Assembly (NCBI GenBank): GCA_950295325.1
Contig: OX485803.1
Span: forward strand, 26,102,001 to 26,166,000
DNA length: 64,000 nt
Direction: 5' to 3'
Source: Polytrichum commune
Taxonomy: Eukaryota > Streptophyta > Polytrichopsida > Polytrichales > Polytrichaceae
The position numbers and the translations under genes are program-made. Positions 1 to 64,000 of this stretch are shown here, piece after piece. The notes under the pieces were generated by a model. That model was given only the letters and a program-made list of their open reading frames with translations. It ran no database searches and was not told the DNA's origin. Each line of letters starts with the position of its first letter. The stretch's first letter is position 1.

Positions 1-619
1 ATGTGTGGAAATGTTTAATTAATTTGGAATGGTCAATATGATAGAGTAATCATAAGAAATGAAACCATACTTACGACAAGTCACACTTAAAATTATGTGT
101 TTTACATCTTACGAGAAGTATGTGCATGCTCATAGATAAAAATGTTGATTTAAACTAAAGTCTTAAGACATGCATGTTATAATGAGATTAAGTTTGGATT
201 GTGTGATCAAATAGCACTCAACAGTATTAAGGGGAAAGATGGAGCATTTCAACACTCACTTTTCACCCGAACCAAAGCTTTCCCCGAAATCTATTAATTT
301 TGAATCTCAAAATGACAATTGGCATGATTCTCAATTATTATAGTTATTGGGAACCGAATAAAGCAATTTCCAATCCAACCAACATCGGTAGATCATTTTG
401 ACATGCCCATAGACCACAACATGACCACATATATTGAGAAAGGTTGGTAGGATAAAAAAGATGTAGGGATGCAGGGTTTAGGGTTTAGGGTTTGTGATAG
501 TTGTGTATGTGGTTTAGGGTTTAGTCGTTAGTACGATACATTACACACACAAACAATATTGACTCCTAAAAACCCGTATCGCACTAACTTAATTTATGAC
601 AAGCTCACAGTTGATGGTA
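1..619. other. AT-rich non-coding stretch with short telomere-like run
   Basis: No coding frame is convincing here. A short run of GGGTTTA units at about 474-495 and another at 521-533 resembles the plant telomere repeat. It is only three to four units long and interstitial, so it is not a telomere. Confidence 0.5.
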
Positions 620-620
620 G

Positions 621-772
621 CCCCTCTACACAATCTCAAATTGGTCCTTTATGAATGTAATATTTATTTGAAAAACCATGGTTCAAATTGAAAGATATCT
701 CGTTTATGAAAATTCTATATTTGAAAACATCATATACACATCCTTAGGGGTGTATTCTTCATTGAAAACCTA
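621..772 (+). repeat. Diverged direct repeat, copy 1
   Basis: This segment is repeated in the same orientation at 960-1112. Shared landmarks in order are CCCCTCT, ACAATCTCAAATTGG, ACCATGGTTCAA, CATATACACATCCTT and ATTCTTCAT. The copies differ by many substitutions and small indels, so the duplication is old. Nothing in it looks coding. Confidence 0.75.
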
Positions 773-959
773 TGATATACATTTGATGCTAGCGAGATAT
801 CTAACCATATGGCTCATTGGTTAAATGCAATTACATCATTGTTGAAAATTAAAGTTCAATGCACTATACAATCTTTAGTTCAAGTTGACGCCCAATGAAA
901 TGAATTGACGTCCTATTGGAGATTGAATTTTCCTCCACCTCTTGTAAGAAAACGAATAG

Positions 960-1112
960 CCCCTCTCAACAATCTCAAATTGGGTCCTTTATGTACTATG
1001 TAATATATATTTGAAGAACCATGGTTCAACCTTAAAGTTATCTCATTCATGAAAACTCTATACTGCAGAACACCATATACACATCCTTGGGGGTGGATTC
1101 TTCATCGAAAAC
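960..1112 (+). repeat. Diverged direct repeat, copy 2
   Basis: Second copy of the repeat at 621-772, with the same landmark order. The two copies start about 339 bp apart, too far for a simple tandem array without a long unit. Confidence 0.75.
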
Positions 1113-1340
1113 CCACTAAATGACATACATTGTGCAATACGAATTAACTTAAGGTTGTTTTTGAAAATATGTTTACAAGGAATCCAATTGTAAATGTACT
1201 AAGGGCATACGGCATACAAAATTCATGTCTTCATACTAAGTTCTTCAAGTTAATGTGATTAATGCTTCCATTACATATTATACATATACATATGATTTAC
1301 GCCCCCCTTCATTACATCTACATCCATCTCTGATCGCATT

Positions 1341-1505
1341 TCCCCCCATCCCCCCATCCCCTGATGTCCCCATCCTATCTCCTCCCATTTCCCCCATCCC
1401 CCCATTTCCCCATGCCATGTGCTTCCATTTTCCCCATCCCCCATCCCCCATCTCCACCCATCCCCCCATCACCCATATGCACTCATCCCCCCATCCTCCC
1501 ATAGG
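1341..1505. repeat. C-rich CCCCCAT-type microsatellite
   Basis: Irregular CCCCCAT and CCCCATCC runs dominate this stretch. The opposite strand is therefore a series of G-runs with short spacers, able in principle to form G-quadruplexes. The open frames through it are low-complexity Pro/Ser/His on plus and Gly/Met/Trp on minus, and are not credible genes. Confidence 0.7.
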
Positions 1506-1972
1506 CCACATGGAACGTCGCCATTGGAATGACGGCAATGGACCGTCGCCATCGGCACGACGCCACGTGGCAGCCGTGGGGAAACCCTAACGGCGCTGGC
1601 TACCACCCCGCGCCCCTTCTCTCTTCTCCTCATTCTCATTTGGAACAGAGAGAGGAGGAGAGGAGAGCTTAGAATATTCGGAGCGAAGCTCTGTCAGATT
1701 TTAGTCTGCCTTATTTTATTTTGCTTCAAGTTGTGTTTGAGTTGCATATTTCGCTTGAGAGGTGACTTATTGTGAGTAGAGAGGGTTGCAAGATTGTTAG
1801 TAGAGCTGGAGTTTGAATATTGGGGTTTGAAAGCTTGAAGCTTGAAGCTTGTAGCTGCACCAGAATAGGTGCTAGGGTTTCAGACCTTGTACAGCCGCTA
1901 GCCCACGGACTTTTTGGACTAGCGACTAACCTAATAGCTAACAATTATGGCTGAAAACGGTTCTCGAAAAAA

Positions 1973-2115
1973 ATGGGCTTGCCCAGCTATGGCTAGATTG
2001 CGGCTTGAAAAATTATGGGCTAGCCTAGCTATGGCTAGATCGAGGCCTCAAAAAATATGGGCTAGTCCAGCTATGGCTAGATCGAGGCCTCAAATAATAT
2101 GGGCTAGCCCAGCTA
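1973..2115. repeat. Tandem repeat of a roughly 55-60 bp unit, array 1
   Basis: Units carry ATGGGCTAGCC, AGCTATGGCTAGAT and CGAGGCCTCAAAAA. About two and a half units are present, and the same unit recurs as a second array at 3084-3238. The duplicated arrays suggest they belong to one larger repeat family. Confidence 0.75.
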
Positions 2116-2204
2116 GTTATTAGCTAGCTAAAGATAAGTCATGTAACTCAATTGGCTCAAGCTAAGGCCCAGCCATGTCATCCCTATCACTACCATAAAA
2201 AATT

Positions 2205-2480
2205 TAGGGTTGAGATCATCTGTCCATATCCAAGTGCTTCCAAGTGCAACCGGTTACATGTTTACATCTTTTGATATGTCTTTACTCAAAGTGGGCTATA
2301 TTCTCTACATTCCTCTAAAAAGATGGGTCGTTCTCTTGAAGTCTTGAACAAGAACTTCAACAAGTTCATTCTGAAACTCAACCAGCTCATCTACAACTAG
2401 TAGCCGGAACTCTGTAAGTAGTAGCCGGATCTCTGTAACTGGTAGCCGGATCTCACCTGCAACTAATAGCCGGATCTCAT
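2205..2480 (+). repeat. Dispersed repeat family R1, copy 1, with short AGCCGGATCTC minisatellite
   Basis: Contains ATTTAGGGTTGAGAT, CAACCGGTTACATG and GGGCTATATTCTC. Diverged copies occur at 2668-2800 and 28497-28690. Its 3' part (about 2390-2490) is a short tandem array of roughly 24-bp units built on AACTAGTAGCCGGATCTC. Probably a transposon fragment of unknown class. Confidence 0.65.
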
Positions 2481-2667
2481 TTGTAACTAGTAGCTCAGCA
2501 ATTCGATTGAGCAAGATCAACTTCATCTGCACATAATAGGATCCAAGACGACTGAGCCAGGATTGATTTTTACATCTGCACAAGGCAACGCTTCAAGGGG
2601 CTCTCATCAAAGAACAAGGCAGAGGTAAAGACTACTTGTACTTGTAGAAACTTCAATTCACTATCCG

Positions 2668-2800
2668 GAAAGATTTAGGGTTGAGATAATTTGTTTAGAT
2701 CCAAGTGTTTTCAAGTGCAACTGGTTACATGTTTACATCTTAAGTTTGGATATGTCTTTACTCAAGTGGGCTATATTCTCTACATTCCTCTACATTCTAA
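2668..2800 (+). repeat. Dispersed repeat family R1, copy 2
   Basis: Same landmarks as 2205-2350: GATTTAGGGTTGAGAT, GTGCAACTGGTTACATG, and the CTCAAGTGGGCTATATTCTC block. It lies 460 bp downstream in the same orientation. Confidence 0.65.
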
Positions 2801-2964
2801 TGCCATACGATCCTGAAAAGTTGATCTTGTTGGATAATTCCGATTGGAAGAATCACATTCCCAAACGCCCTATTTTCGATGAGGAGTTGCAGATAGAGGA
2901 TGATGACAATTTGTTGGTAGAGAATCATGAGCAACATGTTTTAGGTATTGATGACGATGAGTGA
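2746..2964 (+). CDS. Short unknown ORF, possible transposon-protein tail
   Basis: This 72-codon frame starts inside repeat R1 copy 2 and ends with an acidic tail (EDDDN, then GIDDDE). After the repeat boundary near 2800 it encodes MPYDPEKLILLD followed by KNHIPKRPIFDEEL, which looks protein-like. I do not recognise a family. It could be the 3' end of a transposon gene whose upstream part has been replaced. Low confidence that it is expressed. Confidence 0.25.
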   Translation: MDMSLLKWAIFSTFLYILMPYDPEKLILLDNSDWKNHIPKRPIFDEELQIEDDDNLLVENHEQHVLGIDDDE

Positions 2965-3083
2965 TTTTGACTGATATGAAATATAATTGTATTGATGAGA
3001 CAATGTCTCCTTGAATTCATATAATGAGCTACATGAATTAATTTATTAGGTCAGCTAGTCCACCTATATGGCTAAAAACGGTA

Positions 3084-3238
3084 CCCGAAAAAAATGGGCT
3101 AGCCCAACTATGGCTAGATCGAGGCCTCAAAAAATATGGGCTAGCCCAACTATGGCTAGATCAAGGCCTTAGAAAATATGGGCTAGCCTAGCTATGGCTA
3201 GATTAAGGCCTCAAAAATATGGGCTAGCCCAGCTAGCT
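3084..3238. repeat. Tandem repeat of a roughly 55-60 bp unit, array 2
   Basis: Same unit as 1973-2115 (ATGGGCTAGCC, ACTATGGCTAGATC, GAGGCCT). About three units are present, the last ending in GGGCTAGCCCAGCTAGC. Confidence 0.75.
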
Positions 3239-3240
3239 AA

Positions 3241-4430
3241 TGGGCTATAAAAGGTGTGTAGGGTTTGTACATAAAGAGTGAGGGCTTGAAAGTGTGGTGA
3301 AGGAGTGAGTGGTGCAAGGGCGTATCTCAACAACAAGCATTGTAGATTTGTGTGTTGTTGTGTGGTTTTTTCAGCAAGGGAGGAACAATTTTTGTTGTAG
3401 AACACTTCAATGTGAGTACAACAATCTTTCTACACTCACAACCCACATCCTGAATTGGTTCATTGTTGATTTCCATTTGTTTTGTTTGAATTATGAGTTT
3501 TGGCAGGTTTTGCATGCAATTTGAGCTTTGATTATCATTTTGAAGCTCAATTCTATTGTGATTTTCATTTTTTGTTCAATTCAATCGTTCTGACCAAGCA
3601 CTTGCAAGCATTCTTCAAAGGAAGAATCACAGTCCACCGTTGTGTAGCCATTGACGATCGCACTGCACCGACGGCGGTGCCAGGAACACCGAGAGGAAGA
3701 CATTGGGCTTGAGAGCTGAGGGCCTGAGAGCCCAGAGAAGAACGTTGGTGAAAAGGGTAGGGAGACAGCGAAGTGACCAAGCAGCCTTGATGGGACTTAG
3801 GGCCGGCAGCTGCAGGCTGCCAAGTGGCACCGGGAGTGGGGAGCAGCCCGGGAGCAGGGAACGGCGCGGGGAACGGCCGAGGAGACGAATGTCACGGGAA
3901 CGTCACGGGAACGCCGGGGGCGGCGAACGACACCCGAGAACGCCATGATCAACACTCGGGAACGGACGTACAAATAGTGAGATAGAATAGTTAGATGATT
4001 AGTGAACACCTAGGGCAAGGGTAGATGAAAGACATACCCTAAGAGGATGAAAATCCCTTAGGATGAACATAAACTATTCCCACCCTCTTCAATGAATATG
4101 TGCATTTCGGATGAATGGGGTGCACGGAGGATAACCGTACCACATGGCACATCTAGATTAAACAAAGAATACCACCCAATGAACCCCACAAGTACATTTC
4201 ACATGTAAACATTATCACTGCTGTAAATAGATCCGAATGGGTTAAAATTAGATTGTAACAGGATTCAGGGCTAAAAATAGCCGAAAGCTTACATTTGGCA
4301 TTAGGGGACATTAGGCCTAACCGCCACATCCAGTTAATGGTAGATATTGGACACTATATAAAGAGGCCAAGTTAAGGGCCCTATCACACTTCATTTGCCG
4401 CGGAACATTAAATGTGAAGTGTCAACACGA
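3241..4430. other. No recognisable gene; GC-rich patch at 3640-3950
   Basis: Overlapping open frames of 60-80 codons occur on both strands around 3500-4000. None has a recognisable motif and they contradict one another. The GC-rich patch may be an old coding or LTR-type fragment, but I cannot assign it. Confidence 0.4.
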
Positions 4431-4431
4431 A

Positions 4432-4575
4432 TACCTTAGGAAACTTTAGGAGGCCGGACGAGCAACCCTTTGGAGACCAAAGGACTCGTAAACCTCATAT
4501 CCTAAGAAACGTTAGGAGGCCGGACGAGCAACCCCTTGGAGAGGAAGGGACTCGTAAACCTCATTCTTATTGTGA
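4432..4575 (+). repeat. Tandem duplication, 66-bp period
   Basis: Two adjacent units each contain CCTWAGRAAACKTTAGGAGG, CCGGACGAGCAACCC and GGACTCGTAAACCTCAT. The start-to-start distance of the AGGAGGCCGGACG block is 66 bp (4448 and 4514). Confidence 0.8.
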
Positions 4576-4579
4576 ACCA

Positions 4580-5399
4580 TCTCACGTGAGCGTCAAACAA
4601 CTAAAATCAAACTAAATGCACTTAAAGGGAGATCCAACGATTTTACCGAGAATTTGCTAAGCCTTGAGAGTGGAAATCATGGATTGAAATATGAGGTGAT
4701 TTGCAAAGCTGGAGACATTGGAATCGACATCATATCGAGAGGAGGACAAAGGAGGTGGCCGACGATTGGGCCACATCAATCACTACATAAGATTTCATCT
4801 CCATAAACCATACCTCATCGATTAAAAGAAATTCTAGATGATGGCATAAGAGTAGAGAAATGAGGACTTGAATAGGAAATGGAACAAACTCTTTGATGAA
4901 TGAATAAGGAAATTCTTATACTTGAATACTATCTAAGTGGATGGAATTACATTAGTGAGGAAGTATGCTTGAAATCTATCAAAGCTAATTCTCTCTTAAT
5001 ATAACATTCTTAGAATATTCGGAAGAATAGAAATGGTCTTAAGCATTCAAACCATGAAAGATATTGTATACAAGAATGAAGTTCCTTTAAATACACTTAA
5101 CCTCGACATTAGGATTTAGGGGAACATAACCTTGCAAACTTAGGTCAACTACTCCTTGAGAACTCAAAAGAGCATTAAAGGAATATGCTACAAAACTAAG
5201 ACTGCAATAAGAGTACAAACACCTTCATAGAAATGGAAATCTATGATGGTCTAATTTTGGTGGGAGTGACTTCCATTTAAACCGGTTCAGCAACGGGTTA
5301 CACCGACTAAGGCTGAGGGTTAAAGGTGACCTCGACAACCATATATGTATTCGTATATATACGAATACGTATATGTATAGACAATATGTGAGAAAATAA
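4580..5399. other. No gene seen; AT palindrome at 5342-5378
   Basis: AT-rich stretch without a credible frame. A self-complementary TATGTATTCGTATA / TATACGAATACGTATA run lies at about 5343-5376. Confidence 0.4.
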
Positions 5400-5408
5400 C
5401 CAAACCAG

Positions 5409-5657
5409 GGCCGGGGATTCGTGGCACTCACTTAGAATCATCCGTGCGGATGAAAAAAACACAGGAATCATCTAAATGGCTATTTTTGGGCAATTTGATT
5501 CCGGAAATAGAGTCAAATGCGGCCCCGAATTAGTCTAGTGACGTCACATTCGAATGAATCGGCCCTCAACCCCATAGGGGGCTTTTTTTATTGGAGCCAC
5601 TTCATCCACGATATCTTGGATGGATGATTCTAAGTGAGTGCCACGAATCCCCAGCCA
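5409..5657. mobile_element. Mutator-like miniature element (long TIRs, 9-bp target duplication)
   Basis: The left end reads GGCCGGGGATTCGTGGCACT and the right end is its inverse (AGTGCCACGAATCCCCAGCC plus one base). The inverted arms match over about 35 bp, through ACTTAGAATCATCC. The 249-bp element is flanked by the 9-bp direct repeat CCAAACCAG at 5400-5408 and 5658-5666. Long TIRs plus a 9-bp duplication are the usual signature of MULE-type transposons. No ORF is inside, so it is non-autonomous. Confidence 0.75.
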
Positions 5658-5671
5658 CCAAACCAGCCACA

Positions 5672-6017
5672 TTTACGAACGATCGTTCGTAAATGCGAAT
5701 ACATCGCCTGACCCAACCTTTTTTTACGAACGCTCGTTCGTAAATACCCGTACCCAAAGCACAAGTGAAGGTGTTTACGAACGCGCGTTCGTAAATACCC
5801 TACACCCAAAGCACAAATCCGGAACTTTACGAACGCGCGTTCGTAAAATACGCTGGAAAACACCAACCTATACACCACCATACTGTCAAAGTTATAAAAA
5901 CACCATCACTATGAATAATTAAAACAAAATATCCAATCTTACGAACGCACGTTCGTGAGAGCGTGAAATGTAAATTTAACCGATCAAAACATCTATTTAC
6001 GAACGATCGTTCGTAAA
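5672..6017. repeat. Array of six 22-bp palindromes (PAL family)
   Basis: Six copies of arm TTTACGAACG, two variable bases, inverse arm CGTTCGTAAA lie at 5672-5693, 5723-5744, 5774-5795, 5826-5847, 5938-5959 and 5996-6017. Central dinucleotides are AT, CT, CG, CG, CA and AT. The first four are spaced 51, 51 and 52 bp apart, and two of the spacers share ACCCAAAGCACAA, so part of the array is a diverged tandem repeat. It sits upstream of the large pseudogene, split from the next copy (7580) by a solo LTR. It may originally have lain in one intron or leader. Confidence 0.85.
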
Positions 6018-6112
6018 TATGATCAAAAGCTTCTAGATCAAATATATAAATGAATGTTATGTTATACAACCAAACCCACAATGCAAACAGTAGTATCTGC
6101 GGCCTGGTGATA

Positions 6113-7567
6113 TGTGAGTCCAAAATGGTGCCCACATGTGTTTTTAAGTCTTTAAGACCATTAGAAGTTATGTTTTAACGGTTATTAATTATTCACAAAA
6201 ATATAAAAAGAGTGAAGTGTGGTGTGCATTAAGTTTAGACATTAGAGGGCGTTGTATGATTGTCTCAAGGTTTAAGTTCAATGAGGTAATGCCTTAACTA
6301 GGTGAGTATGGAGTAAGATGAGGCGAGAGGGAATCCGCGGGTTAAATGCCCACATTAGGATCCACCTTGTTGATTTAGGAATGGAAGAGCCTTGTGGATG
6401 GAATGAGTCCCTACTTAAAAGGAGAAGGTTAAGGGGTTGTGATTGGAGGCTCTAATCCTCTCACCCTATCCTTACCTCATGTCCTCTCCTCCTCTTTGCT
6501 ATTTAAGACCTCGTTCTTCCCTCACTCATCCTCTCTTTCTTTCGTGCTCCTTGGCACCCCACGTGTTATAAATGTGGGTGCGTGGGAAGCAAGATAGGAG
6601 CACGTGTGTGTGCATGGGTGTAAGGTTAGGAGCCAAGGCTAGTTGGCCTTGAAGAGGGCTTGACCTCTTGTTAGTAATAGTTGGGCGTGAATGATTTAAA
6701 GTTCAATTTATGGCTTTGTTTGAGTACTTGGATTTACATTGATTAGCCTTATACTTATGCGGATGTGCAAAGTCTCTTATTGGAGCATTTAATTTTTTTG
6801 GACTTCATATGAATTTTTGAGAGCCAAAAAACCGAGACTATGTCCAAACTTCCAAAAGCTAGTGAAAAAGTGCAGATTCAAAGGGAACAGCGTAGAATTG
6901 CAACCATATACTTTTTGGCAGTAGAAATATTATTGCATATTCATGTAGAGAACTTCATTACCTATCCATGGATACCAAGAACTCATTTTTTGGACCTCAT
7001 ATGAATTTTTGAGAGCCAAAAAACCGAGACAATGTCCAAACTTCCAAAAAAATAGTGACACACTCTTATAGTTTTTGACTTATGATGTTTAGACTTAAAG
7101 TGTTGGATTCATTAGGTAGGAAAGGGTGTGTGTAACTTTTGAATGTATTGGTGATTGACCATTGAGGTTGAACTTAGTAATGGAATGTGAAGGCCTGTAA
7201 AGGAGAGGCCACCATAAGTTACACAAGTATTTGTTAATACTTAAACTTATGTGCTTCATGGAATCAACAAACGAAGGTTCGTGCAGTAGTGTGAAATCAA
7301 CGGCGAAGACCCGATTCACACGAGGAAAATCATTGAAGGCAAGCGTAGCCAAGACGGCCGGGTGGACATTGGAGAAGGCTAAGGATGTGACCTTACCCGA
7401 AGTTAAGGAATATAAGATGACATAGTGTGGGATTAGTCAAGTTGTATATATTCCAAGGGTATATTGGAATCATACATTGAATTAAAGAGGGATGATTTTC
7501 TACGTGTCATTATAACTTTTCCACTTGGGCTAGGACGAAATCGAAGGGTGGGGAATTTTTGGTGACA
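6113..7567 (+). mobile_element. Solo-LTR-like insertion, family LTR-A, copy 1
   Basis: Starts TGTGAGTCCAAAATGGTGCC and ends GGTGACA (TG...CA). It is flanked by the 5-bp duplication TGATA at 6108-6112 and 7568-7572. A roughly 1.45-kb unit with TG/CA ends and a 5-bp duplication is typical of a solo LTR. It aligns in order with the copy at 12638-14198: a shared ATATAAAAAGAGTGAA block, CTCACTCATCCTCTCTTTC, GGCACCCCACG and GAGGGCTTGACCTCTTG. No gag-pol coding was found. A short frame at 7231-7425 lies within it and is unassigned. Confidence 0.7.
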
Positions 7568-7579
7568 TGATATCACTCA

Positions 7580-7597
7580 CTCACGAACGTTCGTAAA
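7580..7597. repeat. PAL palindrome, shortened copy
   Basis: Reads CTCACGAACG directly joined to TTCGTAAA. The central NNCG of the 22-bp form is missing. It lies 31 bp before the CAG that precedes the first exon of the pseudogene. Confidence 0.75.
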
Positions 7598-7628
7598 TCC
7601 TTTACTAAAAGTGTATGTCATTGTGCAG

Positions 7629-8911
7629 ATGGCTAGATCAATCAGGAATGCCACTGAGATATTCGCGGTGCAGGTGGACAGCCTGCCACAGTAAGTGTCG
7701 GACACAAATGGCAACGACAATTATGTCCCAAAGGATGACTTCATGGGGGAGTGGACGGCGCTCCCAGAGAAAACCGAAGACGGTCTCTTTGTCCTACACT
7801 TCACGTACGAGCTGGAGACGACAACGGACCAGCCAGAACAATGGGTGCAGATGAAAACATGGAAAATAGAGTCAATAGAGGCCCAAGGAGATTACGTCAT
7901 TTTGGACATGAAAAACAAGAAGGACCACATCAACCTCTTGTTGCACTACATGGAACACTCCTTCTCCCACAATTACGCCATTCTGATTGTAGGAGAAGAT
8001 GCCAAACATTTCAACCTGCAGGGTCTCTTCACAAAGTACGCTTTGAGCCAGTACTGGACAGCCAGGAAGCTAACCGCCTTGGCATTGAACATCTCCAAAT
8101 ACAACAGTGTGGTCGCTGAGGCGAATAAGAAGAAGAGTCCAAGAAAACCTTCTGTATCCGGGGCAGGAGGTTCGAGAAGTGCACCCCGGCCTGTGCCATC
8201 CGCGAGCCGGGGGACGGAGGGGCCCAGCAGACATTCTGCGCCAGCCAAAAGGTCAAGGGATGACATGGAGAAGTCGGGAGTAACGGAGACGGCGGAGGTG
8301 AACTTGCCTTCTGTAATGCTAACCCCTTTGAAGAAGGGAAGAAACCCGGACGCTGTGAAGGCTACCAGAATCCTGAGAGACTTCAACAATTACTCAAAGG
8401 ATTGTTGGCCCATGGGAAGGCACTTTACATTCAACGTAGACTGCTTCAAGTGCGAGAAATCGCCAAACAAGTGGGTGGTTAGGTCTCGTGAGAGCGGGGG
8501 TGTGAAGTGGCAAATTAACAATTTGATGAACAACGTCAAGTGGGACAGACAGACCGTCTGCGTGATGCCGAGGGGCCTCACGTTCAGTCCAACTGAAAAA
8601 GATTGGCCCCGGATCCAGAATGGTGAGTGCTGCATCATAGATGGACAGCACAGCCTGGAGGCGTCGCATATCATCTTGAAGGACGACAACTTCCAACATG
8701 AGCTGAAGGCGGACCCACGCTACTGGAAGGCCTTCCTGGTGTTGTCGGACGACTGGGACAAACTCCAAAAGATTTCAATTTTTTTGAATTCCGGTAATAA
8801 GATAAAGGCGTTTGGGCAGCAAACATAGTGGCTGCAAGAGATGTCTGGGTGGCACATGGATGCCCGCCAAAGGAGAGAGAGAATGCGAAGACCCAGTCTC
8901 CGTAGTGGAAG
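7629..8911 (+). pseudogene. Large pseudogene, exon 1: DGQHR-type domain
   Basis: The exon begins at an ATG directly after a CAG (7626-7628), probably a splice acceptor, so transcription may start upstream. The frame runs MARSIRNATE..., meets TAA at 7692-7694, then stays open to 8828. A basic Pro/Ser-rich linker at about 8120-8280 (KKKSPRKPS, AKRSRDD) is followed by a domain containing CCIIDGQHSLEA (DGQHS at 8640-8654). That motif resembles the DGQHR signature of DndB/ParB-fold-related proteins, with Ser for Arg. Near 8811-8813 one base seems lost, because the frame one back continues as WAANIVAARDVWVAHGCPPK to 8911, broken by TAG at 8903-8905. A GTAAGT donor starts at 8912. The reading and the phase 0 junction to exon 2 are direct; the function is unknown. 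It may regulate or bind DNA if the family analogy holds. Confidence 0.6.
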
Positions 8912-8916
8912 GTAAG

Positions 8917-8938
8917 TTTACGAACAAACGTTCGTAAA
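8917..8938. repeat. PAL palindrome 5 bp inside intron 1 donor
   Basis: Arm TTTACGAACA, centre AA, arm CGTTCGTAAA. It begins five bases into the intron, overlapping the donor consensus (GTAAGT). Confidence 0.85.
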
Positions 8939-9011
8939 GGTCACTTTGCATTTCAATTTTCTTGAGCTTATAAAATTTCCTGGATTTTTTTATTTTTCCT
9001 GAAGTTTCCAT

Positions 9012-9033
9012 TTCACAAACGTGCGTTCGTATT
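9012..9033. repeat. PAL palindrome near intron 1 acceptor
   Basis: Arm TTCACAAACG, centre TG, arm CGTTCGTATT. It ends 35 bases before the TAG acceptor at 9066-9068. The following ACTGACACATTTG is shared with the end of intron 2. Confidence 0.8.
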
Positions 9034-9068
9034 TAGTGCAACACTGACACATTTGTTTTCCATTGTAG

Positions 9069-10385
9069 GCATTTTGCAATGCGATGGTGGGCAAATTTTC
9101 CTCCATCGACATGAAGTCCACCACCACAAAGTCAGTACTAGAGCTGAAGGGTGAGCTTCGTCTCATTTGCTGCAACAGGGATACTTGGGAGTTTTGGACA
9201 CAATTTTTTGACTCGCACAACTCGGGCGATCTTGTCAACCCCGACACAGAGGAGAAATACAACGCGGACAAGACCGGAGAGGCCCCTCCACTACTAAGGG
9301 AGTTTTTCAGGTCCCTGCAGGGACTCACGGAGTCGGAACTGAAGCGTTGTGCGGTTCATGTACTTGGGAACACAATGGGAAGAACAATCCCATATCCCAA
9401 GATTTTTTTGAAGAGGCCCAAGCACAAGCCCGGAACATACTCCATCAAGGAGTGGTGTAACGACAGGAAGATGAAGACAGCTGCGATGCGGGAGTTGAGC
9501 GGTCTCCTGCCAGAAATGCAACTTTTCTATGCCGACGGCGACATCAACTGGGCCAAATGGAAGGAGTTCAAGTTGATGTACATCATCAATGGGGCCTCGA
9601 TGCGAAGCCTAATGAAAGAGCACATCGCCGTTCTGAAACTCAAGGGCAACAAGAGAGCCAAGAAGACGGAGACAGAACCCGAGGAGCTGCAGCGGTACAT
9701 CTCCTTCTTGGAGAGGAAGAGAAACGCCACATTTGAGGGTGTCGCCAAATTTTGTGTGGTCACAACTGGGTTGGAGAGGACAACATTCTCCAAATGGGAC
9801 GGCAAGGCCGAGGTCAGGGAGGACCGCAGGGGTTGCCCCTTCGCAATACTTGATTTCAGGGGGATCCCGGGTGCATCTAGGAAGGGGGCGAAGGGGGTGC
9901 CCTTTTACAACCCCTTCATGGCAAAATTCATGGAGTACAAATCTCCAGCCATGAAGGAGCCACACGTGTGGCTGTGGATTGTTAAACAGGAGAAGGTCTC
10001 TGTCATCACCGTGTTGTATGAGGAGACAATAAAATTCGAATACAACATATTCCACAACACATACGTGCCTGCCAAGATGGAAGGGATCGTGGCGATTAAC
10101 GAGGCCAGGGGCAACAAGCAGGTGGGAGCGGTCAGCCTCATCTTCTTGACGTACAATGTGCTGAGGAATGGGCGAGCACCTGTCAAGGCCAACAACACGT
10201 TCAAGAAGATTTATAGCATCCCTCACCCCCCTCCCAAGGAGCTGCTGCAGGAAACGCTATACACGGTCTTCCCAACGTTAGAGCTCAAGTTGGAGTTCTA
10301 CGTATCCGTGTTGCAGGGATTGGCGATGAATGGAGAGACAGTTTACAACGTCTTTGGAGGCAACAAATTTATGTACGCTGCAATG
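9069..10385 (+). pseudogene. Large pseudogene, exon 2: beta-class DNA-methyltransferase-like domain
   Basis: The exon opens in phase 0 after TTGTAG and stays open for about 440 codons. In order it shows a long helical charged region (9084-9800), then CPFAILDFRGIPG at about 9836, where a beta-class N4/N6 adenine/cytosine methyltransferase would carry DPPY. A strand-rich core follows, and GETVYNVFGGNKFMYAA near 10332-10382 sits where the FxGxG SAM-binding motif would be. Exon 3 continues it as LGLCVNTYVDAVNEEEY, matching the usual LGR...xE/D...Y pattern. Motif order (catalytic first, SAM-binding last) fits the beta class. Both key motifs are degenerate, so activity is unlikely. The methyltransferase call is inference from pattern, not from a search. 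The exon itself has no internal stop. Confidence 0.5.
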
Positions 10386-10404
10386 ATAAGCTCTCCTACT
10401 AAAC

Positions 10405-10426
10405 TTTACGAACGCTCGTTCGTAAA
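10405..10426. repeat. PAL palindrome near intron 2 donor
   Basis: Arm TTTACGAACG, centre CT, arm CGTTCGTAAA followed by G. Its right arm contains a possible cryptic donor, GTAAAG. Confidence 0.9.
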
Positions 10427-10525
10427 GCCATGTATGTAGCATTTTTCATGCCTGCGGAATGTTCAGTGGTTGATATATGTTGTCATAGATTTTTTCACAC
10501 TATAGTCTCCCCCGTAGTGTTGATA

Positions 10526-10547
10526 TTTACGAACGCGCGTTCGTATT
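10526..10547. repeat. PAL palindrome near intron 2 acceptor
   Basis: Arm TTTACGAACG, centre CG, arm CGTTCGTATT. It is followed by CTGACACATTTG as in intron 1, and ends 28 bases before exon 3. Confidence 0.9.
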
Positions 10548-10575
10548 TGCTGACACATTTGGTTCTATCTCCTAG

Positions 10576-11659
10576 ATGTTGGGGTTGTGCGTCAACACAT
10601 ACGTTGATGCCGTCAACGAGGAGGAGTATAAGCTCCACATGACAAAGGCATCCACAATGGATCTAGGTGACATGTCCGTCCCCAGGACGGAATTCAACAT
10701 GCCTGCTGACGAGGGAATACCCGTCATGGAGACAGACGACGACGAGCCCGTTCCATCCGCCAACCTGGACACCATCGTCCAGTTGTTCGACGTCACCCCG
10801 CTCTGAATGTTGGCGCCGTCGGGAAATCCATCCAACGTGCAGGGGACTCCAGGTGGATACACGGGATCGTCGGCGGGGACAACCCAAGATGTCTTCCCCG
10901 CGCGAACGTTTGGAGCGGAGGCCTTCGGCACTCCCGGGGGATGCTCGACTTCCGTGTTGCCCAGGCCCCATCTCGTGGTTCCTAAGATGGAGAACCTCGA
11001 TCTTCTCGACCAGCGCTCCCGGCCGTCCTTGGACCTCTTCCGCAACACGAGGAGGAGGATGAAGAAGACCCCTTACGTGGAGCTGCCGAAGGGGGCAATC
11101 ATCGAGGTCTTCGATGAGGACGAGGACGACATGGAGATCATGGTCAAGCTGGGGGTGGACTTTGACAAAAACAAGAGGGTCAAAGAGGAGGCGTTGTCCG
11201 TTGCCGAGCTTAACGCCAAACTCGAGCAAAAGATGAAGGAGGACATGGCGAAGGCTGCAGAGGAGAATGCCAAAAAAATGTTCCAAATTCAGGAGGAGCT
11301 GAGGCAATCCAACGAGAAGACGGACACCATCCTTGCCATGCTCAGCCGGATGCAAAACTTCTTGGCGCCCCCCCAGCCGGCCTACCCCTTCCCTGGAGGA
11401 TACCCCTTCTAGTCCCCCCCGCCATGCATGTTTCCCGGAGGGCCTTCCCACCAACAGGCGCCCCACCCTATGCCTGTTGGCACTCCTCCCGCCACCACCT
11501 CCCACGATGCTGTCGCGGCGACCATCTAGGAGGACGAGGATTTACGAACGCACGTTCGTGAATCTTCAGGTCCTGCAGTCCTCATCCCTCCACCTTCAAG
11601 GGTAGGACTGCCATCAGAGACGGACATGGGTTCATTCACCGTCGTCCCCAGGGTAGTGG
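10576..11659 (+). pseudogene. Large pseudogene, exon 3 left part: SAM-domain tail, coiled coil and proline-rich linker
   Basis: Begins MLGLCVNTYVDAVNEEEY, completing the methyltransferase-like fold. One frame then runs to 11659, interrupted by TGA 10804-10806, TAG 11410-11412 and TAG 11527-11529. Between the stops it stays protein-like: an acidic block (EDEDDMEIM), a heptad-like helical stretch rich in Glu/Lys/Ala at about 11190-11340 (LNAKLEQKMKEDMAKAAEEN), then a Pro/Gly/Tyr-rich segment (PQPAYPFPGGYPF, then SPPPCMFPGG). The 22-bp PAL element at 11541-11562 lies in the coding frame and is read LRTHVRE. The frame is cut at 11659 by an LTR insertion and resumes at 15781. All three stops fit Gln or Arg codons changed by one C-to-T step. 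Confidence 0.6.
11541..11562. repeat. PAL palindrome inside coding exon 3
   Basis: Arm TTTACGAACG, centre CA, arm CGTTCGTGAA. The surrounding reading frame passes straight through it. Confidence 0.85.
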
Positions 11660-12144
11660 TGTGAGGCCAAACCACCCACCCTTATGCGTCGTAGTCCGGG
11701 TGAGGGCATGTAGCTCACATTCAATATTATGGCATTCTTCCCCTTCAACATCATCAACCTCCACCACATTCAACATCAATGTTGGCACACCAGTTTATTC
11801 CATAATGGGAGTACAAGCATTAAAAAATGCTCTTCTCTACTCCTTCCATCCTTCCTACACTCTCTCACAACCCAACACTAAAATCCCTACCTAAGGCTTA
11901 CTTACTAATGCCACAACCTTTCACCTTGTGGCCCCCTAATTTACTAATAATCTCATTTACTAACTTAGTTCTTCGCCCTTCGCCTAATCAACTAATCCAC
12001 ACAATATTGTACCCTTAATACTATTCATCCCCCCCCCCTTAACTTCCCCTTAGTCTTGGGATTGGCACCAGAAATTTGCGTTGTTTGCTTGGGGCCTAGC
12101 CCATCATCGCCCGTCAAGGGCAGGCCTGGTGGCTTAAGGGCCAG

Positions 12145-12335
12145 TCAGGAGCTTCCTCGCTCACATTCGGTTGAATCAGGGGCAGGAGCTTCCTCCTCGC
12201 ATTCGGTGTTGAATCCAGCCAAGAGCTTCCTCCTCACATTCGGTTGAATCAAGCAGGAGCTTCTTCCTCGCATTCGGTGTTGAATCCAGCTAGGAGCTTC
12301 CTCACTCACATTCGGTTGAATCAGGCAGGAGCTTC
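12145..12335. repeat. LTR-borne minisatellite, left half
   Basis: Alternating units GCTTCCTCCTCGCATTCGGT plus GTTGAATCCAGCC, and GCTTCCTCGCTCACATTCGG plus TTGAATCAGGCAGGA, give roughly 60 bp per pair. The array is interrupted at 12335 by the nested LTR and resumes at 15251. Confidence 0.8.
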
Positions 12336-12637
12336 TGTGAGCCCAAAACGGTGCCCACATGTGTGGTTACCCTCAAAAGTTATTAGGATTTGTTCCTTTT
12401 TTATTTTGATTGCTATTTCAAAACTAAAAAGAGTGTAACCCTTGGGTTTGTTGTGTTTTTGTGTTAACAAGTGATTTACATCATTTGTGTGCTGAGAGAG
12501 GGTTAGTGTTAATTAGATTTAGTTAAAGTGATTGTAGTTAGTACTTTTGTTATTCGGAAAGGGAATGTGAGCTTGGGGCTTAAGGCTGGGTTAGGTGCCC
12601 GAATTGGGCTTGGAAGCTGCCCACATTGGGACCGGGG

Positions 12638-14198
12638 TGTGAGCCCAAAAGGGTGCCCACATTTAGTCTTAGACCCCTGAAACGTTAGTTGATGCACTTT
12701 GAAGTAGCATGTTACTTCACAAAAATATAAAAAGAGTGAAATGTTAGTCTTAGAAGTACCATGTTGTAAGAGGCTAGGATGTGAGTTGTTATTGTGTTTT
12801 TACCTTCGGAAGGATTTGAGTGAATGAGGATAGGTAAGGAGAACTTGGATTGAGTAGTTAGTGAGTAGGCTAGTACAAATGGATGGAGACAACCAAAGTG
12901 ACTCAAGAGGCAAGTGCATTCGAATTGGGATGAATGGAGGATCACATGGAGCGCACAAGTGGACCACCTCATCATGGCCACTTAATGGGGAAGGCCCAAG
13001 GAAGAATGCAAGGTGGAGGATAAGCAAATTCTCAAAGCACCAATCAAATCACGAGTTAAGCATCGTGGTTTGAATTAAGTGGTGAGCGACGATTTGGGAA
13101 AGTAAGGGGAGAAAGTTATGGCGGCGGAAAGCGAAGGAGGCTAAGTTTGGGTTGAAGCATCCCAAGTTTGGTAAAGTGTGGTAGGTAGAAAGCCAAGGCT
13201 AGTTAAATGTTCGAATTAGGATCCTTGTTGATCATTTGAGGGAGGAAGACTTAGAAGATAGGATTGGCGCCTACTAAGTAGGAGGAAATTTCAAGGGCTT
13301 ATCGTGAGCCTTGAGGGTGCTCACCCCCTCAAGCTTACTATATAATCCCTCATTCTTCCCTCACTCATCCTCTCTTTCCTTTGTGCTCCAAGGCACCCCA
13401 CGAGTTATAAGTGTGGGTGTGGGAAGCCATATTGGAGCACATGTGTGTGCTTAGTTTTTAGTTTGAGAGCCAAGGCTTGTTAGCCTTGAAGAGGGCTTGA
13501 CCTCTTGGTAGAATTAGTGTTGACGTGAAGGATTTTAAAGTTAATTCATGATTCCAATTTATGGTACTTAAAGTTCATGTTTTGAATACACGTGGTTGCA
13601 AGTTCCATGTTTAAGAGTTGAGCACTTGATGTTGTGATGAGTGCAAAAATATACTTGTGTGGATTAGTTAGTCTTAGTGAAGTTAGGAAATTCTCTCTCC
13701 CCCTCTCCTCTCTAGGATTTTAGGATTTTAGGATTAGAGAAGAATTGTGTGATTAGAAAGGGGTTGTTAGTAGAATTAGGGAAATTAGGTAGGAAGATTA
13801 GTTAAGGCTTGAATAATTAGTGAGGTAGTTGGGGATTACAACTACAAAGTTGTGGGTTCATGAAGGAGCTGGGTTTATGAAGGAGCTGGGTTTGTTTAGT
13901 TAGAAAGTAAAGAGCTGGGTTTATGAAGGACCTGGGTTTGTTTAGTTAGAAGCTAAGGAGCTGGGTTCATGAAGGAGCTGGGTTTATGAAGGAGCTGGGT
14001 TTGTTTAGTTAGAAGCTAAGAAGCTGGGTTTATGAAGGAGCTGGGTTTATGAAGGAGCTAGTTAAATCCAAGACCACTTGAAGGGTGAACCTTGTACTAT
14101 GGACTCATCCAAGTCCAAATCCAATACCACGGAGGAATGTGAGCCCAAACCCACTACTCGGACTACGGACGCTTAAGGGTGGGGGGTTTGGCCTCACA
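12638..14198 (+). mobile_element. Third-level (innermost) solo-LTR-like insertion (LTR-A)
   Basis: Starts TGTGAGCCCAAAAGGGTGCC and ends GGGGTTTGGCCTCACA. The 5-bp duplication CGGGG is at 12633-12637 and 14199-14203. A TATA-like CTATATAATCCC lies near 13340. A repeat of GGAGCTGGGTTTATGAA units occupies about 13862-14062. It is collinear with the copy at 6113-7567. This is the youngest insertion of the nest by position. Confidence 0.8.
13862..14062 (+). repeat. GGAGCTGGGTTTATGAA tandem repeat within inner LTR
   Basis: A 17-bp unit GGAGCTGGGTTTATGAA recurs, mixed with GGGTTTGTTTAGTTAGAA spacers, about nine times. It is an internal expansion of the LTR. Confidence 0.75.
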
Positions 14199-14375
14199 CG
14201 GGGGCTAGTTGAATTAGGCTGTAGCCTTGTTAGAATCAGGTTGGGGTAGGCCTTGCAAGTCGGAGCGAACACTGGATTCTCGGATGGATCAGCTGCGAGG
14301 TAGCCAGGAGCGGTAGCTCGCTGCTGGAACAGACTCTCTCATTTTTTGAAGGTAGGTGGCCTAATGTGACGCTCC

Positions 14376-14745
14376 TGGGAGGGCCGAATTGAAGGCTCAA
14401 GGCCGAAGCCAAAGCTCCTGAGAGGGGATTGAAGGTCAAGGCCGAAGCCGAAGCCACTGGGAGGAGATTGAAGGTCAAGGCCGAAGCCAAAGCTGCTGAG
14501 ATTGAATTGAAGGCTCAAGGCCGAAGCCGAAGCCACTGGGAGGAGATTGAAGGTCAAGGCCGAAGCCAAAGCTGCTGAGATTGAATTGAAGGCTCAAGGC
14601 CGAAGCCGAAGCCACTGGGAGGAGATTGAAGGTCAAGGCCGAAGCCGAAGCTGTTGAGATTAAATTGAAGGCTCAAGGCCAAAGCCGAAGCTGTTGAGAT
14701 TGAATTGAAGGCTCAAGGCCGAAGCCTGGAGCTACTGAGCGGGGA
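14376..14745. repeat. GCCGAAGC-rich minisatellite
   Basis: Units of about 75-120 bp containing AAGGCTCAAGGCCGAAGCC, CACTGGGAGGAGATTGAAGG and TCAAGGCCGAAGCCAAAGC repeat across the stretch. Both strands stay open for long because of the periodicity, giving spurious frames on the minus strand. Confidence 0.8.
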
Positions 14746-15250
14746 GTGAAGGCCGAAGGCCGAAGGCCGCCGAAACTAGGCCACCTGTACCGGTGCCGGG
14801 CAGTGACGGGCCGGGCCCCGAGCCCAACAGTGCTAAATCCCGGACTACAAACCAAAACTGAAGTGGACTTAGGGTGGGGGATGGGTAGTATTTACACTAT
14901 ATTATATTATAGGCTAGTTACTTAGGCTTAATACGAAGGATTAATCTAGGTAATTAGTTCATTAGTGAGTTAGGGAGCCATGAGGTGTTAGGTGGTGGTA
15001 TTAGGGAGTGAAATTGGGTGTGAGTTGTGTGTGGGTTTGCGATAGGGTGTGTTAAGAGGGTGATAATATAGAAGAGCGTTCTTCAACGCTTGTACTCTTG
15101 CCATGGAATAAATTGGTGTGCCAAAATTGATGGGGAAGGCAACAGAGGTTAATGACGTTGGGGAAATGGAATTATGTGAGCATGAATGTGAGCCCCATGC
15201 CCCCACCCGGACTACGACGCATAAGGTGGGTGGTTTGGCCTCACAGCTTC

Positions 15251-15395
15251 CTCCTCGCATTTGGTGTTGAATCCAGCCAGGAGCTTCCTCGCTCACATTC
15301 GGTTGAATCACGCAGGAGCTTCCTCCTCGTGTTCGGTGTTGAATCCAGCCAGGAGTTCTTCGCTCACATTCGGTTGAATCAGGCAGGAGCTTCCT
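15251..15395. repeat. LTR-borne minisatellite, right half
   Basis: Same alternating GCTTCCTC... units as 12145-12335. The two halves are separated only by the nested LTR and its duplicated GCTTC. Confidence 0.8.
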
Positions 15396-15780
15396 CTTGA
15401 GAGACTGGCCTTCCTCCCACTCCCCTCTTCGACACACCCCCAGTCTCTGCCTCTGTCTAGTTTGAACCCGAAGCCGAGGCTTATCCATAAACCCTCCCCA
15501 AACCCCTAAGCTAACATACAAAGGCCCTAATTAGAACACTAAAACCCTGGGTCCCTTCCCCTCAAACTAACATACCTACAGCTACTTTAATCACCCACAA
15601 CTAATCCCGCTAATTCCTCAAATTAACACACACACACACAAGCCTAAGCTTAAAACATAATCCCACACCACACTTCACTCTTTTTAATGCTTTTCAATTG
15701 CATGACGAATTTGAAAACCCAAACTGGATGGAAAGTAATGGTAAGAATAGTTGTGGGCACCATTTTGGGCTCACAAGTGG

Positions 15781-16130
15781 GTAGGCAGGGCAATGACACT
15801 GCGCAACACACTGACATGTTCATTGTGGGAGACACGCAGGAGAGCCCCAATGACGCGGCATGGGTCCAAGGAATGGACGTGGAAAGCCCAGAGTAGGAAC
15901 GACATCCCTCCGCGCGGATGGAGGATGTCCGCATGGAGACTCTCGACCTGGGCGGAGAAGACGAAGACACAAAGCTCATCCAACAGATCTAGGCGTCTCA
16001 GGCGGAGCGTGCAACAGAGGCCATGGAGACAGAGGCGGGTGGCCCAATGGACATTACGAACGCGCGTTCGTTAATCGAAGAGGAGGGAACTGCTCAGTCT
16101 AGTGCCGCTGCCCCTCCCCCCGATGACGAG
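15781..16130 (+). pseudogene. Large pseudogene, exon 3 right part: acidic linker
   Basis: The frame resumes immediately after the outer LTR and its AGTGG duplicate, as GRQGNDTAQHTDMFIVGD. It runs to GAG at 16128-16130 before a GTAACT donor. TAG at 15894-15896 (context SPE-stop-ERH) and TAG at 15990-15992 (context IQQI-stop-ASQ) interrupt it. Both fit CAG changed to TAG. The linker is acidic (EDVRMETLDLGGEDED), and a PAL copy at 16053-16074 is read in frame as ITNARSL. The exon ends PPPDDE in phase 0, matching the phase of exon 4. Confidence 0.6.
16053..16074. repeat. PAL palindrome inside coding exon
   Basis: Arm ATTACGAACG, centre CG, arm CGTTCGTTAA. It is read in frame as TNARS, a different frame from the copy at 11541. 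Confidence 0.85.
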
Positions 16131-16158
16131 GTAACTCTCCTCTGAGAATACCACTCAT

Positions 16159-16180
16159 TTGACGAACGCGCATTCGTAAC
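16159..16180. repeat. PAL palindrome in intron 3, donor side
   Basis: Arm TTGACGAACG, centre CG, arm CATTCGTAAC. It lies 28 bases into the 650-base intron 16131-16780. Confidence 0.75.
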
Positions 16181-16467
16181 CACTAACCCCTGCGCGTTGT
16201 GTTCTTGGCGATTCCTCTCCATCGGCATCACGAGGCCCTCGAGGACCCTTTCCTACTTGGTCCCTTAGGCCGCTAAATTTTGTAGGACACGACATCATGT
16301 TGCCTTAGGAAACTGTGATAGATTATCACGTGAGACAATTGTAAATATTCATCGAATTAATATATGAGCAGATGATCTCTGCGTCGCATCCCCCCAACTT
16401 CTTGTATCGTATCGCATCTTGTATTGTGTATGTTCATGCGCATCTTTACACTTGCATACCCACCTTG

Positions 16468-16586
16468 TTGACGAACGCTCGTTCGTAAAAGGGTGCGACC
16501 CCCTGTCCACCTCCTTCACGAACGAGCGCTCATAAATGATGCGCACCGCCACCCACAACCCTCATTCACGAACGCACGCTCGCAAG
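16468..16586. repeat. Cluster of three PAL palindromes in intron 3
   Basis: Copies at 16468-16489 (centre CT), 16515-16536 (centre AG) and 16565-16586 (centre CA) are spaced 47 and 50 bp. The last two have diverged right arms (CGCTCATAAA, CGCTCGCAAG). The spacing is close to that of the array at 5672. Confidence 0.75.
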
Positions 16587-16631
16587 TGTGCCATTGAGCA
16601 AAATCTCCTTGCACTATTTTCCCCACTTCCT

Positions 16632-16735
16632 CGTCTTTTCCCATAATGCATCGTTATTTCCCTTAATGTAGCGTTATTTCCCTTAATGTAGCGTCATTTC
16701 CCTTAATTCATTGTCATTTCCCTTGATGCAAAATT
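16632..16735 (+). repeat. 21-bp tandem repeat in intron 3
   Basis: About five units of ATTTCCCTTAATGTAGCGTT or close variants (CATAATGCATCG, TTAATTCATTG, TTGATGCA). Confidence 0.8.
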
Positions 16736-16780
16736 CTTTATTGGATCATAGCATTAAACTAGTCGAATTGTTAATCACAG

Positions 16781-17548
16781 GACCCCCCGGAGATAGGTCG
16801 CAACCCCTCGACCAGTGGACGTGAAACCCGACAAAAACCCTTCCTAGTGTTTGACCTCAACGGGGTGTTGTGTCACACCCAACACATCCCCAAGGTCCCC
16901 ACGCGTCCCTTCCGTCACCCCGACGAAAGGGACTATGACGGCGAGCTCGACACCCTCATTAATCACAAGGCTGTCGGCGCCCGTCCCGGCTTGCGGGACT
17001 TCCTTCGCGAGGTGCTCGACTTAGCTCACGTCATTGTGTGGAGCTCCATGGTCATGGAGAACACGGAGCCCATCGTCAACTTCCTATTCCGCGATCTCCC
17101 GAGCCCTTGCCTCGTCCTCGGCCAAGAGGAATGCGATGAATTGCTCAACGAAAAGGGTCTGCCGGTTCCAAAGTTCGGCGGCCGAGGCGGAGGACAACAG
17201 TTCCTTAAGGTCCTTAGGTCTAAACTATGGCGAGGCATCCCCCGTCTGCAGGGGGTACCCCACGGGTGGTGGCCAACTCCTGAGAACACCGTCCTCATCG
17301 ACGACAGCCCCACCAAAAGCGTCTTGAACCCCCGGGGCAACGTCATCTACCCCGACACTTGGACCGGCGATAGGAACGACACATTTTTGGTCGATACGCT
17401 AGCGCCTTACCTTAGAAGGCTTGTGCTCCACGCCGGTAGCATCTCTTTTTTTGTTAGGTCCAACCCCATTGGCAATGTGGGGCTAAGCCCCCGCGATAAT
17501 GTATTTAAGAGCATCATGAGGCTCGCCAAATTCAATAAATTGATTTGA
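16781..17548 (+). pseudogene. Large pseudogene, last exon: FCP1/NIF-type HAD phosphatase domain
   Basis: Follows a CACAG acceptor and opens in phase 0 (DPPEIGRNPS), then runs 255 codons to TGA at 17546-17548 without interruption. KPFLVFDLNGVLCHT is HAD motif I of the FCP1/SCP-like group, with Asn replacing the second catalytic Asp, as in the plant DLNG subgroup. HVIVWSSM (about 17030) is motif II. TVLIDDSPTKSVLNPRGN (about 17288) carries the terminal DD motif. The C-terminus (APYLRRLV..., SISFFVRSNPIG) matches how such domains usually end. This exon alone looks intact and could survive as a short gene if transcribed separately. The missing Asp makes phosphatase activity doubtful. The product would be expected in the nucleus if it acts on RNA polymerase II CTD, but that is inference. 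Confidence 0.75.
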
Positions 17549-17646
17549 AATGCCTCCATGTCTGTGCTTGTTATCATGTGGTTCACATATCTAATGCTTG
17601 CTCCATTTTTGGATGTCTTTTGTTGTTTTTGTTGTTGTTTCCCATA

Positions 17647-18964
17647 CTCGGGGGGGGGGGGGGCACTCCCTTGTATATTTTGCATACACCTGCGATAATG
17701 ACCTATTAAAATGGGGGCTATTTACCTATGAGAAAGGATTATAAAGGATGCTAATTTTTGAAATAATGGTAAATTGTTGTGATTATTTGCACCCTATTGG
17801 TAATTATAAATTCTTGGATGGTTGATTTTATGGTACCCTATATTACTTATATGTAATTTTTTTCCCCTGATTGCCCCCATTCCTTAAAGTGTATGATATA
17901 GTAGAATTCTCGTTAGAAGCACGTGTACAGAGTAAGAGAAACAAACATTTACTAGGGTTTAGGGTTTAGGGTCACACTGAAGTCCGGGCAAAGCAAAACA
18001 CTAAACAATAACAACAAAAGATTGCAATTACATGTCATTAAGCAACATGAGCCAACGAATAAAAATTGTGTTGGATTATAACACAGTTAGAAACCTTGAG
18101 GTCTTAGGGAATAGGCCAGCCACATGTGTCTCAAAGTCACATTTATAAGGTTTGCAGAAGCCCTACAATTGATGCCTTGATCTTCCAATCTTACACATTG
18201 GAGGAAAATCCCACGCCATGCAAGCAAAATCCACCTAAACTAGCTAGGCTACCATTTACACATGTGGGAGATATGAGGGTACTTGAACTGAAATGACTAC
18301 TATAGATTTCAAGGTATACTAATGATCATTCAGCCCTTTTTCCAAATTATATCTCCACATGTGTGAGATAGTACAAATTTAGCAAGTTTTAGTTTTTATT
18401 TGAAATGAACTTACTCAATGAGTTTGCATCTACCTCATCTAAGGTGTAGATTTTGCTAGTTGATTCATACACTAGAGACACAGTTGAGATAATAGCATCC
18501 ACATCAACCCACACACAATCACTCTCAACATACTTATATTTGTTGAGACCCAGCTGTTTTTTGAACCAATGGAGGTAAGCCATAGCAGTTGGGAAGAGCG
18601 TTTCTCTATTTCCGTTATGGACTGCACGTTTCATCAAGTCAATGGGTTGCCAACAATTGCCCCACTTAGTACCAACCTTCACCCTTATCTTTTGAACCCT
18701 TCCTATATAGAACATGCCATATTTTGGTGGCAAAGTATTTAATTTTTGAAACTATCGCTTTTTCTCCATGCTATTTTATATGTACCACTTAGGTAATTTA
18801 ATCATGTTTTGTCAAATGCTATATTACATATAATCATGTTTCACAATCCTAGAGCACCCTATACTACATCTAATAATTTACAAATTTTACGCCAAATTTT
18901 TATACAAGACCCTATATTTTATCGCACGTAGTTCCTACGTTTTTCGCTAGTGCCCCCCCCCGAG
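17647..18964 (-). mobile_element. hAT-like non-autonomous element, copy A
   Basis: Terminal inverted repeats are CTCGGGGGG...GCACT at the left and AGTGCCCCCCCCCGAG at the right. The 8-bp direct duplication TTCCCATA is at 17639-17646 and 18965-18972. An 8-bp duplication is the hAT mark. The 1318-bp body is collinear in inverted orientation with 45077-46385 and carries a 114-codon frame on the minus strand. A few TTTAGGG units lie inside near 17955. No transposase is encoded. Confidence 0.85.
18389..18733 (-). CDS. 114-codon ORF carried by hAT-like element, copy A
   Basis: The frame opens LPPKYGMFYIGRVQKIRV, includes WGNCWQPIDLMKRAV and a Trp/Tyr-rich middle (TAMAYLHWFKKQLGLNKYKY), and ends KFISNKN-stop. 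The first codon of the open stretch is TTG. The first ATG gives MFYIGRVQ, or the frame may start after a TAG acceptor just upstream, which would make it a captured exon. About ten residues differ from copy B, mostly conservative, and neither copy has a stop or frameshift. I do not recognise the family. A loose resemblance to C-terminal modules of other plant transposon proteins is only an impression. Confidence 0.5.
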   Translation of the reverse strand: MPPKYGMFYIGRVQKIRVKVGTKWGNCWQPIDLMKRAVHNGNRETLFPTAMAYLHWFKKQLGLNKYKYVESDCVWVDVDAIISTVSLVYESTSKIYTLDEVDANSLSKFISNKN

Positions 18965-18973
18965 TTCCCATAG

Positions 18974-19459
18974 TATGCCCCCATATGCGACGCCCCTTCC
19001 CGTCCCCACTCGGCCCCTGGCTCCCCTTCCCGCGACGTGACGGACTTCCAAATGCCATCCCTCTACCAGTTCTCGGCGGTGGACGCGGCCTCGGCCGTGG
19101 ATTACTCCTGGGACGTTGAGATCGATGACATCGTCGTCAACAACCCACCCCCCACACTTGTCGCTCGCGCGTTCGCCCCGTCGCCCTCCCCCCTCTCCAA
19201 GGAGAAACGGACGCTTGTTTGGTTGGGACACCTGTCGCCCTCGAGGGACGACGGCGTCTCCGCATGGAAGGCCCCTGGTGCCACACCTCCCCCGCCGACT
19301 CCCTTCCTCCCCCTGCAACGTCCTCCGCGATCGCCGGCCCGCCTCGCCTCGACTCCCCCCCCGCCATTCAACAGTGCAATAGTTCGATCGGCTCTGGATG
19401 CTCCCGTCCACGCCCCCCTCGTTCCCACCGTCCCCCGCATGGACGTCCCCAAAGCCAAG
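18974..19459 (+). pseudogene. Unknown GC-rich gene remnant, exon a
   Basis: Opens directly after a TTTCCCATAG acceptor-like site and stays open in one frame to an AAG/GTGCCC donor at 19459/19460. The frame reads RDVTDFQMPSLYQFSAVD, then an acidic DYSWDVEIDDIVVNN, then a Ser/Pro-rich disordered region. GC content and codon use resemble the large pseudogene rather than the flanks. The acceptor side has been split from its upstream intron by the hAT-like insertion. Family not recognised. It may be a separate gene or a lost downstream part of the preceding locus. Confidence 0.4.
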
Positions 19460-19611
19460 GTGCCCTCCTCAACCCTAAACCCCTTTCCTGCTTTTGCTTC
19501 CCTTGTCTTGCGTGTGCGTGCCGTTATCTTTACGAGCGCCCATCCCAAACCGCCCTCATTATTTTGCCCACTCCATTCCTATTCTTATCTTCCTATGGCG
19601 TTGTTTCGCAG

Positions 19612-19917
19612 GTGGCTACCCGCTCACTTGGTGGCCGGCCCTCCTCCACGTCTTCCTTGGATAGGCACGCTCTCAAGGCCGCATCATCCGAGTCCGATCG
19701 TTGTTTGGCCCTCCGGTGAAGCGCAAGACATTCCCTCTCGCAAACGCACTCTTATTCCACTCACAATCCCACTTCGTACAATTCGGGAGCGGGTTCCGAA
19801 ATATGGAAGAACAACACATATTTTGGGCCCGTCAACAAAAATGGTTATAGCCGCGGGCCGGAGATTTTTAGAGCCATGGAGGCTGCCAAAAGCAAGGACA
19901 AGGCCGCGAAAAAATAA
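19612..19917 (+). pseudogene. Unknown gene remnant, exon b (C-terminus)
   Basis: Begins after TTTCGCAG in the phase required by exon a. It reads VATRSLGGRPSSTSS, meets TGA at 19717-19719, then continues SARHSLSQTHSY..., NNTYFGPVNKNGYSRGPEIF and ends with a lysine-rich tail EAAKSKDKAAKK before TAA. The single TGA fits CGA changed to TGA. The intron between (19460-19611) holds a decayed PAL-like half site (TTTACGAGCG) near 19530. No family recognised. Confidence 0.45.
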
Positions 19918-20963
19918 TAGTGGGACGGACTTGTGGGACTAGAATCGTACTAATGGGACGGACTCCCTAAATGCGATTAGGTGTAGAACATATTTAATGG
20001 GATTTAGTGCTTGCTTTCTATTCTATTTCAAGTTATTCAAGACATTCATGGTATTTCCATTATATTTGTATTTCAATCCCATTGAATTCAAACAATTTCC
20101 AATCATTCCCCGCATCTTCCCTTCCATTCATAACGATTTCTCATTTCATACGCAATTATTTTCATGTATGCTTCATATTTTTGTTCGCTTTGATGCCTTT
20201 ATGTCTAATAATTATATCCAAAATTATACATATATGATTTTTAGGTTGTCATTACTGGTCCAAATTTGAAAAGTGCGTCCTTAAATAGTCTCATAATCAA
20301 CAAAAAGTCTCCAATTACCCAAATATAGTGTTTTTGTTGGATATCTCCAAGTATTTTTGCTAGTATTTCTAGTTCCATGTACTTTACTAGTTGAAATTTT
20401 GAAGTCTAGAGTTTTAGATCATTTTGTTGATTTCATTTGGTTAAGAGTCCATATGTCATTTTGTTATTTCTTCCATCCTTGGAAACTTCAAATAGCAATC
20501 ATTTTTTGTGTTTGTTTTGACTATCTTCTACCTTAAAGTAACCTTGTGGTTGTTTTCACTATCTTCAAATTTTCAAGTAAAATTGCTCTAGTTGATTTAG
20601 TTGCTCTAGTGAGCTTTGATTTTTTTTCTATATCTTCTACTAGGGGTCGAGCACATTTCCATGCCAAAAATATTGGATGTAAAAATATTTTTAACCAACC
20701 TATAATATATAACCTTGGAGGTCCATGTTGTGGGGTACAATAATTTATTATATTGAATTAGTGGGCATTTGAAAGATTTCCAACCTATCGGAAGGAGGTG
20801 AGTGTGACAAGGTCATGACAATTGTAACAGTTCTATATTATTTTTCATGCTTGATGGTTTACATTGCGGGCCACAATTTAGGTAAGCTTTGCCTCCCATG
20901 ATGGTTTAGAATTTGTGTTGCTTAAGTAAAAAGGTATAGTAAAAATCTACACCCTACAAATGC
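19918..20963. other. AT-rich, no gene seen
   Basis: Short AT-rich frames only. Nothing recognisable. Confidence 0.4.
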
Positions 20964-21930
20964 AAGCATGGTAAAGTGGACGACTTTTGATCCCTGCACA
21001 TATTTAAGTGAAAGCGATTCAAAACTATATACTAATTTTGAATTTTATAATTATAAAAATTTAATTAACTTATTGATCTACAAATCCAAGCAATTTCTAC
21101 AATTTTAAAATCTCAAAATAAATCTCAAAAAACTCTACAATTTTGGAAGATGGTGCAAGTGGTGATATTGAACAAGTAATTGTCTAAAATTTGTCTAAAA
21201 TAAGATAAAGTTACATTGAATTTATGATTTTCTACAAAAATATTTGATAATAACCTCAAGTTTATAATGAATTCAAGATTATGAAAATAAACAATTCAAA
21301 AAAATTCAGTTTACATAGAAAATCAATTGTAGCCTTTTTTTTTGAGAATTATTGTTAATGCTAAGTTTTGAACCCAGGGAGTGCACTGTTCAAGTACTGT
21401 ATTTATACACGTGGGTGCACAAAAGGGGTATTATTTAAAACAAGCATGTACAAAATGTACGCACAAGAGACATATTGCTATTAAGCAAGAAGTAGATATA
21501 CATGAGGCTATAGAAAAATATATGTAAAGTACGCATTTACGCGTTTACGCGTTCAAATCAGACATGGACCAAGAATCATGTGTTTTTTCATCCACTAAGT
21601 AACGACTTTATAACTAAAAATCCATGATTTGATATTATACATATAATAGGGCCATATTTTTGCATTTCCAAACATTTGTACACATGTTATATACAATTTC
21701 TGTATTTGTTTTTGGACCCTTGTGTACGTATGGAAATGTATTTTGAAGCAATGAGATTTGTAAGTATATTGCTTGATTTTAGCAAAAATAAAATGTATAC
21801 AGGGGTATTTTAATAAGGGGCATGCACGCACGTGATGCTTGGTTTTAATGAATAGTGCACTCCCTGAGGTTTTGAAGATCTCATCTTGGTATTTTGCATT
21901 TGAGTATTGAACACAACAATAGAGGGCATT
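20964..21930 (+). repeat. Dispersed repeat R2, copy 1, interrupted by a MITE
   Basis: Collinear with 63553-64000 at the right window edge. Shared blocks include AAGCATGGTAAA, TTAAGTGAAAG, TATTGATCTACAAA, GATATTGAACAAGTAATTGT, CAAGTTTATAATGAATTCAA and ATCTCATCTT. The far copy follows copia-type integrase sequence, so R2 is probably part of that retroelement. Here it contains the insertion 21373-21868. Confidence 0.75.
21373..21868. mobile_element. hAT-like MITE with visible empty site
   Basis: Ends CCCAGGGAGTGCACTGTTCA and its inverse TGAATAGTGCACTCCCTGAG. The 8-bp duplication GTTTTGAA is at 21365-21372 and 21869-21876. The homologous position in R2 copy 2 (about 63943-63950) has a single GTTTTGAA with no insert. 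The 496-bp element has no credible ORF. Confidence 0.85.
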
Positions 21931-24900
21931 ATGAAAAAATATTCAATCTAAACATTTAAAAAAAAATTAGGCATTTGACCCGAAAACTATGGTTTTAAGA
22001 TTTAGGAGCATTTTTGGTCCAATCGACCATGCGTGAACTTGTATAGAATTATGGTTGACTCATTCCAAATTAATCTTACCAGAGTAATTTGGGGGCTTAG
22101 CTATTTTTTTGGAGGTAAATATTCTTCCAAAAAGAATATCTAAGTTATAAGAAATTACCAATGTTTTCACCTTTAACTTACTTGAGTCCAAAGTGGCACA
22201 AATTCTTGGTTGTCCAAAGTAACACACACAATAGATCTACCCACACTATTTACCACAATCAAAATTGAATATTTTCCAATTCAAGCTATGAAGAGGGGTG
22301 TATGGTTCTACCGCATGCACAATGTTTTCTGATCTAGCTACGTAGCGGATAATTGCTACATAGAATTGGCTTGGGCATAATTTTGAAGGGGGCATGGGGA
22401 TTATTTTAGGATTGCTAGCCAAAATACAGGCTAAGCTAAGGTTCGTATCACAAACCCAACCCGTGGTGCCAAGCTTAAGGGCCAGGTTGTGGCACTATCC
22501 TAGTTGTGGAGGGTGCGACGGAAGCCAACATTCTAGGCTAGCAGCAACCAAACCCTAAGCCAATGCCTCACGGCATTGCCACCATGTGGCAAGTTCGTTG
22601 GTGGAGGCGGCTAGAGCCACCGTTGTCTTCCTCCTCCCTTATGGCCATTTTGCTCTTCACTGGCTTCCATTGTCGTTCTTCTCTGCAATGTGCATCATCC
22701 TCCTTCACAAGGTTCCAGTTATGTTGTTGCCTGTAGTTAGTTTTTTGGTATTGGGTTCCAATTAAGAAAACCACGCAGGGAAGACTAAATGAGTGTCAAA
22801 TTGAATTATAGATTGTCACAATTAGGTTCATTGATAGATCACCATGATTACTGAATGAAATAAATATGACATTCTTATGAGGTATGACTACTTGAGTGTA
22901 TTCGGGAATTAATTGTCTTAAGGTTAATGAACGTGAGGGCACTCAATGCAGTACATACAATTGTTCAGTCTCTTCCTTACAACCAACATCCAGGCGTATT
23001 ATTTCTTTTAAGTTGAAATTACAAAACAGGGGGTCACAACCCAACAATAGTCTTTGAATATGCCATAGTCATATAAAACCAAGGTCAAGGGCACCTTAAT
23101 TTTCATCTATAAGTTATTCTCCTTTAGACAAGATGAAGTTCATAATGTTATTAAGTTATTCACTTAAGGGATTTACCAAAATGAAGTTAACAAAAGTCTA
23201 GTAACCAATAGCAAAGACTAATGGACCAAACAGTAACTAAGCGAATGAGTCTAAATCGATCGGCCATAGTCTAATCGCAGAGTCCTTAGTCCCATAGTCT
23301 AAGTATAGGTCACTAGTACCAAGTGTCAAGTCTCACATCGCAGGGCAATAGTCTTAGTATCCAATCATAGTCTCAAGTGTCAAGCCATAGTCTAGTAACT
23401 CAAAAGAGGAAGGGGAAGGCTTACCTTATATCCATGCCCTTCAGTGTTCGCCCAAACAATATGGGATAAACACGCCATACTCCCAGACACTAGCTGGCCC
23501 CTCTATATGACTAAATTGGATCTCTCCTTCCCCCTCTACCCTTTTGCTGGGTAATCATCACGACAATTTCACAAATCTGGAATCTCTCACCCTCCAGTTC
23601 ATACAGATATCAGTTTCGACACTGATCTATAATTAATCTTTAACAAAGATTTCTTTTCTCTATTTGGGCCACATCTCTTACTTGGACTTGATAAGTTAAG
23701 AATCAAGAGATCATGCTGCAAGTTTCTCATGTCATTCATTCATCAATTCCCATCTCCACCAGAAAGATATGAGTTGTACATTCCCTCATTCACCAGCTCA
23801 TGTCATTATCCGATATTAATCTCATCGCTCAGGATTTACTCTCTTTTTCGGAAATCTTCTTCCCAAGGTTAACTTCACACTTGTAATCAAACTACCTTCC
23901 ACCCTTTCCCAGGGAACAAGGATTTTTATCCTAAACATTGATCCTTGAACTTACTTACTCATCAAGTAATTCATGTGATAAGGAACAACCACTTAGAGTC
24001 TACTCAAATTTAGTGTTTCATGTATGAGAGCCCTATATTATTCCCAATTTCATTATTCACTTACTCATAAGACAAAGAACTCTCACCCTTTCACAGGATT
24101 AAGAGGTGTTTGAAAATCTCGGCATACACCCTCTCACTACACACTAGACAGATTCCGATAGACCTTATGTGTAACCTGTAAAGCTTCTTACAAATGCAAA
24201 TTTTACTTCCTCGGTGAAGACAGAAGAAAAACACACACTCTCACTCTTGCCGATTCACACAAAAATTACTTCGGAAAATGGTGAGGCTCTAATCCTCTCA
24301 GAAACTTGTAATTACTTAGGAAAAGAAGATTGCCCACAAAAAATACCACTCTCTTCCCAAGAGGGTGTATGTTCAACTAGCTCTGCTCTCTTGAGTCCCA
24401 AAAGATGACTGAATGACTATGGTCGATCCTCTTGCCTATAACCCCGAAGAAGAAGGGTTTGGTTAGTAACCACCGTACCAGACTATGGCCCTTTCATAAA
24501 ATGTCTCTATTTACACTACAATCTATGGCCAACCAATCTGCATCTTGGTAACTGTTACTAACTTTCTACCATTTCAGTCTCTATGTAATAAATTAATCAG
24601 TTTGTCACTAATTGAGAACTATAGAGCAATATTGTTTCACTCTTTAACAGCTAAAATCACAAAATGCTATCTCCGAAACAAAAATGTGGATTACATTGCC
24701 CTAGTCACCCCTCTTGGTCGTCATTTTCTTCCCTTTAGTTGTTGTCTTCGACGCTCCCCCTAGTGGTTGTGTCCTCCCCCCCCCCCCCCCCCTTTGCTAC
24801 TATCTTCGTCACCATCTTGGTCATTGTCATTTCCCCTCCGGTCCTCAACTATTCATCTGACCCATCTGACCCCTGCCATTTGGTAGTGGTTGCCATCCGA

Positions 24901-25200
24901 CACCTGCTATCTGTTTTTTGACACCCACTAGCAACGCGACCCACTCATTTATCTCTATGGTATGCTCTAATAAACTGGCCCTGACCTGGTTCAAATATGA
25001 GAGGGGTTAGGGCATGCCATTTTGGGGTTAATTGTGTTTGTGTTGTTGGCCCTTCCTAAAGGTTTCAAATTCACAAAGTTCTTCTCTAGATTTGACCCCA
25101 ACTTTGGTAGTACTAGTCATGAGCCTCCCTTTGATATTGTTGTTCCGCCCTTATGTAGTGTCAATGTCCAACCAATAACTTTACTTTCCAATGCAAAGAA
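21931..25200. other. No recognisable gene
   Basis: Contains a 20-base C-run near 24776-24792 and scattered short frames without motifs. Nothing supports a gene. Confidence 0.4.
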
Positions 25201-25204
25201 GAAA

Positions 25205-26840
25205 TGTTATGATAAGACTCGTTAATATCAGCTCCTCTAGTTGCCTCTTTTGGGTAGACATGTCTACAAGGATGAAGAGATATCCAAAGTGATTTGCATA
25301 GTGTGCTCTAAGATCTGAGGAAAATCCGTTGTGTTAGCAGCGAAGACCAACAACTTGTGGAAATACAAGGGTAGGAAAAACAACCATGGGACCATGCTTA
25401 GGTGTTATGGTGGGGGAGAAATACATGAACCATAACTCTACAAACAACCAAAATAAGAGACTTTTTGCGGCCATTCCCACAGATTCTATAAGAGCCCAAG
25501 TGGCAAAACCCATGATAAAGGATAGGAAGAAAAAATGGATTCAAATTACAACCCTTTTCCACTTGCTCTAGAGAGGTAGACCTATTACAGATTATGACCA
25601 GATGTATGCTTTGTTCGAAACCTTGAAGGTAAAAAACAACCCTCACCATCATTGGAGTGATACATACATTTGAGGTCCAAATGCTTGCAATTTGTAGCTT
25701 GCTTGGAAACCAAAGGTAACAAAATTCTTAGAAGCGTGAATACCTTGTGGACATCTATGTTAGGACCTACTAGAGGAGTGCAAACCCTTGGAACAATGAT
25801 GGTTGTGGATGCGCCCAAGGAGTGTGCAACAAAAAAGAACCTTTCTATGTTGCTAGATTGGCAAAACATGCAAGTTACCTTACCTTGTTTGATGCCTATG
25901 TTGCACTCTGTGAATACCCTCATAAAGTTTGCACAAAGTTCAGCATGTTATGTTGTAGATTTCATATCTACAGTGAAGATATGTGAAGGTGATTTACATA
26001 GACTTTGTGTTGACCTTACTTTTTATTTCCATGGAGAGGAGTTCAACACTTTTCAATCCCTTATCCGATGATACATCCATGGTGATTGAACAAAATTGGT
26101 TGTTTTGTTGCAATCGTGAGGAGGTTCACTTGGCCTTTAAAATTGCAAGTGTGTCCCACATGGCCTTCATGAGGTCAGTGGTTTTCCCCGAGTAGTGGAA
26201 AGAATTAAACAAAATTAGTTGTGAGGTTATCCTTAGCGAGGTGTAGCAACAACTAACCATTATAGTCAATCACCTTGTGTAGGAGTTAGAGAAGGGTTTT
26301 CCACACTAGGAGGTGATGTGTGCCTTGGGAATTTGCTATCCCTAGTATTGGCTAACTGATATATTCAAGGCTACATACCTTGGGCATATTGTAGCATTAA
26401 AAACCTTCTATGGGATAACAAAAAACTAGTGGGTACGTATGGATGTTGGGGTGAGGATGTTTGAGGAGTGGGTGCCTCCACCCCTTGACATCCACAACCT
26501 TGAGCTTCAAAGCTCCTTCAAGATCACCATGATATCAAATGCCACCATGACCTTGCCCTTGATTGAGAATCCGATATCCCAACTTTGGTGCATGCTTTCA
26601 AGCAATGCGCTCATTTCTATGAAGCTCTCTAAGTTCATGAAAGTGGTTAAGGTCGCTCATGTTCAAGTGTTGTGTATTGTAGAAGATGAAAGAGCATTCA
26701 ACTCCTTGTAATTCTTGAAGAGCAAGTTAAGGAACTAGCTCACAACCCACCTAGATTTGGTGGTGCGCATGTTTGCACTAGACTTTTACACCTTAAACAC
26801 GTTCCCTTACCATAATCGTATATCATATTGAAAAGCTTAG
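25205..26840 (+). pseudogene. Decayed hAT-family transposase
   Basis: A zinc-finger-like start (ISKVICIVCSKI, then LWKYKGRKN, BED-type in outline) near 25280-25375 is followed by the frame 25670-26071 with TLWTSMLGPTRG and SVNTLIKFAQSSACYVVDF. A frame change leads to REEVHLAFKIASVSHMAFM (to 26195). Later, KVAHVQVLCIVEDERAFNSL (to 26711) and, past a stop, LTTHLDLVVRMFALDFYTL form the hAT C-terminal dimerisation region, where VEDERxF is characteristic. Several stops and at least one frameshift make it non-functional. No TIRs were identified. Confidence 0.7.
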
Positions 26841-26844
26841 AAGG

Positions 26845-29150
26845 CTCACTATCGAGGAAAATAATAGATGAGTTCTAATGCATGTCGTTGCAAATAACTC
26901 CTAAATTATGCAGTGCTAGTTAATGTATGCACAAGTTAGTGACAACTATCATGAGCTAAGTAGTGGCTTCAAAAATGAAGGACTAGGAATGTGCTAGTTC
27001 TATGAGAGGCACCCAATGTATTGAACCTACACCCAATTTTGGATGAGGAAGTCCATGAATTTATACCTCAAGACAATTGTGTATTTTGGGTTTGTTCTTT
27101 GAAATGTGTGTGGCATGCATGACGGTGCAGGCCCTTCATTTGTGGAAGGTTTATTGGTTAGTTTTGGATGGAGCCCTTGCAGGAAGATGGTAAAGGGGTC
27201 CGGCCTTCAATGCATGTCAAGTGCTTAGTTTATTAATGTTGTGTGGGTTAGTTGTGCTAATGTGTGGTTTTGCAAGCCATTCCATGCTGCAATGGTCATG
27301 GTCGAAAGACCCGGATTCAATTCTCCTGTAGCACACTATTTTTTGGCAAAAGGTTTACATTTGTAGCCATTATTTCATGCAACAGTACTTGTGATAGCCA
27401 CATTCACATAAACTAGCTCAAAGTAGGTCGCCATATTTCATATTCTCATAGACCTTACATGGCCACACACATTCGCTGCCACAAACTTTAATACCACCAC
27501 ATGCTTCAACCTCTTCTTTGTTTCTTACAATCTCTTCTCGTGTGTAGTTTTATCCCACAACGCCAGCTCCAGTTCCTTCACGCCCAGTCAAAATGCCTCA
27601 CAAGCTGCTACATGGATGGGTCAAGAGTACATCAGGAGACCTGATTTACTTATTTTTATAAAAAAATGCACTGTGCATGCACTCTACAGAGATGCCCCGC
27701 ACTGTGTTTCAGGTTCCGGTGGCCTTAAATATTTTGTTGACAATCCTGTAGACCTTGTTTCATTTGTCTCCAAGAGTACTAAGGAGTAAAAGGGGCCAGG
27801 GGAGGGGAGAAGGACGAGCGAGGCTGCGCTGCACTTTCCCTGTAGGAGAAGAAGAATAAATGCTTCTGGGCCACTCATCACTCCACACGCGAGACCATCT
27901 GCTTGCCTCATCATCAGGTGCTGCTACTGCTGGAACTGGAAGTCTGGAACTGGAACTGGAATTGAGTCTGCCTGACACCCTCATCAGGATTCAGCCTGAT
28001 GGGTGTCATGTGATCGATCAATAGGCAAGGCAAGGTAGCTCAGCTGAGCATATGCTTCCAAACATCATCACCTCACTCGCCTCTGCAGGCACCTCTTTAT
28101 CACACTGGCTCCAGGCTTCCTTGTCGGTTCATAAATCTGTTAAGGTAGGAGCACCTTACACCTAAGACATCACCCAAAAACCGACATCCTCAAAATCTTG
28201 CATCATAAGTTTATGTTGATTTTGAGAATGTTCACTGTGTGAACACCGGAGTCCCCTAATGGTTTTGGGTGTCCACATAGTTTTCACTTCAAAATTTTGA
28301 ATTTATTTCAAATTTGGAGGGGGGAAAAAACTTGCAAGTTTTTTTTTCCCTACGTGGGAATACATAAAAAGTTTCGGTTCATATGCCTATCACATGTATG
28401 CCAAACACCTTAACTTCTCGGTTTGAGGTGATCCTACTTTAACTCAGTCAACTCCCACACCTATTGTCCAGGGAGATTTTTGGACATAATCAGTTGAAAT
28501 CCTCGTTTTTCCGAGTCCAACCGGTTACATGTTGACACCTTTCGGTTTCTGGTCATGAAATTAGGGTATATTCTATGGATTCCTCTAAAATGATCGATGA
28601 TTTTTCCTGAAGTCTTGAACTTAAACTCAAACTCGACCGGTTCATCTGTACTAACAGCCGGTTTTCCCCGTTTATTGCCCACACCCTTGATCTAGAACCG
28701 CCTGGATCATCTCCTGGATCAGTGTTGCGTTCAATCTGCAGATCAATGTACATTAAACAGATGTTTGTAGAGATTGTTAAACTGGATTCGTGCTCTCTTG
28801 AGATTGGCAGCTGCCAAGAGCCTGGCAAACGTTTCTGCCCTCAGACTTGGGCATGCTTGCAGTAACTCTGGGTGGTGCAACAGGGGTCCCCGAATTTCAT
28901 CACCGCTGTACACTACTGTAGTATCTAGCATAATGGCAAATTGCACCGTTGGTGAAAGTGGTACATCTATCGTGCTCTTAGATACATACATGCACAGATG
29001 TTAGTAGAAATTGCACCAAAATTGTGCTCTCTCTTGAGGTCAGCTGCCAGCAGCCTGGCATGTGTTTCCGCCCGCGTAAGAATAGTGCATGGTTGCAGTA
29101 TTTCTGGGGTGGTGGTGTTGCCAGAGTCTTCCAGTTTGTGAATCAATTGA
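26845..29150. other. No gene recognised; repeat R1 copy 3 inside
   Basis: Short conflicting frames only, for example on the minus strand at 27684-27984. No motif found. Confidence 0.4.
28497..28690 (+). repeat. Dispersed repeat family R1, copy 3
   Basis: Shares CCAACCGGTTACATGTT, TAGGGTATATTCT, GATTCCTCTAAAATGAT, AGTCTTGAACTT and AACAGCCGG with 2240-2420, in the same order and orientation. Confidence 0.65.
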
Positions 29151-29156
29151 AGCTAA

Positions 29157-29792
29157 GGCCCCCTTCACACTGGGGAGGTTGAGGGTTCGAAGGCGGAGAG
29201 CTGAAAGAAAGGAGCCCTCTCATTGGCGATAAGGAGTCTCCTACTCGCGCTTGTTCACTCACGTCCATTTTACACTGGAGCTTTCACCTTGAGAACCGTG
29301 AACTTTTACCAGGCTTACATCGCTTACATGGCGCCTTGATGGATCGTATGCGAAACAACGTCTTTAACAAGCTTTCAGTCAAAATCATTAACCACCTCAC
29401 AAAGTTTGCTTAAGGATGTTGAGAGTTCGAACTCTCGTAATTTTTGTGGGCGCGAAGACAATAGGCTGCCAAGCGTTCCTTTCGCTTGTCTTGATTTCTC
29501 TATACTTCTCACCTGCTCACACTAATGATAGGTTGAGGATCAGGTGAAGGTCTCAATAGTTTGAGCTAAATTGGATGCTAGGAGCTTGTGGAATCGCGAG
29601 AAAGAGAACACCAACCGAAGATTGACATGCATGAGAGACTCTTCGCCCTTGGTCGAGCCGCAAACTCCAATGTAAACCGACGCGGATTTACAGAGCAGGG
29701 CTATTGTGAAATGCAAGTAATACGAAACTCCCTCAAAATTGCAAGTCCGAGCTCTCCACTCAAACTCGAGCAACTCTAGTGTAAAGGGGACC
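29157..29792. mobile_element. Harbinger-like miniature element
   Basis: Ends GGCCCCCTTCACACT and AGTGTAAAGGGGACC, inverted with two differences. They are flanked by the trinucleotide TAA at 29154-29156 and 29793-29795, the target preference of PIF/Harbinger. Length 636 bp. The short open frames inside are not credible. Confidence 0.6.
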
Positions 29793-30233
29793 TAAGGTTG
29801 TGGAATCTCTCGAATTGCCGTATGCATGTAAATGCCATTGAAAGCCAGCAACCTATAGCTCCCATTGATTGTATTATGCAGACAGGCGGAGGCTTGACCC
29901 TTTCCTGCGGTCTTGACTGATTGTCCAACAGCGGCTTTAAAGAGGAGATGGGTTCCTCAGCCCAGGCTCAGATGCATGCTTGCAATTCATTTCTGGTTGC
30001 TGTTCATTTTCTTTGTAGACTAGCAATTGTGCTGAATGAATCCCTTGTGCCAAGAAATCCAGCTTGGAAATTCATGGGCCTTAGTGGGAGGCATGGGCCC
30101 TACACACGGCTTCCAGGGTGGAAAGAGAGCTACGCATCAGTGATCCCCAATCAGTACACAATATTACAGTTTCTCCCAATCCCTCCATTGCTGCCAGCAC
30201 TGGGTTCCTGATCACCTAGACTTGCAGTAAGTA

Positions 30234-30254
30234 CACTAAATGTGATATTTAGTG
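30234..30254. repeat. PAL2 palindrome
   Basis: CACTAAATGT, then GATATTTAGTG. One of seven copies of a second palindrome family in the window. Confidence 0.7.
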
Positions 30255-30430
30255 TGGCTTACTGCTCGGAGTTACATGTTCCTATATCTTTTTACTGCTA
30301 ACGAACATTTTTACCAAGTAAAGATGTTACTGTTCTATAGTGTCCACACAACCAATTCGACCATGGTTGGTTAAAAAATGAGATCCACAGTAAATAGTCA
30401 TAGCATTGAGTAATTCCAAATAGCAAGTCA

Positions 30431-30451
30431 CACTAAATATCATATTTAGTG
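30431..30451. repeat. PAL2 palindrome
   Basis: CACTAAATAT, then CATATTTAGTG; 197 bp from the previous copy. The pair may mark the ends of a small element. Confidence 0.75.
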
Positions 30452-31074
30452 CAGTTATTGAATCTAAGTTGTTGTTCTCAAAATTACCCTGTCAATCTCA
30501 GACCTAGCTTCTTAGATGCAGGGTGATCTTATTATTTGTTATCTGTGACAAGCTGAAAAAATCTGGCAAAAATATACGGTTGTGTTAGAGAATAAAGACA
30601 GGCACTCCTCATTCTTGCAACTTAGGGGCGGTTTACACTATGGACCATGAAGTTGGACCAAGGTTCTGCAAGGCAGCTGATTGGCTCTTGAAGTTGTCCC
30701 GGGACAACTTCGGTTTACACTAAGGAAAAATGGGCAGAGGGACCATGGAGGTTGAGGTCCCCAAAATATAATTTTTAAGGTCTAATGAATGCACTGACAT
30801 GGTCCAACGGGTTTTGTGGTGAGAGAGGCAAGAGAGGTGGTCTGGTAGGAAAAGGCAAGGGCCCATGTCAAAGAAATGCCATTTCAAGAATGTTTTAATG
30901 AATCTACCTTTTATGTGCCTTAATTATATTATAGCCCATAAGACATACCAGCACTACCTTGCCCTACCCCTTAAACCGGCTTACACGTGTTTCATCAAAC
31001 AACGCGGGACATCTAGAACTCAAGAATTCAAGTGCAGATTTGTTTTTTTGGTCTACCAGCTGCAATGTTTGGAA

Positions 31075-31147
31075 TTTGGGGGCGTGTAATATACCGTTGG
31101 AAAGGCCTTGAAAATACCTTTCCAACGGTACATTACATGCCCCAAAA
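31075..31147. repeat. Foldback hairpin
   Basis: The left arm ends TACCGTTGGAAAGG and the right arm starts CCTTTCCAACGGTA. Pairing extends outward to about 31 bp with few mismatches around an 11-base loop. Confidence 0.8.
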
Positions 31148-31319
31148 TGTTTAAAAACTACAGTTGCAAAACAAAAAAGAAAAATATGTAGTCGTTTAGT
31201 GACTGTAGATCAGGGTGGTCAAAAGAAGCGCAATGGGAAATCTTCTAACATTAATTATCAAAGAATTGAAATTTAGTGTTGAGCAAGGTTGGGTGGTAAC
31301 AACATTAGATATAATCAAA

Positions 31320-31340
31320 CACTAAATATCCTATTTAGTG
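31320..31340. repeat. PAL2 palindrome
   Basis: CACTAAATAT, then CCTATTTAGTG, inside the Harbinger-like element. Confidence 0.7.
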
Positions 31341-32658
31341 TAGTGACAACACAAGGTACATGTCACATGTAAATTACATTGAACATGTACAAATTGAATC
31401 GCTCATTTTTTTTGTAAAAATTGTTGTGAGAAGATTTGCAAGCCACATCCTCGACACATTTAACAAGAAGTGAAGACAGTTGAAGCCCAAGAGATGACAA
31501 GAGAATGATCAAACTTTAAGGCGAAAAGAAGAAAAAACTAAGAGACAAGATAAGTGAAGGCATGTATAGGCAAGTGAAGGCAAATTGAAGTCAAAAAAAT
31601 GGTCAAACTTCATTTTTTCCCAAAACTGCCCTTTTTGGGCTTATATTAAAAAAATCAGCACGTCCACTTCTTGCCGCATGGTCATTCCTCTTGGTCCACA
31701 TTCGGTTTACACCTAGTGAGGGGCCCAATGGCTTTGTAAATCAAATTTTTAAGAACTCAGACCATGAACTCGTACCACGGAATAAGGCATCTTTTGTGGG
31801 ACGAGTTCATGGTCTATAGTGTAAACCGCCCCTTGGTTGTTGGTACGTACAAGTTTGAGACAGTTCTAGAATGTGAGTGAGCTGGACTCTTCATCCATAA
31901 AGTGTGAAGGCTGGTCCAAACCAGATCATTACAATGTCTAGAACAATTTCTAGATCCATACACAGCTTTAGAGCGATCAACCAGATAGATACTGTCTACA
32001 ACAGAGCACCATAGGTTTAGAACAGAACATGATCCAGAAGATTTTTGAAGTACTTGGGTACGATAGCTTTCTGAAACATGTAAATAACCTACCTGTCTTT
32101 CTGTAAGAGTAAAAATGCTTTCAACAGGCTGTGTGTCATGCATATATACCTGAAGCAGCAAGAATGCATGGCAAGTCTATGTTCAATAGTTAAGTCAGCT
32201 TTGCTGTCAGAACTTGCAACTTGGATTGACCTATTGCAACCATTCAGAAGGCCGCTCCAGCTTCAGATTATAGACGTTAGTAGTTACAAGAATCAATTGG
32301 ATTGCAGATGCATGCCAGAGAGCTAGCCTGCAACATATAGTATGCAGCAGGGGAATTAGTACTATTTTTACTAAGTGCTGAAACGTGAATCTTGCACAGA
32401 AGCTAGGCTAATGATCCCCCTGGCATGGCCGGTGAAGGTCGTTACTGCACATCCAAAATTAAACCGTCGCTGTTGCAGATAAATTAGTAACAGCTCGTGG
32501 GCACAGTTAATGGATTTTATGGCTGGGTCAGTGGACTTGCTTAATTACATGATGCCGTGATCTACTGGACCTGAAGTCTGCCTCTGCTATAAAGTCTAGT
32601 ATCAGATTTGGCCACCATATATAGCCTTACTGCAACCCCTTTCAACGCTGGTGGATAT

Positions 32659-33345
32659 GATGATGAACCTCCTTCTCAAAATTCAAGCCATCAGTGTTTA
32701 GTGTTAAGGTGGTGTTGATACATAATGTAAGATGGTGCTAGAACTGTCACCTCAAGCACTGAGCATAGATCATATGTTTTTAGATTAAAAAGATGTCGTT
32801 GTTAGTGATTCGTAAGGGATTCTTGAACAAACCAAAGTATGTCTTATTTGATCTTCCATATTCAAAAGTTATAAGGGTTTCAAATTTTGATGATGAACCT
32901 CCCTTTCAAAATTCAAGCCATCAGCGTTTAGTGTTAAGGTGGTGTTGATACATAATGTAGATGGTGCTAGAACTATCACTTCAAGCACTGCGCATAGATC
33001 ATATGTTTTTAGATTAAAAAGATGTCGTTGTTAGTGATTCGTAGGGGATTCTCAAACAAACCAAAGTATGTCTTATTTGATCTTCCATATTCAAAAGTTA
33101 TAAGGGTTTCAAATTTTGATGATGAACCTCCCTCTCAAAATTCAAGCCATCAGCGTTTAGTGTTAAGGTGGTGTTGATACATAACGTAGATGGTGCTAGA
33201 ACTGCCACTTCAAGCACTACGCATGGATCATATGTTTTTAGATTAAAAAGATGTCGTTGTAAGTGATTCGTAGGGGATTCTCGAACAAACCAAAGTATGT
33301 CTTATTTGATCTTCCATATTCAAAAGTTATAAGGGTTTCAAGTTT
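32659..33345 (+). repeat. Three-copy tandem repeat, period 229-230 bp
   Basis: Units start GATGATGAACCTCC at 32659, 32889 and 33118 and share AAATTCAAGCCATCAG, AGTGTTAAGGTGGTGTTG and AAGTATGTCTTATTTGATC. Identity is high, so the expansion is recent. The first unit differs most. Confidence 0.9.
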
Positions 33346-35390
33346 TATTAGTAAAACTAAAGAGACCCAAAACCAACACAAGGGTATGATGTTAACCCCT
33401 TCCAATTCCCTAAATGATCCAAAGTGACAAGTTTTGGGTGTGGAATTTTTATTTCTTAAAATAGACGAGGATAAGGATTTGCTAATTTTGTTGGTGACAA
33501 CTTAGCGTATAATTCTTTTGAAATAAAATGTTAGATTGGCTTAGGGAAAATCTCAAAGTTCACGGCTAAGGTGCTCAAGTTGCCCCAAAGACGAATTTTG
33601 GAAGTGCATTGTCAAACCGTTTATAACATTATTCAATTTAGTGACTAGGTTGGGTGGGGCTTGGAATATGTCATACAGTAGATAGAATCATACCTTACAG
33701 ATGCTTGTTAATGAGTAGATTCAACTTGAAAAACGAGTGAGATTCAGATGAAGCATTCTCATTGAACTTTTTCATAATACAACGGCTGATAGTGGTTGAA
33801 TCATGTAACATTTGGAAAGGAGTATCAAAGACTAATAAATCTCAATTACTCTAAAAAAGTTTTTGGTTGTTTAAATAATTTCTATAGCAGACATCTACAT
33901 ATTAAGCCTTGAACTTGCATTCCATCATATGTGAAAGAATATTATGGTTGATTGGGGCAAATATAGGGTCATAGCCAAAGCAAGGCCCATCAAAAAACTA
34001 AGAATTAGTCAAATTTTCAAATTCAAAGCACATGGTGTACATACATCAATATTCAATGTCAAGCATTGACTTTCAACTAGGGACTGCATCATGCATGTTA
34101 GCATCCGTCACGTCACATCTTGAGACAACATGCCCAAAAACATCACATCAATAAAGGGGGGGGATCCAATAAGTTTACACAAGGGTAAACAAACATGGAT
34201 AACCCCCTAGTCAACTGTCATGCAAACTGTTATAACCTATGGTGTAATCGCCTTCACAAAGAAAAAGAAAACAAAAGATTCATTTTTTTGGAATGCTATT
34301 GATGTGGTTTCATTCCTGCTCTCTAGTATAGGTCCATGTGGCAAATCCATTTTGATATTGACATAAAGTGGTTTCTTTTGTCTCAAAAATGAAAATGGAA
34401 AGAAGATTCTAAATCCTGAACCCCTCAAGAAATAGGGTTCAAAATTAAAGTCAAAGCATGATCTGTTTTCTCCATTTTTGTAGTTTAAACACTTTATGGT
34501 GAGTCTACTTATTTCCTATCACATTTTTTATGGCCTTGATCTTTCATAAAAATTTCATATTATTGGAACAAGATAGTGAATTGACATGAATTTTCCAAAC
34601 TCTTAAATACATGAATTTGTCATAATTTCAAGTCGAATTTAGTCAAATTGATTTTTAATTTTTTTTGGAATTGTTTATGAGACATTTACCAATAAGTTGT
34701 AAAAAATAAAAATTAGATTATTTAAGAGTTTTCAATGTCTCATACTATTATATGAAAAAACAACAACATGAAGTTACCCTAAACACAAACTAGGGTATAC
34801 CGATGAGACATTTATCAATACTTCAAAAGTTGATGGTTGGCCAATATGAGTACATTGGGTAGAGCACTTGGAAGCTACTTCAACCATAAAGTGAAAGGAA
34901 CATTGGATATTTTTAGTATATACAATTTAATTTATATAATATTAATAATGATAATTTTAGCCTACAAAATTACAGTGTATATAAATCCATAGCGATTCTC
35001 ATACAAGAAATTTGTCCCAAAAAAATTAAATAAACATCATATTTATTGGATATTATACATGGATGTTTATTTAAACCCAAACACAAAACAAATCGTAAGT
35101 AAGCTAAAGAGTCCAATTGCATTTTGGCCCACCGCTATTGAATCCATAATTCACATAGACGTACTACTAGTCTAAGTCTAGTATAATATTAAATTCGCTA
35201 CAAAAAAATTGATCTTTTTGGTCGTTGTTCATGTGAACCACATTCTTTGGCTATAGCGTGGTTGAAGCAAGTAATTTCTAAAGCTTTAGGGCTTTCATTG
35301 GTAGTTAGATTCTCATCCATGGTGAGATTAAGGAGGCTATGACCTCGTCAAGTTGGTTATGTCATGTAACCATCGTGAGTTGAGACACCA
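33346..35390. other. AT-rich, no gene seen
   Basis: No coding frame or repeat of note. A 10-base G-run occurs near 34157. Confidence 0.4.
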
Positions 35391-36297
35391 TTGGTCGCAA
35401 TGGTGGGCTCGCACGCTCGTAGGCCTCAGCCGCCGGAGGTGATAGTACTTAGTGATAGTTCTGATAATGTTTCTTCTAGGGATCGGGCGCCTTTGATCTT
35501 TAGGCGCAGTAGACAGCGGGATGTGATAGTACTCAGTGACAACGACTCTAACAACTCTGATGACATTCATGTGAGGTCTCGGCGGACCCCAACACGTGTT
35601 GTGGACATGGGACCCACGAGTCATGTGTCTGTGAATCCCGCATGTGGGGGTGGTGGATGTGAGCAGTTGTATGATGGTGATGGTGTTTTTGGTTGTCCTA
35701 TTGATATGGGTCCAGTAGGTCCGGACCTTGTTGATGAGGATGGTGCTTTTGGTAGTCGAGTTCCTACGGGTCCCGTGGTAGATGTTGATGGAAACGTTGA
35801 TGTTGGTCCGAGCTTGGATAGTCCTGTTGTGGTGGGCCGTGTAGTTGGAGTTCCACTAGACGAGGACGGTGCGTTTGATAGTCCTATTGAGGTGGGGCCC
35901 GCAGTGGAGGCCCCAACGATTCTCAGCGCTCTTTCTAGGTGTACGTTGAGGCATCTTTTTGAGAGGTCGAGTAATGTAGGAGATCTCCCTCCAACACTTG
36001 AGCGATTTCCTCCACTTAGGGGACCGTACATAGACATTATTGCATATCCGAGCATCAATGATCCGACTAGTTTAGATGTAGACGCCGCGTGCTTTATGAT
36101 GATGACCAGGGATCTATCCAGCCTGTTCGGTATCATGGCACGACCGGCGAACATGGTGATTAGGATCATATATAGTCCAGAGTTTGCGGACTGACTGCAT
36201 GTTATTTTGGATCCTGTTGTTGTGAGGGTTTATGCTAAGAGTACTGAAGATGAGGTGTTGTCAGCCCTAAACTCCCACCTTGAGCGTCGTAATCCGG
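35391..36297 (+). pseudogene. Unknown multi-exon pseudogene, exon 1: SUMO-interaction-like motifs and acidic repeats
   Basis: The frame starts MVAMVGSHARRPQ and contains two hydrophobic-acidic motifs, PEVIVLSDSSDN and RDVIVLSDNDSN, which look like SUMO-interacting motifs. A glycine/acid-rich region follows with repeated DEDGAF-x-S units (LVDEDGAFGS, LDEDGAFDSPIEVGP). A folded-looking end follows (LERFPPLRGPYIDIIAYPS, then FMMMTRDLSSLFGIM). TGA at 36192-36194 breaks the frame, which continues LHVILDPVVVRVYAKSTEDE to a GG/GTGAGA donor at 36297. The stop fits CGA changed to TGA. The family is not recognised; nuclear location is suggested only by the SUMO-type motifs. Confidence 0.5.
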
Positions 36298-37632
36298 GTG
36301 AGAGCTCATGACTCACATGAACTTCACTGGCCTTGGTAATCAGTTATAACTTATATCCATTCCAATTGCTGAATCAGGGAACTTGACACCTCTTCCTTTA
36401 TTAACTCAAACTCAAGTATTTATAAATACTCGAGTATCACACTCACACAAATCAAAGAAAAACCCGAGTTCAAGGTTGTATGCTAAATAATATTAACCTA
36501 GAGATCTAATAATATAATGTCTCTCACTGAGGTTCATTACTTGATCACATCATACATAACATATTACCAAGCTTATCACTAAGCCTACTCCAACCTTGTC
36601 ATTCAACATTCATAGGATTCATAAACCCTTTTGCTAACATTCCTATTATTTCCTTCTAAGAATTTTGTGCCTTCATCTACCTAGTGAGGGAGAGAAAGAA
36701 AGAAAGATAGTCTTAATCGCAAGAGTGAGAGAGTAAGAATGAGCCTCCACCCTTCCCTCCGGGGGACTACCCCCTTCGATTACCAAGCCTTACCAGCTGT
36801 AGATCTAACCATATCCACATTTAACGGTTGGAATTGTCGGCTGTCATACTCTAGCCGTCATCCCTAAAATCCCTAGATCCAACGGTCTTGGTTTTTCATC
36901 CACTTGATCAAACGGTCTTCATCCGTCCGGCTTCATCCGCTTAACACCATCCACCATTCGTTGTCATCCTTCATTCGTTCGTCTTTACCCCCTATTCGTT
37001 GCCATCCTTGTGTCCTTCGCAAGTATCTTGACTTCTTCATACGAATTACTTAATTCAAATATAATTTGAACCACTAATTTCCTTTCTAATTAACCCGCGA
37101 ACCTTAATAAACCGTGAGCGGTTAGGTGAATATAAGTAAAATGCCTCTAAAATATGAACAATAATTGAGAAGGTTCTACTTACACATATGTAGTAACTTC
37201 TTCTCCGTATCCGCCTATAGATTATTCTTGCTTTTATCACTAGCTCATCTTGGGATAGCACCAGTCAATGGAACCAACCGAATTCGAACCTGGGTTGGTC
37301 CAGACCTTAATCCAATCTCTTACACACAACTCGCATCCACATGCGGATGTGCCAAAATCTAGTGACTATCTATATAGATTAATAGAACCCCGTTTATTAA
37401 GCTTAAGCCTTTAAGCCTAGGAACCCCATTAACCAACCTCTAAATAACTCTAACAATTCCTACTAGCACTCAAACACTAATACCCCAGCTTCAACTTAAT
37501 TCAACTAATAATTAAGAATACAACTTGTTTTTATGTTTTTGAATATTTGAACACAAATGAAAGTCCAAGTTTTATTAACCCCTTGCGATTAACAACACGT
37601 GTGGGCATTATATTGGGCTCACATGTGCACAG
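36298..37632 (+). other. Intron of the unknown pseudogene, containing an LTR-A end
   Basis: The donor GTGAGA and acceptor GTGCACAG join exon frames in matching phase (1 then 2 bases). The last 27 bases before the acceptor region, ending GGGCTCACA at 37623, are the inverted start of family LTR-A, so a minus-strand LTR occupies much of the intron. Its other end and target duplication could not be found. Confidence 0.45.
37597..37623 (-). mobile_element. LTR-A 5' end, fifth copy, minus orientation
   Basis: Reverse complement starts TGTGAGCCCAATATAATGCC, matching the family start. It continues upstream with an AAAAACATAAAAAC block in place of the family's ATATAAAAAG. Only this end is recognisable. 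Confidence 0.55.
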
Positions 37633-38795
37633 CTTTCAAGACGATGTTGCGCAAGGCCTGGAGACTCACGCTCACTCCCAATCGTGATTGTCATTTGTTA
37701 TCACAAAATCAGACGAACGTGTCAATATCAACCTTGTCAGATTGTTTATACGCTTTGGGTGTTAGGTGCTGTAGGGTGCCTTTTTTCGATATGAAGTACG
37801 ATCTCCCTAGTACTGAGCCGATTATCGACCGTTACATTGGTTGATACCGTGATCAGATGGGTTCTTCCGTTCATGAGGGGAAGAACTTATTTGATTACGG
37901 ATTACGGATCGATATTGATAAGGTTCAACGAGTCTCAACAGCTGAGCCATCATTTTATGAAGGGTCTTGTCCACGAGATGTGCGATATGAAGGGTTTAGG
38001 TTCAGTGAGTCTGAACCCTAATATTAACGTGCACATCTTTAAGATTAAAATATACCAAGAGTTGTGTCACGAAATAGTATTTGTTACTCAGCGTCAGATG
38101 TTGGACAATATGTCTCGCACCGTACGAACGATGAGGACCAGGGCAAACCAGCTGAGGGCTTTGATTTTGAAATTGAATAGTCTGAGCAGGGCAGAGCGTA
38201 GTAATCAACTCGGAGGTATTAGGATAAACTCAGTGTGCGAACTGAGAGGGTGATGGACGGTCAATACCTTTGTAGTTTGTTGGATTTGTTTAGGTTTGGA
38301 GGTATCAAGGTTGCCTTAAGGGGTGGATTCGTGACGCGTATGATTCCCATCGAACAGTTTATGGATTTGTGTCATCAAGAGATATCATATTTCACGGCCG
38401 TGTTATACGGGACAGACGAGCACGTCCCGAGCATTCGGATTCAGAGCGCATTGACTCTCGCGCGACAGAGTATATGGTGGAGTGGAAATTTCATGAGGCA
38501 GCAACTTAGAGCTGCACGAGCGTAGAGGGATGCGGAGTGACGATAGTTGTTGGCGAAGATGAACTCGGAGTTCAAGTACGACGGATGAGAGATGGACGCT
38601 AAGGACGAGCGACCACTGATACATGATTTTTTGGATCATACTGAGTGGTTTCTGTTTAGTATTGTAAATAATAGGAGCATTCAAGGATTGATGTTGATGA
38701 GGGCTTTCGGTCATAGGTATCTACCCACGATCGAGATTTATGTTGATAGAGTCGGTGCAGCTCATTATTATACTAGGCTCTATGGAGTTAGATGA
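37633..38795 (+). pseudogene. Unknown multi-exon pseudogene, exon 2
   Basis: Continues in phase from exon 1 as FKTMLRKAWRLTLTPNRD, then DCLYALGVRCCRVPFFDMKY to TGA at 37842-37844. A neighbouring frame is then open for 138 codons (37837-38253: TYLITDYGSILIRFN, then a helical MLDNMSRTVRTMRTRANQL). The first frame resumes at 38235 with YLCSLLDLFRFGGIKVALRG and reaches the helical QLRAARA, where TAG, TGA, TAG and TGA occur at 38523-38589 before EMDAKDERPLIHDFLDHTEW to 38795. The four late stops fit Gln or Arg codons (for example RDAE-stop-R-stop-LLAKM). At least two frame changes are needed. No family recognised. Confidence 0.5.
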
Positions 38796-38809
38796 AGGGA
38801 GCATATACG

Positions 38810-40183
38810 GAGTATAACGTAGCATTTTAGATATTTATTGTGTTTATATATTATTGTACATGAAATCTATTATGTTTATATATATGGTTTTCTTTGTTCC
38901 TTATATATGTACTATCATTTCAAAAAATATTGTTGATTTTGAGGATTTAATATTGTGATTGTCCATCAATACCAGTTGTGGGGCCCTCATCCATTCATGG
39001 ACTCAAAATTGTAATCTTGCAATATGTTGTAGTATATTGTGATGTGACACACACAATATGTTTAGACTTATGAATAAGCGATGCTCGATGATTGAGATCG
39101 GATAGATGGACGTTGGGCCGATATAATAGTAGACTTGGAATAACCACATAATTCAAATTTTTGAATAGTTGAAATTCTCACATTAAGAGTAATTGGAAGA
39201 TTTTTATGTGCAATTATGTTGTTATGTCTTAAATGACATCATAATTGTTGTTGATTATATCATGAAGTGAATGTGAGATTTTGTATGAGAGTAATGGCTA
39301 TAAGCATAATTTTGGGTAAGGGAATTATCAAGAGTATAACTAGATAAATTAAATATTTCGATAGTCAAATTTGAATGTAAGATAATAAGTATTGGTGCAA
39401 AACTAGGCAAGAGTGAGAATGAGTAGTAGAGAGGCAAAATGAGGTTTATTTAGACATAATGTCAATTAATGTTTTGACTAAGAATGTTATGAGAGCGGAA
39501 TAGTATGAGGAAGTTTCACATGACAATGGGAGAAATAAAGATATAAGGTTGTGAGAGCCATAGTTAAACTTGCATGTATAATAGTGAGGCAATAGCCTTT
39601 GAGAGTTAAAGTGTGCAGGTCAAATTGCAATAGATCAAGAGCTATCAAAACATGCGAGGGGTGAATGATTCAAATGAGAGGGAGAAAAGACGAGATCATT
39701 CAAATAAATTCAAATAAACTAGATAAATTCTTGAGTGCTTCGTCTAATAGATGAGTCAAACTTGAGAGACAAATGATGAGGAATATATCTTCCAAGTTGA
39801 AGGAGGAACGGAGTAAAAGTTAACACCCTAAGAATAAGCTAATATCTATAAGAAAAGACATTATACATTTCATTGGTAAATTGATCCAAAGATGACGTAG
39901 TTTTAGCATGGGGGTGGAAGGCTAATAGCTTGAATGGAAGTAAGGATCCTAGAGCTTGAGATGGGCATATCGGTCCTAGAACATAGTTGTGAGGCTATAG
40001 CCATGATTTAACCCAAAAGGTAATTAAGAGAGGGGTAAGAGAATAGAGTTGTTACCTTGGGGTTAATACTCAAATAAGCATATAGCCTAAATATGGTCTA
40101 TTATATTTTTTCATAATAGGCAAAAAACTGCAAGTAATGGCGACGAGGCCTACAAACATTGGGTACAAGCTAAAGGCTAGCTA
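38810..40183. other. AT-rich, no gene seen
   Basis: Only short frames without motifs. Confidence 0.4.
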
Positions 40184-40266
40184 GGGCAAACCAACCCGTA
40201 CACTAGTTCCTTGGAGGCCAGGGTTTTGGCATCCAACAAGGAATGAGTGTATGGGTTGGTTTGCCC
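40184..40266. repeat. Foldback hairpin with 30-bp arms
   Basis: Left arm GGGCAAACCAACCCGTACAC... (40184-40213) and right arm ...GTGTATGGGTTGGTTTGCCC (40237-40266) pair with about three mismatches around a 23-base loop. The size resembles a miRNA precursor or a very small foldback element. Confidence 0.75.
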
Positions 40267-41204
40267 AAATCCTAAAAGCTACCATGGACATTACCTGGGA
40301 AAGGTAAAGAGTTATTTTACTAGTGTAAGACTATACCAATGCCAATTATTTGAATGTTCAACAAATTAAAAGCATTTAATAAAATATATTGCCTACCTTG
40401 CTTGATGTATTGATGATATGTTAACCCATGTGGGTGATTCTTGAGACAAGTTGTTAGGTCTATTGGAAGATGAAGGTGGTGACCTCAATTTTGAAGATTT
40501 ACACAATGGTTGTAAGTGCATTAAGTGAACGTAACTTTGAAATTATTGCAAGCATAATTTATGGCAATTAAAACTATGCAGTTATTCAAACTATATTACC
40601 CCAGACTTTGTCCTAACTATGAGTTATTGACTACTTGCCAAACTTTTGAGCTTTAGGACTAACATGAAGGATGGAATTAGAATAATAAGAGTCCACACAT
40701 GTATGATGGAATTACACACAACAAAGGAAACACTAGTGAATCATAAGAGTGTGAATTAAGCCCAATGAAGAAGGAATGAAGGAATAAAAGACATAGAAAC
40801 CTTAACTCAACGTGACATTAATCCTTATAGACACTAGTTCATTCTTCCTTGAGACCTTGTACTCTGGGTTGTTTTCCTTAGGTCAACATAAAAGTTAACA
40901 AAACCTTCACTACATGTGACATCTAAAACAACTAACCTCTACCAAGTTCTCATTGGCTTGCTTCACATGTGAGACGAGCAAGGTTGTCTTTTGCGAATGT
41001 TATGTACTTATTAGAGATGGATAGTGTTTGCGACAAATTTTCCATGGTTTCCATGCTATAAATATGGAATATATGTCAACCCAACTTGGACCATGGTGAA
41101 TTCACCCTTCAACAAAATTAGGATTTGTATCCTAGCTTGTGTAGTGACGAATTGCATCTTCATTTTGAGTTGTTGGTTGGTAATACTCCACCTGAAGATG
41201 TAAC
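40267..41204. other. No gene seen
   Basis: AT-rich sequence without a credible frame. Confidence 0.4.
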
Positions 41205-41477
41205 CTATCGGAAACGACAACTAGAAGTTACAAAATTTGGTTGAGACAAAGCTCTTGCCAACCAAACATGTTTAGGATATGTCTCATCTCTTGGATGCAA
41301 AATGAGCATATAACCATGATAATCTACTACAACAAAAAAAAACCGTTCCAGACAATTACTAATAGGTCCAACATAACGGTCACCCACATCGAACTCCTCA
41401 CAAATCTCTTTGTCCAAAAGCCTAACGTCCAAAGGAGGAATATCCGCACAACTTTGTGGCCCAAAACCATTCCTCAA
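41205..41477 (-). pseudogene. Transposon-derived protein fragment
   Basis: A 90-codon frame reads CADIPPLDVRLLDKEICEEF, then FFFVVVDYHGYMLILHPRDE and TYPKHVWLARALSQPNFV. The PKHVWLARAL stretch looks like a module I associate with repetitive plant transposon-linked proteins, but I cannot name the family. It has no proper start and is surrounded by non-coding sequence, so it is taken as a remnant. Confidence 0.35.
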
Positions 41478-43339
41478 AGTGTGTGGGGGGGGGGACTACT
41501 TTGATAGACATTTGTCAAAGCCTAATGAAGACGAGTTCAACAGCCTATCCAAGTTTCATATCAATGGCAAAATGATCCACCAACATCCGCTACCCGTAGT
41601 CAATCCCAATATTGTATGAAGTATGATATGCCCTTTACAAAACCCTGCACATTCACCATGAGTTTTGGTTTGCAAGGTTTGGGTTCCTTGTTAAAAAGTA
41701 TTTATTTTACCCCTAGCATTCTTACCAAACCCTACCTTCACTTCTTTTTGTTACCTTATTGTGCTACTAGGGTTGTCACACCATCGGTAGTTACTATCGC
41801 TACCGTGCTTTGCTACCAAGTGGTACTTGTACCGGGTTTCAATTAATCAGGGTACTACCACATCCTTATAAAACTGTACCTAACAAAATTGCTTCACCTA
41901 CATCGATCTTCCCTTAAAGTTCTCCAATGCCAGTAGATGACATCATCCATTCACCACGTCACTAACACCCGGTAGTCATACTGTCTTTAGGGATACTTAA
42001 ATGGTTACCCTCCTTCTTACGTTTTCCCAGTAGTATTTCATATTACCGCTACCATGATCTCATATTACTGGTACCATTCCCTAGTTTGGTATTCAATTAT
42101 TTACTAATAGCACACTCCCTCCCTAACACATGAGTATCGGTGACCTTAATTCGGAAACCAACTAGGTTATTCCTCTACTACTATTTATTCCACCATTCTT
42201 GATCAAACTCCAAAGTGCTAACAATCCTTCATTTCTCATCTAAGATTACAATCACTCAAAGCATTTTGAGAGTTCTTCCCACTAGCTCATACGAGCCCAT
42301 TCACTTGATCGAATATAATACTTCTACTTACAACCATCCAGAGATTCATTTCGTGCACTACCAATTTCTTAGCTTATCCTTATGCAAACTTCTATACATA
42401 ACATTATTCAAATCCATAACAATATTATGTGGGACCGACATGGAATATTCCCCATATTCAAACTAAATGTGGAAATATTCCATAGAATATTGTCAGTCCC
42501 ATAGAACATTGTTATGCAATCAACTAAAATCTCTCCCCTAGAACAAATACTATCTTTGCATGAATAGACTCAAACCATGCACTATGGTTAAGACTATTTT
42601 TGTTGACATTTCACACTTCATTCCATGCAAACTAATTGTAAAACCCTCAACATACATATGTATTCCAAAGGAGGTAACTTGGTGTATCATCTTCACCAAA
42701 TTGGTTGTACAAAACATTCTTCCTCCTCTTCTTAAATCTTCGTCAAGTCCATGTTTCTAATTCACACTTCTTTGTTCTTAACCATTCCTTAGAATTGTGG
42801 TCCCTTTTCAATGGAACTTTTCATCCTATTCTTATATAATACTCTTTCTCTACTATGTATATGTTTTCTACTTACTTTTATTGCCTTTGTAAGAATAACT
42901 AATATTTTATTAACTGTCCCCATCTGGTAACATCATCTTACCCTCGTTGTCAACACACCAAACAAGGAGACCCCTGGGTGGGCTCCTGTTTTGCATTGTG
43001 TAAGAATGTTGTCCAATCCATGTACAACTTTATCAAGAGTGGGATTATTGGGAAGTCCTCCTCATGTAATTTCATGCTTCACCGCCCAAAAGATGTATCA
43101 GTATCATCGTGCGCATGCCTCATCAAAAGGGTTGATACAAATACCTCCTTGAGAATGCTTTAGGCAAACACAAATCTGTTCTTATTGTCCTTTAAAGATT
43201 TGGATGTAGGAGTTTGGAATCTCCAATCAACATGTGACACCCCCCCCCCATACAACAAAAGGCTTACACTTGGCATTTGGGGTTCCATTGATGTGTTTAA
43301 GGGCCCTTAGAAAAAAAAATTCAAATATAAATTTGGATT
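41478..43339. other. No gene seen; one weak foldback
   Basis: An imperfect inverted repeat lies at about 42417-42517 (GGGACCGACATGGAATATTC against GAATATTGTCAGTCCC). C/G homopolymers occur near 41486 and 43240. Otherwise nothing recognisable. Confidence 0.4.
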
Positions 43340-43835
43340 TTTAGATGTCCAAATGCTGAAAATTGTAGTCTTGGCACCAATAAAAAAAAATTCAAAAATT
43401 TAGGCATTATTCTAAAGCCTTGGGGAAGTCCCTAGGACGTGCTATGAGCGTCACTTTCAAAGAAATTTTAAAATTTAAATAATTTTTTTGAACCAACTCT
43501 AACATGTCCAAAATAATGAACATTGTAGTCTTGACACCGAGACGATAATTTTCATAATTTTGGGCATGATCCTAAAGCCTTGGGAAGTCCTGTAGGAAGA
43601 GTCGAGAGCATTATTTTCAAAGAAAATTTAAGGAAAATTTTGGAACCAACTTCTATGTGTCCAAAATGCTAAACACTATAATCTAAATACTGAGACAAAA
43701 AACCTTTTAAAATTGGGAATTTTCCTAAAGCCTTGGGAAGTCCTTTAAAAACGATGAGAACATAATTTTGTAAAAATACTTTAAAATCTACATAAAATTT
43801 GGAATCAGTTTTTATGTGTTTAAAATGCTAACAAT
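43340..43835 (+). repeat. Diverged tandem repeat, period about 155 bp
   Basis: At least three units each carry a GTCCAAAATGCT-like block followed by TGTAGTCTTGACACC, then CCTAAAGCCTTGGGAAGTCC. Unit starts are near 43350, 43508 and 43660, with a partial fourth near 43820. Divergence is high and the array is short. Confidence 0.7.
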
Positions 43836-45068
43836 CAGTATTTGTATGTACATAGGGTGGAGAAGGGGTAATATAAATTTTGGTTATGCCTAGGTGACAA
43901 GTTACATCAATTTCCGGGATGCACTCTTCAATCCACATATGACCTAGCATGATTGTGAGAAATGATATGATTTGAGGCATTAATGTACAAACTATATGTA
44001 TGGGAGACTTATTGTTTTTCATGTCTAGTGTGTACAAACAAAAAGTCCATTGGGAATCGTAAAGTAGAGGTGGACGTACAGATGGGGCCCTAAAGGATAG
44101 GTTTTCTCTTAACAATACATGTGCTTATCTTATGATTTTTTAATTATATGCTAGAAAAACTAGCACGCCATTAGTACGTTATGTTCTTTTCTTGGATAAA
44201 AATACAAGGATACCTTATGGTTTTCTTGTTTATGTATAAATGATTGATTACATAGTCACCCATGCACATCAATTAGAATTTCACTGAAGAGTGAAATTGC
44301 GGGCATCAATTATTGTGTCAAAGGTAGCATGAAATTTTTGTGATGGGCAATAGTGTCCAATACATGGCTGATAAAGATTGATACCATCATTTTCATGGAT
44401 GAGGTATGTGCTTTGAAAGATTTTGATTTCCAACACCAACAACACAATGGTATTATCAATATGGCAAGTGTCGGAAATTATCTAAAATTTCCCCTGATCT
44501 TGATCTCATAATGGGTGTCGTGTCATTGGGTTATGGGGATCCCACACCCGAGATATGATGCCATATGACCAAGTTTGCTTTAAACAACGATAAGAGATAC
44601 AATGTAATCATCACCATTTCTTAGTATGTCAATCTTGCATGCATTTTGGTGTACAAAACTAACAATGTGGAGTATGAGTTTTGGTTTTGCCTTGAAAACA
44701 TCAAGTGTTGTGTAAGAAGAAGAAGACGAAGAAGCAGAAGAAGAAGCTCTCAGGCCTTTGATGAGAAAAGGAAATGGGTGTAATGCATACATCTTTATTA
44801 TGTGTTCAGTTTATTGTGGAAGGTCGATTTCAACAATGACAAGTTCAATCACAAATTGTCTATAAAAACAAAATCAACAATGGATTTTATTTATTTATAT
44901 TTTGGATGATCCATGATAATATGTCCCCTTCACTCTTGTGCATTCAAAATGTTAGTACTTTATGAGTGAATAATTATAATTAACGTAGAGCCAGATTCAG
45001 AGTATGAACCTTGGACATGTGCCCATTTATTGTATTTGGCTTCTTTGCTCACATGTTACTACTCACTA
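43836..45068. other. No gene seen
   Basis: Short frames only. A GAAGAAGA-type run at 44705-44750 gives a serine-rich frame on the minus strand that is not credible. Confidence 0.4.
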
Positions 45069-45076
45069 CTCATGTG

Positions 45077-46385
45077 CTCGGGGGGGGCACTGGCGAAAAA
45101 CGTAGGAACTACGTGCGATAAAATATAGGGTCTTGTATAAAAATTTGGTGTAAAATTTGTAAATTATTAGATGTAGTATAGGGTGCTTTGGGATTGTGAA
45201 ACATGATTATATGTAATATAGCATTTGACAAAACATGATTAAATTACCTAAGTGGTACATATAAAATAGCATGGAGAAAAAATGATAGTTTCAAAAATTA
45301 AATACTTTGCTACCAAAATATGGCATGTTCTATATAGGAAGGGTTCAAAAGATAAGGGTGAAGGTTGGTACTAAGTGGGGCAATTGTTGGCAACCCATTG
45401 ACTTGATGAAACGTGTAGTCCAAAACGGAAATAGAGAAACGCTCTTCCCAACTGCTATGGCTTACCTCCATTGGTTCAAAAAACAGCCGGGTCTCAACAA
45501 ATATAAGTATGTTGAGAGTGGCTGTGTGTGGGTTGATATGGATGCTATTATCTCAACTGTGTCTCTACTGTATGAATCAACTAGCAAAATCTACACCTTA
45601 GATGAGGTAGATGCAAACTCATTGAGTGAGTTCATTTCAAATAAAAAATAAAACTTGCTAAATTTGTACTATCTCACACACGTGGAGATATAATTTGGAA
45701 AAGGGTTGAATGATCATTAGTATACCTTGAAATCTGTAGTAGTCATTTCAGTTCGAGTACCCTCATATCTCCCACATGTGTAAATGGTAGCCTAGCTAGT
45801 TTAGGTGGATTTTGCTTGCATGGCGTGGGATTTTCCTCCAATGTGTAGGATTGGAATGTCAAGGCATCAATTGTAGGGATTCTGCAAACCTTGTAAATGT
45901 GACTTTGAGACACATGTGGCTGGCCTGTTCCCTAAGACCTCAAGGTTTCTAACTGTGTTATCCAACACAACTTTTATTCGTTGGCTCGTGTTGCTTTATG
46001 ACATGTAATTGCAATCTTTTGTTGTTATTGTTTAGTGTTTTGCTTTGCCCGGACTTCAGTGTGACCCTGAACCCTAAACCCTAGTAAATGTTTGTTTCTC
46101 TTACTCTATACATGTGCTTCTAACAAGAATTCTACTGTATCATGCACTTTAAGGAATGGGGGCAATTAGGGGAAAAAAATACATATAAGTAACATAGGGT
46201 ACCATAAAATCAACCATCCAAGAATTTATAATTACCAATAGGGTGCAAATAATCACAACAATTTACCATTATTTCAAAAATTAGCATCCCTTATAATCCT
46301 TTCTCATAGGTAAATAGCCCCCATTTTAATAGGTCATTATCGCAGGTGTATGCAAAATATACAAGGGAGTGCCCCCCCCCCCGAG
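45077..46385 (+). mobile_element. hAT-like non-autonomous element, copy B
   Basis: Same family as 17647-18964, in inverted orientation. Ends CTCGGGGGGGGCACTGGCG and AGTGCCCCCCCCCCCGAG. The 8-bp duplication CTCATGTG is at 45069-45076 and 46386-46393. Length 1309 bp. The target sequence is unrelated to that of copy A, so the two inserted independently. Confidence 0.88.
45307..45651 (+). CDS. 114-codon ORF carried by hAT-like element, copy B
   Basis: Counterpart of 18389-18733. Opens LPKYGMFYIGRVQKIRV after TTGCTA and ends EFISNKK-stop. Compared with copy A, about ten substitutions (for example H to Q, L to P, D to G) and no indel, so length is conserved in both copies. The first in-frame ATG gives MFYIGRVQ. 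The conserved length hints that the frame was under constraint before or during amplification, but two copies cannot prove it. Confidence 0.5.
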   Translation: MLPKYGMFYIGRVQKIRVKVGTKWGNCWQPIDLMKRVVQNGNRETLFPTAMAYLHWFKKQPGLNKYKYVESGCVWVDMDAIISTVSLLYESTSKIYTLDEVDANSLSEFISNKK

Positions 46386-46393
46386 CTCATGTG

Positions 46394-49190
46394 CTACTAA
46401 TCACATGTTACAACTCACATGGTACTACTCACATGTGACCGCTCACTCATCATTGCTCATGTATTAGCTTCCCTTGCCCAAATTCCAATGAAGGCCACAA
46501 CCATGGAGAAAAGCATTTTTGGAACGTGGAGGTAATCCGAGCTAAAGAAGCGGCGGCGAGAGACAAAGAAATGGAGGCTAAAGCCATCAAGGCCACTATT
46601 AACATAGTTAATGTAGATAAGTAGGCATACTTTGGGTCGAATGGTCGCAAGAGCTATTGTAATTTGTGTTGTAGTTGTTTCTCACTCAAAATCATTACAT
46701 TGGTTGTGTATTTTCTATTTTCCATAATATGAATATCTTTTTTCTCCAATATTCTATTGAGTTTGGGTTGTCCTACCCAAACCATCTCAATGTGAATTGT
46801 TGATTTAATTGTGCCGTTCATTTTTGCATGTATTCATGTAATTACCACTCCTATATGTGCGCATGGTTGACATTCACACGTCATTCTCTAATATCTTTGG
46901 CATTTGTTCTATGATCTTATATATGTAAATGCCCTGAAATGCCCAAAAGGTTTCCAATTTCCAAATAAAATATGAAAAATCTTACAAAAAATCTATTAAT
47001 AATTGTAAATGGTGTCACATTCAATTAGAACTGTCCATTCCAATAACTGAGCTAGTTGGGTAATACATATAGTTGATAGTTTTCTAGTCGTCTTTCATTG
47101 AGCATGAGTAGACTTGTAAGGTATTTGATGCTTGTTAAGTGGCTTTGTTGCAATGTGCATGCATGTGTGGGCATGAGAGGGATGTAGCATTGTCTAAATA
47201 CTTTGGTGTTGGTGTATGTGTAGATTTAGCCTTTGATGTAAGCTATAAGGACAGTGAAGGTGACTTACCATCTAGCATCTTCCAGTGTGTTGATGAGTAG
47301 TTGGTATTTGAACTAGGATATCATTTGCTTGAGCTTATGTCACAAAATCTAGTTCATATATTTGATTGGCCCAACCCAAAAAAATCATATTGATGTAATA
47401 GTTGAGTTGATCATTTGGTCTACCAAAAAAAAACCTCAAAAACCTCACAAAACCTCAACCGCCCACTTACATGGAGCATTCTCATTGGTTAGATTTGCAC
47501 ACTTTGGAGAAAGAATTTGTTTTAAAAACACTTATGTCCTTTGGTATAGACAAACGACATGGTTCCCATCCCGTCGTAGGTCAGTACCAGACATGGACAA
47601 CATGCCTAGCTAGAAATGAACAACTAAGTCCTAAAAAGAGTAGCAATATGTTCCTTGCCCCCCAAAAAAATAAGAAAAATAAAAAGAACAATTGTGAATG
47701 AAATGTTGCCAAGTACCCACTTGATTTTGAACAAAGTTTGAATGCACCAAACCCTCGTTCTCTCTCCCTAGCTTCATGTCCTCACTTCTTTTGCATGTTT
47801 TTCTTCTTTGCTTCTCTTGTATGCTCATTTTCTATTGCAAGATTTTACAAGTGTTTGTTGCAACTCAAGAATCACACAACTCCTAAACTTACATGCTAGA
47901 CAAATTTGTCTTGTGCATTTTACATGATTGTTCGCGTTGGTTTTGAGGATGAACAGAGAGCTAAGTAGGAGTAAATAAAATTTTAAATTTTAAATTTTAA
48001 AATAATGAAACACCTTAAAATAATAGAAAAATGTTGTTAAATTTTGATTTTCTCTCTCTCTCATGATGCTCTCTATTGTTGTATCAAGTACTCAAACATA
48101 GGGTGTCAAGATGAGATTTTCAAAAATTTCTTTAATAAAAGTGGTGCTCAAAAGACAATGGCTCAATTTGGTTTTGGACGTGAATTTCATGACCATAAAT
48201 ATTTTGTACTTGAATTGTTTTTCTTCATATTCGTTGAATTTATCATGAACATGAGATCATCATCAAAATCAATTTTAATGTCATCATATTGTATACAAAT
48301 TTTAGACAACTACTTTTCCAATATTACCATTCATTTACTTGCACACCACTTGCAAAATCCTCAAAAATATGTAAATATGTAAATATATATATATATACAT
48401 AAAAGATAAATTGCTTGACTTTGTAAATTGATATTTTATTAAACGTTTATGATTTTTTCACGAAATTCAAAACACGCGTATATAGTTTTGAATCACTTTC
48501 ACTTGAACTTGTGTAGGGATCAAAAATGGTCCATCTTACTGCACTTGCACCCACCTAAGTCAAATGCACCTCACATAGTTCATGTTTTTTACACATGAAG
48601 TCATGTGGCCTTTATTCATAGTAATGTAAGGTAATCGTGGTACAGAGTCGAGTGACTTTACTCCTACATACTTCATCGTACTGCATTCGATCACAAGTAC
48701 AAAAGTTGGACTACTAGCTACTACAGCTGCAAACTGACCTAACTTACTTTAAGTAATGTGGAGCCCAACTCCCCCAACGATGAGTTAATTACTCCCACTA
48801 TAAAAGTTGCTGCAGTCACGCTCTGAAACTGAGCCTTTCGCATTCAATTTCGGTGAGGCTCTCCCTTGTAGTAGTTGGGAAAGGCTGAAGCTGCCAAGTC
48901 TTCAAACTGCTCCGTGGCCCAATCGCATACAAAACCGATGACATCCCACAAAGATTTTGACGTAAGCCTACCTTCAGCATCTAACAATCATGTCGATTGT
49001 TTGAGGACCGACAGCCTGAGCAAACATATCTTATATGCATCCCTCGTGGATGTTCATAAATTCGCAACGTGAAGGTAGGTAGGTGTGCTTTGAAGATCAT
49101 GCGGCGAAGTCGGTGAACAAGTAGTTTCAAAGTCGAGGGTTTGAATTTGTGTTGGGGTGGTGTCAATGCTTGCTTCAAGTACATAGCATA
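46394..49190. other. No recognisable gene
   Basis: AT-rich. A short stretch at about 46515-46620 reads WNVEVIRAKEAAARDKEMEA on plus, helical and possibly a transposon or NAM-like tail, followed by a stop. An ATATATAT run lies near 48384. Confidence 0.35.
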
Positions 49191-49380
49191 CCTCCCTACC
49201 TACATCTTTACCGACATCCTCGTTTCCATCTCTACCTACTCCGCAACCCTAAAAACTCACGCTTTGTCCACCATCACCACTTGGACAGTCATTTACTTAC
49301 GGCAATCCTCACCTAATTCACATACACAAAGTTTGATCCCACATAGAAATTAAGAGCAATGAGAAAGCCGACAAATTAAC
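49191..49380 (+). pseudogene. LINE-like RNase H domain fragment, copy 1
   Basis: Direct repeat partner of 49870-50079 (about 190 bp; shared CATCACCACTTGGACAGTCAT, TTACGGCAATCCTCACCTA, GAAAGCCGACAAATTAAC). In broken frames it reads HHHHLDSHLLTAILT and, at the end, a degraded form of the SHIGIEGNEKAD signature of RNase H C-termini. Confidence 0.4.
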
Positions 49381-49599
49381 ACCCTCCAATACCATGGCAG
49401 CGCCCCTTTCCCCAACTACATACACATTCTTGAACGAGAAGCAATGTCCTTCATATGCATCCACCATTGGGCGCACATTCCCTCACTCACGAACTTCTCA
49501 TTTTTCCACTTCATCCAAACACCTACCACCCCACTCCCCCTTCCCTACACCTCTTAGCAAATTGACCTCATCAAGAAGCTAGAAAAGAGAATTTTCCCC

Positions 49600-50079
49600 A
49601 ACAACTTGCAAAACAAACAACCTCCCTCCCCCCCTCTTACCCCCCCACCACTTCCACACTTCCCCATTAATCCTGCACTAAAGTACGCACCTCTCCAAAG
49701 CATATACATAGACCACTCGGCATATGAATCAAAACTATCCACCATGGCCAAATTGTGTACCTTCTCCCTCCATCAGGATACTCAAATTAGCGCCCGCCTA
49801 CCCGCATGACATAACATCCTACAAGTTGAGCTCATGGCCATACACCACACCACATCCTCCTCCACCAACCCTCCCTACCTAAATCTTTACCAACAACCTT
49901 GTTTCCATCTACCTACTCCACAACCCTAAAAACTCACCCTCTACCCACCACCACCACTTGGACTGTCATCTACTTACGGCAATCCTCACCTACATTGTTC
50001 AAAACCCTTACCCGATCCACATACACAAAGTCTAATCCCACATAGGAATTGAAAGCAATGTGAAAGCCGACAAATTAAC
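49600..50079 (+). pseudogene. LINE-like RNase H domain fragment, copy 2
   Basis: Reads YIDHSAYESKLSTMAKLC near 49710, matching the first-Asp region of RNase H in outline. HNILQVELMAIHHT follows near 49815, matching the catalytic Glu region (AELLAI). After a stop, the duplicated C-terminal segment ends near VKADKLT. Stops and frame changes make it a remnant. Probably a non-LTR retrotransposon tail; the reverse transcriptase was not found. Confidence 0.45.
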
Positions 50080-51220
50080 AAAAATGGGGGTTGGCTAGCC
50101 ACTTACTCAGCCCCAAGGTGACCAAATGCACATGACCATGGCTTTTCAATACATTGCATGACCTGGTGACACCCATTGTTTGGTTACCACACATAGAGCC
50201 CATCCCCGAAAGGGGGAAGTAGCCCATGGGGCGAGAGGTAGACCAACAACTAGAATGCAACTTTCTGGTCGAATGCAAAACCCCAAAGTCGTGAGGGCAA
50301 CAAGTGAGCCCCATGAATGTCTCAATCAAGGTAGGGAGTTTGAATCTCTTTCAAAGGGGGGTCTTGCAGGGTTTTGAACCCACGCCCTCAAACAAATCTC
50401 AAGCACATCCACCCACCAACCGACCCACACGACTCCAAGGTGACAAGGCCACAACCCATTGTCATACTTAAACAAAAATAAGTCTTACCCCCCACACTAT
50501 CATAATTACATTGGTTACCTCTGACATTGTTACCTTGGAAAGAGCCCACCCCCAAAAAGGGGAAGCATGCAACCTAGGGCCGAAGAGGATCTCGATCATT
50601 CATGCTTAATCTATGTGGAACTGTAGTTTATACCATCATCCATCATCATCATCATCTAAATTCTTTACCTTCAATCAAATATAGAATCCCTATAGAAATT
50701 TCATGTACATAGGGATTTTATTCCATAGCCCCCACACACATCTTTTAGAGATCCAATAAATAATGAACCTCCATACTAAGAAATTGGAGTTTGTTTAAAC
50801 TTTGAAAACCATTCTAAGCTCTATAATCAACATATCACGATCATGGTAGGAAAGGGAGGGGTATTATCACTTAATAAGAAAATTGAGAATTTTTTAACTT
50901 TCATAAAGAATATGAGCTTCATATGAGCTTCAAAATTTATGAGGAGCTTGCCTACGGCCATATTTTGGATCTACTAATATTCTCACACTTAAATGTGTTT
51001 CATATCCTAGGAGAAGCGTGTGCAGAGTTGAAAGTGTCCAATTATATGTATGATGGACCACCTCATAGTAAGCAAGTGGTTGAGAAGAATTAGTGGGTCA
51101 AAATAATATTACCAGATGGTAGAGAGGCAGAATGCCCATGTTTTTTTGCTAGATGTAAGAAATGAACATGAACATGCAAACTTGAATTTCCAAACTCTAT
51201 GAGGGTCGATTTACACTAGT
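50080..51220. other. No gene seen
   Basis: Two similar short patches (AGAGCCCATCCCCGAAAGGG near 50197 and AGAGCCCACCCCCAAAAAGG near 50538) may be fragments of one repeat. Confidence 0.35.
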
Positions 51221-51621
51221 GACTACACTATATATTGTATTTAGTGTCACCGATTCTATTTGTGTTGCTCAGTACTAATTGTAAATTGCATGTGTAGTAT
51301 CATCAACAGTAAATGTGAACTTAACATTACTTGTCATTCCTTGTAAAACAAAATTGGGCATTAGAGATTTACAATGTTGCAAGTATTGTCATGTGCTAAG
51401 TGTTTCTTCCTTTAACTTTCAATCATCCATGACAATACTTCATCACATAAATGTTAGGATGCAAAATATACAAACTTCGTATAATATTCGGCATGGATTT
51501 TGACATCCAAATTTCAATCATCTGTGACAATGCTTTCAAGCTTATTCATAGGAAGTGTCAGTAGAAAAGTTACCACGATGACCGAAAATATCATATGACA
51601 CTAAATATGATATTTAGTGTA
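51221..51621. mobile_element. MITE family M1 bounded by PAL2 palindromes, short copy
   Basis: PAL2 copies at 51226-51246 (CACTATATAT, then TGTATTTAGTG) and 51599-51619 (CACTAAATAT, then GATATTTAGTG) bound about 400 bp that is collinear with 54345-54690 plus 55380-55406. Shared blocks include TCTATTTGT, AATCATCCATGACAA and TGTTAGGATGCA. No ORF. Confidence 0.6.
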
Positions 51622-53665
51622 GAGACCATGACCACTATTTTCTAAAACTTCCCAATCGTTGAGAATTGAGTGACAGTCTCCCTCTATTTTACATTTGGTC
51701 ACCTAAAATAGAAGTGAACGGTAGTGAGCATGATAGAAAATGGATGAGAAAGTGACATGAAAGTGATGTGAAATCCTACATGCCCATAAATGGATAATGT
51801 TTGGTGGCCACCTAGATTTTGCAGCAAGAGAACCCAAATAAATTATCTTAATGGAAAATAAGGGTGACCATGTTATGAGAATTATATGTTAGATGCATGC
51901 ATGTGCATGGTGAAGTGAACAAAAGTTGTAGCATGTCAGTTTAGAGGCGCAAGTAGCCACATCTTCCCAATTACATAACTCAAAACAATAATAAATATTC
52001 AAATTGAAGTTACTAATTAGGTGGGTCATTATGTTTTCATAAATATATTTGCAAACTACATGCTTTACATCCATAGAAGTAGATTCTAAAGTTTGTAGAA
52101 TCTACTTCCAAAACTGTTGGTTTTTGGAAAGTGAGGGTGAAATAGACCTTAAGAAATGCATTTTGCTTCAAAATTTGTGGCGCACTAACATACAATATGA
52201 TCTTGCCAAAAACTTAAACTTTGCACAAAAATCATAATAATTTTTCAAATGAAATAGGTACTAGCTCAAATCCACCACCCAATTTAGTATCTACATCATG
52301 CATATCTCCATCATACTCGTGAGGCACAAAATTTGTTCCATGTTTGGTTCAAACCCATTGGAGGGCTCCGTGGCCTCAAAACGACATTTTGTAAGGAATT
52401 GAGCCTACTTCCCTTAGTATGTATAAAAATTCTATCATAATGGAAGGGCAGATGACAATTCTATCACAAGGGAAGGGCAAACGACTTTTCTTGTTAACTT
52501 TACCATGCATAGAAATATAGTGAGGTTTATTTTTTAAGTATTTTTCCATCAAAACCACTATGTCCCAATCTGAGTCCACTTTAGACTTTGACACATGACA
52601 AATGCATTTAAAATATGACATGGACTTCTCTTGATCATGATCTTTGGACTGCAGACTGTGACCACAATAAATCCTAAATCATATTTTCTCGCGGTCATTT
52701 GTCGCGTGTGTGCAACAACCATGAATATCGTAGATGCATGATTATCTCAGCAAACACATAAAGTCTGCCAAACAAACAATATGTGATGCCACATTTATCT
52801 CACCACCTTAGTCCACCCAACTATGGTGGGGGGTCCTTGGACCTTGTTGTATGGGTACCTCAAAGCCCTTTGGGGGGATATCATGTCCGGTATCTTCAAG
52901 GCACTAGTGGCTAGCTAGGAACTAGTATAGTGTGTCACTATAGTGCCCATTCTCGAAAGGGGAGAATAGTATTGCCCCAATGTCCCCTTGTCCAATGGGC
53001 ATTGGGTCATTAACATAATTACGAACGGACACTTTATTCACGCCGGCCCCTTGCTAAAAAGGGACTGGAGTTTCTATCTATCTGCCACATTTATCCTTTG
53101 CAAACTTTTGGAATCTATGGACCAATACAAAGAACTATTTCTATGACTTCAAAGAAGTATCACCTTCACAAATATAATCTTTTCCTTTGGCTTGGATCAT
53201 GAATGTTTTCATCAAGTTAGCAATTGTAGCAATTGTGGTTTATGAGAATTGTCATTGCAAGTTTCAGAGTTGGAATTCCGATTCCAAAATGAAGTAGGAA
53301 AAAAACTTATGTAGTTGGTGAAAAATCCTGGGAATATCAAACTGTAGATGCTAAATACTTATACTGCATGCAAGAATATAAGTAAGCAAATCTTTTCTAT
53401 AACTGATTGATTATTGAACATGTATTGCATTCAATAAGGGCCGCATTAAAATGAAAAAATCATTGTTCTACATCATACTAAAAATCATGGATCATTTATA
53501 CATCATGCTTGTGTAACATTTATATTCTGAAGAAAGTTTGCAAAGACATTGTAATTAAATAACCAACGTCGGGCAATCCAACGTGAATTTGAGCCCATTG
53601 GCCCTACCCTGCTCAAGAATCCTCTTGGTGCAAGGTGGATTACTGCTTACCTTGCGGTGCGTGGG
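51622..53665. other. No gene seen; one small perfect hairpin
   Basis: A 13-bp perfect stem (GAAGTAGATTCTA / TAGAATCTACTTC) with a 7-base loop lies at 52076-52108. Nothing else is supported. Confidence 0.4.
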
Positions 53666-53963
53666 CTTTTGGCTTGTTCCTACTTATTTAGCTAGTTTTT
53701 TCCATCAAGTAGAGAGAAGATTTTAGAGTGGAAATTGAACCGCCAATCACTTCATTTGGAAATGGGTACCTCTCTACTATCACCCAGTAGTTTAGGGTCA
53801 TCTTGGACCAAAGACTTTTGGCTTGTTCCTACTTATTTAGCTAGTTTTTTCCATCAAGTAGAGAGAAGATTTTAGAGTGGAAATTGAACTGCCAATCACT
53901 TCATTTGGAAATGGGTACCTTTCTACTATCACCCAGTAGTTTAGGGTCATCTTGGACCAAAGA
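53666..53963 (+). repeat. Tandem duplication, period 149 bp
   Basis: Two nearly identical units start CTTTTGGCTTGTTCCTAC at 53666 and 53815. They share TTTTCCATCAAGTAGAGAG and CACCCAGTAGTTTAGGGTC. Only a few substitutions separate them, so the duplication is recent. Confidence 0.9.
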
Positions 53964-54344
53964 CATTACAACACTAAATTGATTTTACACAAACATACTA
54001 CAGAACATGGCTATGCAAACAAATTGTAAATGCATTTTTAATTTTGTTGTAGATTGATTTAGAAAAGGCTTGATGCGTAAAGTGACCTTGAATTCTAATA
54101 CTGATGTTGTAGACCTTTAACATGGTTCATTTTCACTTTATACTAAGCTTGAGGACCCAGTAAATGTAAAATTGGAAATCTACTTCCCACAGTACTGGGT
54201 GCTAATTTTTACTTTCTAGACTTAAAATCTTCTTTTTTGAATAACAAAAATTAACAATGTGTGAGAAGACCATGTTGAAAAGACTTGGGCCCCTAAAGGA
54301 AAAACTCCATGAGGTGAAAATGTAAGAAGTAGCATAGATATAGG

Positions 54345-55406
54345 GACTACACTATATATTGTATTTAGTGTCACCAATTCTATTTGTCCTGCTCAATATT
54401 GATTGTTAGCCGCCCATGTAGTGACACTAGCACTAAATGTAAACCTAAAATTATTTATCATTCTTTGTAAACCAATATAAGGCATTATAAATTTATAATT
54501 GTTGCCATCACTATCACTACTAAGTGGCTTTTCATCCAAATTTTAATCATCCATGACAAAATTTCATCAAAGAATTGTTAGGATGCAGGATATACCAACC
54601 TTTGTTTCAATAATTGGCATTGGATGAACAAAAGTAAGTAGGGATGACAATACTTGTGAACCTATTCATAAGAGGAGTCACCGGATAAGGTTCCTCAATG
54701 ACATAAATTCAAGGTTGTGCAAATGGAGTTGACGTGGTCTCTAGCTGTCACATTGAGATGTAACGCTCACTAATGTAATAATTTTTTTTGTAATGATTAA
54801 AATATATTTTTTCACTTTTTGGTCGATTGCTCTAGCCAATTGTCACTAGCAATTGACTTTTGAGAAAATTTCAAAAATTCTCAACACACATTTTTGGACC
54901 ATAAGGGTGACTGCTATTGGTAGTCGACTTCAAAGGGGAAAGAAATCCCAAAATATTTTTGGACCATTAGATCATGTCAGATGCAAGATCTAATGGTCCA
55001 ATAATATTTTGGGATTTTTTCCCCCTTGAACTCAACTGCTAGTAGCAGTCACCCAGCTAGCCGACTGCTCGAAGTCAACTGCAACAATTAATTCAAGGCA
55101 GTTGACTTGTTGGTCAATCTAGAGAAGTCAACTAGCTAACAAAAAAATACAATTTTTTAATGGATGGTTAGAAATTGCAGTAACAAAATCTAATAATCCA
55201 AATTCTTTTTGGAACTTTTGAGCTTTTTGCCTTTGCAAGCAATTACTCAGTAGCAATTGACCAAATTGTTGACCAAGGGTTGTCCACATCAAATTACTTA
55301 TGGGTAAAGTGTTGGACCTACCCCCACCAACATGATGTGATGTGACGGACGTTGAGATAAAATCCTTGGATAAAATACCATATGACACTAGATACAATAT
55401 TTAGTG
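54345..55406. mobile_element. MITE family M1, copy enlarged by a nested foldback
   Basis: PAL2 copies at 54350-54370 and 55386-55406 mark the ends, matching the 400-bp copy at 51221-51621. About 680 bp of extra sequence (roughly 54695-55375) interrupts the element and includes the foldback at 54905-55054. Confidence 0.55.
54905..55054. mobile_element. Foldback element with about 68-bp arms, nested in M1
   Basis: The left arm ends CCCAAAATATTTTTGGACCA TTAGATC and the right arm starts GATCTAATGGTCCAATAATA. Arms pair over about 68 bp (54905-54973 with 54986-55054), out to GGGTGACTGCTA / TAGCAGTCACCC, around a 12-base loop. Confidence 0.75.
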
Positions 55407-58400
55407 AGGGTTCCTTGAGAATGTTGCAGTCCCTCTTGACATGATCCATTTTTCACTATACACTAACCTTGAGGGCTGGTCAAATGCAAATTTGGAATTC
55501 TATTTTCTAAAGCACAACCTTTGGATGATTTTCAAGAGCCTTTAGACTTTCATGGTCACGGCTCTTGGCCCATGTGTGAAGTAGCTTGATTTGTATTGTT
55601 AGCTAATTCTATTAACTAGATGATGTAGTAGGTTTTACCATGGTTTTAGTTAGCTACAATTTTGGTTAGCTTATCGTCACTAACTCATATTGTGAGCTAA
55701 TTCTCCTATTTAGGTGGTGCGGCTAGTTTTATCATGACTTTAGTTAGCTAGAATTGCAATTAGCAAATCTTCACTAACTTGTAAGTTAGTTAATTCTCTT
55801 AACTAGGTGGTGTGATTGGATCCTTATGTAGTCAATAATTAAATTACATTAAATGATCAACAACTTGACCATTAACATAGTGTAACTACATGCTCACTAA
55901 TATCTTGGCATTAGTATGGTCAATTATATTATGAAGTCTTTAACTAGATCACACATGAATGATCCATAAATTGACCATAAGCGTAAACACATGACACTTG
56001 CCAATTGTGTTGCATACTAGATTATAAGAATGTGATACTTGACATTAGTACACTCAATATTATCATCTTCTTGCATGAAATGCAAAACTATCATATGAAA
56101 GAACTCCAATGTGCTATGCTAAATGTGACACCCTAAACATAATTCACTTCAAAGAGTTGTTTATACTAATAAATAAATTCATCTCCATAATTAGTGGACA
56201 AGATATTTTTGGTTTAGACCTGTCAAAATTAGTCTATGTGACACTCAATACCAAACAACTTTGATAATATGATAGGAACTAGATACAAATCACTATGAGT
56301 TACATCCATTACCTAATAATCATTGTCACACCCATTAAATCCAATCATTTATGCACATCCATGATCCCTAAGCCCTCAACCCGAAACATGATAATTATGA
56401 AGTAACACCATAAAATATTACAGGGCATTCCTTTTACCACATGGAAAGTCATATAAGACTTTGTGAATGTGACCACCTACTAGTGGGCAATGTTGAACCC
56501 CAATCTCTGAACACTAAACCCCACACCCTAACCCACTTGTCCTAATGAGTTTTTTTGCCAAAAATTATAAAGTTGATACATATGATAGGAGGTTGACTCA
56601 AATCATCATACATCCCATTCCTTTTCATATTAATTACCACATTATGTCACACCCATTACATCCAATTGCTTTCACAAATCCATAATGATTCCCTAACCTT
56701 AACCCTAAGTCCTAAACCCTAAACATCATCATTCTAAAAGAAAAATACTAAACATATTAGGAGGTGTCATTCCTTTCAACATGTAGAAACTTGTAGAAGA
56801 CTTTGTGAACGTGACCTCCTCCTAGCGAGCAACCCTAAACCCTAACCCCCTATGTTATGGGCCTTGTTTAAGAGGGACTTCTAACATATCTAGTAGCAAA
56901 TTTGGAGAGGCCGAACTAGCACCATCACAACTGGTGTCTAACTTTTATGAGTGTCGTGTGGCATGCAACTTTTCAAGTTGGGTGGCATGTGGCTCTCATT
57001 CAAAAAAACGACGTGTCAATCAATGTGCAACTTTTCCTTGCATGTTAGAGTTCAAATATGTAATTTTAATTATCAAATTGAAATCAAAATGTGATTTCAA
57101 ACTTTGTATATAGGTAATGTAAAACAAAAGACCAAGTTGTAAATGAATGTATTATGCACCAAAATAATTGAAAATCATCTCACATCACATCTTCAACCCC
57201 TAAAATATCATGTCATTAACAAACATTTCTTCAGTTGAAGTGAGAAAATTGGATCGATATGGCCCTATTGGGAAGGGGGGGGGGGGAATCAATTCTAAAG
57301 TCTAACAAGGTAGAAGGCCTATGGGATAGAGGCTCATCAATGTGGGGTTGAAAATGCTAATTCATAAGAGTAACAAAGTGCAATGGCCTTTGTAAGAAAA
57401 CAACTTAAATTTCAACATGATAATTCAGTTAGTAGTAAGACTTGAGTGTATTGAGCATTACATTATGGGAAAGGGAAGGAAACCTACCTCTAATGGAGTT
57501 GTGGAGGAGATATTCCAACATAACATGTGCCTTCTTTTCAACTACAATATGAGAGCAAATTTAATGACATATTAAATCTATATGTGTAGGGATTGGGAAA
57601 TGCGAATCTACAAGTGTCATGCATGGCTAACCATTATAGAGCGGTGGACATAAGAGGTCATTTACATTATCATGTAGATTTCCAATGAATTATCAAATTA
57701 CAATAATATTATTACATAATGTGTGTGACATGATGTGACATAATCTTGTAATTATCTGTATCAAATGGATTTCAAAGAATGTTGAAACGACAATTAAATA
57801 TATTTTCATAACTGATGTCATAATATTTACGTTGTTTGTTCATTTCTTTTAATACGAAGGACATGATGCTACTACAAAACCATGGGGTTGGACTCTTCAT
57901 TGTAAACCTAAATGACTTGCATGAGTCGCTATGAAATTAAAACCCCTAAATATGAGTAGCTTTTAGAGAAAAATAAGTGTATACATATAATGGTATGCTA
58001 GAAAATGGATGCATGTATTTATACTAAACTTCTCATTGTAATGTAATAAATGCCTCCACTACATATACAAAATTATAAATCTTAAATAAAATTAACATTT
58101 AATACATAATATATTTACTTTTAATTTTCAATAAGAAAACCATTGAACATTTTTTTGAAGTAGCATGTAACTCATTAATTGCATCAAGCAAACAATGATA
58201 AGAGCATAACAACTTAGCCACAATTCAAATAAAGAAACTTAAGGGAGCCCATGAGCCTTCAATTTGTAAAAATCTAGAAGCCAAATGCAAACCCAAGAAG
58301 AATGGACGGGGTAGTCATTGAGAACTATAATCATATGATAACACTGGGCAAAAATGTGAATTGGATGTAACTAGCACATCTATTGTCAATTATTTCTTTA

Positions 58401-58629
58401 GCCCCTAGTTCAACATTTTTTAATTGCCTTTTTTAAATTTACTAACTAGAGGAAAATAATACTTCTCCTTTATGTATACTATCTACGCAAATGCCTCAAA
58501 TAATACCCCATCTTGCACTCACGTTAGTTCATACATGGTATGAAGAGTCTAACCTCCGGGTACAAAGCAAACAACTACATAATTATGCCTTTATTATAAG
58601 ATATATACATTATACACACCTAGGTATAG
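55407..58629. other. AT-rich, no gene seen
   Basis: Contains short CCCTAA-type runs near 56695-56725 and 56835, and a 14-base G-run near 57278. No credible frame. Confidence 0.4.
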
Positions 58630-58870
58630 ATTTAGGGGTTTGTTAAATCGACCACGCATTGGTTAAAATGACCACAGACGCATTGCGCGGTCACATGGCC
58701 TATCAAAATTTGAACAACAATTCTAGTTGTAAGTCAAAATGTAAAGAAAGAGGGAGCATACCTAATACCTTACTCCTGTTCATGTCTGCGATCAAAACTC
58801 AAATTTTGATAGGTAACGTAATCATGCGACGTGTCTCTATGGTCATTTCAACAAACTTTTGGGGCGATCG
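58630..58870. repeat. Imperfect foldback
   Basis: TTAAAATGACCACAGACGC and CCTATCAAAATTTGA on the left are mirrored by CAAATTTTGATAGG and GTGTCTCTATGGTCATTTCA on the right. Pairing is interrupted but extends over roughly 100 bp each side. Probably a decayed MITE. Confidence 0.55.
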
Positions 58871-61800
58871 AACAATTCCCATAGATTTTATGTAATAAGT
58901 ATATGGTATTTGAGTGATATGTGATTATGTATTGGCTCTCAAAATAGATATAAAAAAGACATGTGTTTACAAAATATTGAACTATGTGTTCAAACCAATC
59001 TAGACTTACCTGACAACAATTAACATAATGAGTTGGGGCTTATATGACCACTTAATGAGCATGAGAATCTTCACTTTATATTCATTAAGATATCCGAAAA
59101 TGATGGGAAACGTGGCTTGGCCTCGGATTTGCTCACCATCTTATGCTTGTTGATTGTTTCATATCCTAAGAGAAGTGTGTTCGTGGAGAACGTAACCATT
59201 GAAGACCCATCTTCCTCGTTAATTGTTTGCAGCAGATCAAAGCCAAAAATAACATCACGATTGCATCACATCAAGATCACAATAGGTAACATCATCAAGT
59301 GTCTCCATCAACTTTCAGTGACACAGACATGACAATGATAAGTAAACAATGACAATGAGCGGCCGGCGGCTGGTGTGGGACATGTCCGCATTAGGATTCT
59401 GTTTGTGTATTCGTAGGTTACAGTTCTTGGTTTCCCAAGATTCTAATAATGATGAGGTGAGGGGTTTTGAGAAATGGTTGCATGTCGATTGATTGCTTGT
59501 TTGCTCAAATTGTGGAAGTTAACAAGCCAGCACCAGTATCGCCATATGGCATACTGGCATACTGACTAGAAGGTGATGGTAACTGTCTAACCAATTTTCC
59601 TTGCTGAATTCTGTTAGTTACATGAAATGGATTTGAAATTTGTTGGCAGGTAAGTCAGAGCAAAGGAGGAGGAACTCTGTGAAGGCGATGTCTGAGGTAG
59701 AGATATGCACCTGGGTCTTTCTTTGACGATGGAAGAAGGCGGCCTTATGGATATGTCGATCCTCGACATGCATGAAAAATTCTTTGCCGACTCACCATAA
59801 GATCATGGCCCTTAATCCCATTTTTTTATGATCCAATTTTAAACAACGACTTTCGTCTGCAATCTGATGATTGAATGACATTCAAATAGTGCTCGGGAGC
59901 TTTCATTTCTTTTTCCTGTACTTCGATCCTGTAAATAAAATAGTCCTCCGATTAAATAGAATGCGAATAACTCAAAAGGCCGAGTTGGGCGGAAAAAACC
60001 CATCAAAACAGCATCATAGATAATTTAGATCGGTGATTATATTGTTGTTGACATTCTTTTGGAGCTATCAGGTCCATTGTCATACTTCTTGAACTCGAGG
60101 GTTTGCAAAGAGGAGAGCCAGAATAATTGACATATTGAATGGTCTGAGATGGAAGATCATATGCGATATTTCTGCACAGTGGGGATATGCTTTGTGTTTT
60201 TAAAATTATTATTAACATTAAATATTTGACCTTATATTGACCGGCATTTAATCCTGAGTCACTATTGATACATACTCTTCAGGGTTTAATATCTGGTAGT
60301 GCTAACTTAACTACATTTAGCTAATGATTCATTCAATGCTTTAGTGAGAAATTCCCATACTTGGGATAAGCAGAATACAATGTGATCGCTTGTACTTGTG
60401 GTTAGCATGTGAAAGAGCTCGCGTTTCTTGAACTGAAGGAAGTGTGAGCAAGCACACAAGAAGATGATAACAAACGGAGGCAGCGCATAAATGCGAGTGT
60501 ACTCTATTTCAACGTACCATCTGATAAGGTAGGTCCCGCAAATTTATCCATCTGATGAGACTGCACTGCTTTTTAACAACCTTGAGATTCTTCTTGTTAT
60601 ATTTGTGAAAGCTAAACCGGCTTGTGAACATTTTCAAAACTTCCATGCCTAATGGAAAGTTAAGCGAAACATAGTTTGAGAGAGCCTTAACCACTTAAGT
60701 AGTTCATTATAGTAAAATTTTTTCATGTCACTGGGGTACTGCGTGCAGGTGCCAGTTGTGTATGCATCACCATAAAACATCTCATTCTTTGGGATAGAGA
60801 AAATGTAAGTCTTTCTCGTTCTTTGGCTCAGATGTTGGTTGTACTTTATTCTTCGTGCAATAGAAATCCATCTGGGTCAAATAGAATATAGCTTTTTGCT
60901 TTGAATAACCTTCAGAGTACAACCGGAACGTGATCTTTTTTTTAAATTTGGTCTTTCTCCTTACAAGTGTGCGATTCTTGCCTGACAGCATCATTGTACG
61001 TTGTGAGCAAAATGCTCGGAGAACCACATAACAAGTACACATGGAAGCTTGAATTGGAGTTTAATGCACAGGAGAACTGTAAGTATCATTGTGCGCTTCA
61101 TCTGTTCGAAGTGTGAGACCAACCTTTTTTGTAAGTTATCAGCTTTCGAAGTGAAGTTATGTGAAACTGCATGTGGAAGAGCTGAGAGATCATTCGAGGT
61201 TTAAGAGAGGTTTAAGAGTGCTTTCCTTAGACTCTCAGAGATGAGAGTGGTGAATGCGCGATTTCTAATTTGCTTAAACTTGTAGGCATAATTTTCCAGA
61301 TGAGAATCGAGCACGGAACGTGCACCTTGAAGTGGAGGTTTTGTGATTGTAGAACTCTGTTTAGGCTTTGATATTTATTGCGACATCCTTAGATCGATCC
61401 TTTGACACATCTTGGGAAATTATACCGTTGGGCTTTGATTTGTGACTCAATTTGTTACAAAACCCAAATAGTTGCATGCAACTATTATGTGTTACAATTC
61501 ACAGGGTTTTGAAAAGTGGTGGCGGAATTTCTATGCTTTTGTTGCAGTAGTCTGGAAAAAAATTCTTAACATGCGCTAGTACAGATTAGCGTTCTTGAGT
61601 AGCCTATGTGTCTTGATGGACTCGAATCTTAGGTTTTTTTGTCCATCGAATCTTTGTAAATGGGAGAGTGATGCATTTCTAACTTGGAATTTCTCAGTGA
61701 TTTCTCATGTATAGTTATATAGACTATATGTGAGAAGTCATCAACAAGTGGATGTAGAAGTCGACCAACAGGCACATGTGAGGGCTATTTATTGACGTCA

Positions 61801-62222
61801 AGCCTGCTGACCCAATTCTTCCCAGGTGTTGCACATAAACATTTTTTTATGTGTCTGCTAACCTTCTAATTAGGATTTAGGATTGTTAAGTGGGCATTTT
61901 GATTGTTTGCTTCTATGTTGCTTGCTTCTCGAGTCCTCTTTTTAATGTGTACTTTAAGTGAGGGAATCTAGGTGATGAGTAGGTGATACTCTTAAGTGAT
62001 CATAAGAGGAGCCCATCTGAAATGCGCTTCCAAATACCTAAGGTTTTGTATGAATGTGTAATCCTTCTATTCACATTTTGGTTCAGTAAGGTATACATGC
62101 CAACTTATTCAAACTCTGATCTTAAGTACTTTTTGAGATTAAAGTCTGAAAATGTAAAAATCTAAAAGAAAACCGTTTGGAAGATAGAAAGTAAAGGTAA
62201 TCTACAGGTAAGCAAAATAAAT
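58871..62222. other. No recognisable gene
   Basis: Slightly higher GC patches at 59090-59780 and 60380-61080 have only short motif-free frames. They could be untranslated or old transposon sequence. Confidence 0.35.
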
Positions 62223-62283
62223 AAGATGTTGGCACATGCAAGTGAAGGTAAGCAAAATAAATACTTGCATGTGCCAGCATCTT
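62223..62283. repeat. Hairpin with 21-bp arms, miRNA-precursor-like size
   Basis: AAGATGTTGGCACATGCAAG (plus T) at 62223-62243 pairs with ACTTGCATGTGCCAGCATCT (plus T) at 62263-62283, with one mismatch, around a 19-base loop. A third partial arm (GCTTGCATGTGCCATCTT) follows at 62291-62308. Confidence 0.8.
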
Positions 62284-62599
62284 CTTTTTAGCTTGCATGT
62301 GCCATCTTCTTTTTTTCCCTCTTCTCTTCGATCTCTTGACATGACCATGACTACACCAAGAGAATTCATGGTGCAATTTCTTGTTTGTGATATACAAATC
62401 ATGGATTGGTCATCCCATCACATGTTAGGTTAATAAGGTTGATTCACTAACTTTACCGCAATTCATGTTGGCACTTGGCTATGGTGGCTAAGAGGTTATG
62501 CCACCTTAACTATCAAATGATCATGGCTATGGTTCGACAAAGGCAATTACCAGCATGAATTTGCAGAATAAGCACAAGTTGAGTCTTTTGAAGGTTGTG

Positions 62600-63330
62600 T
62601 CCTCAATATGAGTGATCGACATAACTTTGTATCAGTCACCAAAATTCCCACTTTGGTTCTTGGTCACCTCATCCATGCGGACATTACGAACCCATGGAGA
62701 AAGGATTCTACTACTTGTTGATCAAAGATTACTTTATGAAGGCATACATATTTTGCATTGCAAAAATTCCGAGGCCTTTCGATGTTTCCAAAGTGCCTTT
62801 CATGATGCCTTTCGAGGCATTGGAAGCTACATACAAAAAATTTGCACAGATGGTGGTGGTGAGTCCATGAGCAAGCATTTTTGTGAGTATCTTTCTCAAA
62901 ATGGAGGCAGGCATGAAGTCACTGCACCTTATTCATCGAAGCAGCATGGATTTTGAGAGCGGGATAATTGAATGGTCTTGGAGAACGCCCACTCTTTACT
63001 TCACTCCAGGGGGTATCCCTTAAGCTTTTGGGCCGAAGCTTGCCATACAACCATTTATACATTGAATCACCAGCTCCGTCCAATTCCTCGTAACACATAC
63101 TTCACATTGTGATATGGCTCTAAGCCATATCTCAAGCATCAAGGGTTTTTGGGTGCTAGGCTTACATGTTTGTTGACAAGCATCATCGCAATGAATTAGA
63201 TCCCAAAAGCCATCTCTATTTTTTCTGGGCTACTGCAATACCACCAAAGGGTCTAGCTCTGGGATCCTATGACTACCAAAGTCTTAATTTGCAGTGACAT
63301 CACTTGCAATGAGCAAATATATATTGGCGC
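62600..63330 (+). pseudogene. Decayed Ty1/copia retrotransposon integrase region
   Basis: Reads SEAFRCFQSAFHDAF, then IQKICTDGGGESMSKHF and APYSSKQHGF. These match the copia integrase core in outline (xSDNGGEFxxxxF, then TAPYTPQQNGVxER). A stop follows at 62954-62956, then NAHSLLHSRGYPLSFWAEA. Past a frame change, FVDKHHRNELDPKSHLYFF and PPKGLALGSYDY match the domain after the core (KLDPKS...FLGY...KGYRLWDP). Reverse transcriptase, if present, lies outside. The interruptions make it inactive. Confidence 0.7.
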
Positions 63331-63552
63331 CTTGATTATGGCATCTCCCGACTCACCTTCTTTTGCCATTCTTGCTGATGATGGGTATTCTCTCCACAAT
63401 TGTTCATAGTCTTTCTATTGAGTCTTCATCTTCTTCTGTTGCCCAAGAAGTCACCCATGCTAGTGTCCCACTCCCTATTGCAATTACTTTTGGAGTCCTT
63501 GTCGTAGCACCTCTTCTTAACCCAGGGATGATTGCAGCTCATCCAAACTACC

Positions 63553-64000
63553 AAGCATGGTAAACTCGACAATTCTTGATCCTTGCACAAGTTTAAGTGA
63601 AAGTGATTCAAAACAATCTATTAAATTTGAATCTTGTGAAGTTAGAGATCACAAACATTTTTAAAACATATTGATCTACAAAGTAATTTATGTTGACAAA
63701 AACAATCTAAAAAAAAGTCTACATATTTTAAAAGATAGTGCAAGTGATGTGCATGTGTTGATATTGAACAAGTAATTGTCAATTTTAAAAAACAAATATG
63801 CTGAGATTACATTGAATTGATGATTTTATACAAAAATATTTGATGATGACTTCAAGTTTATAATGAATTCAAAGAACATGAAAAAAAAATATCAAGTTCA
63901 AAACTAGATCTAGTCATTTGCTTTTGAGCATTACTTTTAATGATAAGTTTTGAAAATCTCATCTTAGTATTATGCGTTTGAGTAGTTAACACAATAATAG
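63553..64000 (+). repeat. Dispersed repeat R2, copy 2 (empty site)
   Basis: Collinear with 20964-21372 plus 21877-21930. It carries a single GTTTTGAA at about 63943-63950, where copy 1 has the 496-bp MITE. Runs off the window end. Confidence 0.75.

Follow-up and report, generated by a model that had tools for sequence, protein, structure and literature searches.

Family-specific palindromes of a DUF7869 DNA transposon in Polytrichum commune as putative binding sites for an element-encoded protein

Why does a 22-bp palindrome recur between genes, in introns and even within coding exons of one stretch of the Polytrichum commune nuclear genome? In the window, i.e. the whole stretch of 64,000 bases that was analysed, the 22-mer TTTACGAACGNNCGTTCGTAAA was found 14 times at ≤3 mismatches (positions 5672-16536). 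By contrast, 100 dinucleotide shuffles gave no match to the full 22-mer (mean 0.00, maximum 0), which rules out a chance origin. The 18-base core yielded 17 matches at 5674-16584 (shuffle mean 0.08), in agreement with the original prediction of about 17 copies. The palindrome has a 10+2+10 geometry with a variable central dinucleotide, for which each of the predicted variants (AT, CT, CG, CA, AA, TG and AG) was found. The predicted distribution was also confirmed: copies are present in intergenic DNA (5672-6017 and 16159-16586), in introns (8917, 9012, 10405 and 10526) and in coding exons (11541 in the LRTHVRE frame and 16053 in the TNARS frame). Different frames are indeed used: in the copy E1, a single open frame of 505 aa (L004:621-2135) runs through both exon palindromes and reads each of them in a different frame. 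The rest of the window is devoid of matches to the 22-mer and to the 18-base core.

All palindromes of the window belong to a single degenerate copy, ending at position 20332, of a DNA transposon of 16 kb that was designated F1. The palindromes do surround genes, as had been described; however, these are genes of the transposon and not of the host. F1 encodes a DUF7869 transposase, a three-exon protein designated DGQH, a NIF/FCP1-like phosphatase and a third ORF. The left end of the window copy is located at C1:26092710 (L039:211), 9,291 bp to the left of the window. The copy has the ends AACACTATATTC and AATATAGTGTT, carries the 4-bp duplication TTTG/TTTG and is about 29.6 kb long because of nested insertions, compared with 16.1 kb in young copies. 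Target site duplications (TSDs) of 4 bp are present in three of four F1 copies (TCTT, AAGT and TTTG, in copies B and C and the window copy), and none was detected at the ends of copy A. Sola DNA transposons are likewise characterised by 4-bp target duplications and terminal inverted repeats, a likeness by description and not by sequence, from which F1 departs by its multi-gene cargo and its palindrome system. The features of the window are as follows:

1 to 20332, plus strand: right-hand part of the F1 copy (homology to copy A, ends, TSD)
5672 to 6017, no strand: array of palindromes ahead of the DGQH gene, at 5672, 5723, 5774, 5826, 5938 and 5996 (motif search)
7576 to 7597, no strand: decayed palindrome directly before the DGQH start codon (aligned to CTTACGAACGTTCGTTCGTAAA of copy A)
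7629 to 8911, plus strand: DGQH exon 1 (tblastn; borders read from the sequence)
8917 to 8938, no strand: intron 1 palindrome, from intron base 6 (motif search, alignment)
9012 to 9033, no strand: second intron 1 palindrome, left arm decayed (core search, alignment)
9069 to 10404, plus strand: DGQH exon 2, open, 3' border approximate (ORF)
10405 to 10426, no strand: palindrome on the exon 2/intron 2 border (motif search, alignment)
10526 to 10547, no strand: intron 2 palindrome (motif search, alignment)
10576 to 11657, plus strand: first part of DGQH exon 3, with stops (start read from the sequence)
11541 to 11562, no strand: palindrome within coding exon 3, LRTHVRE frame (motif search, E1 frame)
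11658 to 15782, no strand: nested insertion cutting exon 3 (comparison with E1)
15783 to 16142, plus strand: last part of DGQH exon 3 (comparison with E1, tblastn)
16053 to 16074, no strand: palindrome within coding exon 3, TNARS frame (motif search, E1 frame)
16159 to 16586, no strand: array of palindromes ahead of the phosphatase gene, at 16159, 16468, 16515 and 16565 (motif search)
16775 to 17548, plus strand: NIF/FCP1-like phosphatase ORF (PF03031, E=1.4e-16)
18974 to 19942, plus strand: third ORF, proline-rich, without Pfam family (ORF, Pfam; 85% DNA identity with E1)

Exon 1 of the window DGQH gene shares 81% identity with E1 exon 1 (tblastn, two frame pieces) and is damaged by an in-frame stop and a frameshift. 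Exon 3 forms a 505-aa open frame in L004 and L008 and is interrupted by stops in the window copy; its nested insertion is absent from E1, in which the flanks are adjacent (11783/11788). The window phosphatase reads DLNGV at the position of the family motif, which is usually DxDx(T/V) in the NIF/FCP1 family. A genome search with DGQH exon 2 gave at least 93 scored matches, including itself, and 1,167 first-look candidates. Genome copy counts of this kind are lower bounds and the site maps partial, because only the best candidates were scored and only the first 100 places listed.

Palindromes within open frames also occur in Rickettsia palindromic elements, which insert independently into host genes, and the coding-exon copies in two frames had raised the idea that the palindromes might be mobile elements of this kind. 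A genome-wide search against chance, as had been proposed, revealed 3,737 exact sites for the 20-base core of the F1 arm TTTACGAACG in the 408-Mb genome and none for the reversed control. Among the first 100 of these sites, 91 were examined, and all 91 could be assigned to the F1 transposon family: 31 lie between facing terminal repeats (C1:639070-648560), 56 in element copies of L003-L006 and four are isolated sites in L033-L036. The weakest assignment is L036, which matches element array regions alone (66-77% identity). The nine sites outside the 91 (C1:2235597-2242550) include a transposon exon. With all 91 examined sites, the isolated ones included, assigned to transposon DNA, solo insertion of the Rickettsia kind was rejected; the palindromes are integral parts of transposons. 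The idea of an inserted element fared no better, as palindromes at the same sites in relatives were found within the transposon family, and exon palindromes are common to transposon copies that are 79% identical. No clean 22-bp insertion was seen among the copies compared, a comparison that was non-systematic for empty sites. Moreover, palindrome numbers change in whole units of spacer plus palindrome, for instance by one 49-bp unit that is present in copy A and missing from copy B, and related families share palindrome positions but differ in palindrome sequence. Independent mobility is thus most improbable. Of the original interpretation, the repeated palindrome stands as genuine, with a copy number well beyond chance and with copies in the introns, intergenic DNA and coding exons of a nuclear genome; the Rickettsia analogy is not supported.

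Another option that had been offered, a protein-binding site, was retained as the best, albeit putative, reading. Between copy A and the window copy, 205 of 220 arm bases are identical (93%), as compared to 346 of 471 bases in the flanking 25 bases (73%) and 17 of 22 spacer bases (arms versus flanks, Fisher p=1.5e-10 with bases taken as independent). The arms are conserved, and the spacer and the flanks much less. We consider it very likely that the palindromes are binding sites for some element-encoded protein.

Four related families, F2 to F5, have genes homologous to those of F1, each with its own 10+2+10 palindrome. The palindromes precede the DGQH gene in all four families and are also present in introns of this gene in three of them; some lie within the coding part of exon 3 and ahead of the phosphatase gene. 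Exact genome sites amount to 9,731 for the F2 arm GTTTGGGTCG, 819 for the F3 arm CCCACGGGTG and 1,310 for the F5 arm TTTACGGACG, each with a reversed control of 0, giving 15,597 sites for F1, F2, F3 and F5. The F2 motif was found in all eight F2 loci examined. F2 sites occupy both introns, the frame of exon 3 (two sites) and the region ahead of NIF (one site); a transposase match nearby, at C6:9458977, is known by its match position alone. F3 was pieced together from two loci, L025 for the transposase and L030 for the DGQH gene, and L030 has a transposase match of the F3 type at a distance of about 15 kb. In F3, sites occur ahead of NIF, within the frame of exon 3 and in the stretch that separates exons 2 and 3, and none was found in intron 1. 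F5 has sites between exons 1/2 and 2/3 and none was found in its exon 3. For F4, 26 sites of the arm GGGTGAGGCA were counted in L027 alone and 46 sites of the variant arm AGGTGAGGCA in L026 alone (both ≤4 mismatches); F4 arrays are situated upstream, and the downstream 5 kb (L038) contain none. No such palindrome was found in the 5.5 and 5.0 kb searched around two distant DGQH relatives (L031 and L032).

Across the families, palindrome similarity drops with the divergence of the DGQH protein. Compared with F1, the arm differs by one base in F5, five in F2, six in F3 and nine of ten in F4. The DGQH core identity correlates with the number of arm matches (r=0.72; 10 pairs from five families, with a 213-aa exon piece for F4 and two frame pieces for F5), a value that six out of 120 permutations of the labels reach, counting the true one. 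The transposase and the phosphatase likewise diverge between families.

Repeated, element-specific sites could also serve the transposase in synapsis or excision. In Spm/En, the element-encoded TnpA protein is associated with repeated family-specific sites near the element ends, and the F1 left array begins where the transposase ORF has its 5' border. F1 resembles Spm/En in that a protein, here a putative binder, and repeated family-specific sites belong to the same element. However, the outermost 2.4-3.9 kb of copies A, B and C, whose bounds are good to a few bases, are free of sites: the first one lies 3,858 bp from the left end and the last one 2,404-2,405 bp from the right end (≤4 mismatches). 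With none within 3.86 kb of the left and 2.40 kb of the right end, end-proximal transposase sites were rejected. Moreover, F1 and F5 have near-identical termini (the search pattern left variable bases open) and transposases of 78-88% identity, yet their palindromes differ, as do DGQH exon 2 (54% identical) and NIF (59% identical). Several palindromes also belong to a different gene, lying in its introns and its coding sequence. Binding by the transposase is therefore unlikely.

Alternatively, the palindromes could act as RNA hairpins in splicing control, as a small-RNA source or in transcript stability. Ten paired bases and a spacer of two could form such a hairpin, and palindromes begin 5, 8 and 18 bases past the splice donor of intron 1 in F1, F2 and F5, respectively (splice donors read by eye). 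However, the densest arrays occupy intergenic DNA that precedes coding frames on either strand, and within a family the sequence itself is conserved beyond pairing. A geometry as strict as 10+2+10 is commonly seen where proteins bind DNA as dimers. Together, these observations make RNA hairpins a poor candidate.

Which protein could read the palindromes? The DGQH motif presumably recalls DGQHR/ParB-like proteins and, given the arrays, the palindromes might be partition or replication sites of an extrachromosomal stage, similar to ParB/parS. However, no ParB-like or DGQHR profile matched up to E=1 in Pfam and NCBIfam, and the sites spread beyond arrays through introns and exons, so that this possibility appears very doubtful. 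The Pfam scan of DGQH exons revealed no match above the curated cut-off, the best being HAUS-augmin3 with exon 3 (E=8e-4, 19.4 bits versus a cut-off of 29.4), and the single NCBIfam hit had E=0.18; neither database recognised a DNA-binding domain. AlphaFold models of DGQH were poor (mean pLDDT 47.5 and 38.4), Foldseek gave nothing at E≤0.001 with the first, low-pLDDT model, and a PDB profile search with exon 1 returned four matches (best E=0.061). For the companion genes, phmmer gave no phosphatase match at E≤0.001, and DUF7869, the sole Pfam match of the transposase, gave nothing in a literature search. Nevertheless, given its covariation with the arms, the DGQH protein is probably the palindrome binder. 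As a whole, the explanation that we favour as rather probable is that the palindromes are cis-acting putative binding sites of a DUF7869 transposon for an element-encoded, fast-evolving regulator.

In the mechanism that we propose, a symmetric protein would bind the palindromes as a dimer, with one 10-bp arm per subunit, and DGQH would be this dimeric binder. It would cover the arrays in promoters, introns and gene bodies of the element, thereby keeping or making its own family transcribable against host silencing, and other families would be left untouched. Family-specific sites would be maintained because tandem duplication, together with selection, carries a change in specificity to every site. 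That related families have palindromes of one shape but different spelling, at many corresponding places, points to a protein of each element that would read its own tag alone.

The closest parallel is provided by VANC. According to two studies, VANC anti-silencing proteins belong to VANDAL transposons of Arabidopsis, contain DUF1985/DUF287 and are associated with short, non-palindromic motifs, namely YAGTATTAY and AGTTGTCC/AGTTGTAC (PMC5735166; PMC10398659). As far as described there, both systems combine a fast-evolving element-encoded protein with a more conserved transposase, and family-specific motif arrays occupy non-coding DNA, introns and upstream regions of the element. In both, the motifs multiply as tandem repeats and differ between related elements, here in step with the protein (five families, r=0.72). 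In contrast to VANC, the system described here consists of 22-bp palindromes, also situated in coding exons, a DUF7869 transposase, a companion phosphatase and a DGQH protein lacking a DUF1985/DUF287 match in the exons scanned (Pfam, up to E=1: F1 exons 1-3, F2 exon 1, F3 exons 1-3, F4 pieces and one distant relative). By analogy with VANC, the binder may act to counter silencing of its own element or to activate its transcription, which we regard as about as likely as not. The papers listed in literature searches, judged by title and the opening of the abstract, contained no earlier description of the palindrome/DGQH system, and the VANC papers recurred. It is tentatively proposed that DGQH represents an undescribed family of transposon DNA-binders with private 22-bp palindromes, and possibly a second, independently evolved, sequence-specific anti-silencing or self-activation system in plants. 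Within this tentative reading, RNA polymerase II at the marked element may be a target of the accompanying FCP1-like phosphatase. If so, transposons have invented family-specific self-address systems twice, and anti-silencing by shifting sequence specificity would become testable outside Arabidopsis. The F1-F5 pairs offer a graded series for finding the DNA-choosing residues of a new protein family, and the 15,597 sites show, within one genome, which elements are addressed by which proteins. Moreover, the natural protein-palindrome pairs would be ready-made orthogonal DNA readers.

Neither F1 exon 1 nor the F3 transposase found a relative among viral contigs, in scans that reach close relatives only, and a viral origin is thus unsupported. 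Finally, a 9.5-kb derivative bounded by terminal repeats carries 43 F1 sites at ≤3 mismatches (L001 and L024; L002 was excluded from the motif counts because it overlaps L001), together with coding remnants of 49 transposase and 81 NIF residues (tblastn, with the first 295 bp outside the search).

The 22-bp palindrome TTTACGAACG-NN-CGTTCGTAAA is matched 14 times in the window with up to three mismatches (shuffle mean 0.00) and its 18-base core 17 times (shuffle mean 0.08). All of these matches are confined to positions 5672-16586, which bears out the original observation of about 17 copies in the first 17 kb. A genome-wide search (408 Mb, 64 contigs) with the 20-base core gave exact matches at 3,737 sites, against none for the reversed control.

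The genes around the palindromes belong to a repeated element. When exon 2 of the main gene was searched against the genome, 1,167 first-look candidates and 93 scored matches were obtained, the latter being the exon itself and 92 others that are 80-86% identical. Three young copies, designated A, B and C, have abrupt ends and are alike across 16.1 kb (A vs B 98.7%, A vs C 99.4%). They start with AACACTATATTCG and finish with CGAATATAGTGTT, and copies B and C are flanked by 4-bp target duplications (TCTT and AAGT, respectively), while none was seen at the ends of copy A. The copy in the window extends from C1:26092710 to window position 20332, its ends match those of the young copies and it is flanked by the duplication TTTG; nested insertions account for its length of about 29.6 kb. 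Genome-wide, there are 342 and 360 matches to a degenerate 28-base pattern of the termini. The repeat family, termed F1, is therefore a DNA transposon, one degenerate copy of which contains every palindrome of the original finding. The element carries the following genes:

Left side, minus strand: DUF7869 gene (Pfam E=6e-41), whose product is likely the transposase
Right side, plus strand: three-exon DGQH gene, named after its (I/V)(D/N)GQH motif
After the DGQH gene, plus strand: NIF/FCP1-like phosphatase (E=1.4e-16)
After the phosphatase, plus strand: proline-rich ORF

The DGQH protein gave no match over the Pfam cut-off and no convincing match in NCBIfam. A phosphatase gene aboard a transposon is unusual in itself. 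The NIF/FCP1 phosphatase family usually has the motif DxDx(T/V), whereas the transposon enzymes (window 16775-17548, L030:6845-7510 and L037:3550-4392) have D-(L/V)-N-G-(V/I)-L and may, judged from this motif, be inactive or altered in specificity.

Copy A contains 30 palindromes with up to four mismatches; measured from the left end, the first comes after 3,858 bp, and 2,404 bp separate the last from the right end. They are located upstream of the transposase, the DGQH gene and the phosphatase, and also inside the DGQH gene, where intron 1 and coding exon 3 each hold two and another two lie in or adjoin intron 2, the splice borders being our reading of the sequence. In the window copy the arrangement is unchanged, except that exon 3 is split by a nested element (11658-15782), a 4.1-kb insertion that contains tandem repeats as well as segments in inverted orientation. 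Directly left of the palindrome array lies a 248-bp MITE-like insertion (5409-5656) with 35-bp terminal inverted repeats that are 97% complementary.

Between copy A and the window copy, 205 of 220 bases in the palindrome arms are identical, compared with 17 of 22 in the spacer, 346 of 471 in the 25 bases on each side and 4,163 of 5,047 among the remaining aligned bases; one of the 12 palindromes in the compared parts of copy A is deleted in the window. Hence, the arms have been kept, or homogenised, during the drift of their surroundings. Array length varies by whole units, one 49-bp unit of copy A being absent from copy B.

Four related families, F2 to F5, carry palindromes of their own, and the 10+2+10 geometry is common to all five. 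The F2 palindrome, GTTTGGGTCG-NN-CGACCCAAAC, was found upstream of a paralogous gene adjoining an F1 copy (L004); it is present in 8/8 F2 loci examined (48 strict copies) and at 9,731 exact genome sites. It occurs in introns 1 and 2, at two places in coding exon 3 and ahead of the phosphatase, and the F2 DGQH protein is 34% (exon 1) and 35% (exon 2) identical to that of F1. A single decayed F2-type palindrome, GTTTGGGTTGTCCTACCCAAAC, lies in the window outside the F1 element (46761-46782). The F3 palindrome, CCCACGGGTG (819 genome sites), was located in the stretch separating exons 2 and 3, at one place within coding exon 3 and ahead of the phosphatase; none was found in intron 1. At the F3 locus L030, an NGQH protein (24% identical to F1) and a phosphatase (38%) follow in the same order, and the F3 transposase, from a different locus (L025), is 39-52% identical to that of F1; in neither F2 nor F3 were the transposase and DGQH gene read within one uninterrupted element. 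F5 is closer to F1 (transposase 78-88%, DGQH exon 2 54% identical), and its palindrome, TTTACGGACG (1,310 genome sites), lies between exon 2 and each of its neighbours, exons 1 and 3, none being found in exon 3 itself. Thus, position and shape of the palindrome are largely preserved in F2, F3 and F5, with the letters changed.

F4 is more distant, its transposase being 26-35% identical to those of F3 and F1 and its DGQH core 20-31% identical to those of the other families. Within the sequence read, its palindrome, GGGTGAGGCA, occurs upstream only, none being found in the 5 kb downstream, and its arrays repeat every 57-62 bp or so. The longest array seen, at an F4-type locus (L026, from 3062), comprises 46 sites with up to four mismatches to the AGGTGAGGCA palindrome; these form blocks in which the sites are spaced by 57-60 bp. 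At two distant loci with DGQH relatives, L031 and L032, no comparable palindrome was seen in the 5.5 and 5.0 kb examined.

Across the ten family pairs, the more alike the DGQH cores (87-93 residues compared), the more arm bases match (r=0.72), a correlation reached by 6 of 120 label permutations including the true labelling, although five families are few. F1 and F5 have nearly the same termini and closely similar transposases, whereas their DGQH proteins have strongly diverged and their palindromes differ, which dissociates the palindrome from the transposase and links it to the right-hand gene set. Among 50 F5 sites listed, 41 lie between facing terminal repeats, six within 12 kb of a single terminal repeat and three near none listed. 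Of the first 100 F1 sites listed, 31 lie in a derivative of 9.5 kb (C1:639070-648560). Only short pieces of the transposase and the phosphatase were found there, as expected for a passenger served in trans.

The palindromes are family-specific, conserved and symmetric sites inside the element that covary with its proteins. We propose that a dimeric, element-encoded protein binds them; this would most likely be the DGQH protein, whose binding might switch on its own family or relieve it of silencing. The DGQH protein showed no recognisable DNA-binding fold, and both structure models were too poor to read. The logic proposed here is that of VANC of the Arabidopsis VANDAL transposons, in which a protein made by the transposon binds arrays of a motif specific to its family in the non-coding parts of the element, the motifs having diverged between related elements and spread through tandem repeats (PMC5735166, PMC10398659). 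The protein domains, the type of motif and the transposase of the present system are all unlike those of VANC, which rules out membership in that system.

The AT-rich part of the window contains another short repeated palindrome, ACACTAAATATNATATTTAGTGT, with variants, at the following window positions:

30233-30255
30431-30451
31319-31341
51598-51620

They may mark the termini of a small element or represent a further family of sites. As to the assembly, contig C8 carries an rpoB gene and, after it, an rpoC1-like ORF. The best matches of rpoB are five solved chains of 1,070-1,072 aa at 1,592-1,603 bits, the next one scoring 1,160; we take these to be plant plastid and cyanobacterial chains, which makes a land plant or close relative the probable source, and the rpoC1 sequence tentatively points to a bryophyte. 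An interrupted rRNA-like piece on contig C5 (L043) reads fungal to us. The best matches of atp6 on contig C9 (L041) are 5lqx and 6b2z, which we take to be yeast structures. C9 looks like a fungal mitochondrion and contig C22 (L044), in our reading, like animal rDNA, so the assembly seems to contain contaminant contigs.
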